This document shows, piece by piece, positions 1-41,455 of a stretch of DNA of 41,455 nucleotides. The notes below the pieces were generated by a model. It was not told the DNA's origin and did no database searches. It worked only from the letters and a program-made list of their open reading frames with translations. The stretch spans positions 1 through 41,455 of the forward strand of contig JACQSM010000023.1 of assembly GCA_016205965.1 (NCBI GenBank), written 5' to 3'. The translations under genes and the position numbers were made by a program. The stretch's first letter is position 1; each line of letters starts with the position of its first letter. The stretch is from Candidatus Uhrbacteria bacterium. GTDB taxonomy: Bacteria; Patescibacteriota; Patescibacteriia; SG8-24.

Positions 1-18
1 CGTCGGTCGCGACCGACG
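1..18. repeat. Perfect palindrome, family A copy 1
   Basis: CGTCGGTCG is followed directly by its reverse complement CGACCGACG. A very similar palindrome lies at 2137-2162, differing by a G-C to T-A swap that keeps the pairing. No T-tract follows, so it does not look like an intrinsic terminator. It may extend upstream of the window. Confidence 0.6.
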
Positions 19-22
19 TGTC

Positions 23-52
23 TTGCCAGGGTCGAAACCGCCATGGTACGTT
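23..52 (+). promoter_or_regulatory. Possible sigma70 promoter
   Basis: TTGCCA and TACGTT are separated by 18 bp, upstream of the small gene starting at 107. The match is moderate and the -10 is weak, so this is only a candidate. Confidence 0.25.
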
Positions 53-106
53 CGAGTTAACTTGCGGCCGGGACATCCCTCGGCCGCCAACCATGAGGTC
101 AGAACG

Positions 107-334
107 ATGCGGTTCTCGCGCCGTTTCAAGAATGCGGTCCGCCGGGAAATCCTGGCGGGCATCATGGAAACCGTCGAACTTCGGGAGAAGGACCGAAAGA
201 TGCGGCGCATCAACGCCTACGGCGATTCGCTGCTGCCGCCGCTGCTGCCGTTCGACTTCCTCTCCCTCGAGCGAGCGCTCGAGACCGGCCGCTCCGGCGC
301 CATTCCCGTCGCGCCGGAGATCCGCCTCAACTGA
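107..334 (+). CDS. Small hypothetical protein (75 aa)
   Basis: This short basic protein of about 75 residues is one I do not recognise. I chose the ATG at 107 rather than the upstream TTG at 23 of the ORF track because GAGGT sits 7 nt before it, one of the few clear Shine-Dalgarno sites in the window. The N-terminal half is rich in Arg and Lys (FSRRFKNAVRREIL) and probably helical. The C-terminal half is Pro/Leu-rich. There is no signal peptide, membrane segment or cysteine motif. It ends 5 bp before the convergent end of rlmD, and a hairpin with a T-run follows its stop. It could be a real small protein or a spurious ORF in GC-rich DNA; the Shine-Dalgarno and the terminator favour real. Confidence 0.5.
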   Translation: MRFSRRFKNAVRREILAGIMETVELREKDRKMRRINAYGDSLLPPLLPFDFLSLERALETGRSGAIPVAPEIRLN

Positions 335-339
335 CCCGC

Positions 340-1686
340 TCACGCCGCCCCGCCGATCGCCGGGGCGTTTTCTTTCCTGCGGAGGTTGGTCGCCAGCTCG
401 ACGTGCGGCGAGTGGGGGAACATGTCCATGGCCCGCACTTCCTCGAGGTCGTAGGCTTTGCCGAGGTCGGCGAAGTCGCGCACGAAGCTTTCGTAATTGC
501 ATGAAACGTAGACGATCCGCTCGGGCTTGTGCGCCAAGAGCGAGCCGATCACTTTGGGATGCAGTCCGGCCCGCGGCGGATCGACGATGACGGCGTCGGG
601 CCGCTCGCGTTCCCAGACCAGGCTCTCGGCCTTGGCCGCTTCGAAGGCGATGTTGGCGACGCCGTTCCGTTCGGCGTTTTTACCGGCCATGACGATGGCT
701 TCGGCGTCGAGTTCGATGCCGACCACTTTTTGCGCCCGGCCGGCCAGGGCGATGCCGAAGAAGCCGACGCCGCAGTACAGGTCGAGGAGCGTTTTAGGCC
801 GGTCTTTCGACAGGAATTCGGCCACCGTCTCGTACAGTTTTTCGGCCATGACCGTGTTGGTCTGGAAAAACGAGTTCGGGTGGATCAGGAACGATTTCCC
901 GGCGATTTTTTCTTCCAAAAATTCGTCGCCGTGGATCAGTTCGAGCCGCGGCGCCAGCGACAGGTCGGTGATGGTCGGATTGATGCCGTGGTAGATGGTG
1001 GTCGCGAACGGCGCCAGGGCGTCGATGATCTCCTGGCGCGCCGGGAGCGGGGCGTCGGAAGTGACGATCGTCGCCATCCGTTTGCCGGTGCGCTTGCCCT
1101 CGCGGATCACGAGGTAGCGTGCGTAACCATTGTAGGCGGCGGAGTTCCAGGGTTCGAGCGGGATCTTTTTCATCAGGCCGCGGAAGGCGTTCATCAGCTT
1201 CACGGCATCGGGCGACAGCAGGTAGCAGTCATCGAGGTCGAGGTAGGCGTTCCAGCGGCCCGGCTCTTTCAAACCGAGTTCACCGCGCGGGCCGACGCAA
1301 TAGTCCATGCGGTTGCGGTAGTAAAAGAGTTCGGGCGCCGGCATGACCGCCTCGATGCGATGCCTGATGCCGCCGGCGGCCAGCGCCGCGTTCACCAGGC
1401 CGCGTTTGAGTTCGATCTGGCGGCCGTAGTCGAACTGCTGCCAGGCGCAACCGCCGCAGCGGCCGGCGTAAGGGCAGCGCGGCGTCACCCGGGCCGGCGA
1501 CGGCTCGACCACGCGTTCGACCTGGAACATCAGCTTGCCTTGGCGCCGCGACAGCAGCCGTGCCTCGACAACTTCCTCGGGTATCGTAAAGTGGGCGCAG
1601 GCTTGGCGTCCGCCGACCTCGCCGCAGCCGCGGCCCTTCTTATCGACCGAAGAGATTTTCAGCGTCGTCGAATCCCCGAACTTCAT
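340..1686 (-). CDS. rlmD: 23S rRNA (uracil-C5)-methyltransferase, RlmD/RumA family
   Basis: SAM-dependent methyltransferase of the TrmA/RumA family, expected to make 5-methyluridine in 23S rRNA. The order is an N-terminal TRAM RNA-binding domain (about residues 3-60), an iron-sulfur cysteine set (Cys71, Cys77, Cys80 in CPYAGRCGGC, with a fourth probably in DDCYLL), and a Rossmann domain with SAM motif LLDLYCGVGFFG and VIVDPPRAG. The catalytic Cys396 lies in VSCNYE, and the conserved FPHSPHVE supplies the catalytic base Glu430. At 448 aa it is full length for the family. The start abuts the ATG of the divergent trmH-family gene with no space between, so its promoter must lie inside that gene. 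The family also contains m5U54 tRNA and m5U747 enzymes, so the exact target base is inferred. RlmD is favoured by the TRAM domain and cysteine cluster. Confidence 0.9.
   Translation of the reverse strand: MKFGDSTTLKISSVDKKGRGCGEVGGRQACAHFTIPEEVVEARLLSRRQGKLMFQVERVVEPSPARVTPRCPYAGRCGGCAWQQFDYGRQIELKRGLVNAALAAGGIRHRIEAVMPAPELFYYRNRMDYCVGPRGELGLKEPGRWNAYLDLDDCYLLSPDAVKLMNAFRGLMKKIPLEPWNSAAYNGYARYLVIREGKRTGKRMATIVTSDAPLPARQEIIDALAPFATTIYHGINPTITDLSLAPRLELIHGDEFLEEKIAGKSFLIHPNSFFQTNTVMAEKLYETVAEFLSKDRPKTLLDLYCGVGFFGIALAGRAQKVVGIELDAEAIVMAGKNAERNGVANIAFEAAKAESLVWERERPDAVIVDPPRAGLHPKVIGSLLAHKPERIVYVSCNYESFVRDFADLGKAYDLEEVRAMDMFPHSPHVELATNLRRKENAPAIGGAA
346..371 (+). terminator. Intrinsic terminator after the 75-aa gene
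   Basis: CGCCCCG (346-352) pairs with CGGGGCG (361-367) across an 8-nt loop and is followed by TTTT. The stem overlaps the last codons of rlmD on the other strand. Only the plus-strand reading has a T-run. Confidence 0.5.
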
Positions 1687-2133
1687 ATGATCGGCCTCAT
1701 CCTAGACAATATCAGGAGTCTGCACAATGTCGGCGCCATTCTTCGAACCGCCGACGGCTTCGGCGTCGAGCGGGTCTGGCTCTGCGGCATCACCGGCACG
1801 CCGCACCAGGCGGCGGTTAAAAAGACGGCCTTGGGCGCCGAATCGTCCGTGCCCTGGGAGCGGGTCGATGACCGGGTTCGGCTCATCAAGGATCTCAAGA
1901 AAAAGGGGATCGCGGTCATCGGCTTGGAATGCGGCGCCGGCGGCGTTCCGTTGCCCGAGTATCGGCCGCCCGGCAAGATCGCGTTGGTCGTCGGCAACGA
2001 GGTTGAAGGCATTTCGGCTGAAATCAGGCCGCTTTTAGATGCCTTGGTCGAGATCCCGATGCGCGGAACTAAGGAATCCTTCAACGTCGCTGTCGCCACC
2101 GGAATAGCCCTGTACCGTCTTCGTTGGCCCTGA
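1687..2133 (+). CDS. TrmH/SpoU-family RNA 2'-O-methyltransferase
   Basis: SPOUT-class (trefoil-knot) RNA ribose methyltransferase of 148 aa. The three SpoU motifs are present: motif 1 NIRSLHNVGAILRTADGFGV near residues 8-27, motif 2 IALVVGNEVEGIS, and motif 3 IPMRGTKESFNVAVATGIAL at the C-terminus. It lacks the extra N-terminal RNA-binding domain of RlmB-type enzymes, so it is a minimal TrmH or TrmL-like protein. The target (tRNA or rRNA) cannot be told from the sequence. The ORF track extends this frame back to 529, but that part is antisense to rlmD. The ATG at 1687 places motif 1 at its usual distance from the N-terminus. It starts in the CATATG shared with the rlmD start. A perfect palindrome follows the stop by 3 bp. 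Confidence 0.9.
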   Translation: MIGLILDNIRSLHNVGAILRTADGFGVERVWLCGITGTPHQAAVKKTALGAESSVPWERVDDRVRLIKDLKKKGIAVIGLECGAGGVPLPEYRPPGKIALVVGNEVEGISAEIRPLLDALVEIPMRGTKESFNVAVATGIALYRLRWP

Positions 2134-2136
2134 CAC

Positions 2137-2162
2137 GCCACGTCGTTCGCGAACGACGTGGC
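2137..2162. repeat. Perfect palindrome, family A copy 2
   Basis: GCCACGTCGTTCG is followed directly by its exact reverse complement, making a 26-bp perfect palindrome just after the trmH-family stop. The core CGTCGTTCGCGAACGACG matches the palindrome at 1-18 except for one base pair that has changed on both arms. No T-run follows on either strand. Confidence 0.75.
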
Positions 2163-2177
2163 AGGGCAGCCGGGATG

Positions 2178-2186
2178 TGCTAGGCT
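2178..2186 (+). promoter_or_regulatory. Extended -10 element (TGC TAGGCT)
   Basis: TGCTAGGCT lies 11 nt before the glycosyltransferase ATG, with no good -35. It would give a leader of only a few bases. The same arrangement recurs before five other genes here. Confidence 0.35.
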
Positions 2187-2197
2187 GAATTTCGGAT

Positions 2198-2923
2198 ATG
2201 CTTTCAGTCGTCATCCCCACCTATAATGAAGAGGACTACCTCCCCCTCTTATTAAGGTCGCTCCAGAGCCAGACTTTTAAGGACTTCGAAGTCATCGTAG
2301 CTGATAATCGCTCGACAGACCGTACCCGCCAGATCGCCCTCGAGCACGGCTGCGTCGTCGTCGATGGCGCCATGCCGGCCGGCGGCCGCAACCGCGGCGT
2401 TGCCGCCGCCAAGGGCGACATCATCTTGTTCCTCGACGCCGACGTCATCCTGCCCGACCCCTGGTTCCTGCAGATGACGGCCGCCGAGTTCCAGCGCCGC
2501 GGCCTGGGCGTGGCCACCTGCAAGATCAAACCGCTTTCGAACCGCCATGTCGATAAGGTCTTTCATGAGGTCTTCAACTACTTCATGTGGGTCACCTGCG
2601 CCATGGCCCCGCACGCCCCAGGCTTCTGCATCTTCGCCCGGCGCGACGTGCATAACGCCATCAACGGCTTCGACGAGGAGATCACCCTGGCCGAGGATCA
2701 TGACTACGCCGAACGGGCCGCCAAGGTAGCCAAGTTCGGCATCCTCAAGACTTACAAGATTCCGATATCGGTCCGACGCTTCGACCGCGACGGCCGTCTC
2801 AACGTGGCCGTCAAATACGTCCTGTGCGAGCTGCACATGCGCACCGCCGGCCCGGTCAAAAACGACATCTTCAACTACACCTTCGGACATAAGAGGAAAG
2901 ACCGGTCGAAACGGGCGCGCTGA
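2198..2923 (+). CDS. Glycosyltransferase family 2
   Basis: GT-A fold glycosyltransferase of 241 aa that would transfer a sugar from a nucleotide-sugar donor to an unknown acceptor, probably in cell-surface glycan synthesis. The N-terminus carries the family signature SVVIPTYNEEDYLPLLLRSL followed by VIVADNRSTDRT. The metal-binding DXD motif is in ILFLDADVILPDPW near residue 88. Further on, GFDEEITLAEDHDYAERA resembles the acceptor-side ED motif of family 2. There is no transmembrane segment long enough to anchor it firmly, so it is probably cytoplasmic or peripheral. Its ATG has no Shine-Dalgarno. The Rieske gene follows after 11 bp, suggesting co-transcription, although the functional link is not clear. 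Confidence 0.88.
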   Translation: MLSVVIPTYNEEDYLPLLLRSLQSQTFKDFEVIVADNRSTDRTRQIALEHGCVVVDGAMPAGGRNRGVAAAKGDIILFLDADVILPDPWFLQMTAAEFQRRGLGVATCKIKPLSNRHVDKVFHEVFNYFMWVTCAMAPHAPGFCIFARRDVHNAINGFDEEITLAEDHDYAERAAKVAKFGILKTYKIPISVRRFDRDGRLNVAVKYVLCELHMRTAGPVKNDIFNYTFGHKRKDRSKRAR

Positions 2924-2934
2924 AAGGTTCCGAT

Positions 2935-3264
2935 ATGGAAAAGCATCTGCTCGGAAAATTTTCCGAGATTCCGCCGGGCCGGTCCCGGAGTTTTGTCGCG
3001 GACAATAAAAAGATTTTCGTCATCAACGTCGACGGCGTGCCCAAGGGCTACGTCAATCGCTGCCCGCACATGGGCGGCACTCTTCACGGCGCCGGCCCGA
3101 TCATCCGCTGCCAGTGGCACGGGCTGATGTTCGAGGCGGCGACCGGGGTCGGCAAAGCCGGGGACGGCCAGAAGCTCGAGATGGTCAACGTCGTGCTCGA
3201 GGGCGACGATCTTTTTTACGTTCCGGCCGAGAAACCGAAGTCGCCCTGGGCCGACGACTTTTGA
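2935..3264 (+). CDS. Small Rieske [2Fe-2S] ferredoxin-like protein
   Basis: A single-domain Rieske protein of 109 aa, probably a soluble electron carrier or the small subunit of an oxidoreductase. Cluster ligands are visible as CPH (residues about 43-45) and CQWHG (about 59-63), giving the C-x-H and C-x2-H pairs. The spacing between the pairs is 13 residues, shorter than the 15-17 usual in the family. There is no signal sequence or membrane anchor, which separates it from bc1-type Rieske subunits. It lies between the glycosyltransferase and a large palindrome, upstream of the oxidoreductase genes. A role in that redox module is possible but is only an inference from position. Confidence 0.8.
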   Translation: MEKHLLGKFSEIPPGRSRSFVADNKKIFVINVDGVPKGYVNRCPHMGGTLHGAGPIIRCQWHGLMFEAATGVGKAGDGQKLEMVNVVLEGDDLFYVPAEKPKSPWADDF

Positions 3265-3274
3265 TGTATACTAA

Positions 3275-3345
3275 GGAGGGCAGCCTTTAGGCTGCCTGGC
3301 TGAATCGATCCTTCGGATCGATAGGCAGCCTAAAGGCTGCCCTCC
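3275..3345. repeat. REP-like cruciform element, family B copy 1
   Basis: A 23-bp arm GGAGGGCAGCCTTTAGGCTGCC(T) pairs perfectly with its complement at 3323-3345. The central section holds a second perfect hairpin, ATCGATCC-TTC-GGATCGAT (3304-3322). Each outer arm is itself self-complementary (GGCAGCC...GGCTGCC), so a cruciform is possible. The right arm ends 8 nt before the ATG of the oxidoreductase alpha subunit. A possible -10 (TATACT, 3267-3272) lies just upstream, which would put the element in the 5' leader. A related copy is at 31498-31552. Confidence 0.8.
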
Positions 3346-3353
3346 ACGATTTT

Positions 3354-4481
3354 ATGGCCGAGAAAAAATTCCTGATGGGCAACGAAGCGCTCGGCCGGGC
3401 GGCACTCGCCGCCGGGGCCAAGGCGCTCTTCGGTTATCCGATCACGCCGACATCCGAGGTCCTTCATTTTTGGTCGAAAGAAGCCTGCGGTCCCAAGGGC
3501 AAGGAGCGGGGGCTGATTTTTTTGCAGGCTGAAGACGAGATCGGCGCCAGCTTCATGCTCATCGGCGGTGTCTTGGCCGGCACCAAATCGTTCACCGCCA
3601 CCGGCGGCCCGGGCCACGTGCTGATGCAGGACGCCTTTTCGATGGCCGAAGCCATGCGCCTGCCGGTCGTCGCCTATCTCAACCAGCGCGGCGGCCCCTC
3701 AACTTCGACCGTCATCTACTCGCAATCCGAGGTCAACTTGGCCTGCTTCGGCGGCAACGGCAACGGCTATCGGATCGTGTATGCGCCGTCGAATCTCCAG
3801 GAGATGTACGACTACGGCATCAAAGTGTTCAACACAGCCTGGAAGTACCGCTTCCCGACGTTTTTGCTCGGCGACGGCTACCTGGCCAAGATGATGGGCG
3901 AAGTCGAAATCTACGACCCCAAGGAAAAAGGGATCGCCATGATCGATCCCGAAGCCTACATGCTTGAGAAAAAGCGCGTCCGGCCGCTCGAAGGCCTGGT
4001 GCCTTCTCCCGAACTCGAGATCCGCCGCGAGGACGGCGTCGAATACGCCTGCTTCCGCAACTGCCTCAACTACGAAGAAGAGACCCTGAAGGTGAACCTG
4101 GAGATCAAGGAAGCCTGGGACGCGGTCGCGGCCGAGATCGTCGAGCATGAAGTCGTCGGCGATCCCGACGCCGAGGTGCTCATCGTCGCCTTCGGCATCG
4201 TCGCGGCTTCGGCCAAGACGGCCATCAAGATGCTCGCCGAAAAGGGGATCAAAGCCCGGCTGTTCCGGCCGATCACGCTGCGGCCTTTTCCCGACGAAGC
4301 CATGCGCCAAGCTGCGGCGAAAGCCAAGCGCATCGTCGTCGCCGAGTCGGCCATCAATCAGCTGGCCCGGTTCGTCAAAGATTGTTTATACGGCCGCGTC
4401 AACGTGCCGCTGACCGAATACGCCCGGCCCTCGATCGGCATCACGCCCAGCGAGATCGTCGATGTCGTCGCCAAACTATGA
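3354..4481 (+). CDS. korA: 2-oxoacid:ferredoxin oxidoreductase, alpha subunit
   Basis: Catalytic subunit of a multi-subunit 2-oxoacid:ferredoxin oxidoreductase, which converts a 2-oxoacid and CoA to acyl-CoA, CO2 and reduced ferredoxin. The N-terminus MGNEALGRAALAAGAKALFGYPITPTSEV (residues 8 onward) is the family's pyrimidine-binding domain signature, and GGPGHVLMQDAFSMAEAMRLPVV follows. The C-terminal part has the transketolase-C-like domain (VLIVAFGIVAASAKTAIKML, then ARLFRPITLRPFPDEA). At 375 aa it matches four-subunit KorA/VorB-type proteins. It is first of a tight four-gene run, overlapping the beta subunit by ATGA. The substrate (2-oxoglutarate, branched-chain oxoacids or pyruvate) cannot be fixed from sequence. 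The downstream PduL and acetate kinase favour an acyl-CoA used for ATP. Confidence 0.9.
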   Translation: MAEKKFLMGNEALGRAALAAGAKALFGYPITPTSEVLHFWSKEACGPKGKERGLIFLQAEDEIGASFMLIGGVLAGTKSFTATGGPGHVLMQDAFSMAEAMRLPVVAYLNQRGGPSTSTVIYSQSEVNLACFGGNGNGYRIVYAPSNLQEMYDYGIKVFNTAWKYRFPTFLLGDGYLAKMMGEVEIYDPKEKGIAMIDPEAYMLEKKRVRPLEGLVPSPELEIRREDGVEYACFRNCLNYEEETLKVNLEIKEAWDAVAAEIVEHEVVGDPDAEVLIVAFGIVAASAKTAIKMLAEKGIKARLFRPITLRPFPDEAMRQAAAKAKRIVVAESAINQLARFVKDCLYGRVNVPLTEYARPSIGITPSEIVDVVAKL

Positions 4482-5209
4482 ACGCCGCTCACGCCGAGCA
4501 CAACCTCGCCTTCCCCGAGTGCGTCCGGATCGAATCCAAGCCGCACCTGTTCTGCCCGGGCTGCGGCCACCCCGAAGCGCTCAAGGCGCTCGGCTTCGCC
4601 ATCGACGAACTCGGCATCCAGAAGAAAGTCGCCCTCGGCGTCGACATCGGCTGTTCGCTCCTGGCCTGGGACTATTTCAATCTCGACACCATCGAAACGC
4701 ACCACGGCCGGACCATTCCGGTCATGGTCGGCATGAAGCGCGCCAACCCCGATGCCCTGACGATCGCTTACGTCGGCGACGGCGGCGCTTACGCCATCGG
4801 CTCGGGACATTTGCTGAATGCCGCCGAGCGCGATGAAAACATCATGGTCATCGTCATCAACAACGCCGTCTACGCCATGACCGGCGGCCAGGAAGCCCCG
4901 ACGACGCTGCCCGGCATGATCGTCGACACGGCTCCGTGCGGCGCCGACGAATATTTCATCAAAGGCCCGCAGCTGGTCCGCGAAATCAACCCGACCGCCT
5001 TCGTCGCCCGCGGCATCACCTCGCGCCAGCTCGAACTCCGCAAGCTGATGAAGGACGCCCTCAAATTCCACATGGAAGGCCGCGGCTTCGTCTTCGTCGA
5101 AGTGCTTTCGCCCTGCACCCTCAACTGGAAAACGATGGACAACCCGCACAAGACGTTCGACTTCCTGGAACGGGTGCTGGCCCGGGCCTACCCGGTCGGA
5201 CGCTTCTGA
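4478..5209 (+). CDS. korB: 2-oxoacid:ferredoxin oxidoreductase, beta subunit (TPP-binding)
   Basis: Thiamine-diphosphate-binding beta subunit, 243 aa, partner of the preceding alpha subunit. CPGCGHPEALKAL near residue 24 is typical of the family. The TPP motif runs from GDGGAYAIGSGHLLNAAERD to MVIVINN, the GDG-x(about 25)-NN pattern that holds Mg-TPP. The ORF track starts 96 nt earlier. I use the ATG at 4478, which overlaps the alpha-subunit stop as ATGA and suits translational coupling. In this enzyme class beta subunits often lack their own ferredoxin domain, and none is seen here. The gamma subunit follows after 3 bp. Confidence 0.9.
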   Translation: MNAAHAEHNLAFPECVRIESKPHLFCPGCGHPEALKALGFAIDELGIQKKVALGVDIGCSLLAWDYFNLDTIETHHGRTIPVMVGMKRANPDALTIAYVGDGGAYAIGSGHLLNAAERDENIMVIVINNAVYAMTGGQEAPTTLPGMIVDTAPCGADEYFIKGPQLVREINPTAFVARGITSRQLELRKLMKDALKFHMEGRGFVFVEVLSPCTLNWKTMDNPHKTFDFLERVLARAYPVGRF

Positions 5210-5212
5210 TCT

Positions 5213-5767
5213 ATGAAAGAGCCGTTCAAAATCGTCATCTGCGGCGAGGGCGGACAGGGCGTGCTGTCGATCGCCAAGATCATCGCCCACTCGGCCTGGC
5301 TCCAGGGAAAGCAGGCGGTCTACGTGCCGTACTTCAGCACTGAAAAGCGCGGCGGCGTTTCGATCGCCTTCGCCCAGATCGGCGACGAGCCGATTCCGTA
5401 TCCGCGCTTCACCAAGGCCGACCTCTGGGTCGTCATGTCGCAGCGGGCCATTCCGCGCATCGCCGAGTATCTCCAGGACGGCACCAAGATCGTCGCCAAC
5501 AGCTTCCTGGTCAAGGATTTTTCGGCCATCGAAAAGTGGAAGCCGTACGCCATCGACGCCGCCGGCATCGCCAAGAACCGGCTCAAGAAGCCCCGGACGT
5601 TCAACATGATCATCCTCGGGGCCATGCTCAAGCTGATTCCGGGCATGAGCAAGGAGTCATTTTCCCAATCGCTCGAAAAAACGTTCAAAGACAAATACGA
5701 GAAGGATCCGTCGCTCAAGGAGCTCAACGAGAAGGCGCTGACCATCGGTTACGACCTCATTTCGTAA
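5213..5767 (+). CDS. korC: 2-oxoacid:ferredoxin oxidoreductase, gamma subunit
   Basis: Gamma subunit (184 aa) of the oxidoreductase, the domain that helps bind CoA and completes the catalytic heterotetramer. The N-terminus has the family signature IVICGEGGQGVLSIAKIIA, followed by VPYFSTEKRGGVSIAFAQIG, where the S-x-x-R-G-G pattern is strongly conserved. Its length matches stand-alone gamma subunits. It follows the beta subunit by 3 bp and precedes the ferredoxin subunit by 3 bp, so the four genes are surely one transcript. No Shine-Dalgarno precedes the ATG. Confidence 0.9.
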   Translation: MKEPFKIVICGEGGQGVLSIAKIIAHSAWLQGKQAVYVPYFSTEKRGGVSIAFAQIGDEPIPYPRFTKADLWVVMSQRAIPRIAEYLQDGTKIVANSFLVKDFSAIEKWKPYAIDAAGIAKNRLKKPRTFNMIILGAMLKLIPGMSKESFSQSLEKTFKDKYEKDPSLKELNEKALTIGYDLIS

Positions 5768-5770
5768 GCT

Positions 5771-6241
5771 ATGAATCCTTCAACCGATCCGGCGCGTTTT
5801 CGTCCGAAAACATCCGAGACGTCCAAGATCCGGGTCACCCGTTATCTCGACTTGTGCAAGAGCTGCGGCGAGTGCATCATGAAGTGCCCGGTCAACGCGA
5901 TCTCGTGGCACAAGACTGACATCGCCATGCTCGGCGAGCCCGGCATCTACATCGATCTCAAAAAATGCATCGGCTGCGAGACCTGCGAGCGCGTCTGCCC
6001 GGATCACGCCATCAAGATCACCAACAAGCGCCTTTCGAGCCCGCCGTTCGACAAGGGGTTGCTCAAGACGCTCGTCCGGCTGAACGCCCGGATGATCGAG
6101 TACGGCGTGTATTTCATCCGGACCTCGGCCGGACGGCTGAAGAAGGTCGGCCGGGATTCCAAAAAAACTTTGGCGTGCATATTGTTCAGGACCTTTCTGC
6201 GCTACGGCGACGAACCGGTTAAGGAAGACGAAGATCGATGA
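5771..6241 (+). CDS. korD: 2-oxoacid:ferredoxin oxidoreductase, delta subunit (2x[4Fe-4S])
   Basis: Ferredoxin-type subunit with two [4Fe-4S] motifs, CKSCGECIMKCP (about residues 31-42) and CIGCETCERVCP (about 66-77), that would carry electrons from the TPP site to free ferredoxin. Typical delta subunits are about 80-105 aa. This one has 156 aa because of an extra C-terminal stretch of about 70 residues, basic and probably helical (KTLVRLNARMIEYGVYFI, then RTSAGRLKKVGRDSKK), which I do not recognise. It could dock the complex to a partner or to the membrane. The gene overlaps mgtE by 4 nt. Confidence 0.85.
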   Translation: MNPSTDPARFRPKTSETSKIRVTRYLDLCKSCGECIMKCPVNAISWHKTDIAMLGEPGIYIDLKKCIGCETCERVCPDHAIKITNKRLSSPPFDKGLLKTLVRLNARMIEYGVYFIRTSAGRLKKVGRDSKKTLACILFRTFLRYGDEPVKEDEDR

Positions 6242-7596
6242 TGTCCCTCAAACCCCGCGTTCCCGATTTCAAGGAGCTCCTGCGCAAGGTGCGCGAGACC
6301 CTGTTCCGGCGGGAAGACGCCAAGCTCGGGTCGCTGGTCGAAATGACCGGCGACGAAGAGATGTCGCATCTGCTGGACACGCTGCCGCTGAAAGAAAAGC
6401 GGCGGCTCTTTTTGGCATTGCCGCCCGAACGTCGGGTCCGGGTGCTCGAGCATTTGAGCGCCTACGGCTCCGGCGTGATCCTGGCCGCGCTGCCCAAGGA
6501 CGCCGTCGCCGTCATGATCGCGGCCGCCGAGTCCGACGACGCCGTCGATATCATCCAGATGCTCGACGACCCGATGCGCTCGAGGGTGATCGCCGATCTG
6601 CGCGTTGCCGACCCGCGCGGCCTCCTGCCGCTCTTGGGTTTCGACGCCGAAACCGCCGGCGGTCTGATGCAGACCGAGTTGGCCAAGTTCAAGCCGCAGG
6701 CCGCGATCGAGGAGGTCAGGCGCAGCCTGGCGCCCGGCGGCGGCAAACCCAAGAAAACCCAGGCGGTATACGTCGTGGACGATAACGACGCGCTGGTCGG
6801 CGTCGTACCGCTCATCCACCTGATCTCGGTTCCGGCGACGGCGACGCTGCAGGAGGTCATGACGGCGCCCTCCGTGACCGTGCCGGCGACGCTCCGCCAG
6901 GCCGAAGTCGCCCAGCTCTTCGACGATCACAACGCCACCGAATTGCCGGTGGTCGGGCCGCGCGGCCGGCTCCTGGGCCGGATCACGGCCGACGACATCT
7001 TCGAGGTCATGGAGAGCGAGTATGCCGAAGACATCGCCCGCTTGACCGGCGTGCCCGAAGACGACCGCATCACCGACCCGGTATTCGTGACCGTGCGCCG
7101 CCGTCTGCCCTGGCTGGTCGTCAACCTGGGCACGGCCGTGCTGGCCTCGTTCGTCGTCGGCTTGTTCCAGGCGACGATCGCCGAAGTCGTGATTCTGGCC
7201 GCGATCATGCCGATCATCGCCGGCATGGGCGGCAACGCCGCCACCCAGACGCTCGGCGTCGCCGTCCGGGCCATCGCCCTCGGCGAACTTCATCATTTGA
7301 ATACGAGGCGGGCCGTCGCCAGGCAGGTCGCCGCCGGCACGATCAACGGTTTGGTTACCGGGTTGATCATGGCCGGACTGGCTCTGGCCTGGACCGGCAA
7401 GAAGGATCTGGCCGGCGTCATCGCCGTCGCCATGACCGTCAATCTTTTCATCGCCGGACTGGGCGGCGCCGCCGTGCCGATCATCCTCAAGCGGTTCAAG
7501 ATCGATCCGGCCTTGGCCTCGTCGGTGTTCGTCACCACCATGACCGACTGCTGCGGATTTTTCGTCTTCCTCGGATTAGCCAGCGTGGTATTATAA
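6238..7596 (+). CDS. mgtE: Magnesium transporter MgtE
   Basis: Mg2+ channel/transporter of the MgtE family, 452 aa, in the cytoplasmic membrane. The order is an N-terminal superhelical MgtE_N domain (about 1-130, with HLLDTLPLKEKRRLFLALPP), a pair of CBS domains (about 140-265, with TELPVVGPRGRLLGRITADD) and a C-terminal channel domain of about five helices. That domain includes the signature GGNAATQTLGVAVRAIALGE and ends TDCCGFFVFLGLA. In the known family the N and CBS domains sense intracellular Mg2+ and gate the pore. The gene overlaps the delta-subunit stop (ATGA), placing it in the oxidoreductase transcript. Supplying Mg2+ for the TPP enzyme and kinase is a plausible but untested reason. 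The last codons contain an extended -10 for pduL. Confidence 0.93.
   Translation: MMSLKPRVPDFKELLRKVRETLFRREDAKLGSLVEMTGDEEMSHLLDTLPLKEKRRLFLALPPERRVRVLEHLSAYGSGVILAALPKDAVAVMIAAAESDDAVDIIQMLDDPMRSRVIADLRVADPRGLLPLLGFDAETAGGLMQTELAKFKPQAAIEEVRRSLAPGGGKPKKTQAVYVVDDNDALVGVVPLIHLISVPATATLQEVMTAPSVTVPATLRQAEVAQLFDDHNATELPVVGPRGRLLGRITADDIFEVMESEYAEDIARLTGVPEDDRITDPVFVTVRRRLPWLVVNLGTAVLASFVVGLFQATIAEVVILAAIMPIIAGMGGNAATQTLGVAVRAIALGELHHLNTRRAVARQVAAGTINGLVTGLIMAGLALAWTGKKDLAGVIAVAMTVNLFIAGLGGAAVPIILKRFKIDPALASSVFVTTMTDCCGFFVFLGLASVVL
7586..7594 (+). promoter_or_regulatory. Extended -10 element (TGG TATTAT)
   Basis: TGGTATTAT lies within the last codons of mgtE, 8 nt before the pduL ATG. A start site about 7 nt after the box would give an almost leaderless mRNA. 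No -35 match is seen. Confidence 0.4.
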
Positions 7597-7602
7597 CGCC
7601 GT

Positions 7603-8172
7603 ATGAGTGCCATCATTCCCATCGAAGTTTCGGCCCGTCACGTCCATCTTTCGCAGCGCGATCAGGACGTACTGTTCGGACCCGGCTATGCCATGAAGAT
7701 TTTGAAACCGCTGTCGCAGACCGGCCAGTGGGCGGCAGAGGAAAAAGTCGTCGTCAAGGGGCCGAAGGGGGAGATCGAATGTCGCGTCCTGGGGCCGTGC
7801 CGCAAACAGACCCAGATCGAACTGGCGCAATCCGACGCCGTCCGCATCGGCATCAAGGCGCCGGTGCGCTTGTCGGGCGATCTCAAAGGCTCGGGCGCAT
7901 GTTCCGTGGGCGGCCCCAAGGGGTCTGTCAATCTGCCCGAGGGCGCCATCGTCGCCTTGCGCCATCTCCATATTTCCGACGATGAAGCGGCCAAGATCGG
8001 CGTCAAAAGCGGCGACGTCATCGCCGTCAACGTCGCCGGCGACCGCGGCATGACCGTCAAACGGATCCATGTCCGCGTCGATCCCAGCTTCCGCATGAAC
8101 ATCCACCTCGATACCGACGAAGGCAACGCCGCCGGCCTGGGCATGCAGGGCGGCTCCGGCGAACTGGCCTGA
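7603..8172 (+). CDS. pduL: Phosphate propanoyltransferase (PduL-type phosphotransacylase)
   Basis: PduL-family phosphotransacylase (189 aa): acyl-CoA + phosphate to acyl-phosphate + CoA. It is unrelated in sequence to Pta. Family signatures are VSARHVHLSQRDQDVLFG at the N-terminus, GPCRKQTQIELAQSDAVRIG in the middle, LRHLHIS, and HLDTDEGNAAGL at the C-terminus. The His residues in HVH and HLH bind the zinc ions. It lacks the N-terminal encapsulation peptide of microcompartment versions, so it is cytosolic. It lies 6 bp after mgtE and 5 bp before acetate kinase, linking the acyl-CoA made upstream to ATP synthesis downstream. The preferred acyl chain is not determined. Confidence 0.93.
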   Translation: MSAIIPIEVSARHVHLSQRDQDVLFGPGYAMKILKPLSQTGQWAAEEKVVVKGPKGEIECRVLGPCRKQTQIELAQSDAVRIGIKAPVRLSGDLKGSGACSVGGPKGSVNLPEGAIVALRHLHISDDEAAKIGVKSGDVIAVNVAGDRGMTVKRIHVRVDPSFRMNIHLDTDEGNAAGLGMQGGSGELA

Positions 8173-8177
8173 ACAAT

Positions 8178-9332
8178 ATGTATTTCATCATCAACTCGGG
8201 CAGCTCCAGCCTCAAGTTCAAGGTGTTCGGGCCGAAGCTGGAAGAGAAAGCGTCCGGCATCGTCGAACGCATCGGTTTGGCCGATTCTTTTCTGAAATAC
8301 GCCGTCGGCGGCGCCGAGAAGCGCCGCGATTTTTCCCAGGGCGTCGACGATCACAAAGAGGCGCTGCGTCACGTCTTCGCGGCGCTTGCCGATGTCGGCA
8401 TCAACGCCGCCGAGGTCTCTGCCTTCGGTCATCGCGTCGTCCATGGCGGCGAAGATTTCACCGAACCGACCGTGATCACCGCGGCGGTGTTAAAAAAACT
8501 CCAAGGTTACAACCGGCTCGCTCCGCTCCATAATCCGGCGAACTTGATGGGCATCGACGCCTGCCGCCAGATCTTGCCGAAAGCGCCCAACGTGGCCGTG
8601 TTCGACACCGCCTTTTACAAGACGCTGCCCGACTTTGCCTTCGTCTACGCGCTGCCTTGGGAGTATTACAAGAAGCACAAGATCAGAAAGTACGGTTTTC
8701 ATGGCATCTCGCACCGTTTCGTGGCCGAAGAGGCGGCGCGCCGGCTCGGCAAACCGTTCGGCAAATTGCGCATCGTGTCCTGCCACCTGGGCAGCGGCTC
8801 GTCGGTCACGGCGGTCAAGTTCGGCAAGGCCGTCGACACCACCATGGGCTTCACCCCGCTCGAAGGCCTGACCATGTCGACCCGCTGCGGCGACATCGAT
8901 CCGGCGATTCCGCTGTACCTGATGCGCACCTTCAAGATGTCCGAGGCCGAAGTCGACGACGTGCTCAACAAAAAGTCCGGTCTGCTCGGCGTTTCCGGCT
9001 ACAAGGACCTGCGCGAGGTCATGGCCGCGGCCGGAATTCCGACGCCGGGGTTCGTCTTCAAGAAAAAAGTTTCGGCCGAGGGCAAGTATCGGGCGCGCCT
9101 GGCGATCGAGATATTCTGTTACGACGCGGCCCGCTATGTCGGCCAATTCGCGGCCATCATGGGCGGCGCCGACGCCGTCGTCTTCACCGCCGGCATCGGC
9201 GAGCGCAGCGAATACATCCGCAAGAAGGTCATGGTCATGGTCTCGCTGCCCGGCCGTCCCAAAGTCATGGTCGTGCCGACCAACGAAGAATTGATGATCG
9301 CCCGGGAGACGAAAAAAATCCTTGCGCGATAA
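8178..9332 (+). CDS. ackA: Acetate kinase
   Basis: Acetate/propionate kinase (ASKHA superfamily, 384 aa) making ATP from acyl-phosphate and ADP. Conserved parts seen are IINSGSSSLKFKVF at the N-terminus, HRVVHGG (about residue 91), VFDTAFYKTLP, YGFHGISHRFV, the phosphate-binding HLGSGSSVTAVKFGKAVDTT, the signature GLTMSTRCGDIDPAIPLYL, and FTAGIGERSEYIR near the C-terminus. Length is slightly under the usual 400. It completes the module oxidoreductase, PduL and AckA. The gene is followed by an accessory patch of unrelated genes. Confidence 0.94.
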   Translation: MYFIINSGSSSLKFKVFGPKLEEKASGIVERIGLADSFLKYAVGGAEKRRDFSQGVDDHKEALRHVFAALADVGINAAEVSAFGHRVVHGGEDFTEPTVITAAVLKKLQGYNRLAPLHNPANLMGIDACRQILPKAPNVAVFDTAFYKTLPDFAFVYALPWEYYKKHKIRKYGFHGISHRFVAEEAARRLGKPFGKLRIVSCHLGSGSSVTAVKFGKAVDTTMGFTPLEGLTMSTRCGDIDPAIPLYLMRTFKMSEAEVDDVLNKKSGLLGVSGYKDLREVMAAAGIPTPGFVFKKKVSAEGKYRARLAIEIFCYDAARYVGQFAAIMGGADAVVFTAGIGERSEYIRKKVMVMVSLPGRPKVMVVPTNEELMIARETKKILAR

Positions 9333-9350
9333 AACCGCGTCTGCTATTTT
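9322..9350 (+). promoter_or_regulatory. Sigma70-type promoter with extended -10
   Basis: TTGCGC (9322-9327), 17 bp, then TATTTT (9345-9350) preceded by TGC. It overlaps the end of ackA. The expected start site is 3-5 nt before the ATG at 9361. Confidence 0.45.
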
Positions 9351-9360
9351 CCGGGCCGCC

Positions 9361-9681
9361 ATGACCCGGCGACATATGAACAACGAAGAAATCATCATTA
9401 AAAAGCTCATCGATATCGATGAGAAGCTCGGTAACGTCGTTACTCGGGATGAGTTCGGCGATTTTAAGGATTTCGTCACCACCCAATTCGACCGCCAGGG
9501 CGTCATCCTGCAACGAGTCGATCTTGAGGTGAAGGCCGCGCACACACGCCTGGGCCGGGTCGAAGATCGCCTCGATGGCATTGAAGAACATCTCGCTGGG
9601 GTAACCGAGCAGCTTGGTGGTCTGAACGATCGTTTCGATACGCATTTGCGGGAAAACGGCGACCGACCTCGGCTTGCCTAG
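9361..9681 (+). CDS. Small coiled-coil hypothetical protein
   Basis: An acidic, heptad-rich protein of about 106 aa with no recognisable enzyme domain. From IIIKKLIDIDEKLGNVV to the end, hydrophobic residues recur at i, i+3/4 (RVDLEVKAAHTRLGRVEDRL, then GIEEHLAGVTEQLGGLNDRF). This points to a long coiled coil and probably oligomerisation. Two starts are possible: ATG at 9361 (MTRRHMNNEE) and ATG at 9376 (MNNEEII). The candidate promoter ending at 9350 allows both. There is no signal peptide or membrane segment. Short coiled-coil proteins like this are common orphans, and no function can be assigned. It converges on the minus-strand membrane-protein gene. Confidence 0.65.
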   Translation: MTRRHMNNEEIIIKKLIDIDEKLGNVVTRDEFGDFKDFVTTQFDRQGVILQRVDLEVKAAHTRLGRVEDRLDGIEEHLAGVTEQLGGLNDRFDTHLRENGDRPRLA

Positions 9682-9710
9682 GAAAGAAAAACCGCCCCGA
9701 GGGGGCGGTT
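9682..9710 (-). terminator. Intrinsic terminator of the 302-aa membrane protein gene
   Basis: AACCGCCCC (9690-9698) pairs with GGGGCGGTT (9702-9710) around a GAG loop. Read on the minus strand it is followed by TTTCTTTC. The stop codon of the minus-strand gene lies at the edge of the stem. On the plus strand only a weak T-run follows, so action on the coiled-coil gene is less certain. Confidence 0.7.
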
Positions 9711-10617
9711 ATGCTTTGAAGGGCCGGCAGACTTTTGCCTTGAGGGCCCGGTAGCGGAGCTTGATCGGCCGGCGGGCGGGGGTCGCAGGGCCGCCATCGC
9801 CGCAGAGCAGATAGTTGAGCGCGGCCTCGTCAGGCAGAGCGTACTTGGCCTCCTCGAGCTTTTTTGCGGCGGTGCCGGTTGCATCCATGATCAAGTTCAC
9901 CAAGGTGACGCCGGAGAAGACAGTGAACAAGCATGCCAGAGCAAAGCCGAAGGAATCGGCACCATCCAGGCCAACCAGCATGCCGATGCCGACGACGATG
10001 AGCAGCAGCAATGGCATGAACGCCAGGCAGAGGTAGCGCAGCGGCGTCTTCCAGCGCGGCAAGAAGATGCTGCCGTCGTTCTCGATGAGCGAATCGCTCG
10101 GACCGGGTCTCAGGTTGGCCCGCCAATCGATGCCGCGCATGCCCATGAGCAGCATGACCGTCACGATCACCAGCGAGACGACGTAGCGGATCGTCAGCAC
10201 AGCGCCGACGACCACCGGCTGCACCGTGTAGGCGAACAAGCGCCGCCGCCGCAGGGCGCATTCGTCGTGCGGGGCCGGGTCGATCATCATCGTCAGCCAG
10301 GGATAGTCCCAGCGCTCCTGCACCGGCTTGGGGAAACATTCGGCCGGAATCATGAAGTTGATTTCGGCCTTGGCGATTCGGTCGCCTTTGTCCGTCACGA
10401 TTTCAGCGCTGACATGCTCCAAACCCGGCTGACGAAATGAAACGTAAGTGCCACCATCGGACAGCGGCACTGTGTGGCCGTCGGCGCAGTAGACGTGAAC
10501 CAGGGCCGTCTTGGCACCCGATGCCTTGATGGCGTCCAGGGTCGCCTTGTCGACGCACCAGCGGATCGGCACTGACGGATTTTGAATCTCCTGCACATCA
10601 ACATGGAGCTCGAACAT
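9709..10617 (-). CDS. Hypothetical membrane protein (302 aa)
   Basis: I do not recognise this protein. The first 125 or so residues look like a soluble beta-rich domain (MFELHVDVQEIQNPSVPIRW, then TYVSFRQPGLEHVSAEIV). The rest contains about three hydrophobic helices: VVVGAVLTIRYVVSLVIVTV, LCLAFMPLLLLIVVGIGMLV, and FALACLFTVFSGVTLVNLIM. A short soluble tail ends in basic residues (RRPIKLRYRALKAKVCRPF). There is no N-terminal signal peptide, so the first domain probably stays in the cytoplasm. The gene is a self-contained unit: a near-consensus promoter (10666-10694), AGGAGG 4 nt before the ATG, and its own terminator. It points against the surrounding operons, which suggests an inserted or independently regulated gene. 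Confidence 0.75.
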   Translation of the reverse strand: MFELHVDVQEIQNPSVPIRWCVDKATLDAIKASGAKTALVHVYCADGHTVPLSDGGTYVSFRQPGLEHVSAEIVTDKGDRIAKAEINFMIPAECFPKPVQERWDYPWLTMMIDPAPHDECALRRRRLFAYTVQPVVVGAVLTIRYVVSLVIVTVMLLMGMRGIDWRANLRPGPSDSLIENDGSIFLPRWKTPLRYLCLAFMPLLLLIVVGIGMLVGLDGADSFGFALACLFTVFSGVTLVNLIMDATGTAAKKLEEAKYALPDEAALNYLLCGDGGPATPARRPIKLRYRALKAKVCRPFKA

Positions 10618-10665
10618 GGCTCCTCCTATTGTCGAAGAACGTGAAACGGCGTAATTGCCGGCGAG

Positions 10666-10694
10666 AATATATCAGCGGCGTGTCTGAAAGTCAA
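10666..10694 (-). promoter_or_regulatory. Sigma70 promoter of the 302-aa gene
   Basis: On the minus strand: TTGACT, 17 bp, TATATT. The expected start site lies about 40 nt upstream of the ATG, and AGGAGG precedes the ATG. This is one of the best promoter matches in the window. Confidence 0.75.
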
Positions 10695-10733
10695 GATAAA
10701 TAAAAGCCGCCCCTGAAGAAAATCCAGGGGCGG
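10694..10733 (-). terminator. Intrinsic terminator of the 99-aa gene
   Basis: Minus-strand reading: CCGCCCCTG, a 9-nt loop, CAGGGGCGG, then CTTTTATTTATCTT. The stem is 10707-10715 with 10725-10733. It overlaps the -35 region of the 302-aa gene promoter at its far end, so the two units are packed back to front. Confidence 0.7.
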
Positions 10734-10772
10734 GCGAGAGGTTTTTGCCGGCGGCGGGACGGCCCAGCTTGG

Positions 10773-11072
10773 TCAGCGGCGCCGGCGGCGGTTGGGCTTG
10801 CTGGCGCCGGAGGACCCGCCCGAGAAGGTGGGCGTCCGCAGCGGCGGCCGCGTGTCGATGTAAACCAGCTCGCGCTGGCCGCCGCTGCGGACGGGCGGCT
10901 CGACCGCCGGCATTGCCGCCGCCTTCATCATGTCATCCCCCTGGGCTGCCTCGGCGGCCGCCTCCGTCTTGAGTTTGGTCTTGGCGACCTCCTTCTGCTC
11001 GCGCAGACGGCTGCGCAGGATGGTCTTGGGGCGGGCTTGGGCGGAAGGAACCTTCTTCTGGGCGTCGGGCAT
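10773..11072 (-). CDS. Small basic hypothetical protein (99 aa)
   Basis: A low-complexity, basic protein I do not recognise. The N-terminal half is rich in Lys/Arg (PKTILRSRLREQKEVAKTKL) and probably helical. An Ala-rich linker and a Pro-rich, probably disordered segment follow, ending in SGASKPNRRRRR. The strongly cationic tail suggests binding to nucleic acid or another polyanion, but this is an inference from composition. The gene looks genuine because it has a consensus promoter (TTGACA-17-TATCCT), GAGGAG 6 nt before its ATG, and a strong terminator. It is transcribed away from lepA across a 181-bp intergenic region. Confidence 0.65.
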   Translation of the reverse strand: MPDAQKKVPSAQARPKTILRSRLREQKEVAKTKLKTEAAAEAAQGDDMMKAAAMPAVEPPVRSGGQRELVYIDTRPPLRTPTFSGGSSGASKPNRRRRR

Positions 11073-11124
11073 TTAAGCTCCTCGGTTCAGTCAGGCACGA
11101 TGCCGGACCGTATTGATTAAAGGC

Positions 11125-11153
11125 AGGATAGCATATTTTCCCGACTTTGTCAA
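11125..11153 (-). promoter_or_regulatory. Sigma70 promoter of the 99-aa gene
   Basis: On the minus strand: a perfect TTGACA, 17 bp, TATCCT. It is divergent from the lepA promoter at 11204-11232. Confidence 0.8.
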
Positions 11154-11172
11154 GGATGTGACGGTAATATTT

Positions 11173-11186
11173 GGCTAAAATTAGCC
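11173..11186. promoter_or_regulatory. Inverted repeat between divergent promoters
   Basis: GGCTAA-AA-TTAGCC lies between the minus-strand promoter at 11125-11153 and the lepA promoter at 11204-11232. It could be an operator or a weak hairpin. There is no direct sign of which protein would bind. Confidence 0.35.
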
Positions 11187-11203
11187 TTATTCAAGCAAAA
11201 ACA

Positions 11204-11232
11204 TTGCCAGGCCAGCCAGTCAACCGTATAGT
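11204..11232 (+). promoter_or_regulatory. Sigma70 promoter of lepA
   Basis: TTGCCA, 17 bp, TATAGT. The start site is expected near 11239, giving a leader of about 15 nt without a Shine-Dalgarno. Confidence 0.65.
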
Positions 11233-11253
11233 GCTGTCAAAGCAAAAAGCCGC

Positions 11254-13056
11254 ATGGATCGGACTAGAAACTTCTGCATAATCGCCCACATTGACCACGG
11301 CAAGTCGACCCTCTCGGATCGGCTTATTGAAGTTACCGGCACGGTCTCCAAGCGCGACATGCAGCCGCAGCTCCTCGACCAGATGGATATCGAGCGCGAG
11401 CGGGGCATCACCATCAAGCTCCAGCCGGTCCGCATGCACTACAAATCCAAGGATGGCCAAGAATACCTATTGAATCTGATCGACACCCCCGGCCACGTCG
11501 ACTTCACCTACGAAGTCTCACGATCGCTGGCTGCCGTCGAAGGCGCGATCCTTCTGGTCGACGCCACCCAAGGCGTCCAAGCCCAGACCATCGGCAACCT
11601 CTACCTGGCGCTCGAACAGAACCTGACCATCATTCCGGTCGTCAACAAGATCGACATGCCCAGCGCCGAACCCGAGAAGGCTCGCGAAGAGCTTGTTCGC
11701 TTGCTCGGCTGCGCGCCCGAGGACGTCCTCTTCGCCTCCGGAAAAACCGGTCAGGGCGTTCCCGAAATTCTCGAAGAGGTCATCAAACGCGTGCCGCCGC
11801 CCAAGGGTGATCCGTCCAAGCCGCTGCGCGCCTTGGTATTCGATTCGTCGTACGACGATTACAAAGGCGTCGTCGCCTTCGTCCGCGTCATCGACGGCAG
11901 CATCAAGCGAGCCGACAAGATGCATCTGGCGGCGACCTCGACGACCAGCGAAACGCTCGAAGTCGGCTACTTCACGCCGAAATACGCGACCGCCGAATCG
12001 ATCACCGCCGGCGAAATCGGCTACGTCGTCACCGGCCTCAAAGACATCTCCGCCTGCCGCGTCGGCGACACCGTCACCGTGCCGGACTACAAAGCCAGGA
12101 ACGTCGTGCCGCTCGAGGGCTATAAGACCGTCAACCCGATGGTCTTCGCCGGCCTGTTCCCAGCCGAGGGCGACGAGTTCGACAAGCTGCGCGAGGCCAT
12201 GCTGCGGCTCAAACTTAACGACGCCGCGCTCCAGTTCGAGCCCGAGCATTCGCCGGCGCTGGGCTTCGGTTTCCGCTGCGGCCTGCTCGGCCTGCTCCAC
12301 CTCGAGATCGTCCAGGAAAGGCTCAAGCGCGAATATAATCTCGAGGTCATCGTGACCGTACCGTCGGTCGCCTACCGCGTCACCAAAACTTCGGGCGAGG
12401 TCATCGTCGTCAAGTCGCCGGCCGATCTGCCCGACCCGTCGTCGATCAGGCAGATCGAAGATCCGTGGATGAAAGTCGATATCGTTTCGCCGCGCGATCA
12501 CCTCGGCGCCATCATGGCCTTCGTCCAGGAGAAGCGCGGCCTCTACAAAGACACCGAATACCTGGGCAATGACGAAACCGGCCGGGTCATCTTGCATTAC
12601 GAAGTCCCGTTGTCGTCGCTCTTGGTCGATTTCTATGATAACTTGAAGAACGCGTCGTCCGGCTACGCCTCGCTCAATTACGAGTTCCTCGAATACCGCA
12701 AGGCCGACGTCGTCAAACTCGATATTTTGGTGGCCGAAGATCAGGTCGAAGCCCTGGCCTCGATCGTCTACGCCGATTCGGCCCAGCGCGTCGGCCGCCG
12801 CATCGTCGAGAAGCTCAAAGAGACGCTGCCGCGCCAGCAGTTCGAGGTCAAAATTCAGGCCGCGGTCGGCGGCAAGATCGTCGCTTCCGAGCGCATCACC
12901 GCCTATCGCAAGGACGTCACCGGCTATCTGTACGGCGGCGACGTCACCCGCAAGCGCAAGCTGCTCGAAAAGCAGAAGAAGGGCAAGAAGCGCATGATGA
13001 AATCGGGCCGCATCGACATCCCGCCCGAGGCTTACATGGCCGTACTCAAGAAATAA
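11254..13056 (+). CDS. lepA: Elongation factor 4 (LepA)
   Basis: Translational GTPase EF4/LepA (600 aa), a cytoplasmic ribosome-associated factor proposed to back-translocate or remodel stalled ribosomes and to help 30S assembly. The G-domain motifs are intact: AHIDHGKST (G1, residues 11-19), RGITIK (G2), DTPGHVDF (G3), NKID (G4). The family-specific C-terminal domain is present, with KRKLLEKQKKGKKRMMKSGR followed by PPEAYMAVLKK at the very end. Length is typical. The start MDRTRNFCIIAHIDHGKST is standard. It is driven by the promoter at 11204-11232 and is followed within 4 bp by a short membrane-peptide gene and then recJ. Confidence 0.96.
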   Translation: MDRTRNFCIIAHIDHGKSTLSDRLIEVTGTVSKRDMQPQLLDQMDIERERGITIKLQPVRMHYKSKDGQEYLLNLIDTPGHVDFTYEVSRSLAAVEGAILLVDATQGVQAQTIGNLYLALEQNLTIIPVVNKIDMPSAEPEKAREELVRLLGCAPEDVLFASGKTGQGVPEILEEVIKRVPPPKGDPSKPLRALVFDSSYDDYKGVVAFVRVIDGSIKRADKMHLAATSTTSETLEVGYFTPKYATAESITAGEIGYVVTGLKDISACRVGDTVTVPDYKARNVVPLEGYKTVNPMVFAGLFPAEGDEFDKLREAMLRLKLNDAALQFEPEHSPALGFGFRCGLLGLLHLEIVQERLKREYNLEVIVTVPSVAYRVTKTSGEVIVVKSPADLPDPSSIRQIEDPWMKVDIVSPRDHLGAIMAFVQEKRGLYKDTEYLGNDETGRVILHYEVPLSSLLVDFYDNLKNASSGYASLNYEFLEYRKADVVKLDILVAEDQVEALASIVYADSAQRVGRRIVEKLKETLPRQQFEVKIQAAVGGKIVASERITAYRKDVTGYLYGGDVTRKRKLLEKQKKGKKRMMKSGRIDIPPEAYMAVLKK

Positions 13057-13060
13057 TTTT

Positions 13061-13174
13061 ATGGCGATGAAACTCCGCAGAAAGACCATCAAGAAAATCG
13101 TCTGGACGGTATTTTCGACGCTCGTGGTGGTGGTGACGATTTTGGGCACCATCGGGCCGGCGTTCACCGGCTGA
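13061..13174 (+). CDS. Single-helix membrane peptide (37 aa)
   Basis: This ORF is too short for the supplied track. It reads MAMKLRRKTIKKIVWTVFST, then LVVVVTILGTIGPAFTG, then TGA. A strongly basic N-terminus is followed by one hydrophobic stretch, the pattern of a small inner-membrane protein with its N-terminus in the cytoplasm. It sits 4 bp after lepA and 9 bp before recJ, preceded by the AT-rich start context (ttttATG) used by its neighbours. From memory, short peptides of this form (KKIVWT...V...G) recur in Patescibacteria genomes, but I cannot check this. Function is unknown. Conservation of the peptide at this locus would settle whether it is real. Confidence 0.6.
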   Translation: MAMKLRRKTIKKIVWTVFSTLVVVVTILGTIGPAFTG

Positions 13175-13183
13175 TAGCGTCCT

Positions 13184-14950
13184 ATGCGCTGGAGGATCGC
13201 GCCGGACGCGCCGGCGGACGCGCGTGAGAAATTTCCCGGGCTGCATCCGATCGCGGCGCGGCTGTTGTGGCAGCGCGGCATCGTCGACAAGGACGAAGCC
13301 GGGCGTTTTCTCGACCCCAGCTACGAGCGCGACATCCACGATCCGTTTCTTTTCAAAGACATGCGCCGGGCCTGCGAGCGCGTCTGGCGGGCGCTCGAGA
13401 TCGGCCAGAAGATCGTCATCCACGGCGACTACGATGCCGACGGCGTCACCGGTTCGGTCCTCCTGATGCAGACGTTCCGCCGAGGGGCCGAACTCATGGG
13501 CGCCGATCCGGGGCTGCTCTCGCATTACACCCCGCACCGCGAAAAAGAGGGCTACGGCGTCCGCGCGGAAACCGTCGAACTGTTGGCGGCCCGAGGCGAG
13601 CAGCTCATGATCACGGTCGACTGCGGCATCGGCTGCGCCGCCGAGATCGCCCTGGCCAAGGAGAAGGGGATCGACACCATCGTCGTCGATCACCACCAGA
13701 TTCCCGAGCGTGTCCCCGAATGCATCATCATTCACCCTTGGGTCGCCGGTGAAACCTACCCCTTCAAGTATTTGGCCGCGGTCGGCGTCGCTTTCAAGTT
13801 CGCCTGCGGCTTCATCCGCTACGCCGCCGAGCGCGGCGCCGCCTTCGAGCCCGGCTACGAAAAATGGCTGCTCGACCTGGTGGCCATCGCCACCGTCACC
13901 GACGTCGTGCCGCTGGTCGGTGAAAACCGCGCCCTGGAGACGTTCGGCCTCAAAGTCCTCAACAAAACCCGCCGGCCCGGCCTCAAAGCGCTGCTCGATT
14001 CCGCCGGACTCGAATCCGGCGGCATCGACACCGTCTCGGTCGGCTACGCCATCGGCCCGCGCATCAACGCCGCCTCGCGCATGAACCACGCCAGCTTGGC
14101 CTTCGCCACGTTGATGGCGGCGACGCCGGAAGAAGCCCGGGTCTTGGCCGACCAGCTCAACGAAACCAACCGCGATCGCCAGCGCTACACCGAACAGATC
14201 ATGACCGCGGCTCGCTGCCGTCTGACCGAGGTTGCCGGCAAAAAGATCTTCGTCTGCGCCGGCGACGGCTGGTCGCCGGGAATCGTCGGCCTGGTCGCCG
14301 GAAAATTCGCCAACGAACTGGCGATGCCGGTGTTCGTTTTCGGCAAGGATGGCGATAAGTTCGTCGGTTCGGGCCGGAGCATCCCCGAGTTCAACGTCGT
14401 GGCCGGCATGGAGCGGTCCAAGAAGCATCTGGCCAGGTTCGGCGGCCATCCCCAGGCATGCGGCCTGACGATCATGGGCGAGGATAATTTCCGCGCCTTC
14501 TGCGGCGAAATCGAAGCCTATGCCGAGGAGATCCTCGGCGGCGTCGAACTCGAGCCGACCCTGCCGGTCGATGCCGAACTCAAGATCGGCGACATCACCT
14601 GGGAGCTTGTCGACCTCATCGCCAAGTTCGAGCCTTACGGCGAGAAAAATCCGCGGCCGCGTTTTTTGCTTCGCGATCTCGAGCTGTACTCGACGACCCC
14701 GGTCGGCAAAACCGGCGGCCACGTGCGCCTCGGCGTTCGCGGCGGGCCGGACCGCCCGGGCGGACTGGCCCCGCGGGAAATCAAACTGATCGCCTTCAAT
14801 TTCGCCGAGCGGGCCAAGGCTTTCGCCCCGCTCTCGAAGGTCGACGCCGTGGTCGAAATCGGCGTCAATGTCTGGAACGGCCGCAAAGATATACAATTGA
14901 AAGTCGTTGATATGCGACAATCCGAATATGCATCTCACCCTGCACACTGA
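13184..14950 (+). CDS. recJ: Single-stranded-DNA-specific exonuclease RecJ
   Basis: 5'-3' single-strand DNA exonuclease of the DHH superfamily (588 aa), acting in recombination, mismatch and base-excision repair. The phosphoesterase motifs are present: VIHGDYDADGVTGS (motif I, near residue 83), ITVDCGIG, and the DHH motif IVVDHHQIP. The DHHA1 domain contains GWSPGIVGLVAGKFANELAM, then GSGRSIPEFNV and FGGHPQACGLTI. A C-terminal OB-fold region ends the protein (EPYGEKNPRPRFLL onward). Length is typical. The last 23 nt overlap the RNase H gene, consistent with coupled translation. Confidence 0.94.
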   Translation: MRWRIAPDAPADAREKFPGLHPIAARLLWQRGIVDKDEAGRFLDPSYERDIHDPFLFKDMRRACERVWRALEIGQKIVIHGDYDADGVTGSVLLMQTFRRGAELMGADPGLLSHYTPHREKEGYGVRAETVELLAARGEQLMITVDCGIGCAAEIALAKEKGIDTIVVDHHQIPERVPECIIIHPWVAGETYPFKYLAAVGVAFKFACGFIRYAAERGAAFEPGYEKWLLDLVAIATVTDVVPLVGENRALETFGLKVLNKTRRPGLKALLDSAGLESGGIDTVSVGYAIGPRINAASRMNHASLAFATLMAATPEEARVLADQLNETNRDRQRYTEQIMTAARCRLTEVAGKKIFVCAGDGWSPGIVGLVAGKFANELAMPVFVFGKDGDKFVGSGRSIPEFNVVAGMERSKKHLARFGGHPQACGLTIMGEDNFRAFCGEIEAYAEEILGGVELEPTLPVDAELKIGDITWELVDLIAKFEPYGEKNPRPRFLLRDLELYSTTPVGKTGGHVRLGVRGGPDRPGGLAPREIKLIAFNFAERAKAFAPLSKVDAVVEIGVNVWNGRKDIQLKVVDMRQSEYASHPAH

Positions 14951-15335
14951 CGGCGGCGCCCGCGGCAATCCCGGGCCGGCCGGCTGCGGCGCGGTCGTCG
15001 CCGACGCCGCCGGAAAAGTGCTCAAAGAGCACGGCCGCTACCTCGGCGAAACCACCAACAACCAGGCCGAGTATCGCGGCTTGATCGACGGCCTGGGTCA
15101 CTGCAAGGAACTCGGCGCCACGACCGTCGACGTCTTCATGGACTCCGAGCTGATCGTCAAGCAGATGCGGCACGAGTACAAGGTGAAGGCAGCCGAATTG
15201 GCGCCGCTCTTCCTTCTTGCCTGGAATCTCTGTGCCGGCTTCAAAAAAGTGACATTCACCCACATTCCGCGGGCCCGCAACAGCCACGCCGACCGCCTGG
15301 TCAACGAGGCGATCGACAGGGGATTGAGCCGATAG
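14928..15335 (+). CDS. rnhA: Ribonuclease HI-family protein
   Basis: RNase H fold nuclease (135 aa) that would cleave the RNA strand of RNA-DNA hybrids. The four catalytic acids can be seen: Asp in LHTDGGARGNPGPAGCG, Glu in NQAEYRGL, Asp in FMDSELIVKQM and Asp in RNSHADRL. It has the Archaeal/Bacillus-type short form, like YpdQ or SSO-type RNases, rather than the longer E. coli form with a basic handle. I place the start at ATG 14928 (MHLTLHTDGG), which puts the first catalytic Asp near the N-terminus. The ORF track start at 14907 adds seven residues with no support. The gene overlaps recJ by 23 nt and is followed by a terminator. Confidence 0.9.
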   Translation: MHLTLHTDGGARGNPGPAGCGAVVADAAGKVLKEHGRYLGETTNNQAEYRGLIDGLGHCKELGATTVDVFMDSELIVKQMRHEYKVKAAELAPLFLLAWNLCAGFKKVTFTHIPRARNSHADRLVNEAIDRGLSR

Positions 15336-15350
15336 TTCCGCCGATAAAAT

Positions 15351-15376
15351 CGCCCGATTAAAATCGGGCGGTTTTA
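15351..15376 (+). terminator. Intrinsic terminator after rnhA
   Basis: CGCCCGAT (15351-15358), TAAA loop, ATCGGGCG (15363-15370), then GTTTTA. It closes the lepA-recJ-rnhA unit, directly upstream of the next promoter. Confidence 0.8.
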
Positions 15377-15385
15377 TGCTATACT
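15377..15385 (+). promoter_or_regulatory. Extended -10 element (TGC TATACT)
   Basis: TGCTATACT lies 10 nt before the ATG of the 511-aa surface protein and just after the rnhA terminator. No -35 match is seen. The start site would be within about 4 nt of the ATG. Confidence 0.55.
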
Positions 15386-15395
15386 CCGAAGGAAT

Positions 15396-16931
15396 ATGCC
15401 CAGGCGCATCGATCGTTTTGCGTTTCGGACTTTGGTCGCGGTCGCCGCCGCTCTTTTGAGCATCGCGCTGCGGCCCGGCATCGCCGCCGCCGGTACGCAA
15501 GACAACGTCGAGGGCTGGGCCTGGTCCGGCACCATCGGCTGGATCTCGCTCAACTGCAATTCGGTCGCGCCGCCGACTTGCGCCACGGTCGACTACGGCG
15601 TCACGTTCGAGGATGTTCCCGGATTCCCGGATCGCGGCAATCTCAAGGGCTGGGCTTGGTCCGAAAACGTCGGCTGGATCTGTTTCGGCATTACATGTGC
15701 GGGCACGACGCCGCAAGGCGGCGCATCCTACGCGCAGTACCGCGGCAGCTACAACGGCAAGACCGACGAGATCTTCGGCTGGGCCAAGATCGACGCCCTC
15801 GGCAACAATGGTTGGATCTCGCTCAACTGCGACAACGATCCGACCACGACCTGCGCCGTTTCGAGCTACCATCTCGTGCTCGACGCCACTCTGCCGACGC
15901 TGACGGCGCCTTTCACCAAAGGCGTGATCGACGATCATTGGGGCTGGAGCGGCACGTCCGAGGGCACCGGCATCGGCTGGATCGATTTCAGTTCGGTGAT
16001 GACCACGTGGGCCGCGGCCAGTCTCGGCGCCGTCAGCCGGCCGGTCGGCGTTTATGAGCCGACGACGGCCACGCCCGGCAGCCGCCTTTTCACCTTCAGC
16101 ATCTCATTTTCGAATCTGACGGCGGCCCAGGACGACCTCCTCCAATGCGACATCCGCCGCTCCGACGGCACCTTGGGCGCGCCGCTGCAAAAAATCTACG
16201 CCTCGACCGTCAGGCATGTCGCCGAGTCCTTGCAATACACCGTGACCGGCGCCGATCCGATCGATAAGATCAAGCGTTGGGAAGTCGCCGCCTGCCGCAT
16301 CGCCGGCCCGCGCACGGCGACCAGCTGTCCGCCGGCCTGCGCCGGAGGGCAAATCTGCGAGGGCGGCAAATGCCGCAATGTCATCGTGACGACGACCGCG
16401 CCGGCCCCGATCTTCGCCCATGCGAACGCCTGGACCATCGCCGACAGCGATACCGACGACGTCTATCTGGCGACCCAGTGCTTCAACGGGTTCCCTGGAA
16501 AATACTTCGGCAATTCCTGGCGCTGCGATTTCAGCGGCGACGCCGATTTTTCCATGGGCATGAGCCAAGGCGCTAATATCGAGCGCTACTGCGGCGATAG
16601 CATCGACAACGACGGCAACGGCGAAACCGATTGCAACGACCGCCACTGCAAGGGGATCTCATTGCTCTGCCGCACGCCGCCCTTGGCGCCGGGCGCGCCG
16701 CCGCTGCTCGAGCCGCTGTCGTGCACCTGGGGCGCTTCCGGCGACAACTTGGCCGACTGCACCGCCGGATTCACGCCCGGAACGATCTGCTGCACCAAGC
16801 AAAACAAGATCGTCGACGGCTACGAATGTTTTCACGGCATTGCCAATGACGGCTACATCGATTGCGACGATCCGGGCGCCGTCGTCGGCGATGTCTGCTG
16901 CTCGACTGCCGGCATGGTTCAAGTCAAATGA
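15396..16931 (+). CDS. Secreted protein with GWAWS-type repeats and Asp/Cys motif
   Basis: A 511-aa exported protein. Basic residues and the hydrophobic stretch TLVAVAAALLSIALRPGIAAAG form a signal peptide. Residues about 35-210 hold four Trp-rich repeats: GWAWSGTIGWISLNC, GWAWSENVGWICFG, GWAKIDALGNNGWISLNC and WGWSGTSEGTGIGWIDF. From memory, this repeat type is common in surface proteins of Patescibacteria. The middle (about 215-340) has a beta-sandwich-like look. The C-terminal third is Cys-rich and contains IDNDGNGETDCNDRHC, the same Asp-rich motif repeated many times in the next protein. No LPXTG or C-terminal anchor is visible. Its stop overlaps the next start (ATGA), so the two proteins are probably made together. 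The function is unknown; adhesion or cell-surface structure is an inference. Confidence 0.8.
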   Translation: MPRRIDRFAFRTLVAVAAALLSIALRPGIAAAGTQDNVEGWAWSGTIGWISLNCNSVAPPTCATVDYGVTFEDVPGFPDRGNLKGWAWSENVGWICFGITCAGTTPQGGASYAQYRGSYNGKTDEIFGWAKIDALGNNGWISLNCDNDPTTTCAVSSYHLVLDATLPTLTAPFTKGVIDDHWGWSGTSEGTGIGWIDFSSVMTTWAAASLGAVSRPVGVYEPTTATPGSRLFTFSISFSNLTAAQDDLLQCDIRRSDGTLGAPLQKIYASTVRHVAESLQYTVTGADPIDKIKRWEVAACRIAGPRTATSCPPACAGGQICEGGKCRNVIVTTTAPAPIFAHANAWTIADSDTDDVYLATQCFNGFPGKYFGNSWRCDFSGDADFSMGMSQGANIERYCGDSIDNDGNGETDCNDRHCKGISLLCRTPPLAPGAPPLLEPLSCTWGASGDNLADCTAGFTPGTICCTKQNKIVDGYECFHGIANDGYIDCDDPGAVVGDVCCSTAGMVQVK

Positions 16932-19900
16932 CCTCTTCCGCCCGCATTTTTTCCGTCCCGCTCGTCGTCGCCTTGGCGGCGCTGCTTTTCGGCGCCGCGC
17001 CGGCCGAGGCGACGATCTCGCCGTCGCCGTGTCCGGGCAGCGTTTGCACCGGCAGCGTCACGGTCGGCGGCCAGGCGGTCAACTACGCCTACACCCAGCA
17101 CGTGAAGGGGAACGGCACCCTTAAAGTCCGGCTCAACGGCGGCACCTACAACACCGGACTGCTGATTTCGTATACGATCGCCGGCCTGCCGACCTTCTCC
17201 GGCTGGTCGACCTACGCCAACCCGACCAACGGCGCCGTGGTGCTGCCGACCGAAGTCGTCGATCCGGCGCATACCGCCTATGAGCGCAAAGACGCCGACG
17301 GCTGCGCCTCCTGCATCGTCGACCAGGTCATGACCGTGACTTTTTCGGGACTGGCCGATGGCGCCTACTCGTTCGACGTTTCGATTTTCCAGAACGGAGC
17401 CGGGGGAGTCGTCTTACTCGATCTGCCGTTCTACGTCGATGCTGGCGCTCCCGACAACAACGAATCGACCCCGTGGGCCGCGATTTCGGGCATGGACAAG
17501 CCCTGCGCCGACCTCAATGGCGGCCAGCCGATCGACAACGACCTCGACTATTATTCTAACTGCGCCGATACCCAATGCGTCGGACAGATCGGTCGGGCCG
17601 GCGACGGCGCTCTGTGCCAGAATCCCGAATCGACCTGCACTGACGCCTTCGATAACGACGCTGACGGCTTGAGCGACTGCCTCGACTCAAGCTGCAACGG
17701 CCTGGTCGGGCGGACCTCGCCCTTGGCCTACTGCCAGTACGCCAACGAACACGACACCATCAGCGGCACCCAGGCCTGCACCGACAACTTCGACAACGAC
17801 GCCGACGGCTTGAGCGATTGCTACGACAACGTCTCGTCGCCGTCGGGCAATCCAGCCAACACCTGCTGGAAGCAGAACACCGGCTGTCCGGCGACCGAGA
17901 CGAGTTGCACCGACGGCATCGATAACGATTACGATCAGAGTTACAACTCCGGCTACGATGCCGTGCCGACGACCGGCAAAAATTGCCAGGACTACGACTG
18001 CGCCGGCAATCCCGCCTGCCCTTCGAACGAAGCCAAGACCGCCGGCGGCGTTGACGCCGAGGCGCAATGCTTCAACACTGTCGACGACGATCTCGATACC
18101 AAGATCGACTGCAGCGATCCCGATTGTGCCGGCGTCGTCAACCCCGGCAATCCCGATCAGATGTGCCATGAAAAGGAGTTCGATCTGGTCCAACATTACC
18201 AATTTTGCGCCAACTCTTTCGACGATGACGGCGACGTGCCGATCGACTGCGCCGACACCGACTGCAAGCGCGCCTTCGGCAGCTGCGGGCCATGCCCGAA
18301 CCGCGAGGACTTCCGTTATAACTCATGCGCCGACGGCAGCGACAACGATTCCGATAACGCCACTCAAGGCTTCGACTGCGCCGATCCAGACTGCGCCGGG
18401 AAACTCGGCTCGCTGACTCTCGGAGCGCAGTGCGCGACCGCCGAATCCGGCGCCTTGTGCAAGGACGGTTTCGACAACGACCAGGACGGCTCGGCCGATT
18501 GCCTCGATTCCGGCTGCTCCGGCGCCGCCGGGCCGTCGGGCGAGACCTGCCAGCCGGCCGCCGAAACGACCTGCAATGACGGCAAGGACAACGATGCCGA
18601 CGGCAGCATCGATTGCGCCGACACGCAGTGCTTCGGCGTCGGTTCCTGCGCCGTCAAAAATTGGACCAACGCCGCCTGCCAGATCGTGCCCGAATACTCC
18701 GGTTTTTTCGCTTTCGCCAGCGGAACGCCGACCGTGACCGCCCGCGTCACCACCAAGTCGCATGTCTTTGGCGGCGCCCCGGCCGAGGTCGAAATCCGCG
18801 GCACGGCGACGTATTCGAGCGTGGCCGTCTACGTCGGTAACAACACCGACCCGGCGAAATATTTTCCCTATGCGTCGGGAAGCTGCGCTCTCACTGGCAC
18901 TGGTGCGGCGCAGATGTCCTTCACTTCTATCGACGGCCATCAGATTCAGATTTTTAATCAAACCGGGCAGACGATTTCTAATTTCGACGTCACCTTGTCG
19001 TGTCCGACACCGGTGACGCCGGCCGCGACCCGGAATTACCAGATCAGCGTTTCGATGCTCAAGCAGCCCGGCAGCGTCGTCGAATACGGCAGCGCCGCCG
19101 TCTCGACCACGCTTTACGAACACGCCAACCCGACGGTGACCGAGATCGAACCTGAAGGCGATTCCGGCGGCACGCTGACCGTGCCCTACAATACCAGCCG
19201 CCGTTTCCGGGTCGTCCCTAATGATCCCGGCGCCGGCCTGGACACCTCGGGCGTCTGCCGCTGCACCCTCAAAGTCAGCGGTCCCGAGACCACCTACGCC
19301 TCGCCCGACGGCAACTGCATCACCGGCCCGCTGACCTTCCAGAGCGACATGGCGCCGATCACCCTCGACGCCAAAGCCCAGGACGGCGCTGCCAACGAAA
19401 GCGGCTACGGCGCCAATTCGACTTTCACCGTCAACGTCGTGCCGGCCATGACCGTGCCGTTGACCAGCCGGCCGACCGGGCACACGTCGCCGTTCCTTAA
19501 AGGGCTGGCATCGGAGCCGCCCGAGCAGCGGCGTTTGTCGATCGACATTCTCGACGTCGAGTTCCGCACCGGCACGACCGACGGCTGGCCCGTCGGCGCC
19601 CCCTGCAACATCTACGTCCGCGATTCCTCCGGCGCCATCGTCAATGGCCCGGTCGGCCCGACCGCCACTCTCCCCGGAGAAATCATCGGCAATCTGATCC
19701 GCTGCAACGGCTCCATCACCTTGCCGACCGGGCTGTCCGACGGCGAGTACGGCGTCGCGGTCCGCGTCGCCGACACCGACGGCGATACCGGCGGTCCGAC
19801 GTTCGTCGGCGGCGGCACCTTCGAATCCAACCGTCGGGCGCTGTTCATGTGCAACAACGTGCCGGCGGCCGGAGAACCCGAGACGATCTGTTCCCAAGCC

Positions 19901-21265
19901 GACTTCGACGACGACGGCGCTCCCGAAGGCCTCTTCACCACGCTCTACTCGCCGGCGCCGCGCGCCTGCGACAACTGCGTCAATCTGACCAACGATCAGA
20001 CCGATGCCAACGCCAACGGCATCGGCGACGCTTGCGAACCGAGCGATCCCTTCGGCCGCTGCGAATTCGATCGCGACATCATCAGCCAATGCGCTTCCGA
20101 TGCTCCGCCGACTTGCACCGGTCCGCGTTGCCCGGGCCCGCCGGAAGTCGATGTCGGCACCTGCCAGAACGATCCCGAAGCGGCCCAGTGCATCGATGAC
20201 AGCGATTGCGGCCCGGATCGCGGACCATGCGCCAACTACACCCAGCCGCCGACGCAAAAAAGCCTCCCGTCCTGGGGCATCTGTTCGGCCGACGGCAAAA
20301 TCTGTTTCAAGGACAACCAGTGCAACAATTCCGTCGGCGCCTGCACAGTCGGCGGAGCCGCTTGCGAGCGCGACATCGACTGCGGCGATAACGGCCCCTG
20401 CGTCGGCGCCGACACCTGCCTCAACCTGCTTTTCCCCTGGCTCCAGACCAGCTACGGCAACATCTTTTCGAAGAAGAAGATCAGCGCCGCCGAGCCGCCG
20501 CCGAGCGGCCAGTATAACGCCACCTACTGCATGTCAGCCCGCGACCAGGTGCTGAACTTCAAGAGCCAGTCTTGCGACCCGTCCACCGGCGAAGTCCTGC
20601 CCGACACCCGATTCGAACTTCCCAAGGCGTCGAACACCTACACCACCGTGCTCGGCCGCATCGACGTCGCCGGTCTTTTGGCCGGCCGCTACGGCGATGT
20701 CATCACGATTTCGCCCGACATGACCGGCGTGACGTATCCGCTCAAAGGCAAGGTCTACGTCCTCGAAAATGCCGACCTCGTCGTCAGCGGCGCCCCCGTG
20801 ACCATATCGAACGGCTCGCTCACCGACCGCGGCAACGGCACCATCGTGGTCAAGGGCGGCAACATCACTTTCAACACCGATGTCAGCTATTCGGCCGCCT
20901 CGATCTTCCGGCTGCCGGCGCTGGCCTCGATCGGCTGGATCGCTCTCGACGCCGAAAGCGGCCCTAATCTCGGCTTGAAAGGCAATATCTATATCGGCAA
21001 AGACGTCACCCAGGTCGACGGCGCCTTCTTCGCCGGCGGCCAGGACGGCATCTACACCGTCTGGCCGACCAGCGATCAGAGCGAACTCGCCCTCACCGTC
21101 CACGGCCTGATGGTCGGCCGCGCTTTCCATCTCGGCCGCAACTACAAGAGTTCGACCGAAGGCTCCGAACGTTTCATCTACGACGGCCGGGCCATCGCCA
21201 ATCCGCCGCCCGGCTTCGCCGATGTCACCAAGAGCCTGCCGCTCTTTAAAGACAGCGCACCCTGA
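16928..21265 (+). CDS. Giant secreted Asp/Cys-repeat protein, probably calcium-binding (1445 aa)
   Basis: Very large exported protein. The start is the ATG at 16928 overlapping the previous stop; the ORF-track start is earlier and unsupported. A signal peptide (PLVVALAALLFGAAPAEA) is followed by a beta-rich domain. Residues about 195-575 hold nine copies of a motif of the form C-x-D-x-x-DND-x-DG-x-x-DC-x-D-x-x-C, for example DAFDNDADGLSDCLDSSC and DGKDNDADGSIDCADTQC. The alternating Asp looks like EF-hand or thrombospondin-3-like Ca2+ loops. A thrombospondin type 3-like stretch (CDNCVNLTNDQTDANANGIG) lies near residue 1020, then Cys-rich modules. The last 200 residues, ending in GSERFIYDGRAIANPPPGF, form a domain I associate with Patescibacteria surface proteins. 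It lies directly upstream of the pilus locus. A role as adhesin or pilus-associated protein is an inference. Confidence 0.82.
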   Translation: MTSSARIFSVPLVVALAALLFGAAPAEATISPSPCPGSVCTGSVTVGGQAVNYAYTQHVKGNGTLKVRLNGGTYNTGLLISYTIAGLPTFSGWSTYANPTNGAVVLPTEVVDPAHTAYERKDADGCASCIVDQVMTVTFSGLADGAYSFDVSIFQNGAGGVVLLDLPFYVDAGAPDNNESTPWAAISGMDKPCADLNGGQPIDNDLDYYSNCADTQCVGQIGRAGDGALCQNPESTCTDAFDNDADGLSDCLDSSCNGLVGRTSPLAYCQYANEHDTISGTQACTDNFDNDADGLSDCYDNVSSPSGNPANTCWKQNTGCPATETSCTDGIDNDYDQSYNSGYDAVPTTGKNCQDYDCAGNPACPSNEAKTAGGVDAEAQCFNTVDDDLDTKIDCSDPDCAGVVNPGNPDQMCHEKEFDLVQHYQFCANSFDDDGDVPIDCADTDCKRAFGSCGPCPNREDFRYNSCADGSDNDSDNATQGFDCADPDCAGKLGSLTLGAQCATAESGALCKDGFDNDQDGSADCLDSGCSGAAGPSGETCQPAAETTCNDGKDNDADGSIDCADTQCFGVGSCAVKNWTNAACQIVPEYSGFFAFASGTPTVTARVTTKSHVFGGAPAEVEIRGTATYSSVAVYVGNNTDPAKYFPYASGSCALTGTGAAQMSFTSIDGHQIQIFNQTGQTISNFDVTLSCPTPVTPAATRNYQISVSMLKQPGSVVEYGSAAVSTTLYEHANPTVTEIEPEGDSGGTLTVPYNTSRRFRVVPNDPGAGLDTSGVCRCTLKVSGPETTYASPDGNCITGPLTFQSDMAPITLDAKAQDGAANESGYGANSTFTVNVVPAMTVPLTSRPTGHTSPFLKGLASEPPEQRRLSIDILDVEFRTGTTDGWPVGAPCNIYVRDSSGAIVNGPVGPTATLPGEIIGNLIRCNGSITLPTGLSDGEYGVAVRVADTDGDTGGPTFVGGGTFESNRRALFMCNNVPAAGEPETICSQADFDDDGAPEGLFTTLYSPAPRACDNCVNLTNDQTDANANGIGDACEPSDPFGRCEFDRDIISQCASDAPPTCTGPRCPGPPEVDVGTCQNDPEAAQCIDDSDCGPDRGPCANYTQPPTQKSLPSWGICSADGKICFKDNQCNNSVGACTVGGAACERDIDCGDNGPCVGADTCLNLLFPWLQTSYGNIFSKKKISAAEPPPSGQYNATYCMSARDQVLNFKSQSCDPSTGEVLPDTRFELPKASNTYTTVLGRIDVAGLLAGRYGDVITISPDMTGVTYPLKGKVYVLENADLVVSGAPVTISNGSLTDRGNGTIVVKGGNITFNTDVSYSAASIFRLPALASIGWIALDAESGPNLGLKGNIYIGKDVTQVDGAFFAGGQDGIYTVWPTSDQSELALTVHGLMVGRAFHLGRNYKSSTEGSERFIYDGRAIANPPPGFADVTKSLPLFKDSAP

Positions 21266-21278
21266 TAGGGTGTATACT
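21249..21278 (+). promoter_or_regulatory. Possible promoter of the pilus operon
   Basis: AAGACA, 18 bp, TATACT. The -35 overlaps the end of the giant surface protein gene. The leader to pilM would be about 20 nt without a Shine-Dalgarno. The -35 match is partial. Confidence 0.35.
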
Positions 21279-21304
21279 CCAGTTGAAACCATCTTTTCCA
21301 CACT

Positions 21305-22387
21305 ATGGGACTTTTCGGCCCCAAGAAAGTGAGCTATCTCGGCGTTGACCTCGGCATCGGCGGCGCCAAATTGGTCGAATTGCAGAACGAGAAGGGCCGG
21401 GCCCGTCTCGTTACCTACGGATTTACCGAGCGCCTGCCCGACGCCGAACCGGCCAGCCTGGTCGATGCGCCCCGCGAAACGGCCGAGCTTCTCAAGAAGG
21501 TCGCCCAAAAAGCCAAGGTCACCACCAACAAGGCCATCACCGGGCTGCCGGTCGCCTCGGTTTTCAGTTCGGTCATCAGCATTCCCAAGGGTTCCGAAAA
21601 AGAACAGCGCGACGCCATCCAATGGCAGGCGAAAAAGTTGATTCCCGTGCCGCTCGAGGAGATGATCATCGATCACAAGATCATCACGCCGGCGGCGGCG
21701 AAAGGCGCGCCGGCCGCGGCCAAAAAAGACGAACCCAAGAGCCTCCAAGTGCTCATCACCGGCGCCTCCAAGGCGATGGTCCAGAAGTACGTGACGGTTT
21801 TCAAACAATCCGGCCTCGAACTCATCAGCCTCGAAACCGAAGCCTTCGCCCTGATCCGTTCGCTCATCGGCAAGGATCGCGCCACTTCGATGATCGTCGA
21901 CATCGGCGCCGCCCGCACCAACATCATCATCGTCGAGAACGGCATCCCTTTCGTCACCCGGAGCCTCGACATGGGCGGAGCCACGCTCACCAAGGCCATG
22001 GGCAAAACCTTGAACCTCGACCTCAAGTCCGCCGAGCAGATGAAGTGCGACATCAAGAGCGTTTCGTCGATCTATCCGGGCGAGGGCCTGCCCAAGATTT
22101 TCGAGACCGTCATGCTGCCGATGGTCACCGAGCTCCAGTATTCGCTGAACCTGTATACCGGCCAGGGAGACGGGCCGGCCAAGACGGTCGAAAAGATCAT
22201 CCTGACCGGCGGTTCGGCCATCTTGCCGTCGCTGGCCCAATATTTCTCGTCGCAGCTCAATATCCGCACGTATCTCGGAGATCCTTGGGCCCGCGTCGTC
22301 TATCCCGATGAGCTCCGGTCCGTCATCGAGGAGATCGGTCCGCGCTACGCCGTCGCCGTCGGACTGGCGATGCGCGACATCGAATGA
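21305..22387 (+). CDS. pilM: Type IV pilus assembly protein PilM
   Basis: Cytoplasmic actin-like ATPase-fold protein (360 aa) that binds the N-terminus of PilN and links the cytoplasmic ring to the inner-membrane platform of the type IV pilus. Family features include YLGVDLGIGGAKLVEL at residues 11-26, the phosphate-loop-like IVDIGAARTNIIIVENGIPF, RSLDMGGATLTKAMG, and IILTGGSAILPSLAQYFSSQ. The N-terminus MGLFGPKK is typical. It is first in a long run of pilus genes. No pilQ or true pilP gene follows, as is usual in organisms without an outer membrane. Confidence 0.92.
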   Translation: MGLFGPKKVSYLGVDLGIGGAKLVELQNEKGRARLVTYGFTERLPDAEPASLVDAPRETAELLKKVAQKAKVTTNKAITGLPVASVFSSVISIPKGSEKEQRDAIQWQAKKLIPVPLEEMIIDHKIITPAAAKGAPAAAKKDEPKSLQVLITGASKAMVQKYVTVFKQSGLELISLETEAFALIRSLIGKDRATSMIVDIGAARTNIIIVENGIPFVTRSLDMGGATLTKAMGKTLNLDLKSAEQMKCDIKSVSSIYPGEGLPKIFETVMLPMVTELQYSLNLYTGQGDGPAKTVEKIILTGGSAILPSLAQYFSSQLNIRTYLGDPWARVVYPDELRSVIEEIGPRYAVAVGLAMRDIE

Positions 22388-22405
22388 TCGTCAAGCATAT
22401 CGCTC

Positions 22406-23080
22406 ATGCCTACGCCCATTCCGCCGAAACCGCCGCCCAAGCCGGCCGCCAAACCCGCCCCGAAGGGCGCGGGTGATTTTTCCGTCGGCGAGCCCGTCAC
22501 CGGCCTGCGCGTGTCGCTGATGCCGGTCGAGACCGGCGCCGTGCCGTCCGAGCGGCGCTATATCACCATCCTGGTGGCGACCGTGCTGTTGGAAACGCTG
22601 GTGTTCGGCGCCGCCTGGGCGGGCCTTTCCTTCACCGTAAAAACGCGCCAGGAAGCCCAGGCCAAGGCGAACGCCGAAACCCTGGCCGCGCAATCCGAAA
22701 CCGCCAAGCTGGGCCAGGCAGCCAAAGAAGCCGACGGCTTCGCCCGCCGGGTCGATATTCTGCGCGGCCGTCTCGACGAGCATGCCTACTGGACGGTCAT
22801 GTTCGCTCTGATGGAACGCAGCGTTCGTCCCAACGTCATCTTCGTCAGCTTCGCCGGCGACACCAAGACCGGCGTGATCAGCGTCGAAGCCGAGGCCCGC
22901 AGCTTCCGCGACATCGCCGAACAGATCGTCCTGATGCGCTCGAATCCGCTGATCGTCGACGTTCGCACGAGCTCGGCCGTGACCAGTCTGGATGCGACCG
23001 GCGAAATCACCGGCGTAAATTTTTCCCTGCTCGTCAAACTCAAGCCCGAAGCCTGGAAGAAGCCGGTCGCGGCAAAATAA
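22406..23080 (+). CDS. pilN: PilN-like inner-membrane pilus protein
   Basis: Bitopic membrane protein (224 aa) in the PilN position between PilM and a PilO-like gene. The cytoplasmic N-terminal tail is Pro/Lys-rich (PIPPKPPPKPAAKPAPKG), followed by VTGLRVSLMPVE, which resembles the PilM-binding INLLP motif of PilN. One transmembrane helix is near residues 55-75 (ITILVATVLLETLVFGAAWAG). Then come a coiled coil (TRQEAQAKANAETLAAQSET) and a periplasm-side-type alpha/beta domain with the PilN-like VISVEAEARSFRDIAEQIVL. Sequence similarity to model PilN is low, so the name rests on architecture and position. Confidence 0.75.
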   Translation: MPTPIPPKPPPKPAAKPAPKGAGDFSVGEPVTGLRVSLMPVETGAVPSERRYITILVATVLLETLVFGAAWAGLSFTVKTRQEAQAKANAETLAAQSETAKLGQAAKEADGFARRVDILRGRLDEHAYWTVMFALMERSVRPNVIFVSFAGDTKTGVISVEAEARSFRDIAEQIVLMRSNPLIVDVRTSSAVTSLDATGEITGVNFSLLVKLKPEAWKKPVAAK

Positions 23081-23089
23081 CCGTTCGTT

Positions 23090-23659
23090 ATGGCCCTGGA
23101 ACGCGTAAAAGCCCGAGTGGGCACCGGCGTAAAGTTGCTGCCAGCCGTCATCGTGCTGGTCGTCGTCGGTTACGCCGCCGCCGGATATTTCTTGCTGATC
23201 CTGCCGCGCTGGAGGCTGATCGCTCCGGGCGGCGAGCTCGATCTGCAGCGCGTTCAAGAGCTGCGGAACTCGGAGCTTGGCTACGCCGCCCTGGTCGGAG
23301 CCGCCGTCGGCGATCACAAGGCGCTGAATCCGGAACTCAAGGAGCGCGTCAGCGCCGCCTTGCCGCCGGAGAAAGACATTCCCGGCATCATCGCCTCTTT
23401 GGCCGCCCTGGCCGAGCTGCACGGCATGGTGTTGGTCAACTTCGATGCCGTGGTCGATGACAAGACGGCGCTGCCGACCGGCGAGAAGGTCGTCGCCGTC
23501 ACCATGAACCTGACGGGCGCGGATTATCCCGGGTTCAAAGCCTTCCTGGCCGATATCGAGCGCTCGCTTCGGATCTTCGACGTCCAATCGCTGGTTTTTT
23601 CTCCCAAAACCGCTTCCTACAGCATGACGATGAGCGCGTATTATCTCGATGCCAAATAA
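23090..23659 (+). CDS. pilO: PilO-like inner-membrane pilus protein
   Basis: Bitopic membrane protein (189 aa) that would pair with PilN in the alignment platform. One N-terminal membrane helix (VIVLVVVGYAAAGYFLLIL) is followed by an extracytoplasmic region. That region ends in an alpha/beta domain (VVAVTMNLTGADYPGFKAFL, then RIFDVQSLVFSP) like the C-terminal ferredoxin-like fold of PilO, where a short coiled-coil stretch is expected first. It starts 9 bp after the PilN-like gene. The stop overlaps a possible upstream start of the next gene. The assignment rests on size, topology and gene order. Confidence 0.75.
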   Translation: MALERVKARVGTGVKLLPAVIVLVVVGYAAAGYFLLILPRWRLIAPGGELDLQRVQELRNSELGYAALVGAAVGDHKALNPELKERVSAALPPEKDIPGIIASLAALAELHGMVLVNFDAVVDDKTALPTGEKVVAVTMNLTGADYPGFKAFLADIERSLRIFDVQSLVFSPKTASYSMTMSAYYLDAK

Positions 23660-23660
23660 T

Positions 23661-23936
23661 ATGGCCTTGTCCGGCTCAAAAGAAGGTCAACGAAATCAGA
23701 AGATCGTCCTGGCGGTTGTTTCTCTCGCCTTGCTCGGCGCCGCCGGCTTCATGTATCGCGACGTCATTTTACCGACCGCCGGCACCGGATCGGCTAACGT
23801 GATCGCGAAACCGGCGCCGAAGAAGATCGATGCGTCGGTTTTCAACAGAACCGATTTCAAAGAACTCCGGCAGTTCGGCGACGTGCCGGTCAAGGTGTTG
23901 CAGACCGAGAAGACAAATCCCTTCAGAGTTCAGTGA
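23661..23936 (+). CDS. Small bitopic membrane protein in the pilus operon
   Basis: A 91-aa protein I do not recognise by sequence. A short cytoplasmic N-terminus is followed by one helix (IVLAVVSLALLGAAGFMYR) and a short outer segment ending DVPVKVLQTEKTNPFRVQ. The ATG at 23661 is used because its AT-rich context matches the neighbours and it follows the pilO stop. An alternative ATG at 23649 would overlap pilO. It sits where pilP is in proteobacterial operons but lacks a lipobox and the PilP beta-domain, so it is not PilP. A structural part of the pilus platform is likely from context only. Confidence 0.7.
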   Translation: MALSGSKEGQRNQKIVLAVVSLALLGAAGFMYRDVILPTAGTGSANVIAKPAPKKIDASVFNRTDFKELRQFGDVPVKVLQTEKTNPFRVQ

Positions 23937-23937
23937 T

Positions 23938-25668
23938 ATGGCAGCCCAAACCGCCGACATTCTCGACATCCTTCTCGAGGCCGGCCGCATCAGCGACGAG
24001 CAGTATCGGGCCGTCAAAAAAGAAGCGATCGCCGGCGGCAAAGCGCCCGAGCAGCTGGTCCTCGAGAAAAAATTGGTCGACGAAGAGTTCCTGGCCAAGG
24101 CGCGCGGCACGCTTTTGGGCGTGCCTTACGCCGAGCTCCTGGGCAAAGAGCTGCCGGCCGCGGTTCTCAATCTGGTACCCAGGCAAGTCGCCGAAAACAC
24201 CCGGGCCGTGGCCTTCGAGCGCGACGGCGACGCCGTCCATATCGCCATGGTCGAGCCGCGCGACATGGCCGCAGCCCAGGCGATCGATTTTTTGGCGCAG
24301 AACAACGGTTTCCGCCCCAAGTACTTCATCGTCTCGAACGCGTCGTACGTTTACGCGATGAAAAAATACGAGGCCTTGGGCAAAGAGGTCGCCCGGGCCT
24401 TGGAAGTCGCCAAGGAAAAGTTCGTGCCGGAAAAGGCGGTCAAAGAAGAAAAGATCGAAGAGGTCATCAAAGGCGCGCCGGTTTCGCGCATCGTCGCTGT
24501 GATCATGCGCCATGCGGTCGAAGGCGGCGCCTCCGACATCCACATCGAGCCGTTCGGCGGCGAAACCCGGGTCCGTTATCGGGTCGACGGCGTGCTGCGG
24601 ACATCGCTGACCCTGCCCAACTACATCCATTCGTCGGTCGTTTCGCGCGTCAAAGTTTTGGCCGGCCTCAAGCTCGATGAGACCCGCATTCCCCAGGACG
24701 GCCGCATCACCGAAACGGTCGGCACCAAGGTCATCGACTTCCGCGTCTCGACCATGCCGCTCCAGGATACCGAGAAGGTCGTGATGCGCATTCTCGACAC
24801 CACCAAGGGCGTGCCGAGCCTCGAACAGCTCGGCTTCCGCAAGCCGTTCATCGACATCATCGTGCGCCAGATCCGCGAACCGCACGGCATGTTCCTGGTT
24901 ACCGGCCCGACCGGCTCCGGCAAATCGACGACGCTTTTCACCATTCTGAACATGCGCAACGAGGAAGGGGTCAACATCGCCACCCTCGAGGATCCGGTCG
25001 AATACACCATCAAGGGCGTCAATCATTCGCAGGTCAGAACCGAGCTCGGCTACACCTTCGCCGGCGGCCTCCGGGCCCTGCTGCGCCTGGACCCGAACAT
25101 CATCTTGGTCGGCGAAATCCGCGACGGCGAAACGGGCGAGCTCTCGGTGCATGCGGCGCTCACCGGCCACCTGATCTTTTCGACGCTGCACTCCAACGAT
25201 TCCTTCGGCGTCGTGCCCCGCCTGATCGACATGCACGTCGAGCCGTTCCTGCTTTCGGCCACCATCAACCTGGCCATCGCCCAGCGCCTCGGCCGCAAGA
25301 ATTGCGAACGCTGCAAAGGCCCCGTTCAGGTCGCCGAAGAAGTCGAAGCCCAGGTCCGCAAGGAGGTCGAAGAGATCCCCGAGGTCTACCGCTCGCACAT
25401 CGACCTCAAGGCGCCGCGGCTGACATTTTACAAGGGCAAGGGCTGCCTGCGCTGCGGCGATTCCGGCTACGTCGGCCGCGTCGCCGTGGCCGAGCTGCTC
25501 CAGTTCGACGACGACATGCGCGAGCTGGTGGCCAAAGGATTTCCGCAGGAACAGGTTCGGGAGGCGGTCAAGAAACAGCACATGATCACCCTGCGCCAAG
25601 ACGGGCTCTTGAAAGCCTTGGAAGGCTCGACTACACTGGAAGAAGTCATGAGGATAAGCACTGAATAG
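23938..25668 (+). CDS. pilB: Type IV pilus assembly ATPase PilB (GspE/PulE family)
   Basis: Hexameric cytoplasmic motor ATPase (576 aa) that powers pilus extension. It has an N-terminal MshEN/T2SSE-N domain (about 1-160), a linker, and then the ATPase core. In the core are SDIHIEPFGGETRVRYRVDG, Walker A GPTGSGKSTT near residue 323, the Asp box GEIRDGETGELSVHAALTGH with the Walker B region, and the His box STLHSND. The C-terminal zinc-binding cysteines CERC and CLRCGDSGYVGRVAVAELL mark extension-type (PilB/GspE) rather than PilT retraction motors. The start is the ATG at 23938, 1 bp after the previous stop; the ORF-track start is upstream and unsupported. No pilT is in the window. Confidence 0.93.
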   Translation: MAAQTADILDILLEAGRISDEQYRAVKKEAIAGGKAPEQLVLEKKLVDEEFLAKARGTLLGVPYAELLGKELPAAVLNLVPRQVAENTRAVAFERDGDAVHIAMVEPRDMAAAQAIDFLAQNNGFRPKYFIVSNASYVYAMKKYEALGKEVARALEVAKEKFVPEKAVKEEKIEEVIKGAPVSRIVAVIMRHAVEGGASDIHIEPFGGETRVRYRVDGVLRTSLTLPNYIHSSVVSRVKVLAGLKLDETRIPQDGRITETVGTKVIDFRVSTMPLQDTEKVVMRILDTTKGVPSLEQLGFRKPFIDIIVRQIREPHGMFLVTGPTGSGKSTTLFTILNMRNEEGVNIATLEDPVEYTIKGVNHSQVRTELGYTFAGGLRALLRLDPNIILVGEIRDGETGELSVHAALTGHLIFSTLHSNDSFGVVPRLIDMHVEPFLLSATINLAIAQRLGRKNCERCKGPVQVAEEVEAQVRKEVEEIPEVYRSHIDLKAPRLTFYKGKGCLRCGDSGYVGRVAVAELLQFDDDMRELVAKGFPQEQVREAVKKQHMITLRQDGLLKALEGSTTLEEVMRISTE

Positions 25669-25673
25669 CATTT

Positions 25674-26063
25674 ATGCCCGAAAAAGCCGTAGGAAAAAAA
25701 GTGCTCATTGTCGACGACGACGCCTTTCTCTCCGGGATCTACGCCACCAAGCTCGAAATTGACGGCTTTCAAGTCGTCAGCGCCCGCGACGGCGAAGAGG
25801 GCCTCAAGGCGGCCGCAACCGAGCTGCCCGATCTTATTCTGCTCGACGTGCTCATGCCTAAGCTTGACGGTTTCGAAGTCCTCAAGCGGCTCAAGGCCGA
25901 TCCGGCGACCAAGCCCATCCCGGTCATCATGCTGACCAACCTCGGCCAAAAGGAAGATGTCGAAAAGGGCCTGTCCGAAGGGGCCGAAGATTACCTCATC
26001 AAAGCCCACTTCGTGCCTTCCGAAGCGGTCATCAAGATCAAGAAGGTCTTGAAGATGCCGTAG
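25674..26063 (+). CDS. CheY-like single-domain response regulator
   Basis: Stand-alone receiver domain (129 aa) with all key residues: acidic pocket Asp14-Asp16 (LIVDDDAFL), phospho-acceptor Asp58 (LLDVLMPKLDG), Thr88 (MLTNLG) and Lys110 (YLIKAHF). There is no output domain, so it would act by binding a partner when phosphorylated. It lies 5 bp after pilB and 10 bp before pilC inside the pilus operon. The simplest inference is control of the PilB motor or the platform, comparable in concept to PilG/PilH. The cognate histidine kinase is not in the window. I believe receivers in this position recur in Patescibacteria, but cannot verify it here. Confidence 0.9.
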   Translation: MPEKAVGKKVLIVDDDAFLSGIYATKLEIDGFQVVSARDGEEGLKAAATELPDLILLDVLMPKLDGFEVLKRLKADPATKPIPVIMLTNLGQKEDVEKGLSEGAEDYLIKAHFVPSEAVIKIKKVLKMP

Positions 26064-26073
26064 GGATCCCGCC

Positions 26074-27282
26074 ATGCCGCTCTTCGACTACATCGCCGCC
26101 GACGCGACCGGCGCAACCTCGCGCGGCGCGGTCGAAGCGGCAACCGCCGAACTCGCCCTTGATACCCTCAAGGATCGCGGGCTCAACGTCCAGTCTTTGG
26201 AAGAAAGGGCGCCGGTGAGTTTTTTTGCCCGCGCTTTGCCGTCCTTCGGCGGCATACCGATCAAAGCGATCGTCATTTTTTCGCGCCAATTTTCGATTCT
26301 GGTCGGTGCCCAGGTGCCGATCGTCGAATCGCTCCGCACCGTCGCCAACCAGACCCAGCACCGGCGCATGCGGGAGATCGTCTTCGACGTCGCCGACGAG
26401 GTCGAGGCAGGCACGCCGCTCTCGACGGCCATGGCCAAGTATCCCGCCGCCTTCAGCGACTTCTTCGTCAACATGATCAAGTCGGGCGAGACGACCGGTC
26501 GTCTCGAGGAGATCATGATCTATCTGGCCGACCAGATGGAGCGCGACTACGACCTGATGACCAAGATCAAGGGCGCCATGATCTATCCGGCCTTCATCAT
26601 GATCGGCCTGGTCGGCGTCGGCTTCGTCATGATGGTTTTCGTCGTGCCCAAGCTGACGGCCGTTCTTCAGGAGTCCGGCGCCCAGCTGCCGCTGCCGACC
26701 AGAATCCTCATCGGCACGAGCAGCTTCTTTCAGCGGTATTGGATTCTCATTCTGGTCGCAGCCGGCGGCGGCGGCGCCGGCCTTCGTGCCTGGACCGCGA
26801 CGCCGGGGGGCAAAAAGATCTGGGATTTCATCAAGCTCAAGGTGCCGGTTTTCGGCGCCCTGTTCCAGCGCATTTACATCGTCCGTTTCACCAGAAGCTT
26901 CTCAACGCTGCTTTCGGGCGGAGTCGAACAGGTTCGCGCCCTTGAGATCAGCGCCGATATCGTCGGCAACGCCACCTATGCCGCCCAGATCCGGGAAACG
27001 GCCAAAGAGGTCTCTGACGGCAACTCGGTGACCACGGTGTTTACCCGTGAAGGCACTATGCCGAAGATGGTTCCGCAGATGATGTCGGTGGGGGAGTCGA
27101 CCGGCCGTTTGCATGAGGTCCTAGCCAAATTGACCGACTTTTATTCGCGCGAGCTCCAAAACCTGGTTACCAACCTGGTGTCGGCCATCGAACCGCTGAT
27201 CATGCTGATCATGGGTCTGGCCGTCGGCGTCATGGTCGCGGCTATCATCTTGCCGATGTACAGCTTGTCGGCGAATTTTTAG
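26074..27282 (+). CDS. pilC: Type IV pilus platform protein PilC
   Basis: Polytopic inner-membrane platform protein (402 aa, GspF/PilC family) on which PilB acts to insert pilins. Two T2SSF domains are visible, each with the family pattern: IFSRQFSILVGAQVPIVESL then FSDFFVNMIKSGETTGRLEE, and FTRSFSTLLSGGVEQVRALE then MVPQMMSVGESTGRLHEVLA. Three membrane helices are seen: MIYPAFIMIGLVGVGFVMMVF, WILILVAAGGGGAGL and the C-terminal AIEPLIMLIMGLAVGVMVAA. An N-terminal beta segment (PLFDYIAADATG) is typical. It follows the receiver gene by 10 bp and ends the operon before a new promoter that serves the major pilin. Confidence 0.94.
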   Translation: MPLFDYIAADATGATSRGAVEAATAELALDTLKDRGLNVQSLEERAPVSFFARALPSFGGIPIKAIVIFSRQFSILVGAQVPIVESLRTVANQTQHRRMREIVFDVADEVEAGTPLSTAMAKYPAAFSDFFVNMIKSGETTGRLEEIMIYLADQMERDYDLMTKIKGAMIYPAFIMIGLVGVGFVMMVFVVPKLTAVLQESGAQLPLPTRILIGTSSFFQRYWILILVAAGGGGAGLRAWTATPGGKKIWDFIKLKVPVFGALFQRIYIVRFTRSFSTLLSGGVEQVRALEISADIVGNATYAAQIRETAKEVSDGNSVTTVFTREGTMPKMVPQMMSVGESTGRLHEVLAKLTDFYSRELQNLVTNLVSAIEPLIMLIMGLAVGVMVAAIILPMYSLSANF

Positions 27283-27304
27283 AGCGAACTCTTGACCTTG
27301 GCCG

Positions 27305-27333
27305 TTGTCGTTATCGCATCGTATTGGTACAAT
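27305..27333 (+). promoter_or_regulatory. Promoter of the major pilin gene
   Basis: TTGTCG, 17 bp, TACAAT, in the 119-bp gap between pilC and the pilin. The start site is expected near 27340, giving a leader of about 60 nt with a strong Shine-Dalgarno. This fits independent, high expression of the major subunit. Confidence 0.65.
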
Positions 27334-27388
27334 GAATCCGCTGTATTCTGTGGATAACGGACGCACAGCTCATATCCGCAACTCGAAG

Positions 27389-27394
27389 GGAGGT
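27389..27394 (+). promoter_or_regulatory. Strong Shine-Dalgarno of the pilin gene
   Basis: GGAGGT lies 7 nt before ATG 27402. It decides the start against the upstream GTG at 27393 used in the ORF track, which overlaps the site itself. Most other genes in the window have no such site. Confidence 0.85.
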
Positions 27395-27401
27395 GTCAAT
27401 C

Positions 27402-27908
27402 ATGAAGAAAACGAATCTTAAAGGTTTCACGCTCATCGAGCTCTTGGTCGTCATCGCGATCATCGGTTTGCTCTCGACTTTGGCCGTCGTCGCTTTGAAC
27501 AGCGCCCGCCAAAAGTCGCGCGACTCCAAACGCGTCGCCGACGTCAAGCAGATCCAGACCGCTCTCGAACTCTACTACGCCGACCAGAACGGCTATCCCG
27601 CCACCGCGACCGCAGAGCTAGGCGATACTGCTTCCAAAAGGCTGTGTGCCGGAACGACTGGTAGCAGTGGTTTCAACACGGCCACCGGTGGCTGCACCGG
27701 TACGGCCACCGTCTACATGGGTCTGGTGCCGAAGGCGCCATTGCCCGCGGACACCGGTTGCGCTGATAACGCTGCCGCTCCGAGTAACAAGTACCTCTAT
27801 ACCCAGACCGGAACCGGTTCGGGTTACACGCTGTCCTTCTGCCTCGGCGGCAAGGTCGGCGATCTCATCGCCGGTGCACACACCGCGGACGCGAACGGCA
27901 TCAACTAA
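27402..27908 (+). CDS. pilA: Type IV major pilin (prepilin)
   Basis: Prepilin of 168 aa. The class III leader MKKTNLKG is cut after Gly by PilD, leaving FTLIELLVVIAIIGLLSTLA with Phe1 and Glu5, as in classic type IVa pilins. The N-terminal helix continues into QKSRDSKRVADVKQIQTALE and LYYADQNGYP, the common pilin/pseudopilin pattern. The C-terminal globular part is Gly/Thr/Ala-rich with four Cys, possibly two disulfides. Strong promoter, strong Shine-Dalgarno and a strong terminator around a single gene argue for the major subunit. The numerous disulfide candidates would suit a secreted fibre. Competence or adhesion are possible roles that the sequence cannot decide. Confidence 0.93.
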   Translation: MKKTNLKGFTLIELLVVIAIIGLLSTLAVVALNSARQKSRDSKRVADVKQIQTALELYYADQNGYPATATAELGDTASKRLCAGTTGSSGFNTATGGCTGTATVYMGLVPKAPLPADTGCADNAAAPSNKYLYTQTGTGSGYTLSFCLGGKVGDLIAGAHTADANGIN

Positions 27909-27937
27909 GTCAGGTTCATTGGCGCGCCGATGAAGCT

Positions 27938-27954
27938 GGCTTCGCCATGAAGCC
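27938..27954. other. Small hairpin downstream of the pilin gene
   Basis: GGCTTC-GCCAT-GAAGCC, just before the terminator. It may help stabilise the 3' end of the pilin mRNA. Confidence 0.35.
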
Positions 27955-27960
27955 AACCGA

Positions 27961-27991
27961 CAACCCCTGTAAAGGGGTTGTTGGTTTTTTT
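27961..27991 (+). terminator. Strong intrinsic terminator after the pilin gene
   Basis: CAACCCCT, GTAA tetraloop, AGGGGTTG, then TTGGTTTTTTT. It isolates the pilin transcript, so the downstream pilD must have its own promoter. Confidence 0.9.
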
Positions 27992-28016
27992 GAGGGTGGT
28001 CTTGGATGAAAGGCGG

Positions 28017-28025
28017 TGGTAAGAT
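28017..28025 (+). promoter_or_regulatory. Extended -10 element (TGG TAAGAT) of pilD
   Basis: TGGTAAGAT lies 8 nt before the pilD ATG at 28034, between the pilin terminator and the gene. A start near 28032 would make an essentially leaderless mRNA. No -35 match is seen at the right distance. Confidence 0.5.
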
Positions 28026-28033
28026 TGCTGCAT

Positions 28034-28816
28034 ATGAGCCTCATTTACGCCTTCGGCTTCGTCCTCGGCGCCGTCATCGGCAGTTTTCTTTCGGCGGCTA
28101 TTTGGCGGATGCATGTCGGCGAAAGTCTGGCCCGGGGCCGTTCCAAGTGTCCGCACTGCCGGCATCAACTGGGCGTCAGCGACCTCGTGCCCGTCTTCAG
28201 CTATCTGGCGTTGCGGGGCCGGTGCCGCTATTGTTTCAAGCGCATCCATCCGGCCTATTTTTTCATCGAGCTGGCCACGGGGCTGGCCTTCGTGCTGGTG
28301 CTGGCGGCGACCGCCGCCGATCTTGAAACGGCCCAGTCGATTCGCGTCCTGGCGCCGCTGATGTTTCGCTGGGCGCTGGCTGCGGTACTGATGTTGTTGT
28401 TCGTCTATGATCTCCTGTATCTGTTGGTGCCCCGCGATGTCGCCTTAGTGGCCGCTGCCGTCGCCTTCGTCGGCAATGCCGCCCAGGGCGGACGGCCGAC
28501 GTCGTATCTCTTGGGGGCGCTCTTGGCCGGCGGATTTTTTTATGCGCAGTACGCCTTTTCGAAGGGCCGCTGGATCGGCTCGGGCGATATTTTTTTGGGG
28601 CTGTTCATGGGTGCGGCGCTGGGTGCCGAGCTGACGTTGTTGGCCATGTTCCTGGCCTACGTTTCTGGCGCGGCCGTCGGTTTGCTGCTCATGGCCCGGG
28701 GCCGGGCGACCATGAAGACCCAGGTGCCTTTCGGCACCTTTCTGATGGCGGCGACGTTCGTCTCGATGCTCTACGGCGACGGCATCATCGCCTGGTACGT
28801 CGCGCAATTGCTATGA
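28034..28816 (+). CDS. pilD: Prepilin peptidase / N-methyltransferase PilD
   Basis: Bifunctional aspartic membrane protease (260 aa) that removes the leader of prepilins and methylates the new N-terminus. The N-terminal cytoplasmic methyltransferase loop has the zinc-binding cysteines CPHC and CRYC (about residues 36-65). About seven membrane helices follow. The two catalytic aspartates are in FVYDLLYLLVP and the GxGD motif GSGDIFLGLFMG. The start is the ATG at 28034, since the GTG at 28016 of the ORF track would overlap the -10 box. It overlaps the next pseudopilin gene by ATGA. It should process the major pilin and the four pseudopilins downstream. Confidence 0.93.
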   Translation: MSLIYAFGFVLGAVIGSFLSAAIWRMHVGESLARGRSKCPHCRHQLGVSDLVPVFSYLALRGRCRYCFKRIHPAYFFIELATGLAFVLVLAATAADLETAQSIRVLAPLMFRWALAAVLMLLFVYDLLYLLVPRDVALVAAAVAFVGNAAQGGRPTSYLLGALLAGGFFYAQYAFSKGRWIGSGDIFLGLFMGAALGAELTLLAMFLAYVSGAAVGLLLMARGRATMKTQVPFGTFLMAATFVSMLYGDGIIAWYVAQLL

Positions 28817-29433
28817 CACCGTCCCGCCGACCGGCCGGCCGCATGCCCGGCTTCACGTTGATCGAAATGCTCATCTCGCTGGCGATATTTTCGGTCGTCA
28901 CCGGTTTCACCGTCGCCAACTTCCGGCGCGGCGGCCAAAGTGACGAGCTGCGCCTGGCGGCCGACAACGTCGCCAGCGCCATCCGAAAGGCCCAGACGTT
29001 CGCCCTCTCGGGCGAGACCGCCTACGTCTGCAGCACGACGCTGGCGATCTGCAATCCGAACGTCGGCGGCAGCTGCGCCGGCGGCAGCTGCGGCAAGACC
29101 CTGCCCAAAGGCTTCGGCATCCATCTTTCGAGCGCGAGCGGCGATGCGCATACGATGGCGTTTTTTGCCGATACCGACGGCGACCGGCTTTACGATGCCG
29201 GCGAAACCATCTCGAGCCAGGGCGTGTCGCCGACTCCCAACGTGTCGGTGTCGTTTCTGGCGCCGATCTCCGGCTCCGTTCTCGACATCGTCTTCGTCCC
29301 GCCGAAACCTCGGACGTATTTCAATGACGCCGCCGCCGATGCCGTCGCCACCGTCACGCTCCAGCTGCGCGGCACCGGCCAGGCCAAGAGCGTCAAAGTC
29401 AACAAAGTTTCCGGGCAGATCAGCGTTGAATGA
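28813..29433 (+). CDS. Pseudopilin, GspH/FimT-like
   Basis: Minor pilin/pseudopilin (206 aa). The leader MTPSRRPAGRMPG precedes the cleavage site at Gly, then FTLIEMLISLAIFSVVTGFT with Phe1 and Glu5. The following SDELRLAADNVASAIRKAQT is typical of GspH/FimT (initiating minor pilins), with a beta-rich C-terminal domain containing several Cys. It overlaps pilD by 4 nt and starts a run of four minor pilin genes that probably form the tip-initiation complex. The leader is longer than that of the major pilin, as usual for minor pilins. Confidence 0.85.
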   Translation: MTPSRRPAGRMPGFTLIEMLISLAIFSVVTGFTVANFRRGGQSDELRLAADNVASAIRKAQTFALSGETAYVCSTTLAICNPNVGGSCAGGSCGKTLPKGFGIHLSSASGDAHTMAFFADTDGDRLYDAGETISSQGVSPTPNVSVSFLAPISGSVLDIVFVPPKPRTYFNDAAADAVATVTLQLRGTGQAKSVKVNKVSGQISVE

Positions 29434-29440
29434 CGCCGTT

Positions 29441-30058
29441 ATGACGAAGAACCGCGTCTTGCACGGCCAAAGCATGCTCGAGGCCCTCGTCGCCATCGGC
29501 ATCATCATGACGGCGGTCTCGTCGGCGCTGACGCTCATCACGAGTTCGGTCAGCGCCGAGAAAGAGAGCGAGACCGGCATCGTCGGCGTCAATCTTGCCC
29601 GCGAGGGGATCGAGGTCAGCCGTAACATCCGCGATTCCAACTGGCTGGCCGGCCAGCCTTTCGACGACGGCCTGTTCGGCGCCGGTCTGGATTACACCGC
29701 CGCTCCGGTGTTCGATCCGGCGGCGAACGCCTGGCAGATGTCATTCGTTCCCCAAACGATCGGGGACGACGGCGCCGTCGTCTATCGCTCCACCGGCGCG
29801 GCGGGCGGTTCGACCGTCGGACTCTTCATCCAGGCGGCTGTTCAGCCCGGCAGTTCGGTGAAAACCGTCTTCCGCCGCCTGTTGACGCTCGATGCCGTCT
29901 GCGCCGATGTCGATGGCGCGGTCACCGGCGCCGTCGTCAGCGGAACCGCCTGCCCTTTCAAGAAGGTCGGCGTTCGGATCCGTTCGGCGGTGCAGTGGCG
30001 CCTCGCCGGACGCGTCCGTACCGTGACCGCCGAAGAAACCGTCTATGACTGGAAATAA
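29441..30058 (+). CDS. Pseudopilin, PilV/GspI-like
   Basis: Minor pilin (205 aa) with leader MTKNRVLHG followed by QSMLEALVAIGIIMTAVSSA. Gly-1 and Glu5 are conserved, but position +1 is Gln instead of Phe. QSMLEAL-type N-termini are familiar in PilV-like minor pilins. The C-terminal part is beta-rich. The start is the ATG at 29441; the ORF track extends to 28940 in a frame antisense to nothing but overlapping the previous gene, and is rejected. It overlaps the next gene by 14 nt. Confidence 0.82.
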   Translation: MTKNRVLHGQSMLEALVAIGIIMTAVSSALTLITSSVSAEKESETGIVGVNLAREGIEVSRNIRDSNWLAGQPFDDGLFGAGLDYTAAPVFDPAANAWQMSFVPQTIGDDGAVVYRSTGAAGGSTVGLFIQAAVQPGSSVKTVFRRLLTLDAVCADVDGAVTGAVVSGTACPFKKVGVRIRSAVQWRLAGRVRTVTAEETVYDWK

Positions 30059-30668
30059 GCGCGCCGAAGCCGCCGGTTTTTCGCTGATGGAGCTCCTGGT
30101 CGTCCTGGGGATTTTTTCGACGGTGGTGGTTTCGGCCTCCGACATTTTTTTGTCGGCCAACAAGGCCCAGCGCAAGATCGCGGCCCTCGAGCGGGCCCAG
30201 TCCGATGCCCGTTTCACCCTCGAGGCGGTGACGCGCGAGGTCCGCGGCGGCCGCATCGATTGGCAGTATTATGTCGATAATTCGATTTCTCTGACCGGTC
30301 CGGTCGAGATTTTAGCGCTGCGCGACGGCACCGACGCCCCGATCGTGTTTCATCGGAGCGACGCCGGCAATGCGTCGTATTGCCCGGATGCCGCCAGTAC
30401 GCCGTGCCTGCTCGTGACGCTCGGAACGCCGGGCGTCGACCAGCCGGCCCCGCTGACGCCCAAGGGCGTGACGGCCCAAAACGTTAAGTTTTACGTCGCG
30501 CCGGCCGCCGATCCGTCGTCTTTCAATCCGGCCGCCGGCACCTACGCCTCCAACGGCCAGCCGCGGGTCACGACGGTGCTGGTGCTCAAGTCGACCGAGC
30601 AGCGGGCGATCGAGGGCGCGGTCGTCTACGCCCAGACGACGTCTTCGAGCCGATGGTATCCGCGATGA
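30045..30668 (+). CDS. Pseudopilin, PilW/GspJ-like
   Basis: Minor pilin (207 aa). The leader ends in AAG, followed by FSLMELLVVLGIFSTVVVSA, with Phe1 and Glu5. The next stretch, KAQRKIAALERAQSDARFTL then EAVTREVRGG, is the classic PilW/GspJ helix. A beta-rich domain with two Cys follows (SYCPDAASTPCLLVTLG). It overlaps the preceding gene by 14 nt and the following gene by ATGA, indicating fixed stoichiometry with the other minor pilins. Confidence 0.85.
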   Translation: MTGNKRAEAAGFSLMELLVVLGIFSTVVVSASDIFLSANKAQRKIAALERAQSDARFTLEAVTREVRGGRIDWQYYVDNSISLTGPVEILALRDGTDAPIVFHRSDAGNASYCPDAASTPCLLVTLGTPGVDQPAPLTPKGVTAQNVKFYVAPAADPSSFNPAAGTYASNGQPRVTTVLVLKSTEQRAIEGAVVYAQTTSSSRWYPR

Positions 30669-31489
30669 GTATGGAGATGCGCAATCCGCAATCCGCCTCC
30701 CGTCGATCGGCCGCCTCACCGGGCACGGTCCTGCTTCTCGCCATCCTGGTCATGACGGCCGTGGTGACGACCTCGGTCGGGCTTTCGTCGCTGATCATGA
30801 GCTCGCTGCGGCAGTCGCGCGCCATCGACAGCTCGATCATGGGCTATTATGCCGCCGAATCGGGAGCCGAGGATGCGCTGTACTATGCCCGCAGGCTGGG
30901 TACACTGCCGGCCGACGTGGCGGCGCCGGTCGCGCTCGGCAACGGCGCCGCCTGGACCCGCGACGTCAGCGGCACCGAGCAGGTGATCTTCGCCAACGTG
31001 CCCGAAGATTCGTTCGTGCACCTCGACCTCTTCGATCCCGACAACGAGACGACGGCCCCGTGCATTGCCCGGGTCCAGGTCGATTGGGACCCCGGCAACG
31101 GCGCCGCCCTTCGGACGACCTTGATGCCATGGAGCCCCGGTTCGCCGTTCAACTGGGATCAGAACGCCGTCACTACCAATTACGCCGGCGGCAGCATCTC
31201 GATTCCGCTCGACCAGACCAAGCTTTACGCGTTGCGACTGCGCGCCCTGCATGCTACTTTGACCGACGTCAGCATCACCGCTTACGGTCCGGCGAACTCC
31301 TGCAGTTCCGGCGAAGAGATCAAGCCGCTGCCCGGCCGCGTCTCGATCGACTCCATCGGCGAATTCGGGTCGTCCCGGCAGCGCCTGAACGTGACCCTGC
31401 CGCGGCGCACGCCGCTCTCGGGCGTCTACGATTTCGTCATCTTCAGCGAGTGCTCGCTCGTCAAAGGCGGAACCATCAGCTGCCCTTAG
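30665..31489 (+). CDS. PilX-like minor pilus protein
   Basis: Protein of 274 aa with a PilX-type N-terminus. A basic leader (MSMEMRNPQSASRRSAASPG) precedes TVLLLAILVMTAVVTTSVGL and SSLIMSSLRQSRAID, then GYYAAESGAEDALYYAR, a hallmark of PilX/GspK-like minor pilins (AAESG). There is no canonical Glu5 cleavage site, so processing may differ. The rest is a beta-rich outer domain. The start is set at ATG 30665, overlapping the previous stop. It is the last gene of the cluster and is followed by a REP-like palindrome. Confidence 0.8.
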   Translation: MSMEMRNPQSASRRSAASPGTVLLLAILVMTAVVTTSVGLSSLIMSSLRQSRAIDSSIMGYYAAESGAEDALYYARRLGTLPADVAAPVALGNGAAWTRDVSGTEQVIFANVPEDSFVHLDLFDPDNETTAPCIARVQVDWDPGNGAALRTTLMPWSPGSPFNWDQNAVTTNYAGGSISIPLDQTKLYALRLRALHATLTDVSITAYGPANSCSSGEEIKPLPGRVSIDSIGEFGSSRQRLNVTLPRRTPLSGVYDFVIFSECSLVKGGTISCP

Positions 31490-31497
31490 ATTATTCA

Positions 31498-31552
31498 GGA
31501 GGGCGGCCTTCAGGCCGCCAGCGTCAGACGGGCGGGCTGAAGGCCGCCCTCC
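31498..31552. repeat. REP-like palindrome, family B copy 2
   Basis: GGAGGGCGGCCTTCAGGCCGCC (31498-31519) pairs with GGCGGGCTGAAGGCCGCCCTCC (31531-31552) with one mismatch, around an 11-nt loop. It matches the arms at 3275-3345 with paired A-T to G-C changes. The element ends 6 nt before the ligA ATG. Confidence 0.8.
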
Positions 31553-31558
31553 AAAACC

Positions 31559-33625
31559 ATGACCAAAGCCCAGGCCAAGGAGCGCGTCGCCAAGCTCCGA
31601 CAGGTCATCGATCACCACCGCTATCTCTATCACGTGTTCGACCGCCAGGAGATCTCCGAGGCGGCTCTTGATTCGTTGAAGCATGAGCTCTATCGGCTCG
31701 AGCAGCGATTTCCCGAGCTGATCACGCCCGATTCGCCGACCCAGCGCGTCGGCGGCAAGCCCCTGGAGCAATTTTCGAAGGTCACCCATGCGGCCCCGAT
31801 GCTCTCGATGGAGGACGTTTTTTCGCCCGAAGAACTGGCTGCCTGGCGCGACCGGCTGGCCAACTATCTGGGACGCGAACTCGGCGGTTTTTACGCCGAA
31901 ATAAAGATGGACGGCCTGGCGGTTTCACTGGTCTATCGCGACGGGGTTTTGGCGGGAGGCGCGACCCGCGGCGACGGACGGGTGGGGGAGGACGTGCTGA
32001 TGAATCTTAAAACCATCGAAGCGATCCCTCTGACGTTGCGCGTACCGGAGGAAAAAGAGATCTCCGCATTCCTGAAAGAGTTCGGCGACGGCATCGACGA
32101 GAAAGTCTTTCGCGCCGCCGTCACCGGACACCGGGGCAGAATCGAAGTCCGAGGCGAGGCCTTCATGCGCAAAAAAGTTTTTGACGCCCTGAACCGCGAA
32201 CAAGAGAAGGCCGGATTGCCGCCGTTCGCCAATCCGCGCAACGCCTCGGCCGGCAGCATCCGCCAGCTCGACTCAAGCATCACCCGGGCGCGGCATCTCG
32301 ACTTTTACGGCTATGCGCTGCTCGGCGATTTCGGTCTGTCGACGCATGAGCAGGCGCACGAGGCCATGAAACTTCTGGGGGTGCCGGTGAACCCGTTGAA
32401 CCGCCGCGCCGCCGACCTTGGCGAGGTCGAGAAGTACCACCGGGAGATCGGCCTGAAGCGCCCGCAGCTCGAATATTGGACCGATGGCGCGGTCGTCGTG
32501 GTCAACGACGACAAGCTGTTCGAACGCCTGGGCGTGGTTGGCAAGACGCCGCGCGGCATCGTCGCCTATAAGTTTCCGGCCGAGCAGGCGACGACCGTGG
32601 TCGAAGACGTCCGAGTCCAGGTCGGCCGGACCGGCGTGCTGACGCCGGTGGCCGTCATGCGGCCGGTGTTCGTCGCCGGCACCACCGTGATGCACGCGAC
32701 CTTGCATAACATGGATGAAATCGATCGGCTCGGTTTGAAGATCGGCGACACCGTCATCATCGAAAAGGCCGGCGACGTCATTCCCAAGGTCGTCAAAGTG
32801 CTGGCCGAAGCCCGGACCGGCAAGGAGAAGGCGTTTCACATGCCCAAGAAGTGTCCGGAATGCGGCGCCGCCGTGGTTCGGCGAGCCGGCGAAGTCGCCC
32901 ATGTCTGTCCCAACAAAAATTGCCCGGCCCAGTCGCTCGGCCGCGTCCTTCATGTCGTTTCGCGCGGCGCTTTCGACATGCAGGGGCTGGGCGACAAGAT
33001 CATCGAGCGGTTTCTGGAAGAAGGACTGATCCGCGACGCCGCCGACCTGTTCACCTTGCGCAAAGAAGATATTGCCAAGCTTGAGCGTTTCGGCGATCTC
33101 TCGGCGACGAACGTCATCGACACGATTCATGCGAGGAAATCGTTGCCGCTCTGGCGTTTCATCTACGCCCTCGGCATCCGCCATATCGGCGGCGAGACGG
33201 CCATCGATCTGGCCGACCGTTTTCATGACATCGCCGCGCTCCGCAAAGCGAGCCTCGAAGAATTGACGGCCGTCGATAATGTCGGGCCGGTCATGGCCGA
33301 GAGCCTCCGCGGCTGGTTCGACGATCCCGAGAACGCCGCCTTCGTCGACAAGCTCTTGCGTCATGTTGTGATCGAACGGCCCAAGGCCAAGTCCAAAGGT
33401 CCGCTCTCGGGCCAGAGCTTCGTCCTCACCGGCACGCTTGAAAGCATGTCGCGGGACGAGGCGGCCGACCGCATTCGCGAGCTCGGCGGCAGCGTTTCCG
33501 AAGCGGTCGGCAAGAAGACGAGCTATGTCGTGGTCGGCGCCGATCCGGGCTCGAAATTCGAAAAAGCCAAGAAACTCAAAGTGCCCATCTTGAATGAGAA
33601 GGAGTTTCTGGCTATCGTGAAGTAG
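31559..33625 (+). CDS. ligA: NAD-dependent DNA ligase LigA
   Basis: Essential replication/repair ligase (688 aa) that seals nicks using NAD+. The full domain order is present: Ia (HHRYLYHVFDRQEISEAALD, binds NMN), adenylation domain with catalytic Lys116 in EIKMDGLAVSL (KxDG), GATRGDGRVGEDV and RGEAFMRK, OB fold, a C4 zinc finger (CPECGAAVV then CPNKNCPAQ), helix-hairpin-helix repeats (TAVDNVGPVMAESL) and a C-terminal BRCT domain (GPLSGQSFVLTGTLESMSRD). Length and motifs are typical. There is no Shine-Dalgarno. The palindrome directly upstream separates it from the pilus genes. It is probably co-transcribed with gatC and gatA. Confidence 0.96.
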   Translation: MTKAQAKERVAKLRQVIDHHRYLYHVFDRQEISEAALDSLKHELYRLEQRFPELITPDSPTQRVGGKPLEQFSKVTHAAPMLSMEDVFSPEELAAWRDRLANYLGRELGGFYAEIKMDGLAVSLVYRDGVLAGGATRGDGRVGEDVLMNLKTIEAIPLTLRVPEEKEISAFLKEFGDGIDEKVFRAAVTGHRGRIEVRGEAFMRKKVFDALNREQEKAGLPPFANPRNASAGSIRQLDSSITRARHLDFYGYALLGDFGLSTHEQAHEAMKLLGVPVNPLNRRAADLGEVEKYHREIGLKRPQLEYWTDGAVVVVNDDKLFERLGVVGKTPRGIVAYKFPAEQATTVVEDVRVQVGRTGVLTPVAVMRPVFVAGTTVMHATLHNMDEIDRLGLKIGDTVIIEKAGDVIPKVVKVLAEARTGKEKAFHMPKKCPECGAAVVRRAGEVAHVCPNKNCPAQSLGRVLHVVSRGAFDMQGLGDKIIERFLEEGLIRDAADLFTLRKEDIAKLERFGDLSATNVIDTIHARKSLPLWRFIYALGIRHIGGETAIDLADRFHDIAALRKASLEELTAVDNVGPVMAESLRGWFDDPENAAFVDKLLRHVVIERPKAKSKGPLSGQSFVLTGTLESMSRDEAADRIRELGGSVSEAVGKKTSYVVVGADPGSKFEKAKKLKVPILNEKEFLAIVK

Positions 33626-33629
33626 ATCT

Positions 33630-33920
33630 ATGTCCCTGACTCCGGCAGACATCTCCGGCATCGCCAAACTAGCCCGTTTGGAGCTATCCGAGGACGAGGC
33701 TGAAACCTTCCGGCACCAGCTGTCGTCGATTCTCAAATTCGTCGATAAGCTGGCCGAAGTGAAGACCGACGACGTCGAGCCCATGAGCCATGTCGTCCCG
33801 GTGCACAACGTCTGGCGAACGGATGAGGCCGAGCCGTGTTCGCCGGCGACTCGCGATGCCGTCGTTAAGGCTTTCCCCGATAAGGAAGGCGAGCTGCTCA
33901 AGGTGAAATCGGTGTTTTGA
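33630..33920 (+). CDS. gatC: Glutamyl/aspartyl-tRNA amidotransferase subunit C
   Basis: Small subunit (96 aa) of GatCAB, which amidates misacylated Glu-tRNA(Gln) and Asp-tRNA(Asn). GatC wraps around and stabilises GatA. Family features: ISGIAKLARLELSEDEAETF and ILKFVDKLAEVKTDDVEPMS, followed by the conserved C-terminal DAVVKAFPDKEGELLKV. It starts 4 bp after ligA and ends 2 bp before gatA. Confidence 0.93.
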   Translation: MSLTPADISGIAKLARLELSEDEAETFRHQLSSILKFVDKLAEVKTDDVEPMSHVVPVHNVWRTDEAEPCSPATRDAVVKAFPDKEGELLKVKSVF

Positions 33921-33922
33921 GT

Positions 33923-35386
33923 ATGGAATTGCACGAGCTTTCACTGACCGAAGCGGCCAAAGGGTTGGCGGCCAAGACCTTCTCCTCGCGCGAAATGACC
34001 GAGGCGGTTTTGCGGCGCGCTGCGGCGAAAAATGCCACGACCCATGCGTATGTGCTATTGACCGAAGACGAAGCCCTGCGCCAGGCCGATGAAGCCGACC
34101 ATCGCCGCGCCAGACAAGGAGAGCAATCGCCTCTGGACGGCGTGCCGATCGCGGTCAAAGACAACATTTTGGTCGCCGGCGTACCGGCCACGGCCGGTTC
34201 GAACATCATCAAAGACTACGTCGCGCCCTACGACGCCACGGTGGTGGCGCGGTTGCGCCGAGCCGGTGCCGTCATCGTCGGCAAGACCAACATGGACGAG
34301 TTCGCCATGGGTTCGTCGAGCGAGACCTCCTGCCACGGCGTGACCCGCAACCCCTGGGACGCCGAGAAAATTCCCGGCGGCTCCTCCGGCGGTTCGGCCG
34401 CCGCCGTGGCCGAAGGCTCGGCGATCGCCGCGCTGGGCTCGGACACCGGCGGCTCGATCCGCCAACCGGCGGCCATGTGCGGCGTCGTCGGCCTCAAGCC
34501 GACCTACGGCCGCGTTTCGCGCTACGGCCTGATCGCCATGGCCTCGAGCCTCGACCAGATCGGCCCGATCACCAAGACGGTCGACGATGCCGCCGCCATG
34601 CTCGGCGCCATCGAAGGGCAGGACCCGATGGACTCGACCAGCCTGCCGCTCGCGGCCGAGTCCAAGCTGCCCGAGAAGTTGCCGGCCAAGATCAAAGGCT
34701 TGCGCGTCGGGTTGCCCAAAGAATATTTCGTCGGCGGCATGGAACCGGGCGTGGAAGCCGCGATCAAGGAAGCGATCGAAACCTTGCGCGGCCTCGGCGC
34801 CGATATCAAGGAAATTTCGCTGCCGCACGCCGAGTACGCCCTCGCCGTCTATTACGTGCTCATGCCGTCGGAAGTCAGCGCCAACCTGTCCCGCTTCGAC
34901 GGTATTCGTTACGGCCATCGCGTGGCCGGCGCCAGCCTCGAGGAAACCTATCGCAAGTCGCGCGGCGCCGGTTTCGGCCGCGAGGTGCGCCGCCGCATCA
35001 TGCTCGGCACCTACGCCCTCTCGGCCGGCTACTACGACGCCTATTATCTGAAAGCGCTCAAAGTCCGCAAGCTGATCGCCAACGACTTCGCCCAGGCGTT
35101 CACCGAAGTCGATTGCATCCTGACGCCGACGTCGCCGATTCCGGCCTGGAACCTGGGCGAAAAGGTGGACGATCCGTTGTCGATGTACTTGGCCGACATC
35201 TACACCGTGTCGGTCAACGTCGCCGGCGTGCCGGCGATCAGCCTGCCCTGCGGATTCTCGGCCGGGCTGCCGGTCGGCTTGCAGCTGATCGGCCGCCATT
35301 TCGACGAGAAGACCATTTTGTCCGCGGCCAAAGCCTACGAGGCCGCCGCCGACTGGCGCGCGAAAAATCCATTACCGACAAACTGA
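33923..35386 (+). CDS. gatA: Glutamyl/aspartyl-tRNA amidotransferase subunit A
   Basis: Amidase-signature subunit (487 aa) that hydrolyses glutamine and feeds ammonia to GatB. The Ser-Ser-Lys triad motifs are present: GVPIAVKDNILVAG (catalytic Lys), GGSSGGSAAAVAEGS (Ser) and GSDTGGSIRQPA (nucleophile region). MTPTS-type C-terminal sequences such as CILTPTSPIPAWNLG and SVNVAGVPAISLPCGF are conserved. I use ATG 33923; the TTG at 33917 in the ORF track overlaps the gatC stop. gatB is not adjacent and is not in the window. Presence of GatCA implies an indirect Gln/Asn-tRNA route. Confidence 0.95.
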   Translation: MELHELSLTEAAKGLAAKTFSSREMTEAVLRRAAAKNATTHAYVLLTEDEALRQADEADHRRARQGEQSPLDGVPIAVKDNILVAGVPATAGSNIIKDYVAPYDATVVARLRRAGAVIVGKTNMDEFAMGSSSETSCHGVTRNPWDAEKIPGGSSGGSAAAVAEGSAIAALGSDTGGSIRQPAAMCGVVGLKPTYGRVSRYGLIAMASSLDQIGPITKTVDDAAAMLGAIEGQDPMDSTSLPLAAESKLPEKLPAKIKGLRVGLPKEYFVGGMEPGVEAAIKEAIETLRGLGADIKEISLPHAEYALAVYYVLMPSEVSANLSRFDGIRYGHRVAGASLEETYRKSRGAGFGREVRRRIMLGTYALSAGYYDAYYLKALKVRKLIANDFAQAFTEVDCILTPTSPIPAWNLGEKVDDPLSMYLADIYTVSVNVAGVPAISLPCGFSAGLPVGLQLIGRHFDEKTILSAAKAYEAAADWRAKNPLPTN

Positions 35387-35396
35387 CCGTTTTATT

Positions 35397-35825
35397 ATGG
35401 CCCGCAATGCTCCCGCGAGTCCGAAGAGGATGATTTCTAAAAAAACGTCGTCGAAAAAAAGCCAAGCGGCGGCGCCCAAGTCCGCCCATGGCGCGGGCAC
35501 CGGCAGCCAGCGCCATGACACCGGCGCCGACACGCGTTATACGGGCGAAGTGCTGTTGTCCGGCTGGCGCGACGAAGCCGACAAGCGGGAACTGCTGCAT
35601 CTTGTCCGTCACGTCGGCGAGCAGGCCCGATCGTTGAATCCCGAGCACCGGATCGATCGCATCGAGGATCAGGGCGACGTCGTCAAGGTTTTAACTTCCG
35701 AAAATCAGCTGGCCGCGGCCATCGGCAAAAGACTCGATGACGCCCGCAAAGGCGGCACGCTCGAGATAAACTGGTCGGATCGCGACACGCCGGCGCGCGT
35801 CATCTGGAAGGGTCCGGCGAAGTGA
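35397..35825 (+). CDS. Small basic hypothetical protein (142 aa)
   Basis: A disordered Lys/Ala/Ser-rich N-terminus (KKTSSKKSQAAAPKSAHGAG) is followed by a compact alpha/beta domain from about residue 48 (YTGEVLLSGWRDEADKRELL to the end). The pattern HRIDRIEDQGDVVKVLTSEN followed by QLAAAIGKRLDDARKGGTL resembles the C-terminal half of BCAM0308-type uncharacterised proteins, but the zinc-binding front half of those is absent here. A nucleic-acid-binding role would fit the charge but is unproven. An internal ATG at 35430 is an alternative start. It lies 10 bp after gatA. Confidence 0.6.
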   Translation: MARNAPASPKRMISKKTSSKKSQAAAPKSAHGAGTGSQRHDTGADTRYTGEVLLSGWRDEADKRELLHLVRHVGEQARSLNPEHRIDRIEDQGDVVKVLTSENQLAAAIGKRLDDARKGGTLEINWSDRDTPARVIWKGPAK

Positions 35826-35840
35826 CGTTGCGTCGCGCCG

Positions 35841-35849
35841 TGATACACT
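35841..35849 (+). promoter_or_regulatory. Extended -10 element (TGA TACACT)
   Basis: TGATACACT ends 6 nt before ATG 35856, so the predicted start site coincides with the start codon. No -35 match is visible. Confidence 0.5.
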
Positions 35850-35855
35850 AGTTCC

Positions 35856-36314
35856 ATGACCGTTACCATCGACCTTTTCGGCGCGTTCCAGGCGATTGTC
35901 GTCGTTATTTTCGGCGTCCTCATTTTGGGCATCGTCTTCCTCTTATATAAGAAGGTCCGCGGGTTCTTTCGCGGCCGCGCCTTCGACGCCTTCGACCGCG
36001 AGGAGATGTCCAAGCGCTGGGACGAGATCGAGGCCTTATTGAAAGCGCCGGGCGAGGTCAGCCGCAAGCTCGCCGTGATGGAGGCCGACAAGCTGTTGGA
36101 CTACGCCCTCAAGGCGTTAGCGATGCCCGGCACCACGCTCGGCGAGCGGCTCAAGTTCGCCCAATACAAGTATCCGAAGCTGCGCGAGGTCTGGTGGGCG
36201 CATAAAATCCGCAACCAACTGGCCCATGAGGCGGCGTTCCATCTCGATGCCGCCATGGCCGCCGGCGCGGTGAAAGCTTTTAAACGCGCCCTCGAGGAGC
36301 TCGGCGTGGTCTGA
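35856..36314 (+). CDS. Membrane protein with HEPN-like RNxxxH motif (152 aa)
   Basis: One N-terminal transmembrane helix (AIVVVIFGVLILGIVFLLY, residues 13-31) is followed by a basic stop-transfer (KKVRGFFRGR) and a cytoplasmic all-helical domain. The domain reads KLAVMEADKLLDYALKALAM, GTTLGERLKFAQYKYPKLRE and VWWAHKIRNQLAHEAAFHL. Arg119-Asn120-xxx-His124 (RNQLAH) matches the R-x4-6-H signature of HEPN-fold proteins, many of which are RNases. From memory, close relatives are widespread and unannotated in Patescibacteria. The nuclease idea is an inference from the motif; HEPN-like domains can also be non-catalytic. It has a probable leaderless promoter and lies upstream of lgt. Confidence 0.72.
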   Translation: MTVTIDLFGAFQAIVVVIFGVLILGIVFLLYKKVRGFFRGRAFDAFDREEMSKRWDEIEALLKAPGEVSRKLAVMEADKLLDYALKALAMPGTTLGERLKFAQYKYPKLREVWWAHKIRNQLAHEAAFHLDAAMAAGAVKAFKRALEELGVV

Positions 36315-36331
36315 ACTCCGGCGCCCCCGAC

Positions 36332-37081
36332 ATGATTCCGTATCTCGAAATACACGTCATTCCGGTCGGCCCCGTCAACATCCAGGTGTGGGGTCTTTTC
36401 GTGGCCATCGGCATCGCGGCCGCCTTGCGGCTCGGCGTCGGCGAATGCCGCCGGCTGAAGCTCGATGTCGACGCGTTCTTGGATCTGGCGCTTTGGTCGC
36501 TGCTCGGCGCTTTCGCCGGCGCCAGGCTGGCGCACGCCTTGGCTTATGATCCGGCCGTCTTTGCCGCCGACCCCTTCGAACTGCTGCGCGTCTGGCACGG
36601 AGGATTTTCGAGCATCGGCGGATTTATCGGCGGCGTCGGCGCCGGAATCTTCTACGCCCGCCGTCGCAAACTCGACGTTCGCGCCTACGCCAATGTCGCC
36701 GCTTTCATTCTGCCGCTCGGTTACGGCATCGGCCGGATCGGCTGCTTCCTGATTCACGATCATCCCGGGACGCTCTCGCATTCGCTGCTGGCCGTGCGGT
36801 ATCCGGACGGACCGCGCCTTGACCACGGCCTGCTGCTGTCGCTGCTGGGCTTCGCCATCTTCGGCGCTTTCCTGGCGTTGCGAAAATATCGTCCCGGAGT
36901 TTTTTTTCCGGCCGCCTTCATCGCGATGTATGCTCCGGTCAGGTTCCTGCTCGATTTTTATCGGGTAGGGGACGCCAGATACTGGGGATTGACGCCGGCG
37001 CAGATTTTTTGCGCGGCCGCGATCATAACTTTGCCATTCATCAGAAAAAAATATGTCTCTGCTCCGCTTCCGCGACTCTAA
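36332..37081 (+). CDS. lgt: Prolipoprotein diacylglyceryl transferase
   Basis: Polytopic enzyme (249 aa) that transfers diacylglycerol from phosphatidylglycerol to the lipobox Cys of prolipoproteins. About seven helices and conserved loops are seen: VWGLFVAIGIAAALRLG, LLGAFAGARLAHAL, WHGGFSSIGGFIGGVGAG, the signature PLGYGIGRIGCFLIHDH and YAPVRFLLDFYRVGDARYWG near the end. The Arg in GRIGCF and the HGG loop correspond to active-site features. It is shorter than E. coli Lgt (291), as in many monoderms. It overlaps the following DoxX-like gene by 29 nt. Confidence 0.9.
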   Translation: MIPYLEIHVIPVGPVNIQVWGLFVAIGIAAALRLGVGECRRLKLDVDAFLDLALWSLLGAFAGARLAHALAYDPAVFAADPFELLRVWHGGFSSIGGFIGGVGAGIFYARRRKLDVRAYANVAAFILPLGYGIGRIGCFLIHDHPGTLSHSLLAVRYPDGPRLDHGLLLSLLGFAIFGAFLALRKYRPGVFFPAAFIAMYAPVRFLLDFYRVGDARYWGLTPAQIFCAAAIITLPFIRKKYVSAPLPRL

Positions 37082-37511
37082 GACGTTGGTCATCCTGCGC
37101 CTGGCCGTCGGCAGCCTGTTCCTCGGCTTCGGCATAGAAAAGCTGATCCGGCCCGAGGCCTGGTACGGCTGGGTGCCGTCCTGGTTCACGCCGCTCTTGC
37201 CGGTCAGCCTGGCGACCTTCATGTTCTTGAACGGTCTGTTCGAGATCGCCCTCGGCGCCGCCTTGCTCCTCGGCAGGTTCACCCGCTTGGCCGCCGCCGC
37301 TGCCGGCCTGTTCCTCTTCGGCATCATCCTGTCGATCGGCGCCAACGACGTCATCTTCCGCGACAGCGTCATCATGGGCGCCTGTTTGGCGATCATCGCC
37401 GAGGCCAACGGCACGGCCAAGAAGCCGCTTTCGGCGCCGGCGCTGCGCCGCCTGGCCATGGCCTACGCGTTGTTCGTGCTGGTGCTCGGTGTGTTGTATG
37501 TCCGCGGCTAG
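37053..37511 (+). CDS. DoxX-like membrane protein
   Basis: Four-helix membrane protein (152 aa) of DoxX-like type. Hydrophobic segments: ILRLAVGSLFLGFGIEKLI, LATFMFLNGLFEIALGAALLL, LAAAAAGLFLFGIILSIG and LAMAYALFVLVLGVLYV. The helix 1 pattern GIEKL and FEIALGAALLLGRFTRLAA are typical of the family. Its role is unclear; relatives are linked to thiosulfate oxidation or redox stress. It starts inside lgt (29-nt overlap) and itself overlaps the next gene by 14 nt, so the three membrane genes are tightly coupled. Confidence 0.75.
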   Translation: MSLLRFRDSKTLVILRLAVGSLFLGFGIEKLIRPEAWYGWVPSWFTPLLPVSLATFMFLNGLFEIALGAALLLGRFTRLAAAAAGLFLFGIILSIGANDVIFRDSVIMGACLAIIAEANGTAKKPLSAPALRRLAMAYALFVLVLGVLYVRG

Positions 37512-39027
37512 CACGCGGACCGCGCCTTCGCGCCGGGCGCTCGCCGCCGCCGCCTTCCTGGTCGGCGCCGGCGTCATGGCCATCGAGATCACCGCCTCGC
37601 GCATCCTGGCGCCGACTTTCGGCGCCTCGCTGTTCGTCTGGACCAGCCTGATCGTCACCGTCCTGGCGGCGATGTCGTTGGGCTATTGGGCCGGCGGCCG
37701 CGTGGCCGAACGCGACGGCGGCATGGCCGCCTTGAGCGCGGTACTGATGAGTGCCGGCATGCTGGTGCTGGTCGGACTCTGGATCTATCGGCTGATCGCC
37801 ATGCCTGTGCTGGGCATCTTCGCCTCGTGGTCCGTCGGTTCGGCCGCGCTCTTTTTGGGATCGCTTCTGGTTTCGTTCGTCGTCTTCGCCGTGCCGGTGT
37901 TCCTCCTGGCCATGGCCAGTCCGATTTTACTGAAGGAGTGGTCCCGGACCGTCGACATCGGCCGCGCTTCCGGCGGATATTTCGCCGTGTCAACGCTGGG
38001 CAGCGTCGTCGGCACGGTCGCGCCGACCCTGGTGCTGGTGCCGAGCTTCGGCGCCCGCCGAACCATGGAGATCGCGGCCGCGACTTTTTTCGTGGTCGGA
38101 CTGTATCTGATGCCGCGGCGCAAGACGGCGCTCATGGCCGCCTTCGTGCCGCTCATCGGTCTTTCGGCTCTGGCCGAACCGTCCATGCCGGCATCGGCCC
38201 TCTATCAAACCGAGTCGCCCTACCAGCTGATCAGCGTCGCCGAACGCGACGGCCGCCGTTTTTTGGTATTCAACGAAGGCTCGGGGGTGCAATCGGTCTA
38301 TGATCCATCGGGCGCCAGGACGGGTTATTATTACGACGCCTACGGCGTGCTGCCTTTGTTGCGACCGTACGGGGCAGGGCACGATGTCGCCATCATCGGC
38401 TTGGCCGGCGGCACGGTCGCCCGGCGCTATGTCAGTTTCTTGCCGGCCGGCGCGCCGAAGCCGCGCGTCGTCGGCGTCGAGATCGACTCGCAGGTCATCG
38501 CTGTCGCTCGAAAATATTTCGCCCTCGATGAGATCGGCGCCGAAACCGTGATCGCCGACGGCCGCGTGTACCTGGCCACGACCGACCGCGAGTTCGACGT
38601 CGTGATCATCGACGCCTACAGCACCCAGCTGTACATCGCGCCGCACATGGTCACCAAGGAATTTTTCGAAGTCGCGGCGCGGCGTTTGAAGCCGGGCGGC
38701 ATTTTGGCCCTCAACATCAACGCCGATGGAGGAGAGTCGCCGCTGCTGCAATCGATGCTCAACGGCTTGGCGGCGGTTTTCCCGCATGTGCTGACGACGC
38801 CCGTGGGCTCGTCGTGGAATCATCTGGTGCTGGCCAGCTTTGCGTCGATCGACGCTTCGGCCGCGGCTTTGAGAATTCCGCCGGGCTACGAAGACATCGC
38901 CGCCCAGGTGTCCGGCGCCCGGGCGGTGACGCACGACCCGGCCAAACCGATGTTCACCGACGACCGCGCTCCGGTCGAAATGATGACCGACGAGATGATC
39001 ATGCGGGAGGCTTGGCGGGGGCAATAA
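37498..39027 (+). CDS. Membrane-fused spermidine-synthase-like protein
   Basis: A 509-aa two-part protein. The N-terminal half has about six to seven membrane helices of the fused-spermidine-synthase type (FLVGAGVMAIEITASRILAP, ASLFVWTSLIVTVLAAMSLG). The C-terminal half is a spermidine synthase/SAM-methyltransferase-like Rossmann domain: AIIGLAGGTVARRYV, VVGVEIDSQVIAVARKYF, DGRVYLATTDREFDVVIIDA and RLKPGGILALNI. The Asp in VIIDAYSTQLY is in the position of the catalytic Asp of aminopropyltransferases. Whether it makes a polyamine, or uses a related aminopropyl or methyl transfer on a membrane substrate, is unknown. The start is ATG 37498, which overlaps the DoxX-like stop. The ORF track start 9 nt earlier is unsupported. 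Confidence 0.82.
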   Translation: MSAASTRTAPSRRALAAAAFLVGAGVMAIEITASRILAPTFGASLFVWTSLIVTVLAAMSLGYWAGGRVAERDGGMAALSAVLMSAGMLVLVGLWIYRLIAMPVLGIFASWSVGSAALFLGSLLVSFVVFAVPVFLLAMASPILLKEWSRTVDIGRASGGYFAVSTLGSVVGTVAPTLVLVPSFGARRTMEIAAATFFVVGLYLMPRRKTALMAAFVPLIGLSALAEPSMPASALYQTESPYQLISVAERDGRRFLVFNEGSGVQSVYDPSGARTGYYYDAYGVLPLLRPYGAGHDVAIIGLAGGTVARRYVSFLPAGAPKPRVVGVEIDSQVIAVARKYFALDEIGAETVIADGRVYLATTDREFDVVIIDAYSTQLYIAPHMVTKEFFEVAARRLKPGGILALNINADGGESPLLQSMLNGLAAVFPHVLTTPVGSSWNHLVLASFASIDASAAALRIPPGYEDIAAQVSGARAVTHDPAKPMFTDDRAPVEMMTDEMIMREAWRGQ

Positions 39028-39050
39028 AAACCCGTCGGCGTGCCGACGGG
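39025..39050 (-). terminator. Intrinsic terminator on the minus strand
   Basis: CCCGTCGG, a 4-nt loop, CCGACGGG. Read on the minus strand a TTTTTATT run follows, so it serves the 39086-39790 gene, about 36 nt downstream of its stop. On the plus strand no T-run follows. Confidence 0.75.
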
Positions 39051-39085
39051 AGAGCGGTGCGGTTCAGTACCGGATTGTTGTTGTG

Positions 39086-39790
39086 TCAAGCGGAGGAGTC
39101 CGCCGCGTGCTGGTAAATCTTGACCAGGTGTTTCCACGCCGTCCCATAGCGATCCAGGGCGGCGACGATGTTTTTCTCATGCTTTTTCTGCGCCAGCAAA
39201 AAGTAGACCGAATGCTTGACCCGGACGGCGAAGACCCGGCGTAATGCCCGGTCGTCGAACTCTTGCAGCCTTTCTCGGATCACGGTTTCCCGATCCTTTC
39301 TCGGAAAATGCTGGTAGACAAGGACGCTTTTGCCGGAATCATAGATCGACTCGATATCGTTCCAGAGGACGTACTTGCGAAGATTGCTCGTGCCGGTCGA
39401 TTTCACTTCGATGCCGTTGTCGGGATCGAAGAAAATCAGATCGGCAGTCTTCTCTTTGCGCACTTCGCCGAACGTCCGAAGCCTGTCCTCGAACTTCTCG
39501 ATGTTATCGCCGGCAAACAGCAAACCGGCCGCATGCTCGCTTTTTTCAAAGACGGACAAATCTTTCTGTCCCGAGGCGATACGTTTTTGTAAAAACCGGT
39601 AGATGTCGTTGTCAAAGGCGCCCCATGTTTCCGGATCATGCAAATACGCGACGCGGTTTCCGTCATTGCCACCGTCATCTCTCGTCTTCATCCAGTGGAC
39701 CATGATGTTGAATCCGCCCGAATCGCGCAGCGCCTTCAACAGCGAGAACTTTTGATAGTCTCCGAAATCGCCGAAGTACTGGTTTTTCAT
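39086..39790 (-). CDS. Unknown protein with DPDNG motif (234 aa)
   Basis: I do not recognise this family by name. The N-terminus MKNQYFGDFGDYQKFSLLKA and the stretch HWMKTRDDGGNDGNRVAYLH look like fixed signatures rather than random coding. TADLIFFDPDNGIEVKSTG resembles motif IV of Rossmann methyltransferases (DPPY-like) or TcmP-type proteins, and SVLVYQHFPRKDRETVIRER follows. An SAM-dependent or nuclease-like role is only a guess. There is no signal peptide. The gene has its own terminator and a likely promoter with an extended -10 (TGCTACAAA). It is divergent from the next unknown gene across 119 bp, so the pair may be a unit acquired together. Confidence 0.75.
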   Translation of the reverse strand: MKNQYFGDFGDYQKFSLLKALRDSGGFNIMVHWMKTRDDGGNDGNRVAYLHDPETWGAFDNDIYRFLQKRIASGQKDLSVFEKSEHAAGLLFAGDNIEKFEDRLRTFGEVRKEKTADLIFFDPDNGIEVKSTGTSNLRKYVLWNDIESIYDSGKSVLVYQHFPRKDRETVIRERLQEFDDRALRRVFAVRVKHSVYFLLAQKKHEKNIVAALDRYGTAWKHLVKIYQHAADSSA

Positions 39791-39811
39791 AGAGGTGGAG
39801 ATACACCAAAC

Positions 39812-39820
39812 TTTGTAGCA
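39812..39820 (-). promoter_or_regulatory. Extended -10 of the DPDNG gene
   Basis: On the minus strand: TGC TACAAA, 21 nt before the ATG, with a weak TTCTTA 17 bp upstream. It lies in the AT-richer intergenic region shared with the divergent gene. Confidence 0.45.
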
Positions 39821-39851
39821 TAATTTGGAAGTTTTAAGAACGGTTCTCCTA

Positions 39852-39881
39852 TTGACGCACCGCTGACTTTGCTGCTAATTT
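39852..39881 (+). promoter_or_regulatory. Promoter of the coiled-coil/zinc-ribbon gene
   Basis: TTGACG, 18 bp, TAATTT preceded by TGC. The start site is expected near 39888, 22 nt before the ATG. Confidence 0.6.
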
Positions 39882-39909
39882 GCGGGCGTCCCTTACCAAG
39901 GAGCGCGCG

Positions 39910-40560
39910 ATGACGCCGGAAGAGTTCAAGAGCCTGGAAAAAACCGCCGAGAATCTCCTTTCGCCGCTCAACGAGCGGATCGGGCAAGTCCGGAATGAGC
40001 TCGCCATGCTCGAGCTGGAAGCCGAGCGGCACGAGAGGTTCAAGGCTTGGCACCGGCTTCTCATGCAGGGTGAATCGACGGCCGGATTTTTTTCCGCGAG
40101 CTACGCCATGTACGTCCGTCGATACCGTGCGGAGAGCGCGAAAAAAAATGGGCTGAAGGCGACATTGCTGGACGTCGACCTCGTCATCGTTCCTGACGCG
40201 CTCACGCCGCACGACTTGCGGGTGGATGTTCCGCATGCCGATGGTGCCGGCATGACCAACACGAGTCGCGAGGTCGATGTGTCCGGAATCGTCGACCGGA
40301 TGCTGGCGTACACGAGGCATGCCAAGAACGTCTCGGTCGGAACGCTCGATGACGTTTTGCGCGAACCATGCCGCACCTGCGGTGAGGCGGCGCTCGTGGC
40401 CGCGTCGGATGCCTATCTGGACGAAGACAACGGCCGGGAATTCATCATCGGCCGGCTCTGCGCGAAGTGCCCATCGGTCGAGGAATTTGCCGTTTTTTCC
40501 GAATACGCCGCCAGACACCCGCAGTTCGGCCGAACGTACGGCATCTACCGACGCGAATGA
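39910..40560 (+). CDS. Unknown protein: coiled coil plus Cys4 ribbon (216 aa)
   Basis: Not recognised. The N-terminal 60 residues (FKSLEKTAENLLSPLNERIG, QVRNELAMLELEAERHERFK) form a likely coiled coil. A central region of unknown fold follows. Near the C-terminus CRTCGEA and LCAKCPS are two CxxC pairs about 28 residues apart that could bind zinc as a ribbon or knuckle. The start at ATG 39910 is set by AAGGAG with 6-nt spacing, as against the ORF-track start at 39880. It has its own promoter and terminator. The divergent neighbour on the minus strand and the clear signals suggest a small independent cargo module of unknown role. Confidence 0.7.
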   Translation: MTPEEFKSLEKTAENLLSPLNERIGQVRNELAMLELEAERHERFKAWHRLLMQGESTAGFFSASYAMYVRRYRAESAKKNGLKATLLDVDLVIVPDALTPHDLRVDVPHADGAGMTNTSREVDVSGIVDRMLAYTRHAKNVSVGTLDDVLREPCRTCGEAALVAASDAYLDEDNGREFIIGRLCAKCPSVEEFAVFSEYAARHPQFGRTYGIYRRE

Positions 40561-40572
40561 AGCGCTTCAAGG

Positions 40573-40597
40573 CTCCGTTATCAAACGGAGATTTTTT
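40573..40597 (+). terminator. Intrinsic terminator
   Basis: CTCCGTT, ATCA loop, AACGGAG, then ATTTTTT. It ends the coiled-coil/Cys4 gene. The DNA after it is clearly AT-richer. Confidence 0.85.
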
Positions 40598-40678
40598 ATC
40601 GAACGCCCCGGGCGCACTAGGCGGTGATGGTTGGCGGAACTTCAAATCAGCAAGATAGCCGAGTCTTTATTCGCAGAT

Positions 40679-40707
40679 AACGATAAATACATATTGACAA
40701 ACGATAA
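40679..40707. promoter_or_regulatory. Candidate operator: paired AACGATAA direct repeats
   Basis: AACGATAA occurs at 40679-40686 and again at 40700-40707, exactly 21 bp apart (two helical turns). The second copy is inside the spacer of the promoter directly downstream, so a bound protein would block transcription. The XRE regulator encoded at 41235 is the obvious candidate. Confidence 0.45.
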
Positions 40708-40722
40708 GCATTAAATTAAGAT
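40694..40722 (+). promoter_or_regulatory. Promoter of the DUF2975-XRE pair
   Basis: Perfect TTGACA, 17 bp, TAAGAT. The -10 overlaps the first ATG (40721) of the ORF, so transcription would begin near 40729 and the ATG at 40751 would then be the real start. Confidence 0.6.
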
Positions 40723-41230
40723 GCAAATAGAAAAGTTTATAAAACCAGTTATGAAGAAAGGCTCAACAATATTTCTGCGGGTAGTAATCGTGCTTATCGG
40801 AATCGTGGCGCTTATGGTCATGATTCGGTTTCCCTTGACCGAGGGGAGAGCCGTAAACTTAGACCTGTTCAGTATTTACTCTGATCCGTTCATCGGGTAT
40901 GGGTACTTGGCGTCGATACCATTTTTTGTGGCGCTGTATCAGGCGTTTACATTACTCGGATACATCGGGAAAAATAAAGTATTCTCACTTAGCTCCGTGA
41001 GGGCTTTAAGGAATATAAAATATTGCGCAATCATACAAAGCATCTTAATTCTGATGGCAATACTATACATAATGATGTCTCACAGTGTAGATGATGATCC
41101 GGCGGGCTTTATTGCGATCGGCATTTTGGCTACTTTTATTTCTATCGTAATCGCCACCGCGGCTGCTGTTTTTGAAGAACTTTTACAAAGTGCCGTGGAT
41201 ATAAAGTGCGAGAACGACTTAATCGTTTAA
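40721..41230 (+). CDS. DUF2975 membrane protein
   Basis: A four-helix membrane protein of 169 aa that matches the DUF2975 family by pattern: KKGSTIFLRVVIVLIGIVAL near the start, IGYGYLASIPFFVALYQAFT, LLGYIGKNKVFSLSSVRALR and IKYCAIIQSILILMAILYIM, then PAGFIAIGILATFISIVIAT. Members usually sit next to a small XRE regulator, as here (4 bp apart). The function of the family is not established. Two starts are possible: 40721, and 40751 (MKKGSTIFL), which better fits the promoter position. The gene is markedly AT-richer than the rest of the window, a sign of recent transfer. Confidence 0.85.
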   Translation: MQIEKFIKPVMKKGSTIFLRVVIVLIGIVALMVMIRFPLTEGRAVNLDLFSIYSDPFIGYGYLASIPFFVALYQAFTLLGYIGKNKVFSLSSVRALRNIKYCAIIQSILILMAILYIMMSHSVDDDPAGFIAIGILATFISIVIATAAAVFEELLQSAVDIKCENDLIV

Positions 41231-41234
41231 TGTT

Positions 41235-41438
41235 ATGGCAATTATCATTAACATCGACGTTATGTTGGCGAAGCGGAAGATGAGCGTCACCGAGCTTGCC
41301 GAGAAAGTTGGCATCACGACGGCTAACATTTCCGTGCTGAAAAACGGAAAGGCAAAAGCAATTCGTCTCTCAACGTTGGAAGCAATTTGCAAAGCGCTGG
41401 AGTGTCAGCCGGGGGATATTTTGGAATATAAAAAGTAG
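41235..41438 (+). CDS. XRE-family transcriptional regulator (YozG-like)
   Basis: Small DNA-binding protein (67 aa) that is almost entirely one helix-turn-helix domain. MSVTELAEKVGITTANISVL is the helix-turn-helix, followed by KNGKAKAIRLSTLEAICKAL and ECQPGDILEY, the standard ending of YozG-type regulators. It lies 4 bp after the DUF2975 gene and would be co-transcribed. Such pairs are usually thought to be autoregulated, and the direct repeats in the promoter at 40679-40707 are a plausible target. No coenzyme or sensor domain is present. The stop at 41436-41438 leaves 17 bp to the window end. Confidence 0.9.
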   Translation: MAIIINIDVMLAKRKMSVTELAEKVGITTANISVLKNGKAKAIRLSTLEAICKALECQPGDILEYKK

Positions 41439-41455
41439 AGAAAATATCATTACTC

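Follow-up and report, generated by a model that had tools for sequence, protein, structure and literature searches.

Gene content of the locus

We analysed a 41,455-nt stretch of DNA (hereafter, the window) from a Candidatus Uhrbacteria genome of approximately 1.09 Mb (105 contigs, 89% complete). In order, it encodes lepA, recJ, rnhA, two large proteins that we call protein 1 and protein 2, and a type IV pilus locus comprising pilM, pilN, pilO, pilB, a response regulator, pilC and pilins (Table 1). The genes for proteins 1 and 2 overlap by ATGA, as is visible in GTCAAATGACC, and pilM starts 39 bp past the stop codon of protein 2. Each protein opens with a signal-peptide-like segment and lacks any further clear membrane segment. 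Our reading of the open reading frames thus agrees with an earlier note on this DNA, which had described two exported proteins with this overlap and this spacing to pilM.

Table 1 Features of the window discussed in the text (residue numbers refer to the protein named)
Feature	Position	Strand	Remarks
lepA, recJ, rnhA	11254..15335	+	Conserved upstream genes
Hairpin after rnhA	15351-15370	+	
Extended -10-like element TGCTATACT	15377-15385	+	Ends 10 nt upstream of protein 1 ATG
Protein 1 gene	15396..16931	+	511 aa
GWAWS-type N-terminal domain, protein 1	15489..16028 (residues 32-211)	+	
Ig-like beta domain, protein 1	Residues 213-392		
Asp/Cys repeat, protein 1	16578..16673 (residues 395-426)	+	NF033662-like, teneurin C-rich type
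Protein 2 gene	16928..21265 (with ATG start)	+	1445 aa
Nine Asp/Cys repeats, protein 2	17507..18655 (residues 194-576)	+	Predicted Ca2+-binding
Weak thrombospondin-3-like unit DNCVNLTNDQTDANANGIGDAC	19880..20098	+	PF02412, E 0.042
C-terminal domain (CT), protein 2	20432..21250	+	Last ~280 residues; predicted beta-solenoid
CT signature YDGRAIANPPPGFAD	21179..21223	+	From alignments
-10-like TATACT upstream of pilM	21273..21278	+	Pattern level only
pilM	21305..22387	+	PF11104, E 7e-39
Remaining pilus locus	22406..31489	+	pilN 22406, pilO 23090, pilB 23830, response regulator 25674, pilC 26074, pilin 27393, pilD 28016, minor pilins 28813-30668, PilX-like 30653-31489 (pilN, pilO and PilX score under family cut-offs)

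The number of promoter-like patterns in the window is by itself not above chance; TATA(A/C)T occurs 9–17 nt upstream of the protein 1 start in all seven same-family genomes that carry the pair. In the window it directly follows the hairpin behind rnhA, and the two genes probably share a separate, short-leader transcript. With a likely promoter of its own, the pair need not be co-transcribed with pilM, and since a -10-like box is also frequent at pilM itself (at the level of the pattern), such co-transcription is uncertain. In the window, the TATACT element suggests that pilM has its own promoter.

In the structure model of protein 1, the N-terminal domain is rich in beta structure and the middle domain is Ig-like; one Asp/Cys repeat and a Cys-rich tail follow in the sequence. 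The GWAWS-type N-terminal domain has no meaningful match in Pfam or the PDB (its one match to solved structures is at chance level), and a fold search with protein 1 returned generic Ig-like matches only, none of them at E ≤ 0.001. Protein 2 consists of a signal peptide, an N-terminal region, nine Asp/Cys repeats, a linker region, a weak thrombospondin-3 (TSP3)-like unit, a Cys-rich stretch and a predicted C-terminal beta-solenoid, here called CT.

Asp/Cys repeats and calcium

The repeats of protein 2 belong to a catalogued bacterial family, NF033662 (‘acidic double-disulfide repeat’, NCBIfam), which matches eight stretches with an E value of 1e-39 and 133.9 bits, above the curated cut-off of 41 bits; the single copy in protein 1 falls below that cut-off (E 4e-6, 26.5 bits). 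A whole-genome search with NF033662 gave nine matches, all in the genes of proteins 1 and 2. Protein 2 contains the strict pattern C-x3,4-D[ND]DxD eight times, compared with an expectation of 0.016 and a maximum of one across 2,000 shuffles, and the pattern is absent from every other frame of at least 100 amino acids in the window. We thus recover in both proteins the Asp/Cys motif of the earlier note, which had counted one clear copy in protein 1 and nine copies in protein 2.

The best match of the repeat to a solved structure is the C-rich domain of teneurin-4 (7PLP, E 1.5e-5). This domain binds three Ca2+ ions through E835, D840, D843, N844, D845, D847, D851, D854 and D856 and through backbone and water oxygens, at sites that are TSP3-like (I and II) and LDLR-A-like (III), and it contains the disulfides C838–C857, C852–C863 and C858–C869 (PMC9058538). 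When the ten copies are aligned to 7PLP without gaps, six to nine of the nine ligand positions carry D, E or N (eight in the protein 1 repeat) and five to eight are identical. In the copy at residue 545, eight of the nine ligands are identical and the four cysteines that form the first two disulfides all align. Most other copies have three cysteines in register; of the remainder, one (at 323) is degenerate and one (at 463) contains an insertion.

Given this homology to the teneurin-4 C-rich domain, with the ligands kept, Ca2+ binding by the repeats is strongly inferred and, as a sequence-based prediction, well supported; two disulfides are predicted per complete repeat unit. The spacing of Asp and Cys residues and most Ca-coordinating positions agree with NF033662 and with 7PLP, but the third teneurin disulfide is missing and nine copies stand in tandem, compared with one in teneurin. 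The earlier note had read the loops as Ca2+ sites of TSP3 or EF-hand type. We retain the calcium and, in part, the TSP3 likeness, but prefer a teneurin C-rich assignment to both the EF-hand and the classic TSP3 readings, which we reject: PF02412 finds only a single unit in protein 2, below threshold at 14 bits (Pfam cut-off, 25). A bacterial repeat known from a catalogue is thereby linked to a domain whose calcium sites have been defined by crystallography.

The C-terminal domain

CT carries a signature, YDGRxxxNPPPGFxD, that is read from alignments. By sequence, it matched no solved structure. Its AlphaFold model is rich in beta-strands, with block-mean pLDDT values of 81–97 over residues 91–280 of a 290-residue piece, and by Foldseek probability its top match is ComZ of Thermus (6QVI; probability 0.94–0.99, E 0.05–0.06), with ice-binding solenoids at E 0.02 and no match at E 0.001. 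CT is thus predicted, on its model, to form a beta-solenoid resembling that of ComZ. The nearest fold to the ComZ solenoid is itself one of these ice-binding proteins, 4NU2 (PMC6561018), an encouraging agreement with the two kinds of match to the CT model. ComZ, a type IV pilin of Thermus with a beta-solenoid, has been proposed to cap the pilus tip (PMC6561018).

We considered whether CT is DUF7305 (PF23981) and dropped this assignment: 4 of 26 CT relatives match weakly (best E 0.0022) without reaching the Pfam cut-off, the CT of the window does not match, and profile comparison fails. That comparison used the PilX-like proteins of a second pilus locus, on another contig of the same genome, where a 437-amino-acid PilX-like protein lies directly before a second pilM; relatives have at this position a protein with a weak DUF7305 match. 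The second-locus protein parallels the CT protein in position, and the two sets show no profile-level homology (hhalign probability 1.6). In open-licence literature we found no description of the NF033662 repeat under its family name, of DUF7305 or of proteins of this kind, and CT appears to be a previously undescribed domain.

Distribution and history of the pair

For genome scans, we used a profile of a closer subset of CT sequences, the first alignment being too diverse. Within the class, 31 of 57 genomes encode CT, and pilM is the next gene, 6–435 bp away, in 28 of these; in the other three it lies 1.4, 4.5 and 6.3 kb away. The order recJ–rnhA–CT protein–pilM is repeated in named relatives, and several relatives without the pair have an rnhA-sized frame directly before pilM, with recJ-sized and lepA-sized frames further upstream, all three called by size alone. 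The pilus synteny that the earlier note proposed therefore holds among relatives, and we did not find the pair displaced far from pilus genes, the arrangement that the note had named as its refutation. CT was not found in the other 26 class genomes; as nearly all of them keep pilM, it is not essential to the pilus machine.

Of 192 genomes drawn from across the phylum, 61 carry CT. Among the records with CT loci are ones titled Patescibacteria group bacterium, Candidatus Uhrbacteria and Parcubacteria bacterium SG8_24. Among the best 30 loci (the window included), pilM directly follows CT in 11, and pilN- or pilO-like genes, identified by eye, follow it in a further 6 with no pilM in the stretch read. 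Some loci of distant families adjoin non-pilus genes, and the link between CT and the pilus is weaker with phylogenetic distance. One apparent giant, a 25,343-amino-acid frame ending in CT, was rejected as an artefact of 72,000 masked bases read as X; its CT end alone is real.

Both proteins occur in seven genomes of the window’s family and neither occurs in three. Other families of the class instead combine the GWAWS-type N-terminal domain of protein 1 with the CT of protein 2 in one protein of 473–875 amino acids (some are longer). Nearly all proteins that we examined have a single export segment, at the N terminus, and lack a second clear anchor. The Asp/Cys repeats are absent from most of these single-gene relatives, which makes them a lineage feature rather than part of the core. 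The linkage to the pilus, which is strongly supported, rests on CT and not on the repeats. The earlier note had not remarked on CT, on the GWAWS-type domain, on the single-gene form or on the gene order across the class.

A weakly resolved tree of CT places split forms nested among fused ones; the window’s family forms one group (support 99/99), and most other branches are weak. Most likely, judging from these sequences, the pair is a split and expanded form of one ancestral protein that consisted of the N-terminal domain and the CT solenoid. The simplest reading places the split and expansion in the window’s family and maybe, independently, in a sister family; reciprocal loss of domains after a duplication is a possible alternative.

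Relation to known pilus proteins

The earlier note saw no PilY1 homologue in the locus, and we can extend this to the genome: PF05567, the seven-bladed propeller of PilY1, is absent from both proteins and has no match at E ≤ 1 in the 89%-complete assembly, which rules out membership of the PilY1 family. The pair nevertheless resembles PilY1/PilC in its export by signal peptide, large size, Ca2+ motifs, linkage to type IV pilus genes, and combination of a variable N-terminal part with a conserved C-terminal domain. It differs in lacking the propeller, in calcium sites of the teneurin/TSP3–LDLR-A type, in a C terminus predicted to be a beta-solenoid, and in consisting of two genes before pilM, whereas PilY1 sits among the minor pilins. 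Likewise, PilY1 has an EF-hand-like site, Dx(D/N)xDGxxD, in its propeller, in contrast to D(N/D)DxDG loops here that lie in teneurin-type repeats and not in a propeller.

With ComZ, the pair would share, on the prediction for CT, an ice-binding-type beta-solenoid in the context of type IV pili. ComZ, however, is a pilin fold with an inserted solenoid, whereas here a signal peptide and other domains accompany CT, and the likeness is purely structural, with a borderline E value. Neither protein has the GFxxxE motif of a pilin N terminus; both N termini are of the signal-peptide type. PilX-like proteins with DUF7305, as well as PilX1 and PilX2 of Saccharibacteria, are comparable as pilus-locus proteins with a beta-rich C-terminal domain, but have pilin-like N-terminal helices.

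Possible roles

On balance, we favour, with modest confidence, a role for the pair as a calcium-stiffened accessory of the adjacent type IV pilus, probably its tip or adhesive part. The two genes would form a small transcription unit for secreted, disulfide-rich accessory proteins. The CT beta-solenoid of protein 2 would dock on the pilus, probably at the tip complex of minor pilins; the nine repeats, made rigid by calcium and disulfides, would serve as a stalk; and the N-terminal domains of both proteins would face outwards and make contact. Such a protein could act much as PilY1 does without the PilY1 propeller, in tip adhesion or in pilus priming. A PilY1-like role (secreted, calcium-dependent, at the pilus tip or in adhesion) is the most likely one that we infer, and it is plausible that the pair fills the place of PilY1 or acts as an adhesin. 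More tentatively, and with rather less than even confidence, we propose that CT and its YDGRxxxNPPPGFxD signature before pilM or pilN define a phylum-wide pilus family that supplies the tip or adhesive function of PilY1, and that in the window’s family this protein is split in two and carries a stalk in which up to nine repeats of the teneurin type are made rigid by calcium.

The proteins could instead be a calcium-stabilised surface adhesin or matrix protein, secreted but outside the pilus, for which the interval between rnhA and pilM is merely a conserved site. The pair’s own likely promoter, the lack of a pilin N terminus, the size and variability of the ectodomains, as is typical of surface proteins, the many pilM-bearing genomes in which CT was not found and the non-pilus neighbours of CT in distant families all fit this explanation. 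We nevertheless consider it unlikely: without a functional link, one would hardly expect CT to adjoin pilM in 28 of 31 class genomes, or pilM or pilN in 17 of the best 30 phylum loci, and the likeness of CT to a pilus-tip solenoid also speaks against it.

A role in assembly or priming, with CT at the base beside PilM, PilN and PilO or with minor pilins and the ectodomain secondary, seems improbable. CT is indeed the conserved part and is encoded beside alignment-complex genes, and PilY1 primes pilus assembly in Myxococcus (cited in PMC12206443); but export without a membrane anchor, and the 26 of 57 class genomes in which CT was not found and which nearly all keep pilM, do not favour such a factor. 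Least probable by our estimate is a DNA-uptake receptor of the kind proposed for ComZ, the nearest pilus structure by Foldseek probability and a protein that binds DNA (PMC6561018), as both proteins are acidic (179 D+E against 76 K+R in protein 2) and the fold likeness is to a solenoid class of varied functions.

Implications for host contact

The Patescibacteria that have been cultivated live in attachment to host microbes; as a member of the phylum, this particular cell may do the same. In Saccharibacteria, attachment to the host is driven by type IV pili, and the minor pilin PilX2, which has a beta-propeller, is the candidate adhesin (PMC12206443); tip proteins may thus differ among Patescibacteria. 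The accessory pair that we favour, marked by CT, provides a candidate with a recognisable signature for host contact by pili in other classes of Patescibacteria.

Pilus loci of the genome

The pilus locus of the window includes two further genes, one for a stand-alone response-regulator receiver protein and one for a PilX-like protein. The N terminus of the latter gives a weak match to NF051896, a tapirin model, with an E-value of 2e-5 and a score far under the cut-off.

Additional genes of the window pilus locus
Feature	Positions	Location
Stand-alone response-regulator receiver protein	25674-26063	Between pilB and pilC
PilX-like protein	30653-31489	Closes the pilin cluster

The same genome has another type IV pilus locus on contig C31 (L153, 6604-9145), in which a 437-aa PilX-like protein is encoded immediately 5' of the second pilM. 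This protein matches PF14341 under the cut-off (E = 1e-4), and related loci of sister genomes give weak matches to DUF7305 (PF23981). Beyond the window and C31, contigs C56 and C75 carry two more paralogues of pilM.

Solenoid domain and Asp/Cys repeat

In some distant families, the protein with the C-terminal domain (CT) of protein 2, a predicted beta-solenoid, adjoins non-pilus genes (L178, L179 and L180; L181, L182, L184, L187 and L191), which by eye resemble genes for an rRNA methyltransferase or for DNA polymerase III delta; linkage of CT to pilus genes is therefore not universal. An apparent 25,343-aa frame ending in CT (L171; genome G148, contig C2, 316047-392076) was rejected because it is artefactual, created by 72,000 bases that are masked; its CT end is the sole real part.

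In bacteria, the acidic double-disulfide repeat NF033662 (17507-18655) seems to correspond to the C-rich domain of teneurins. A bacterial origin has been proposed for teneurins, to which this correspondence could be relevant.
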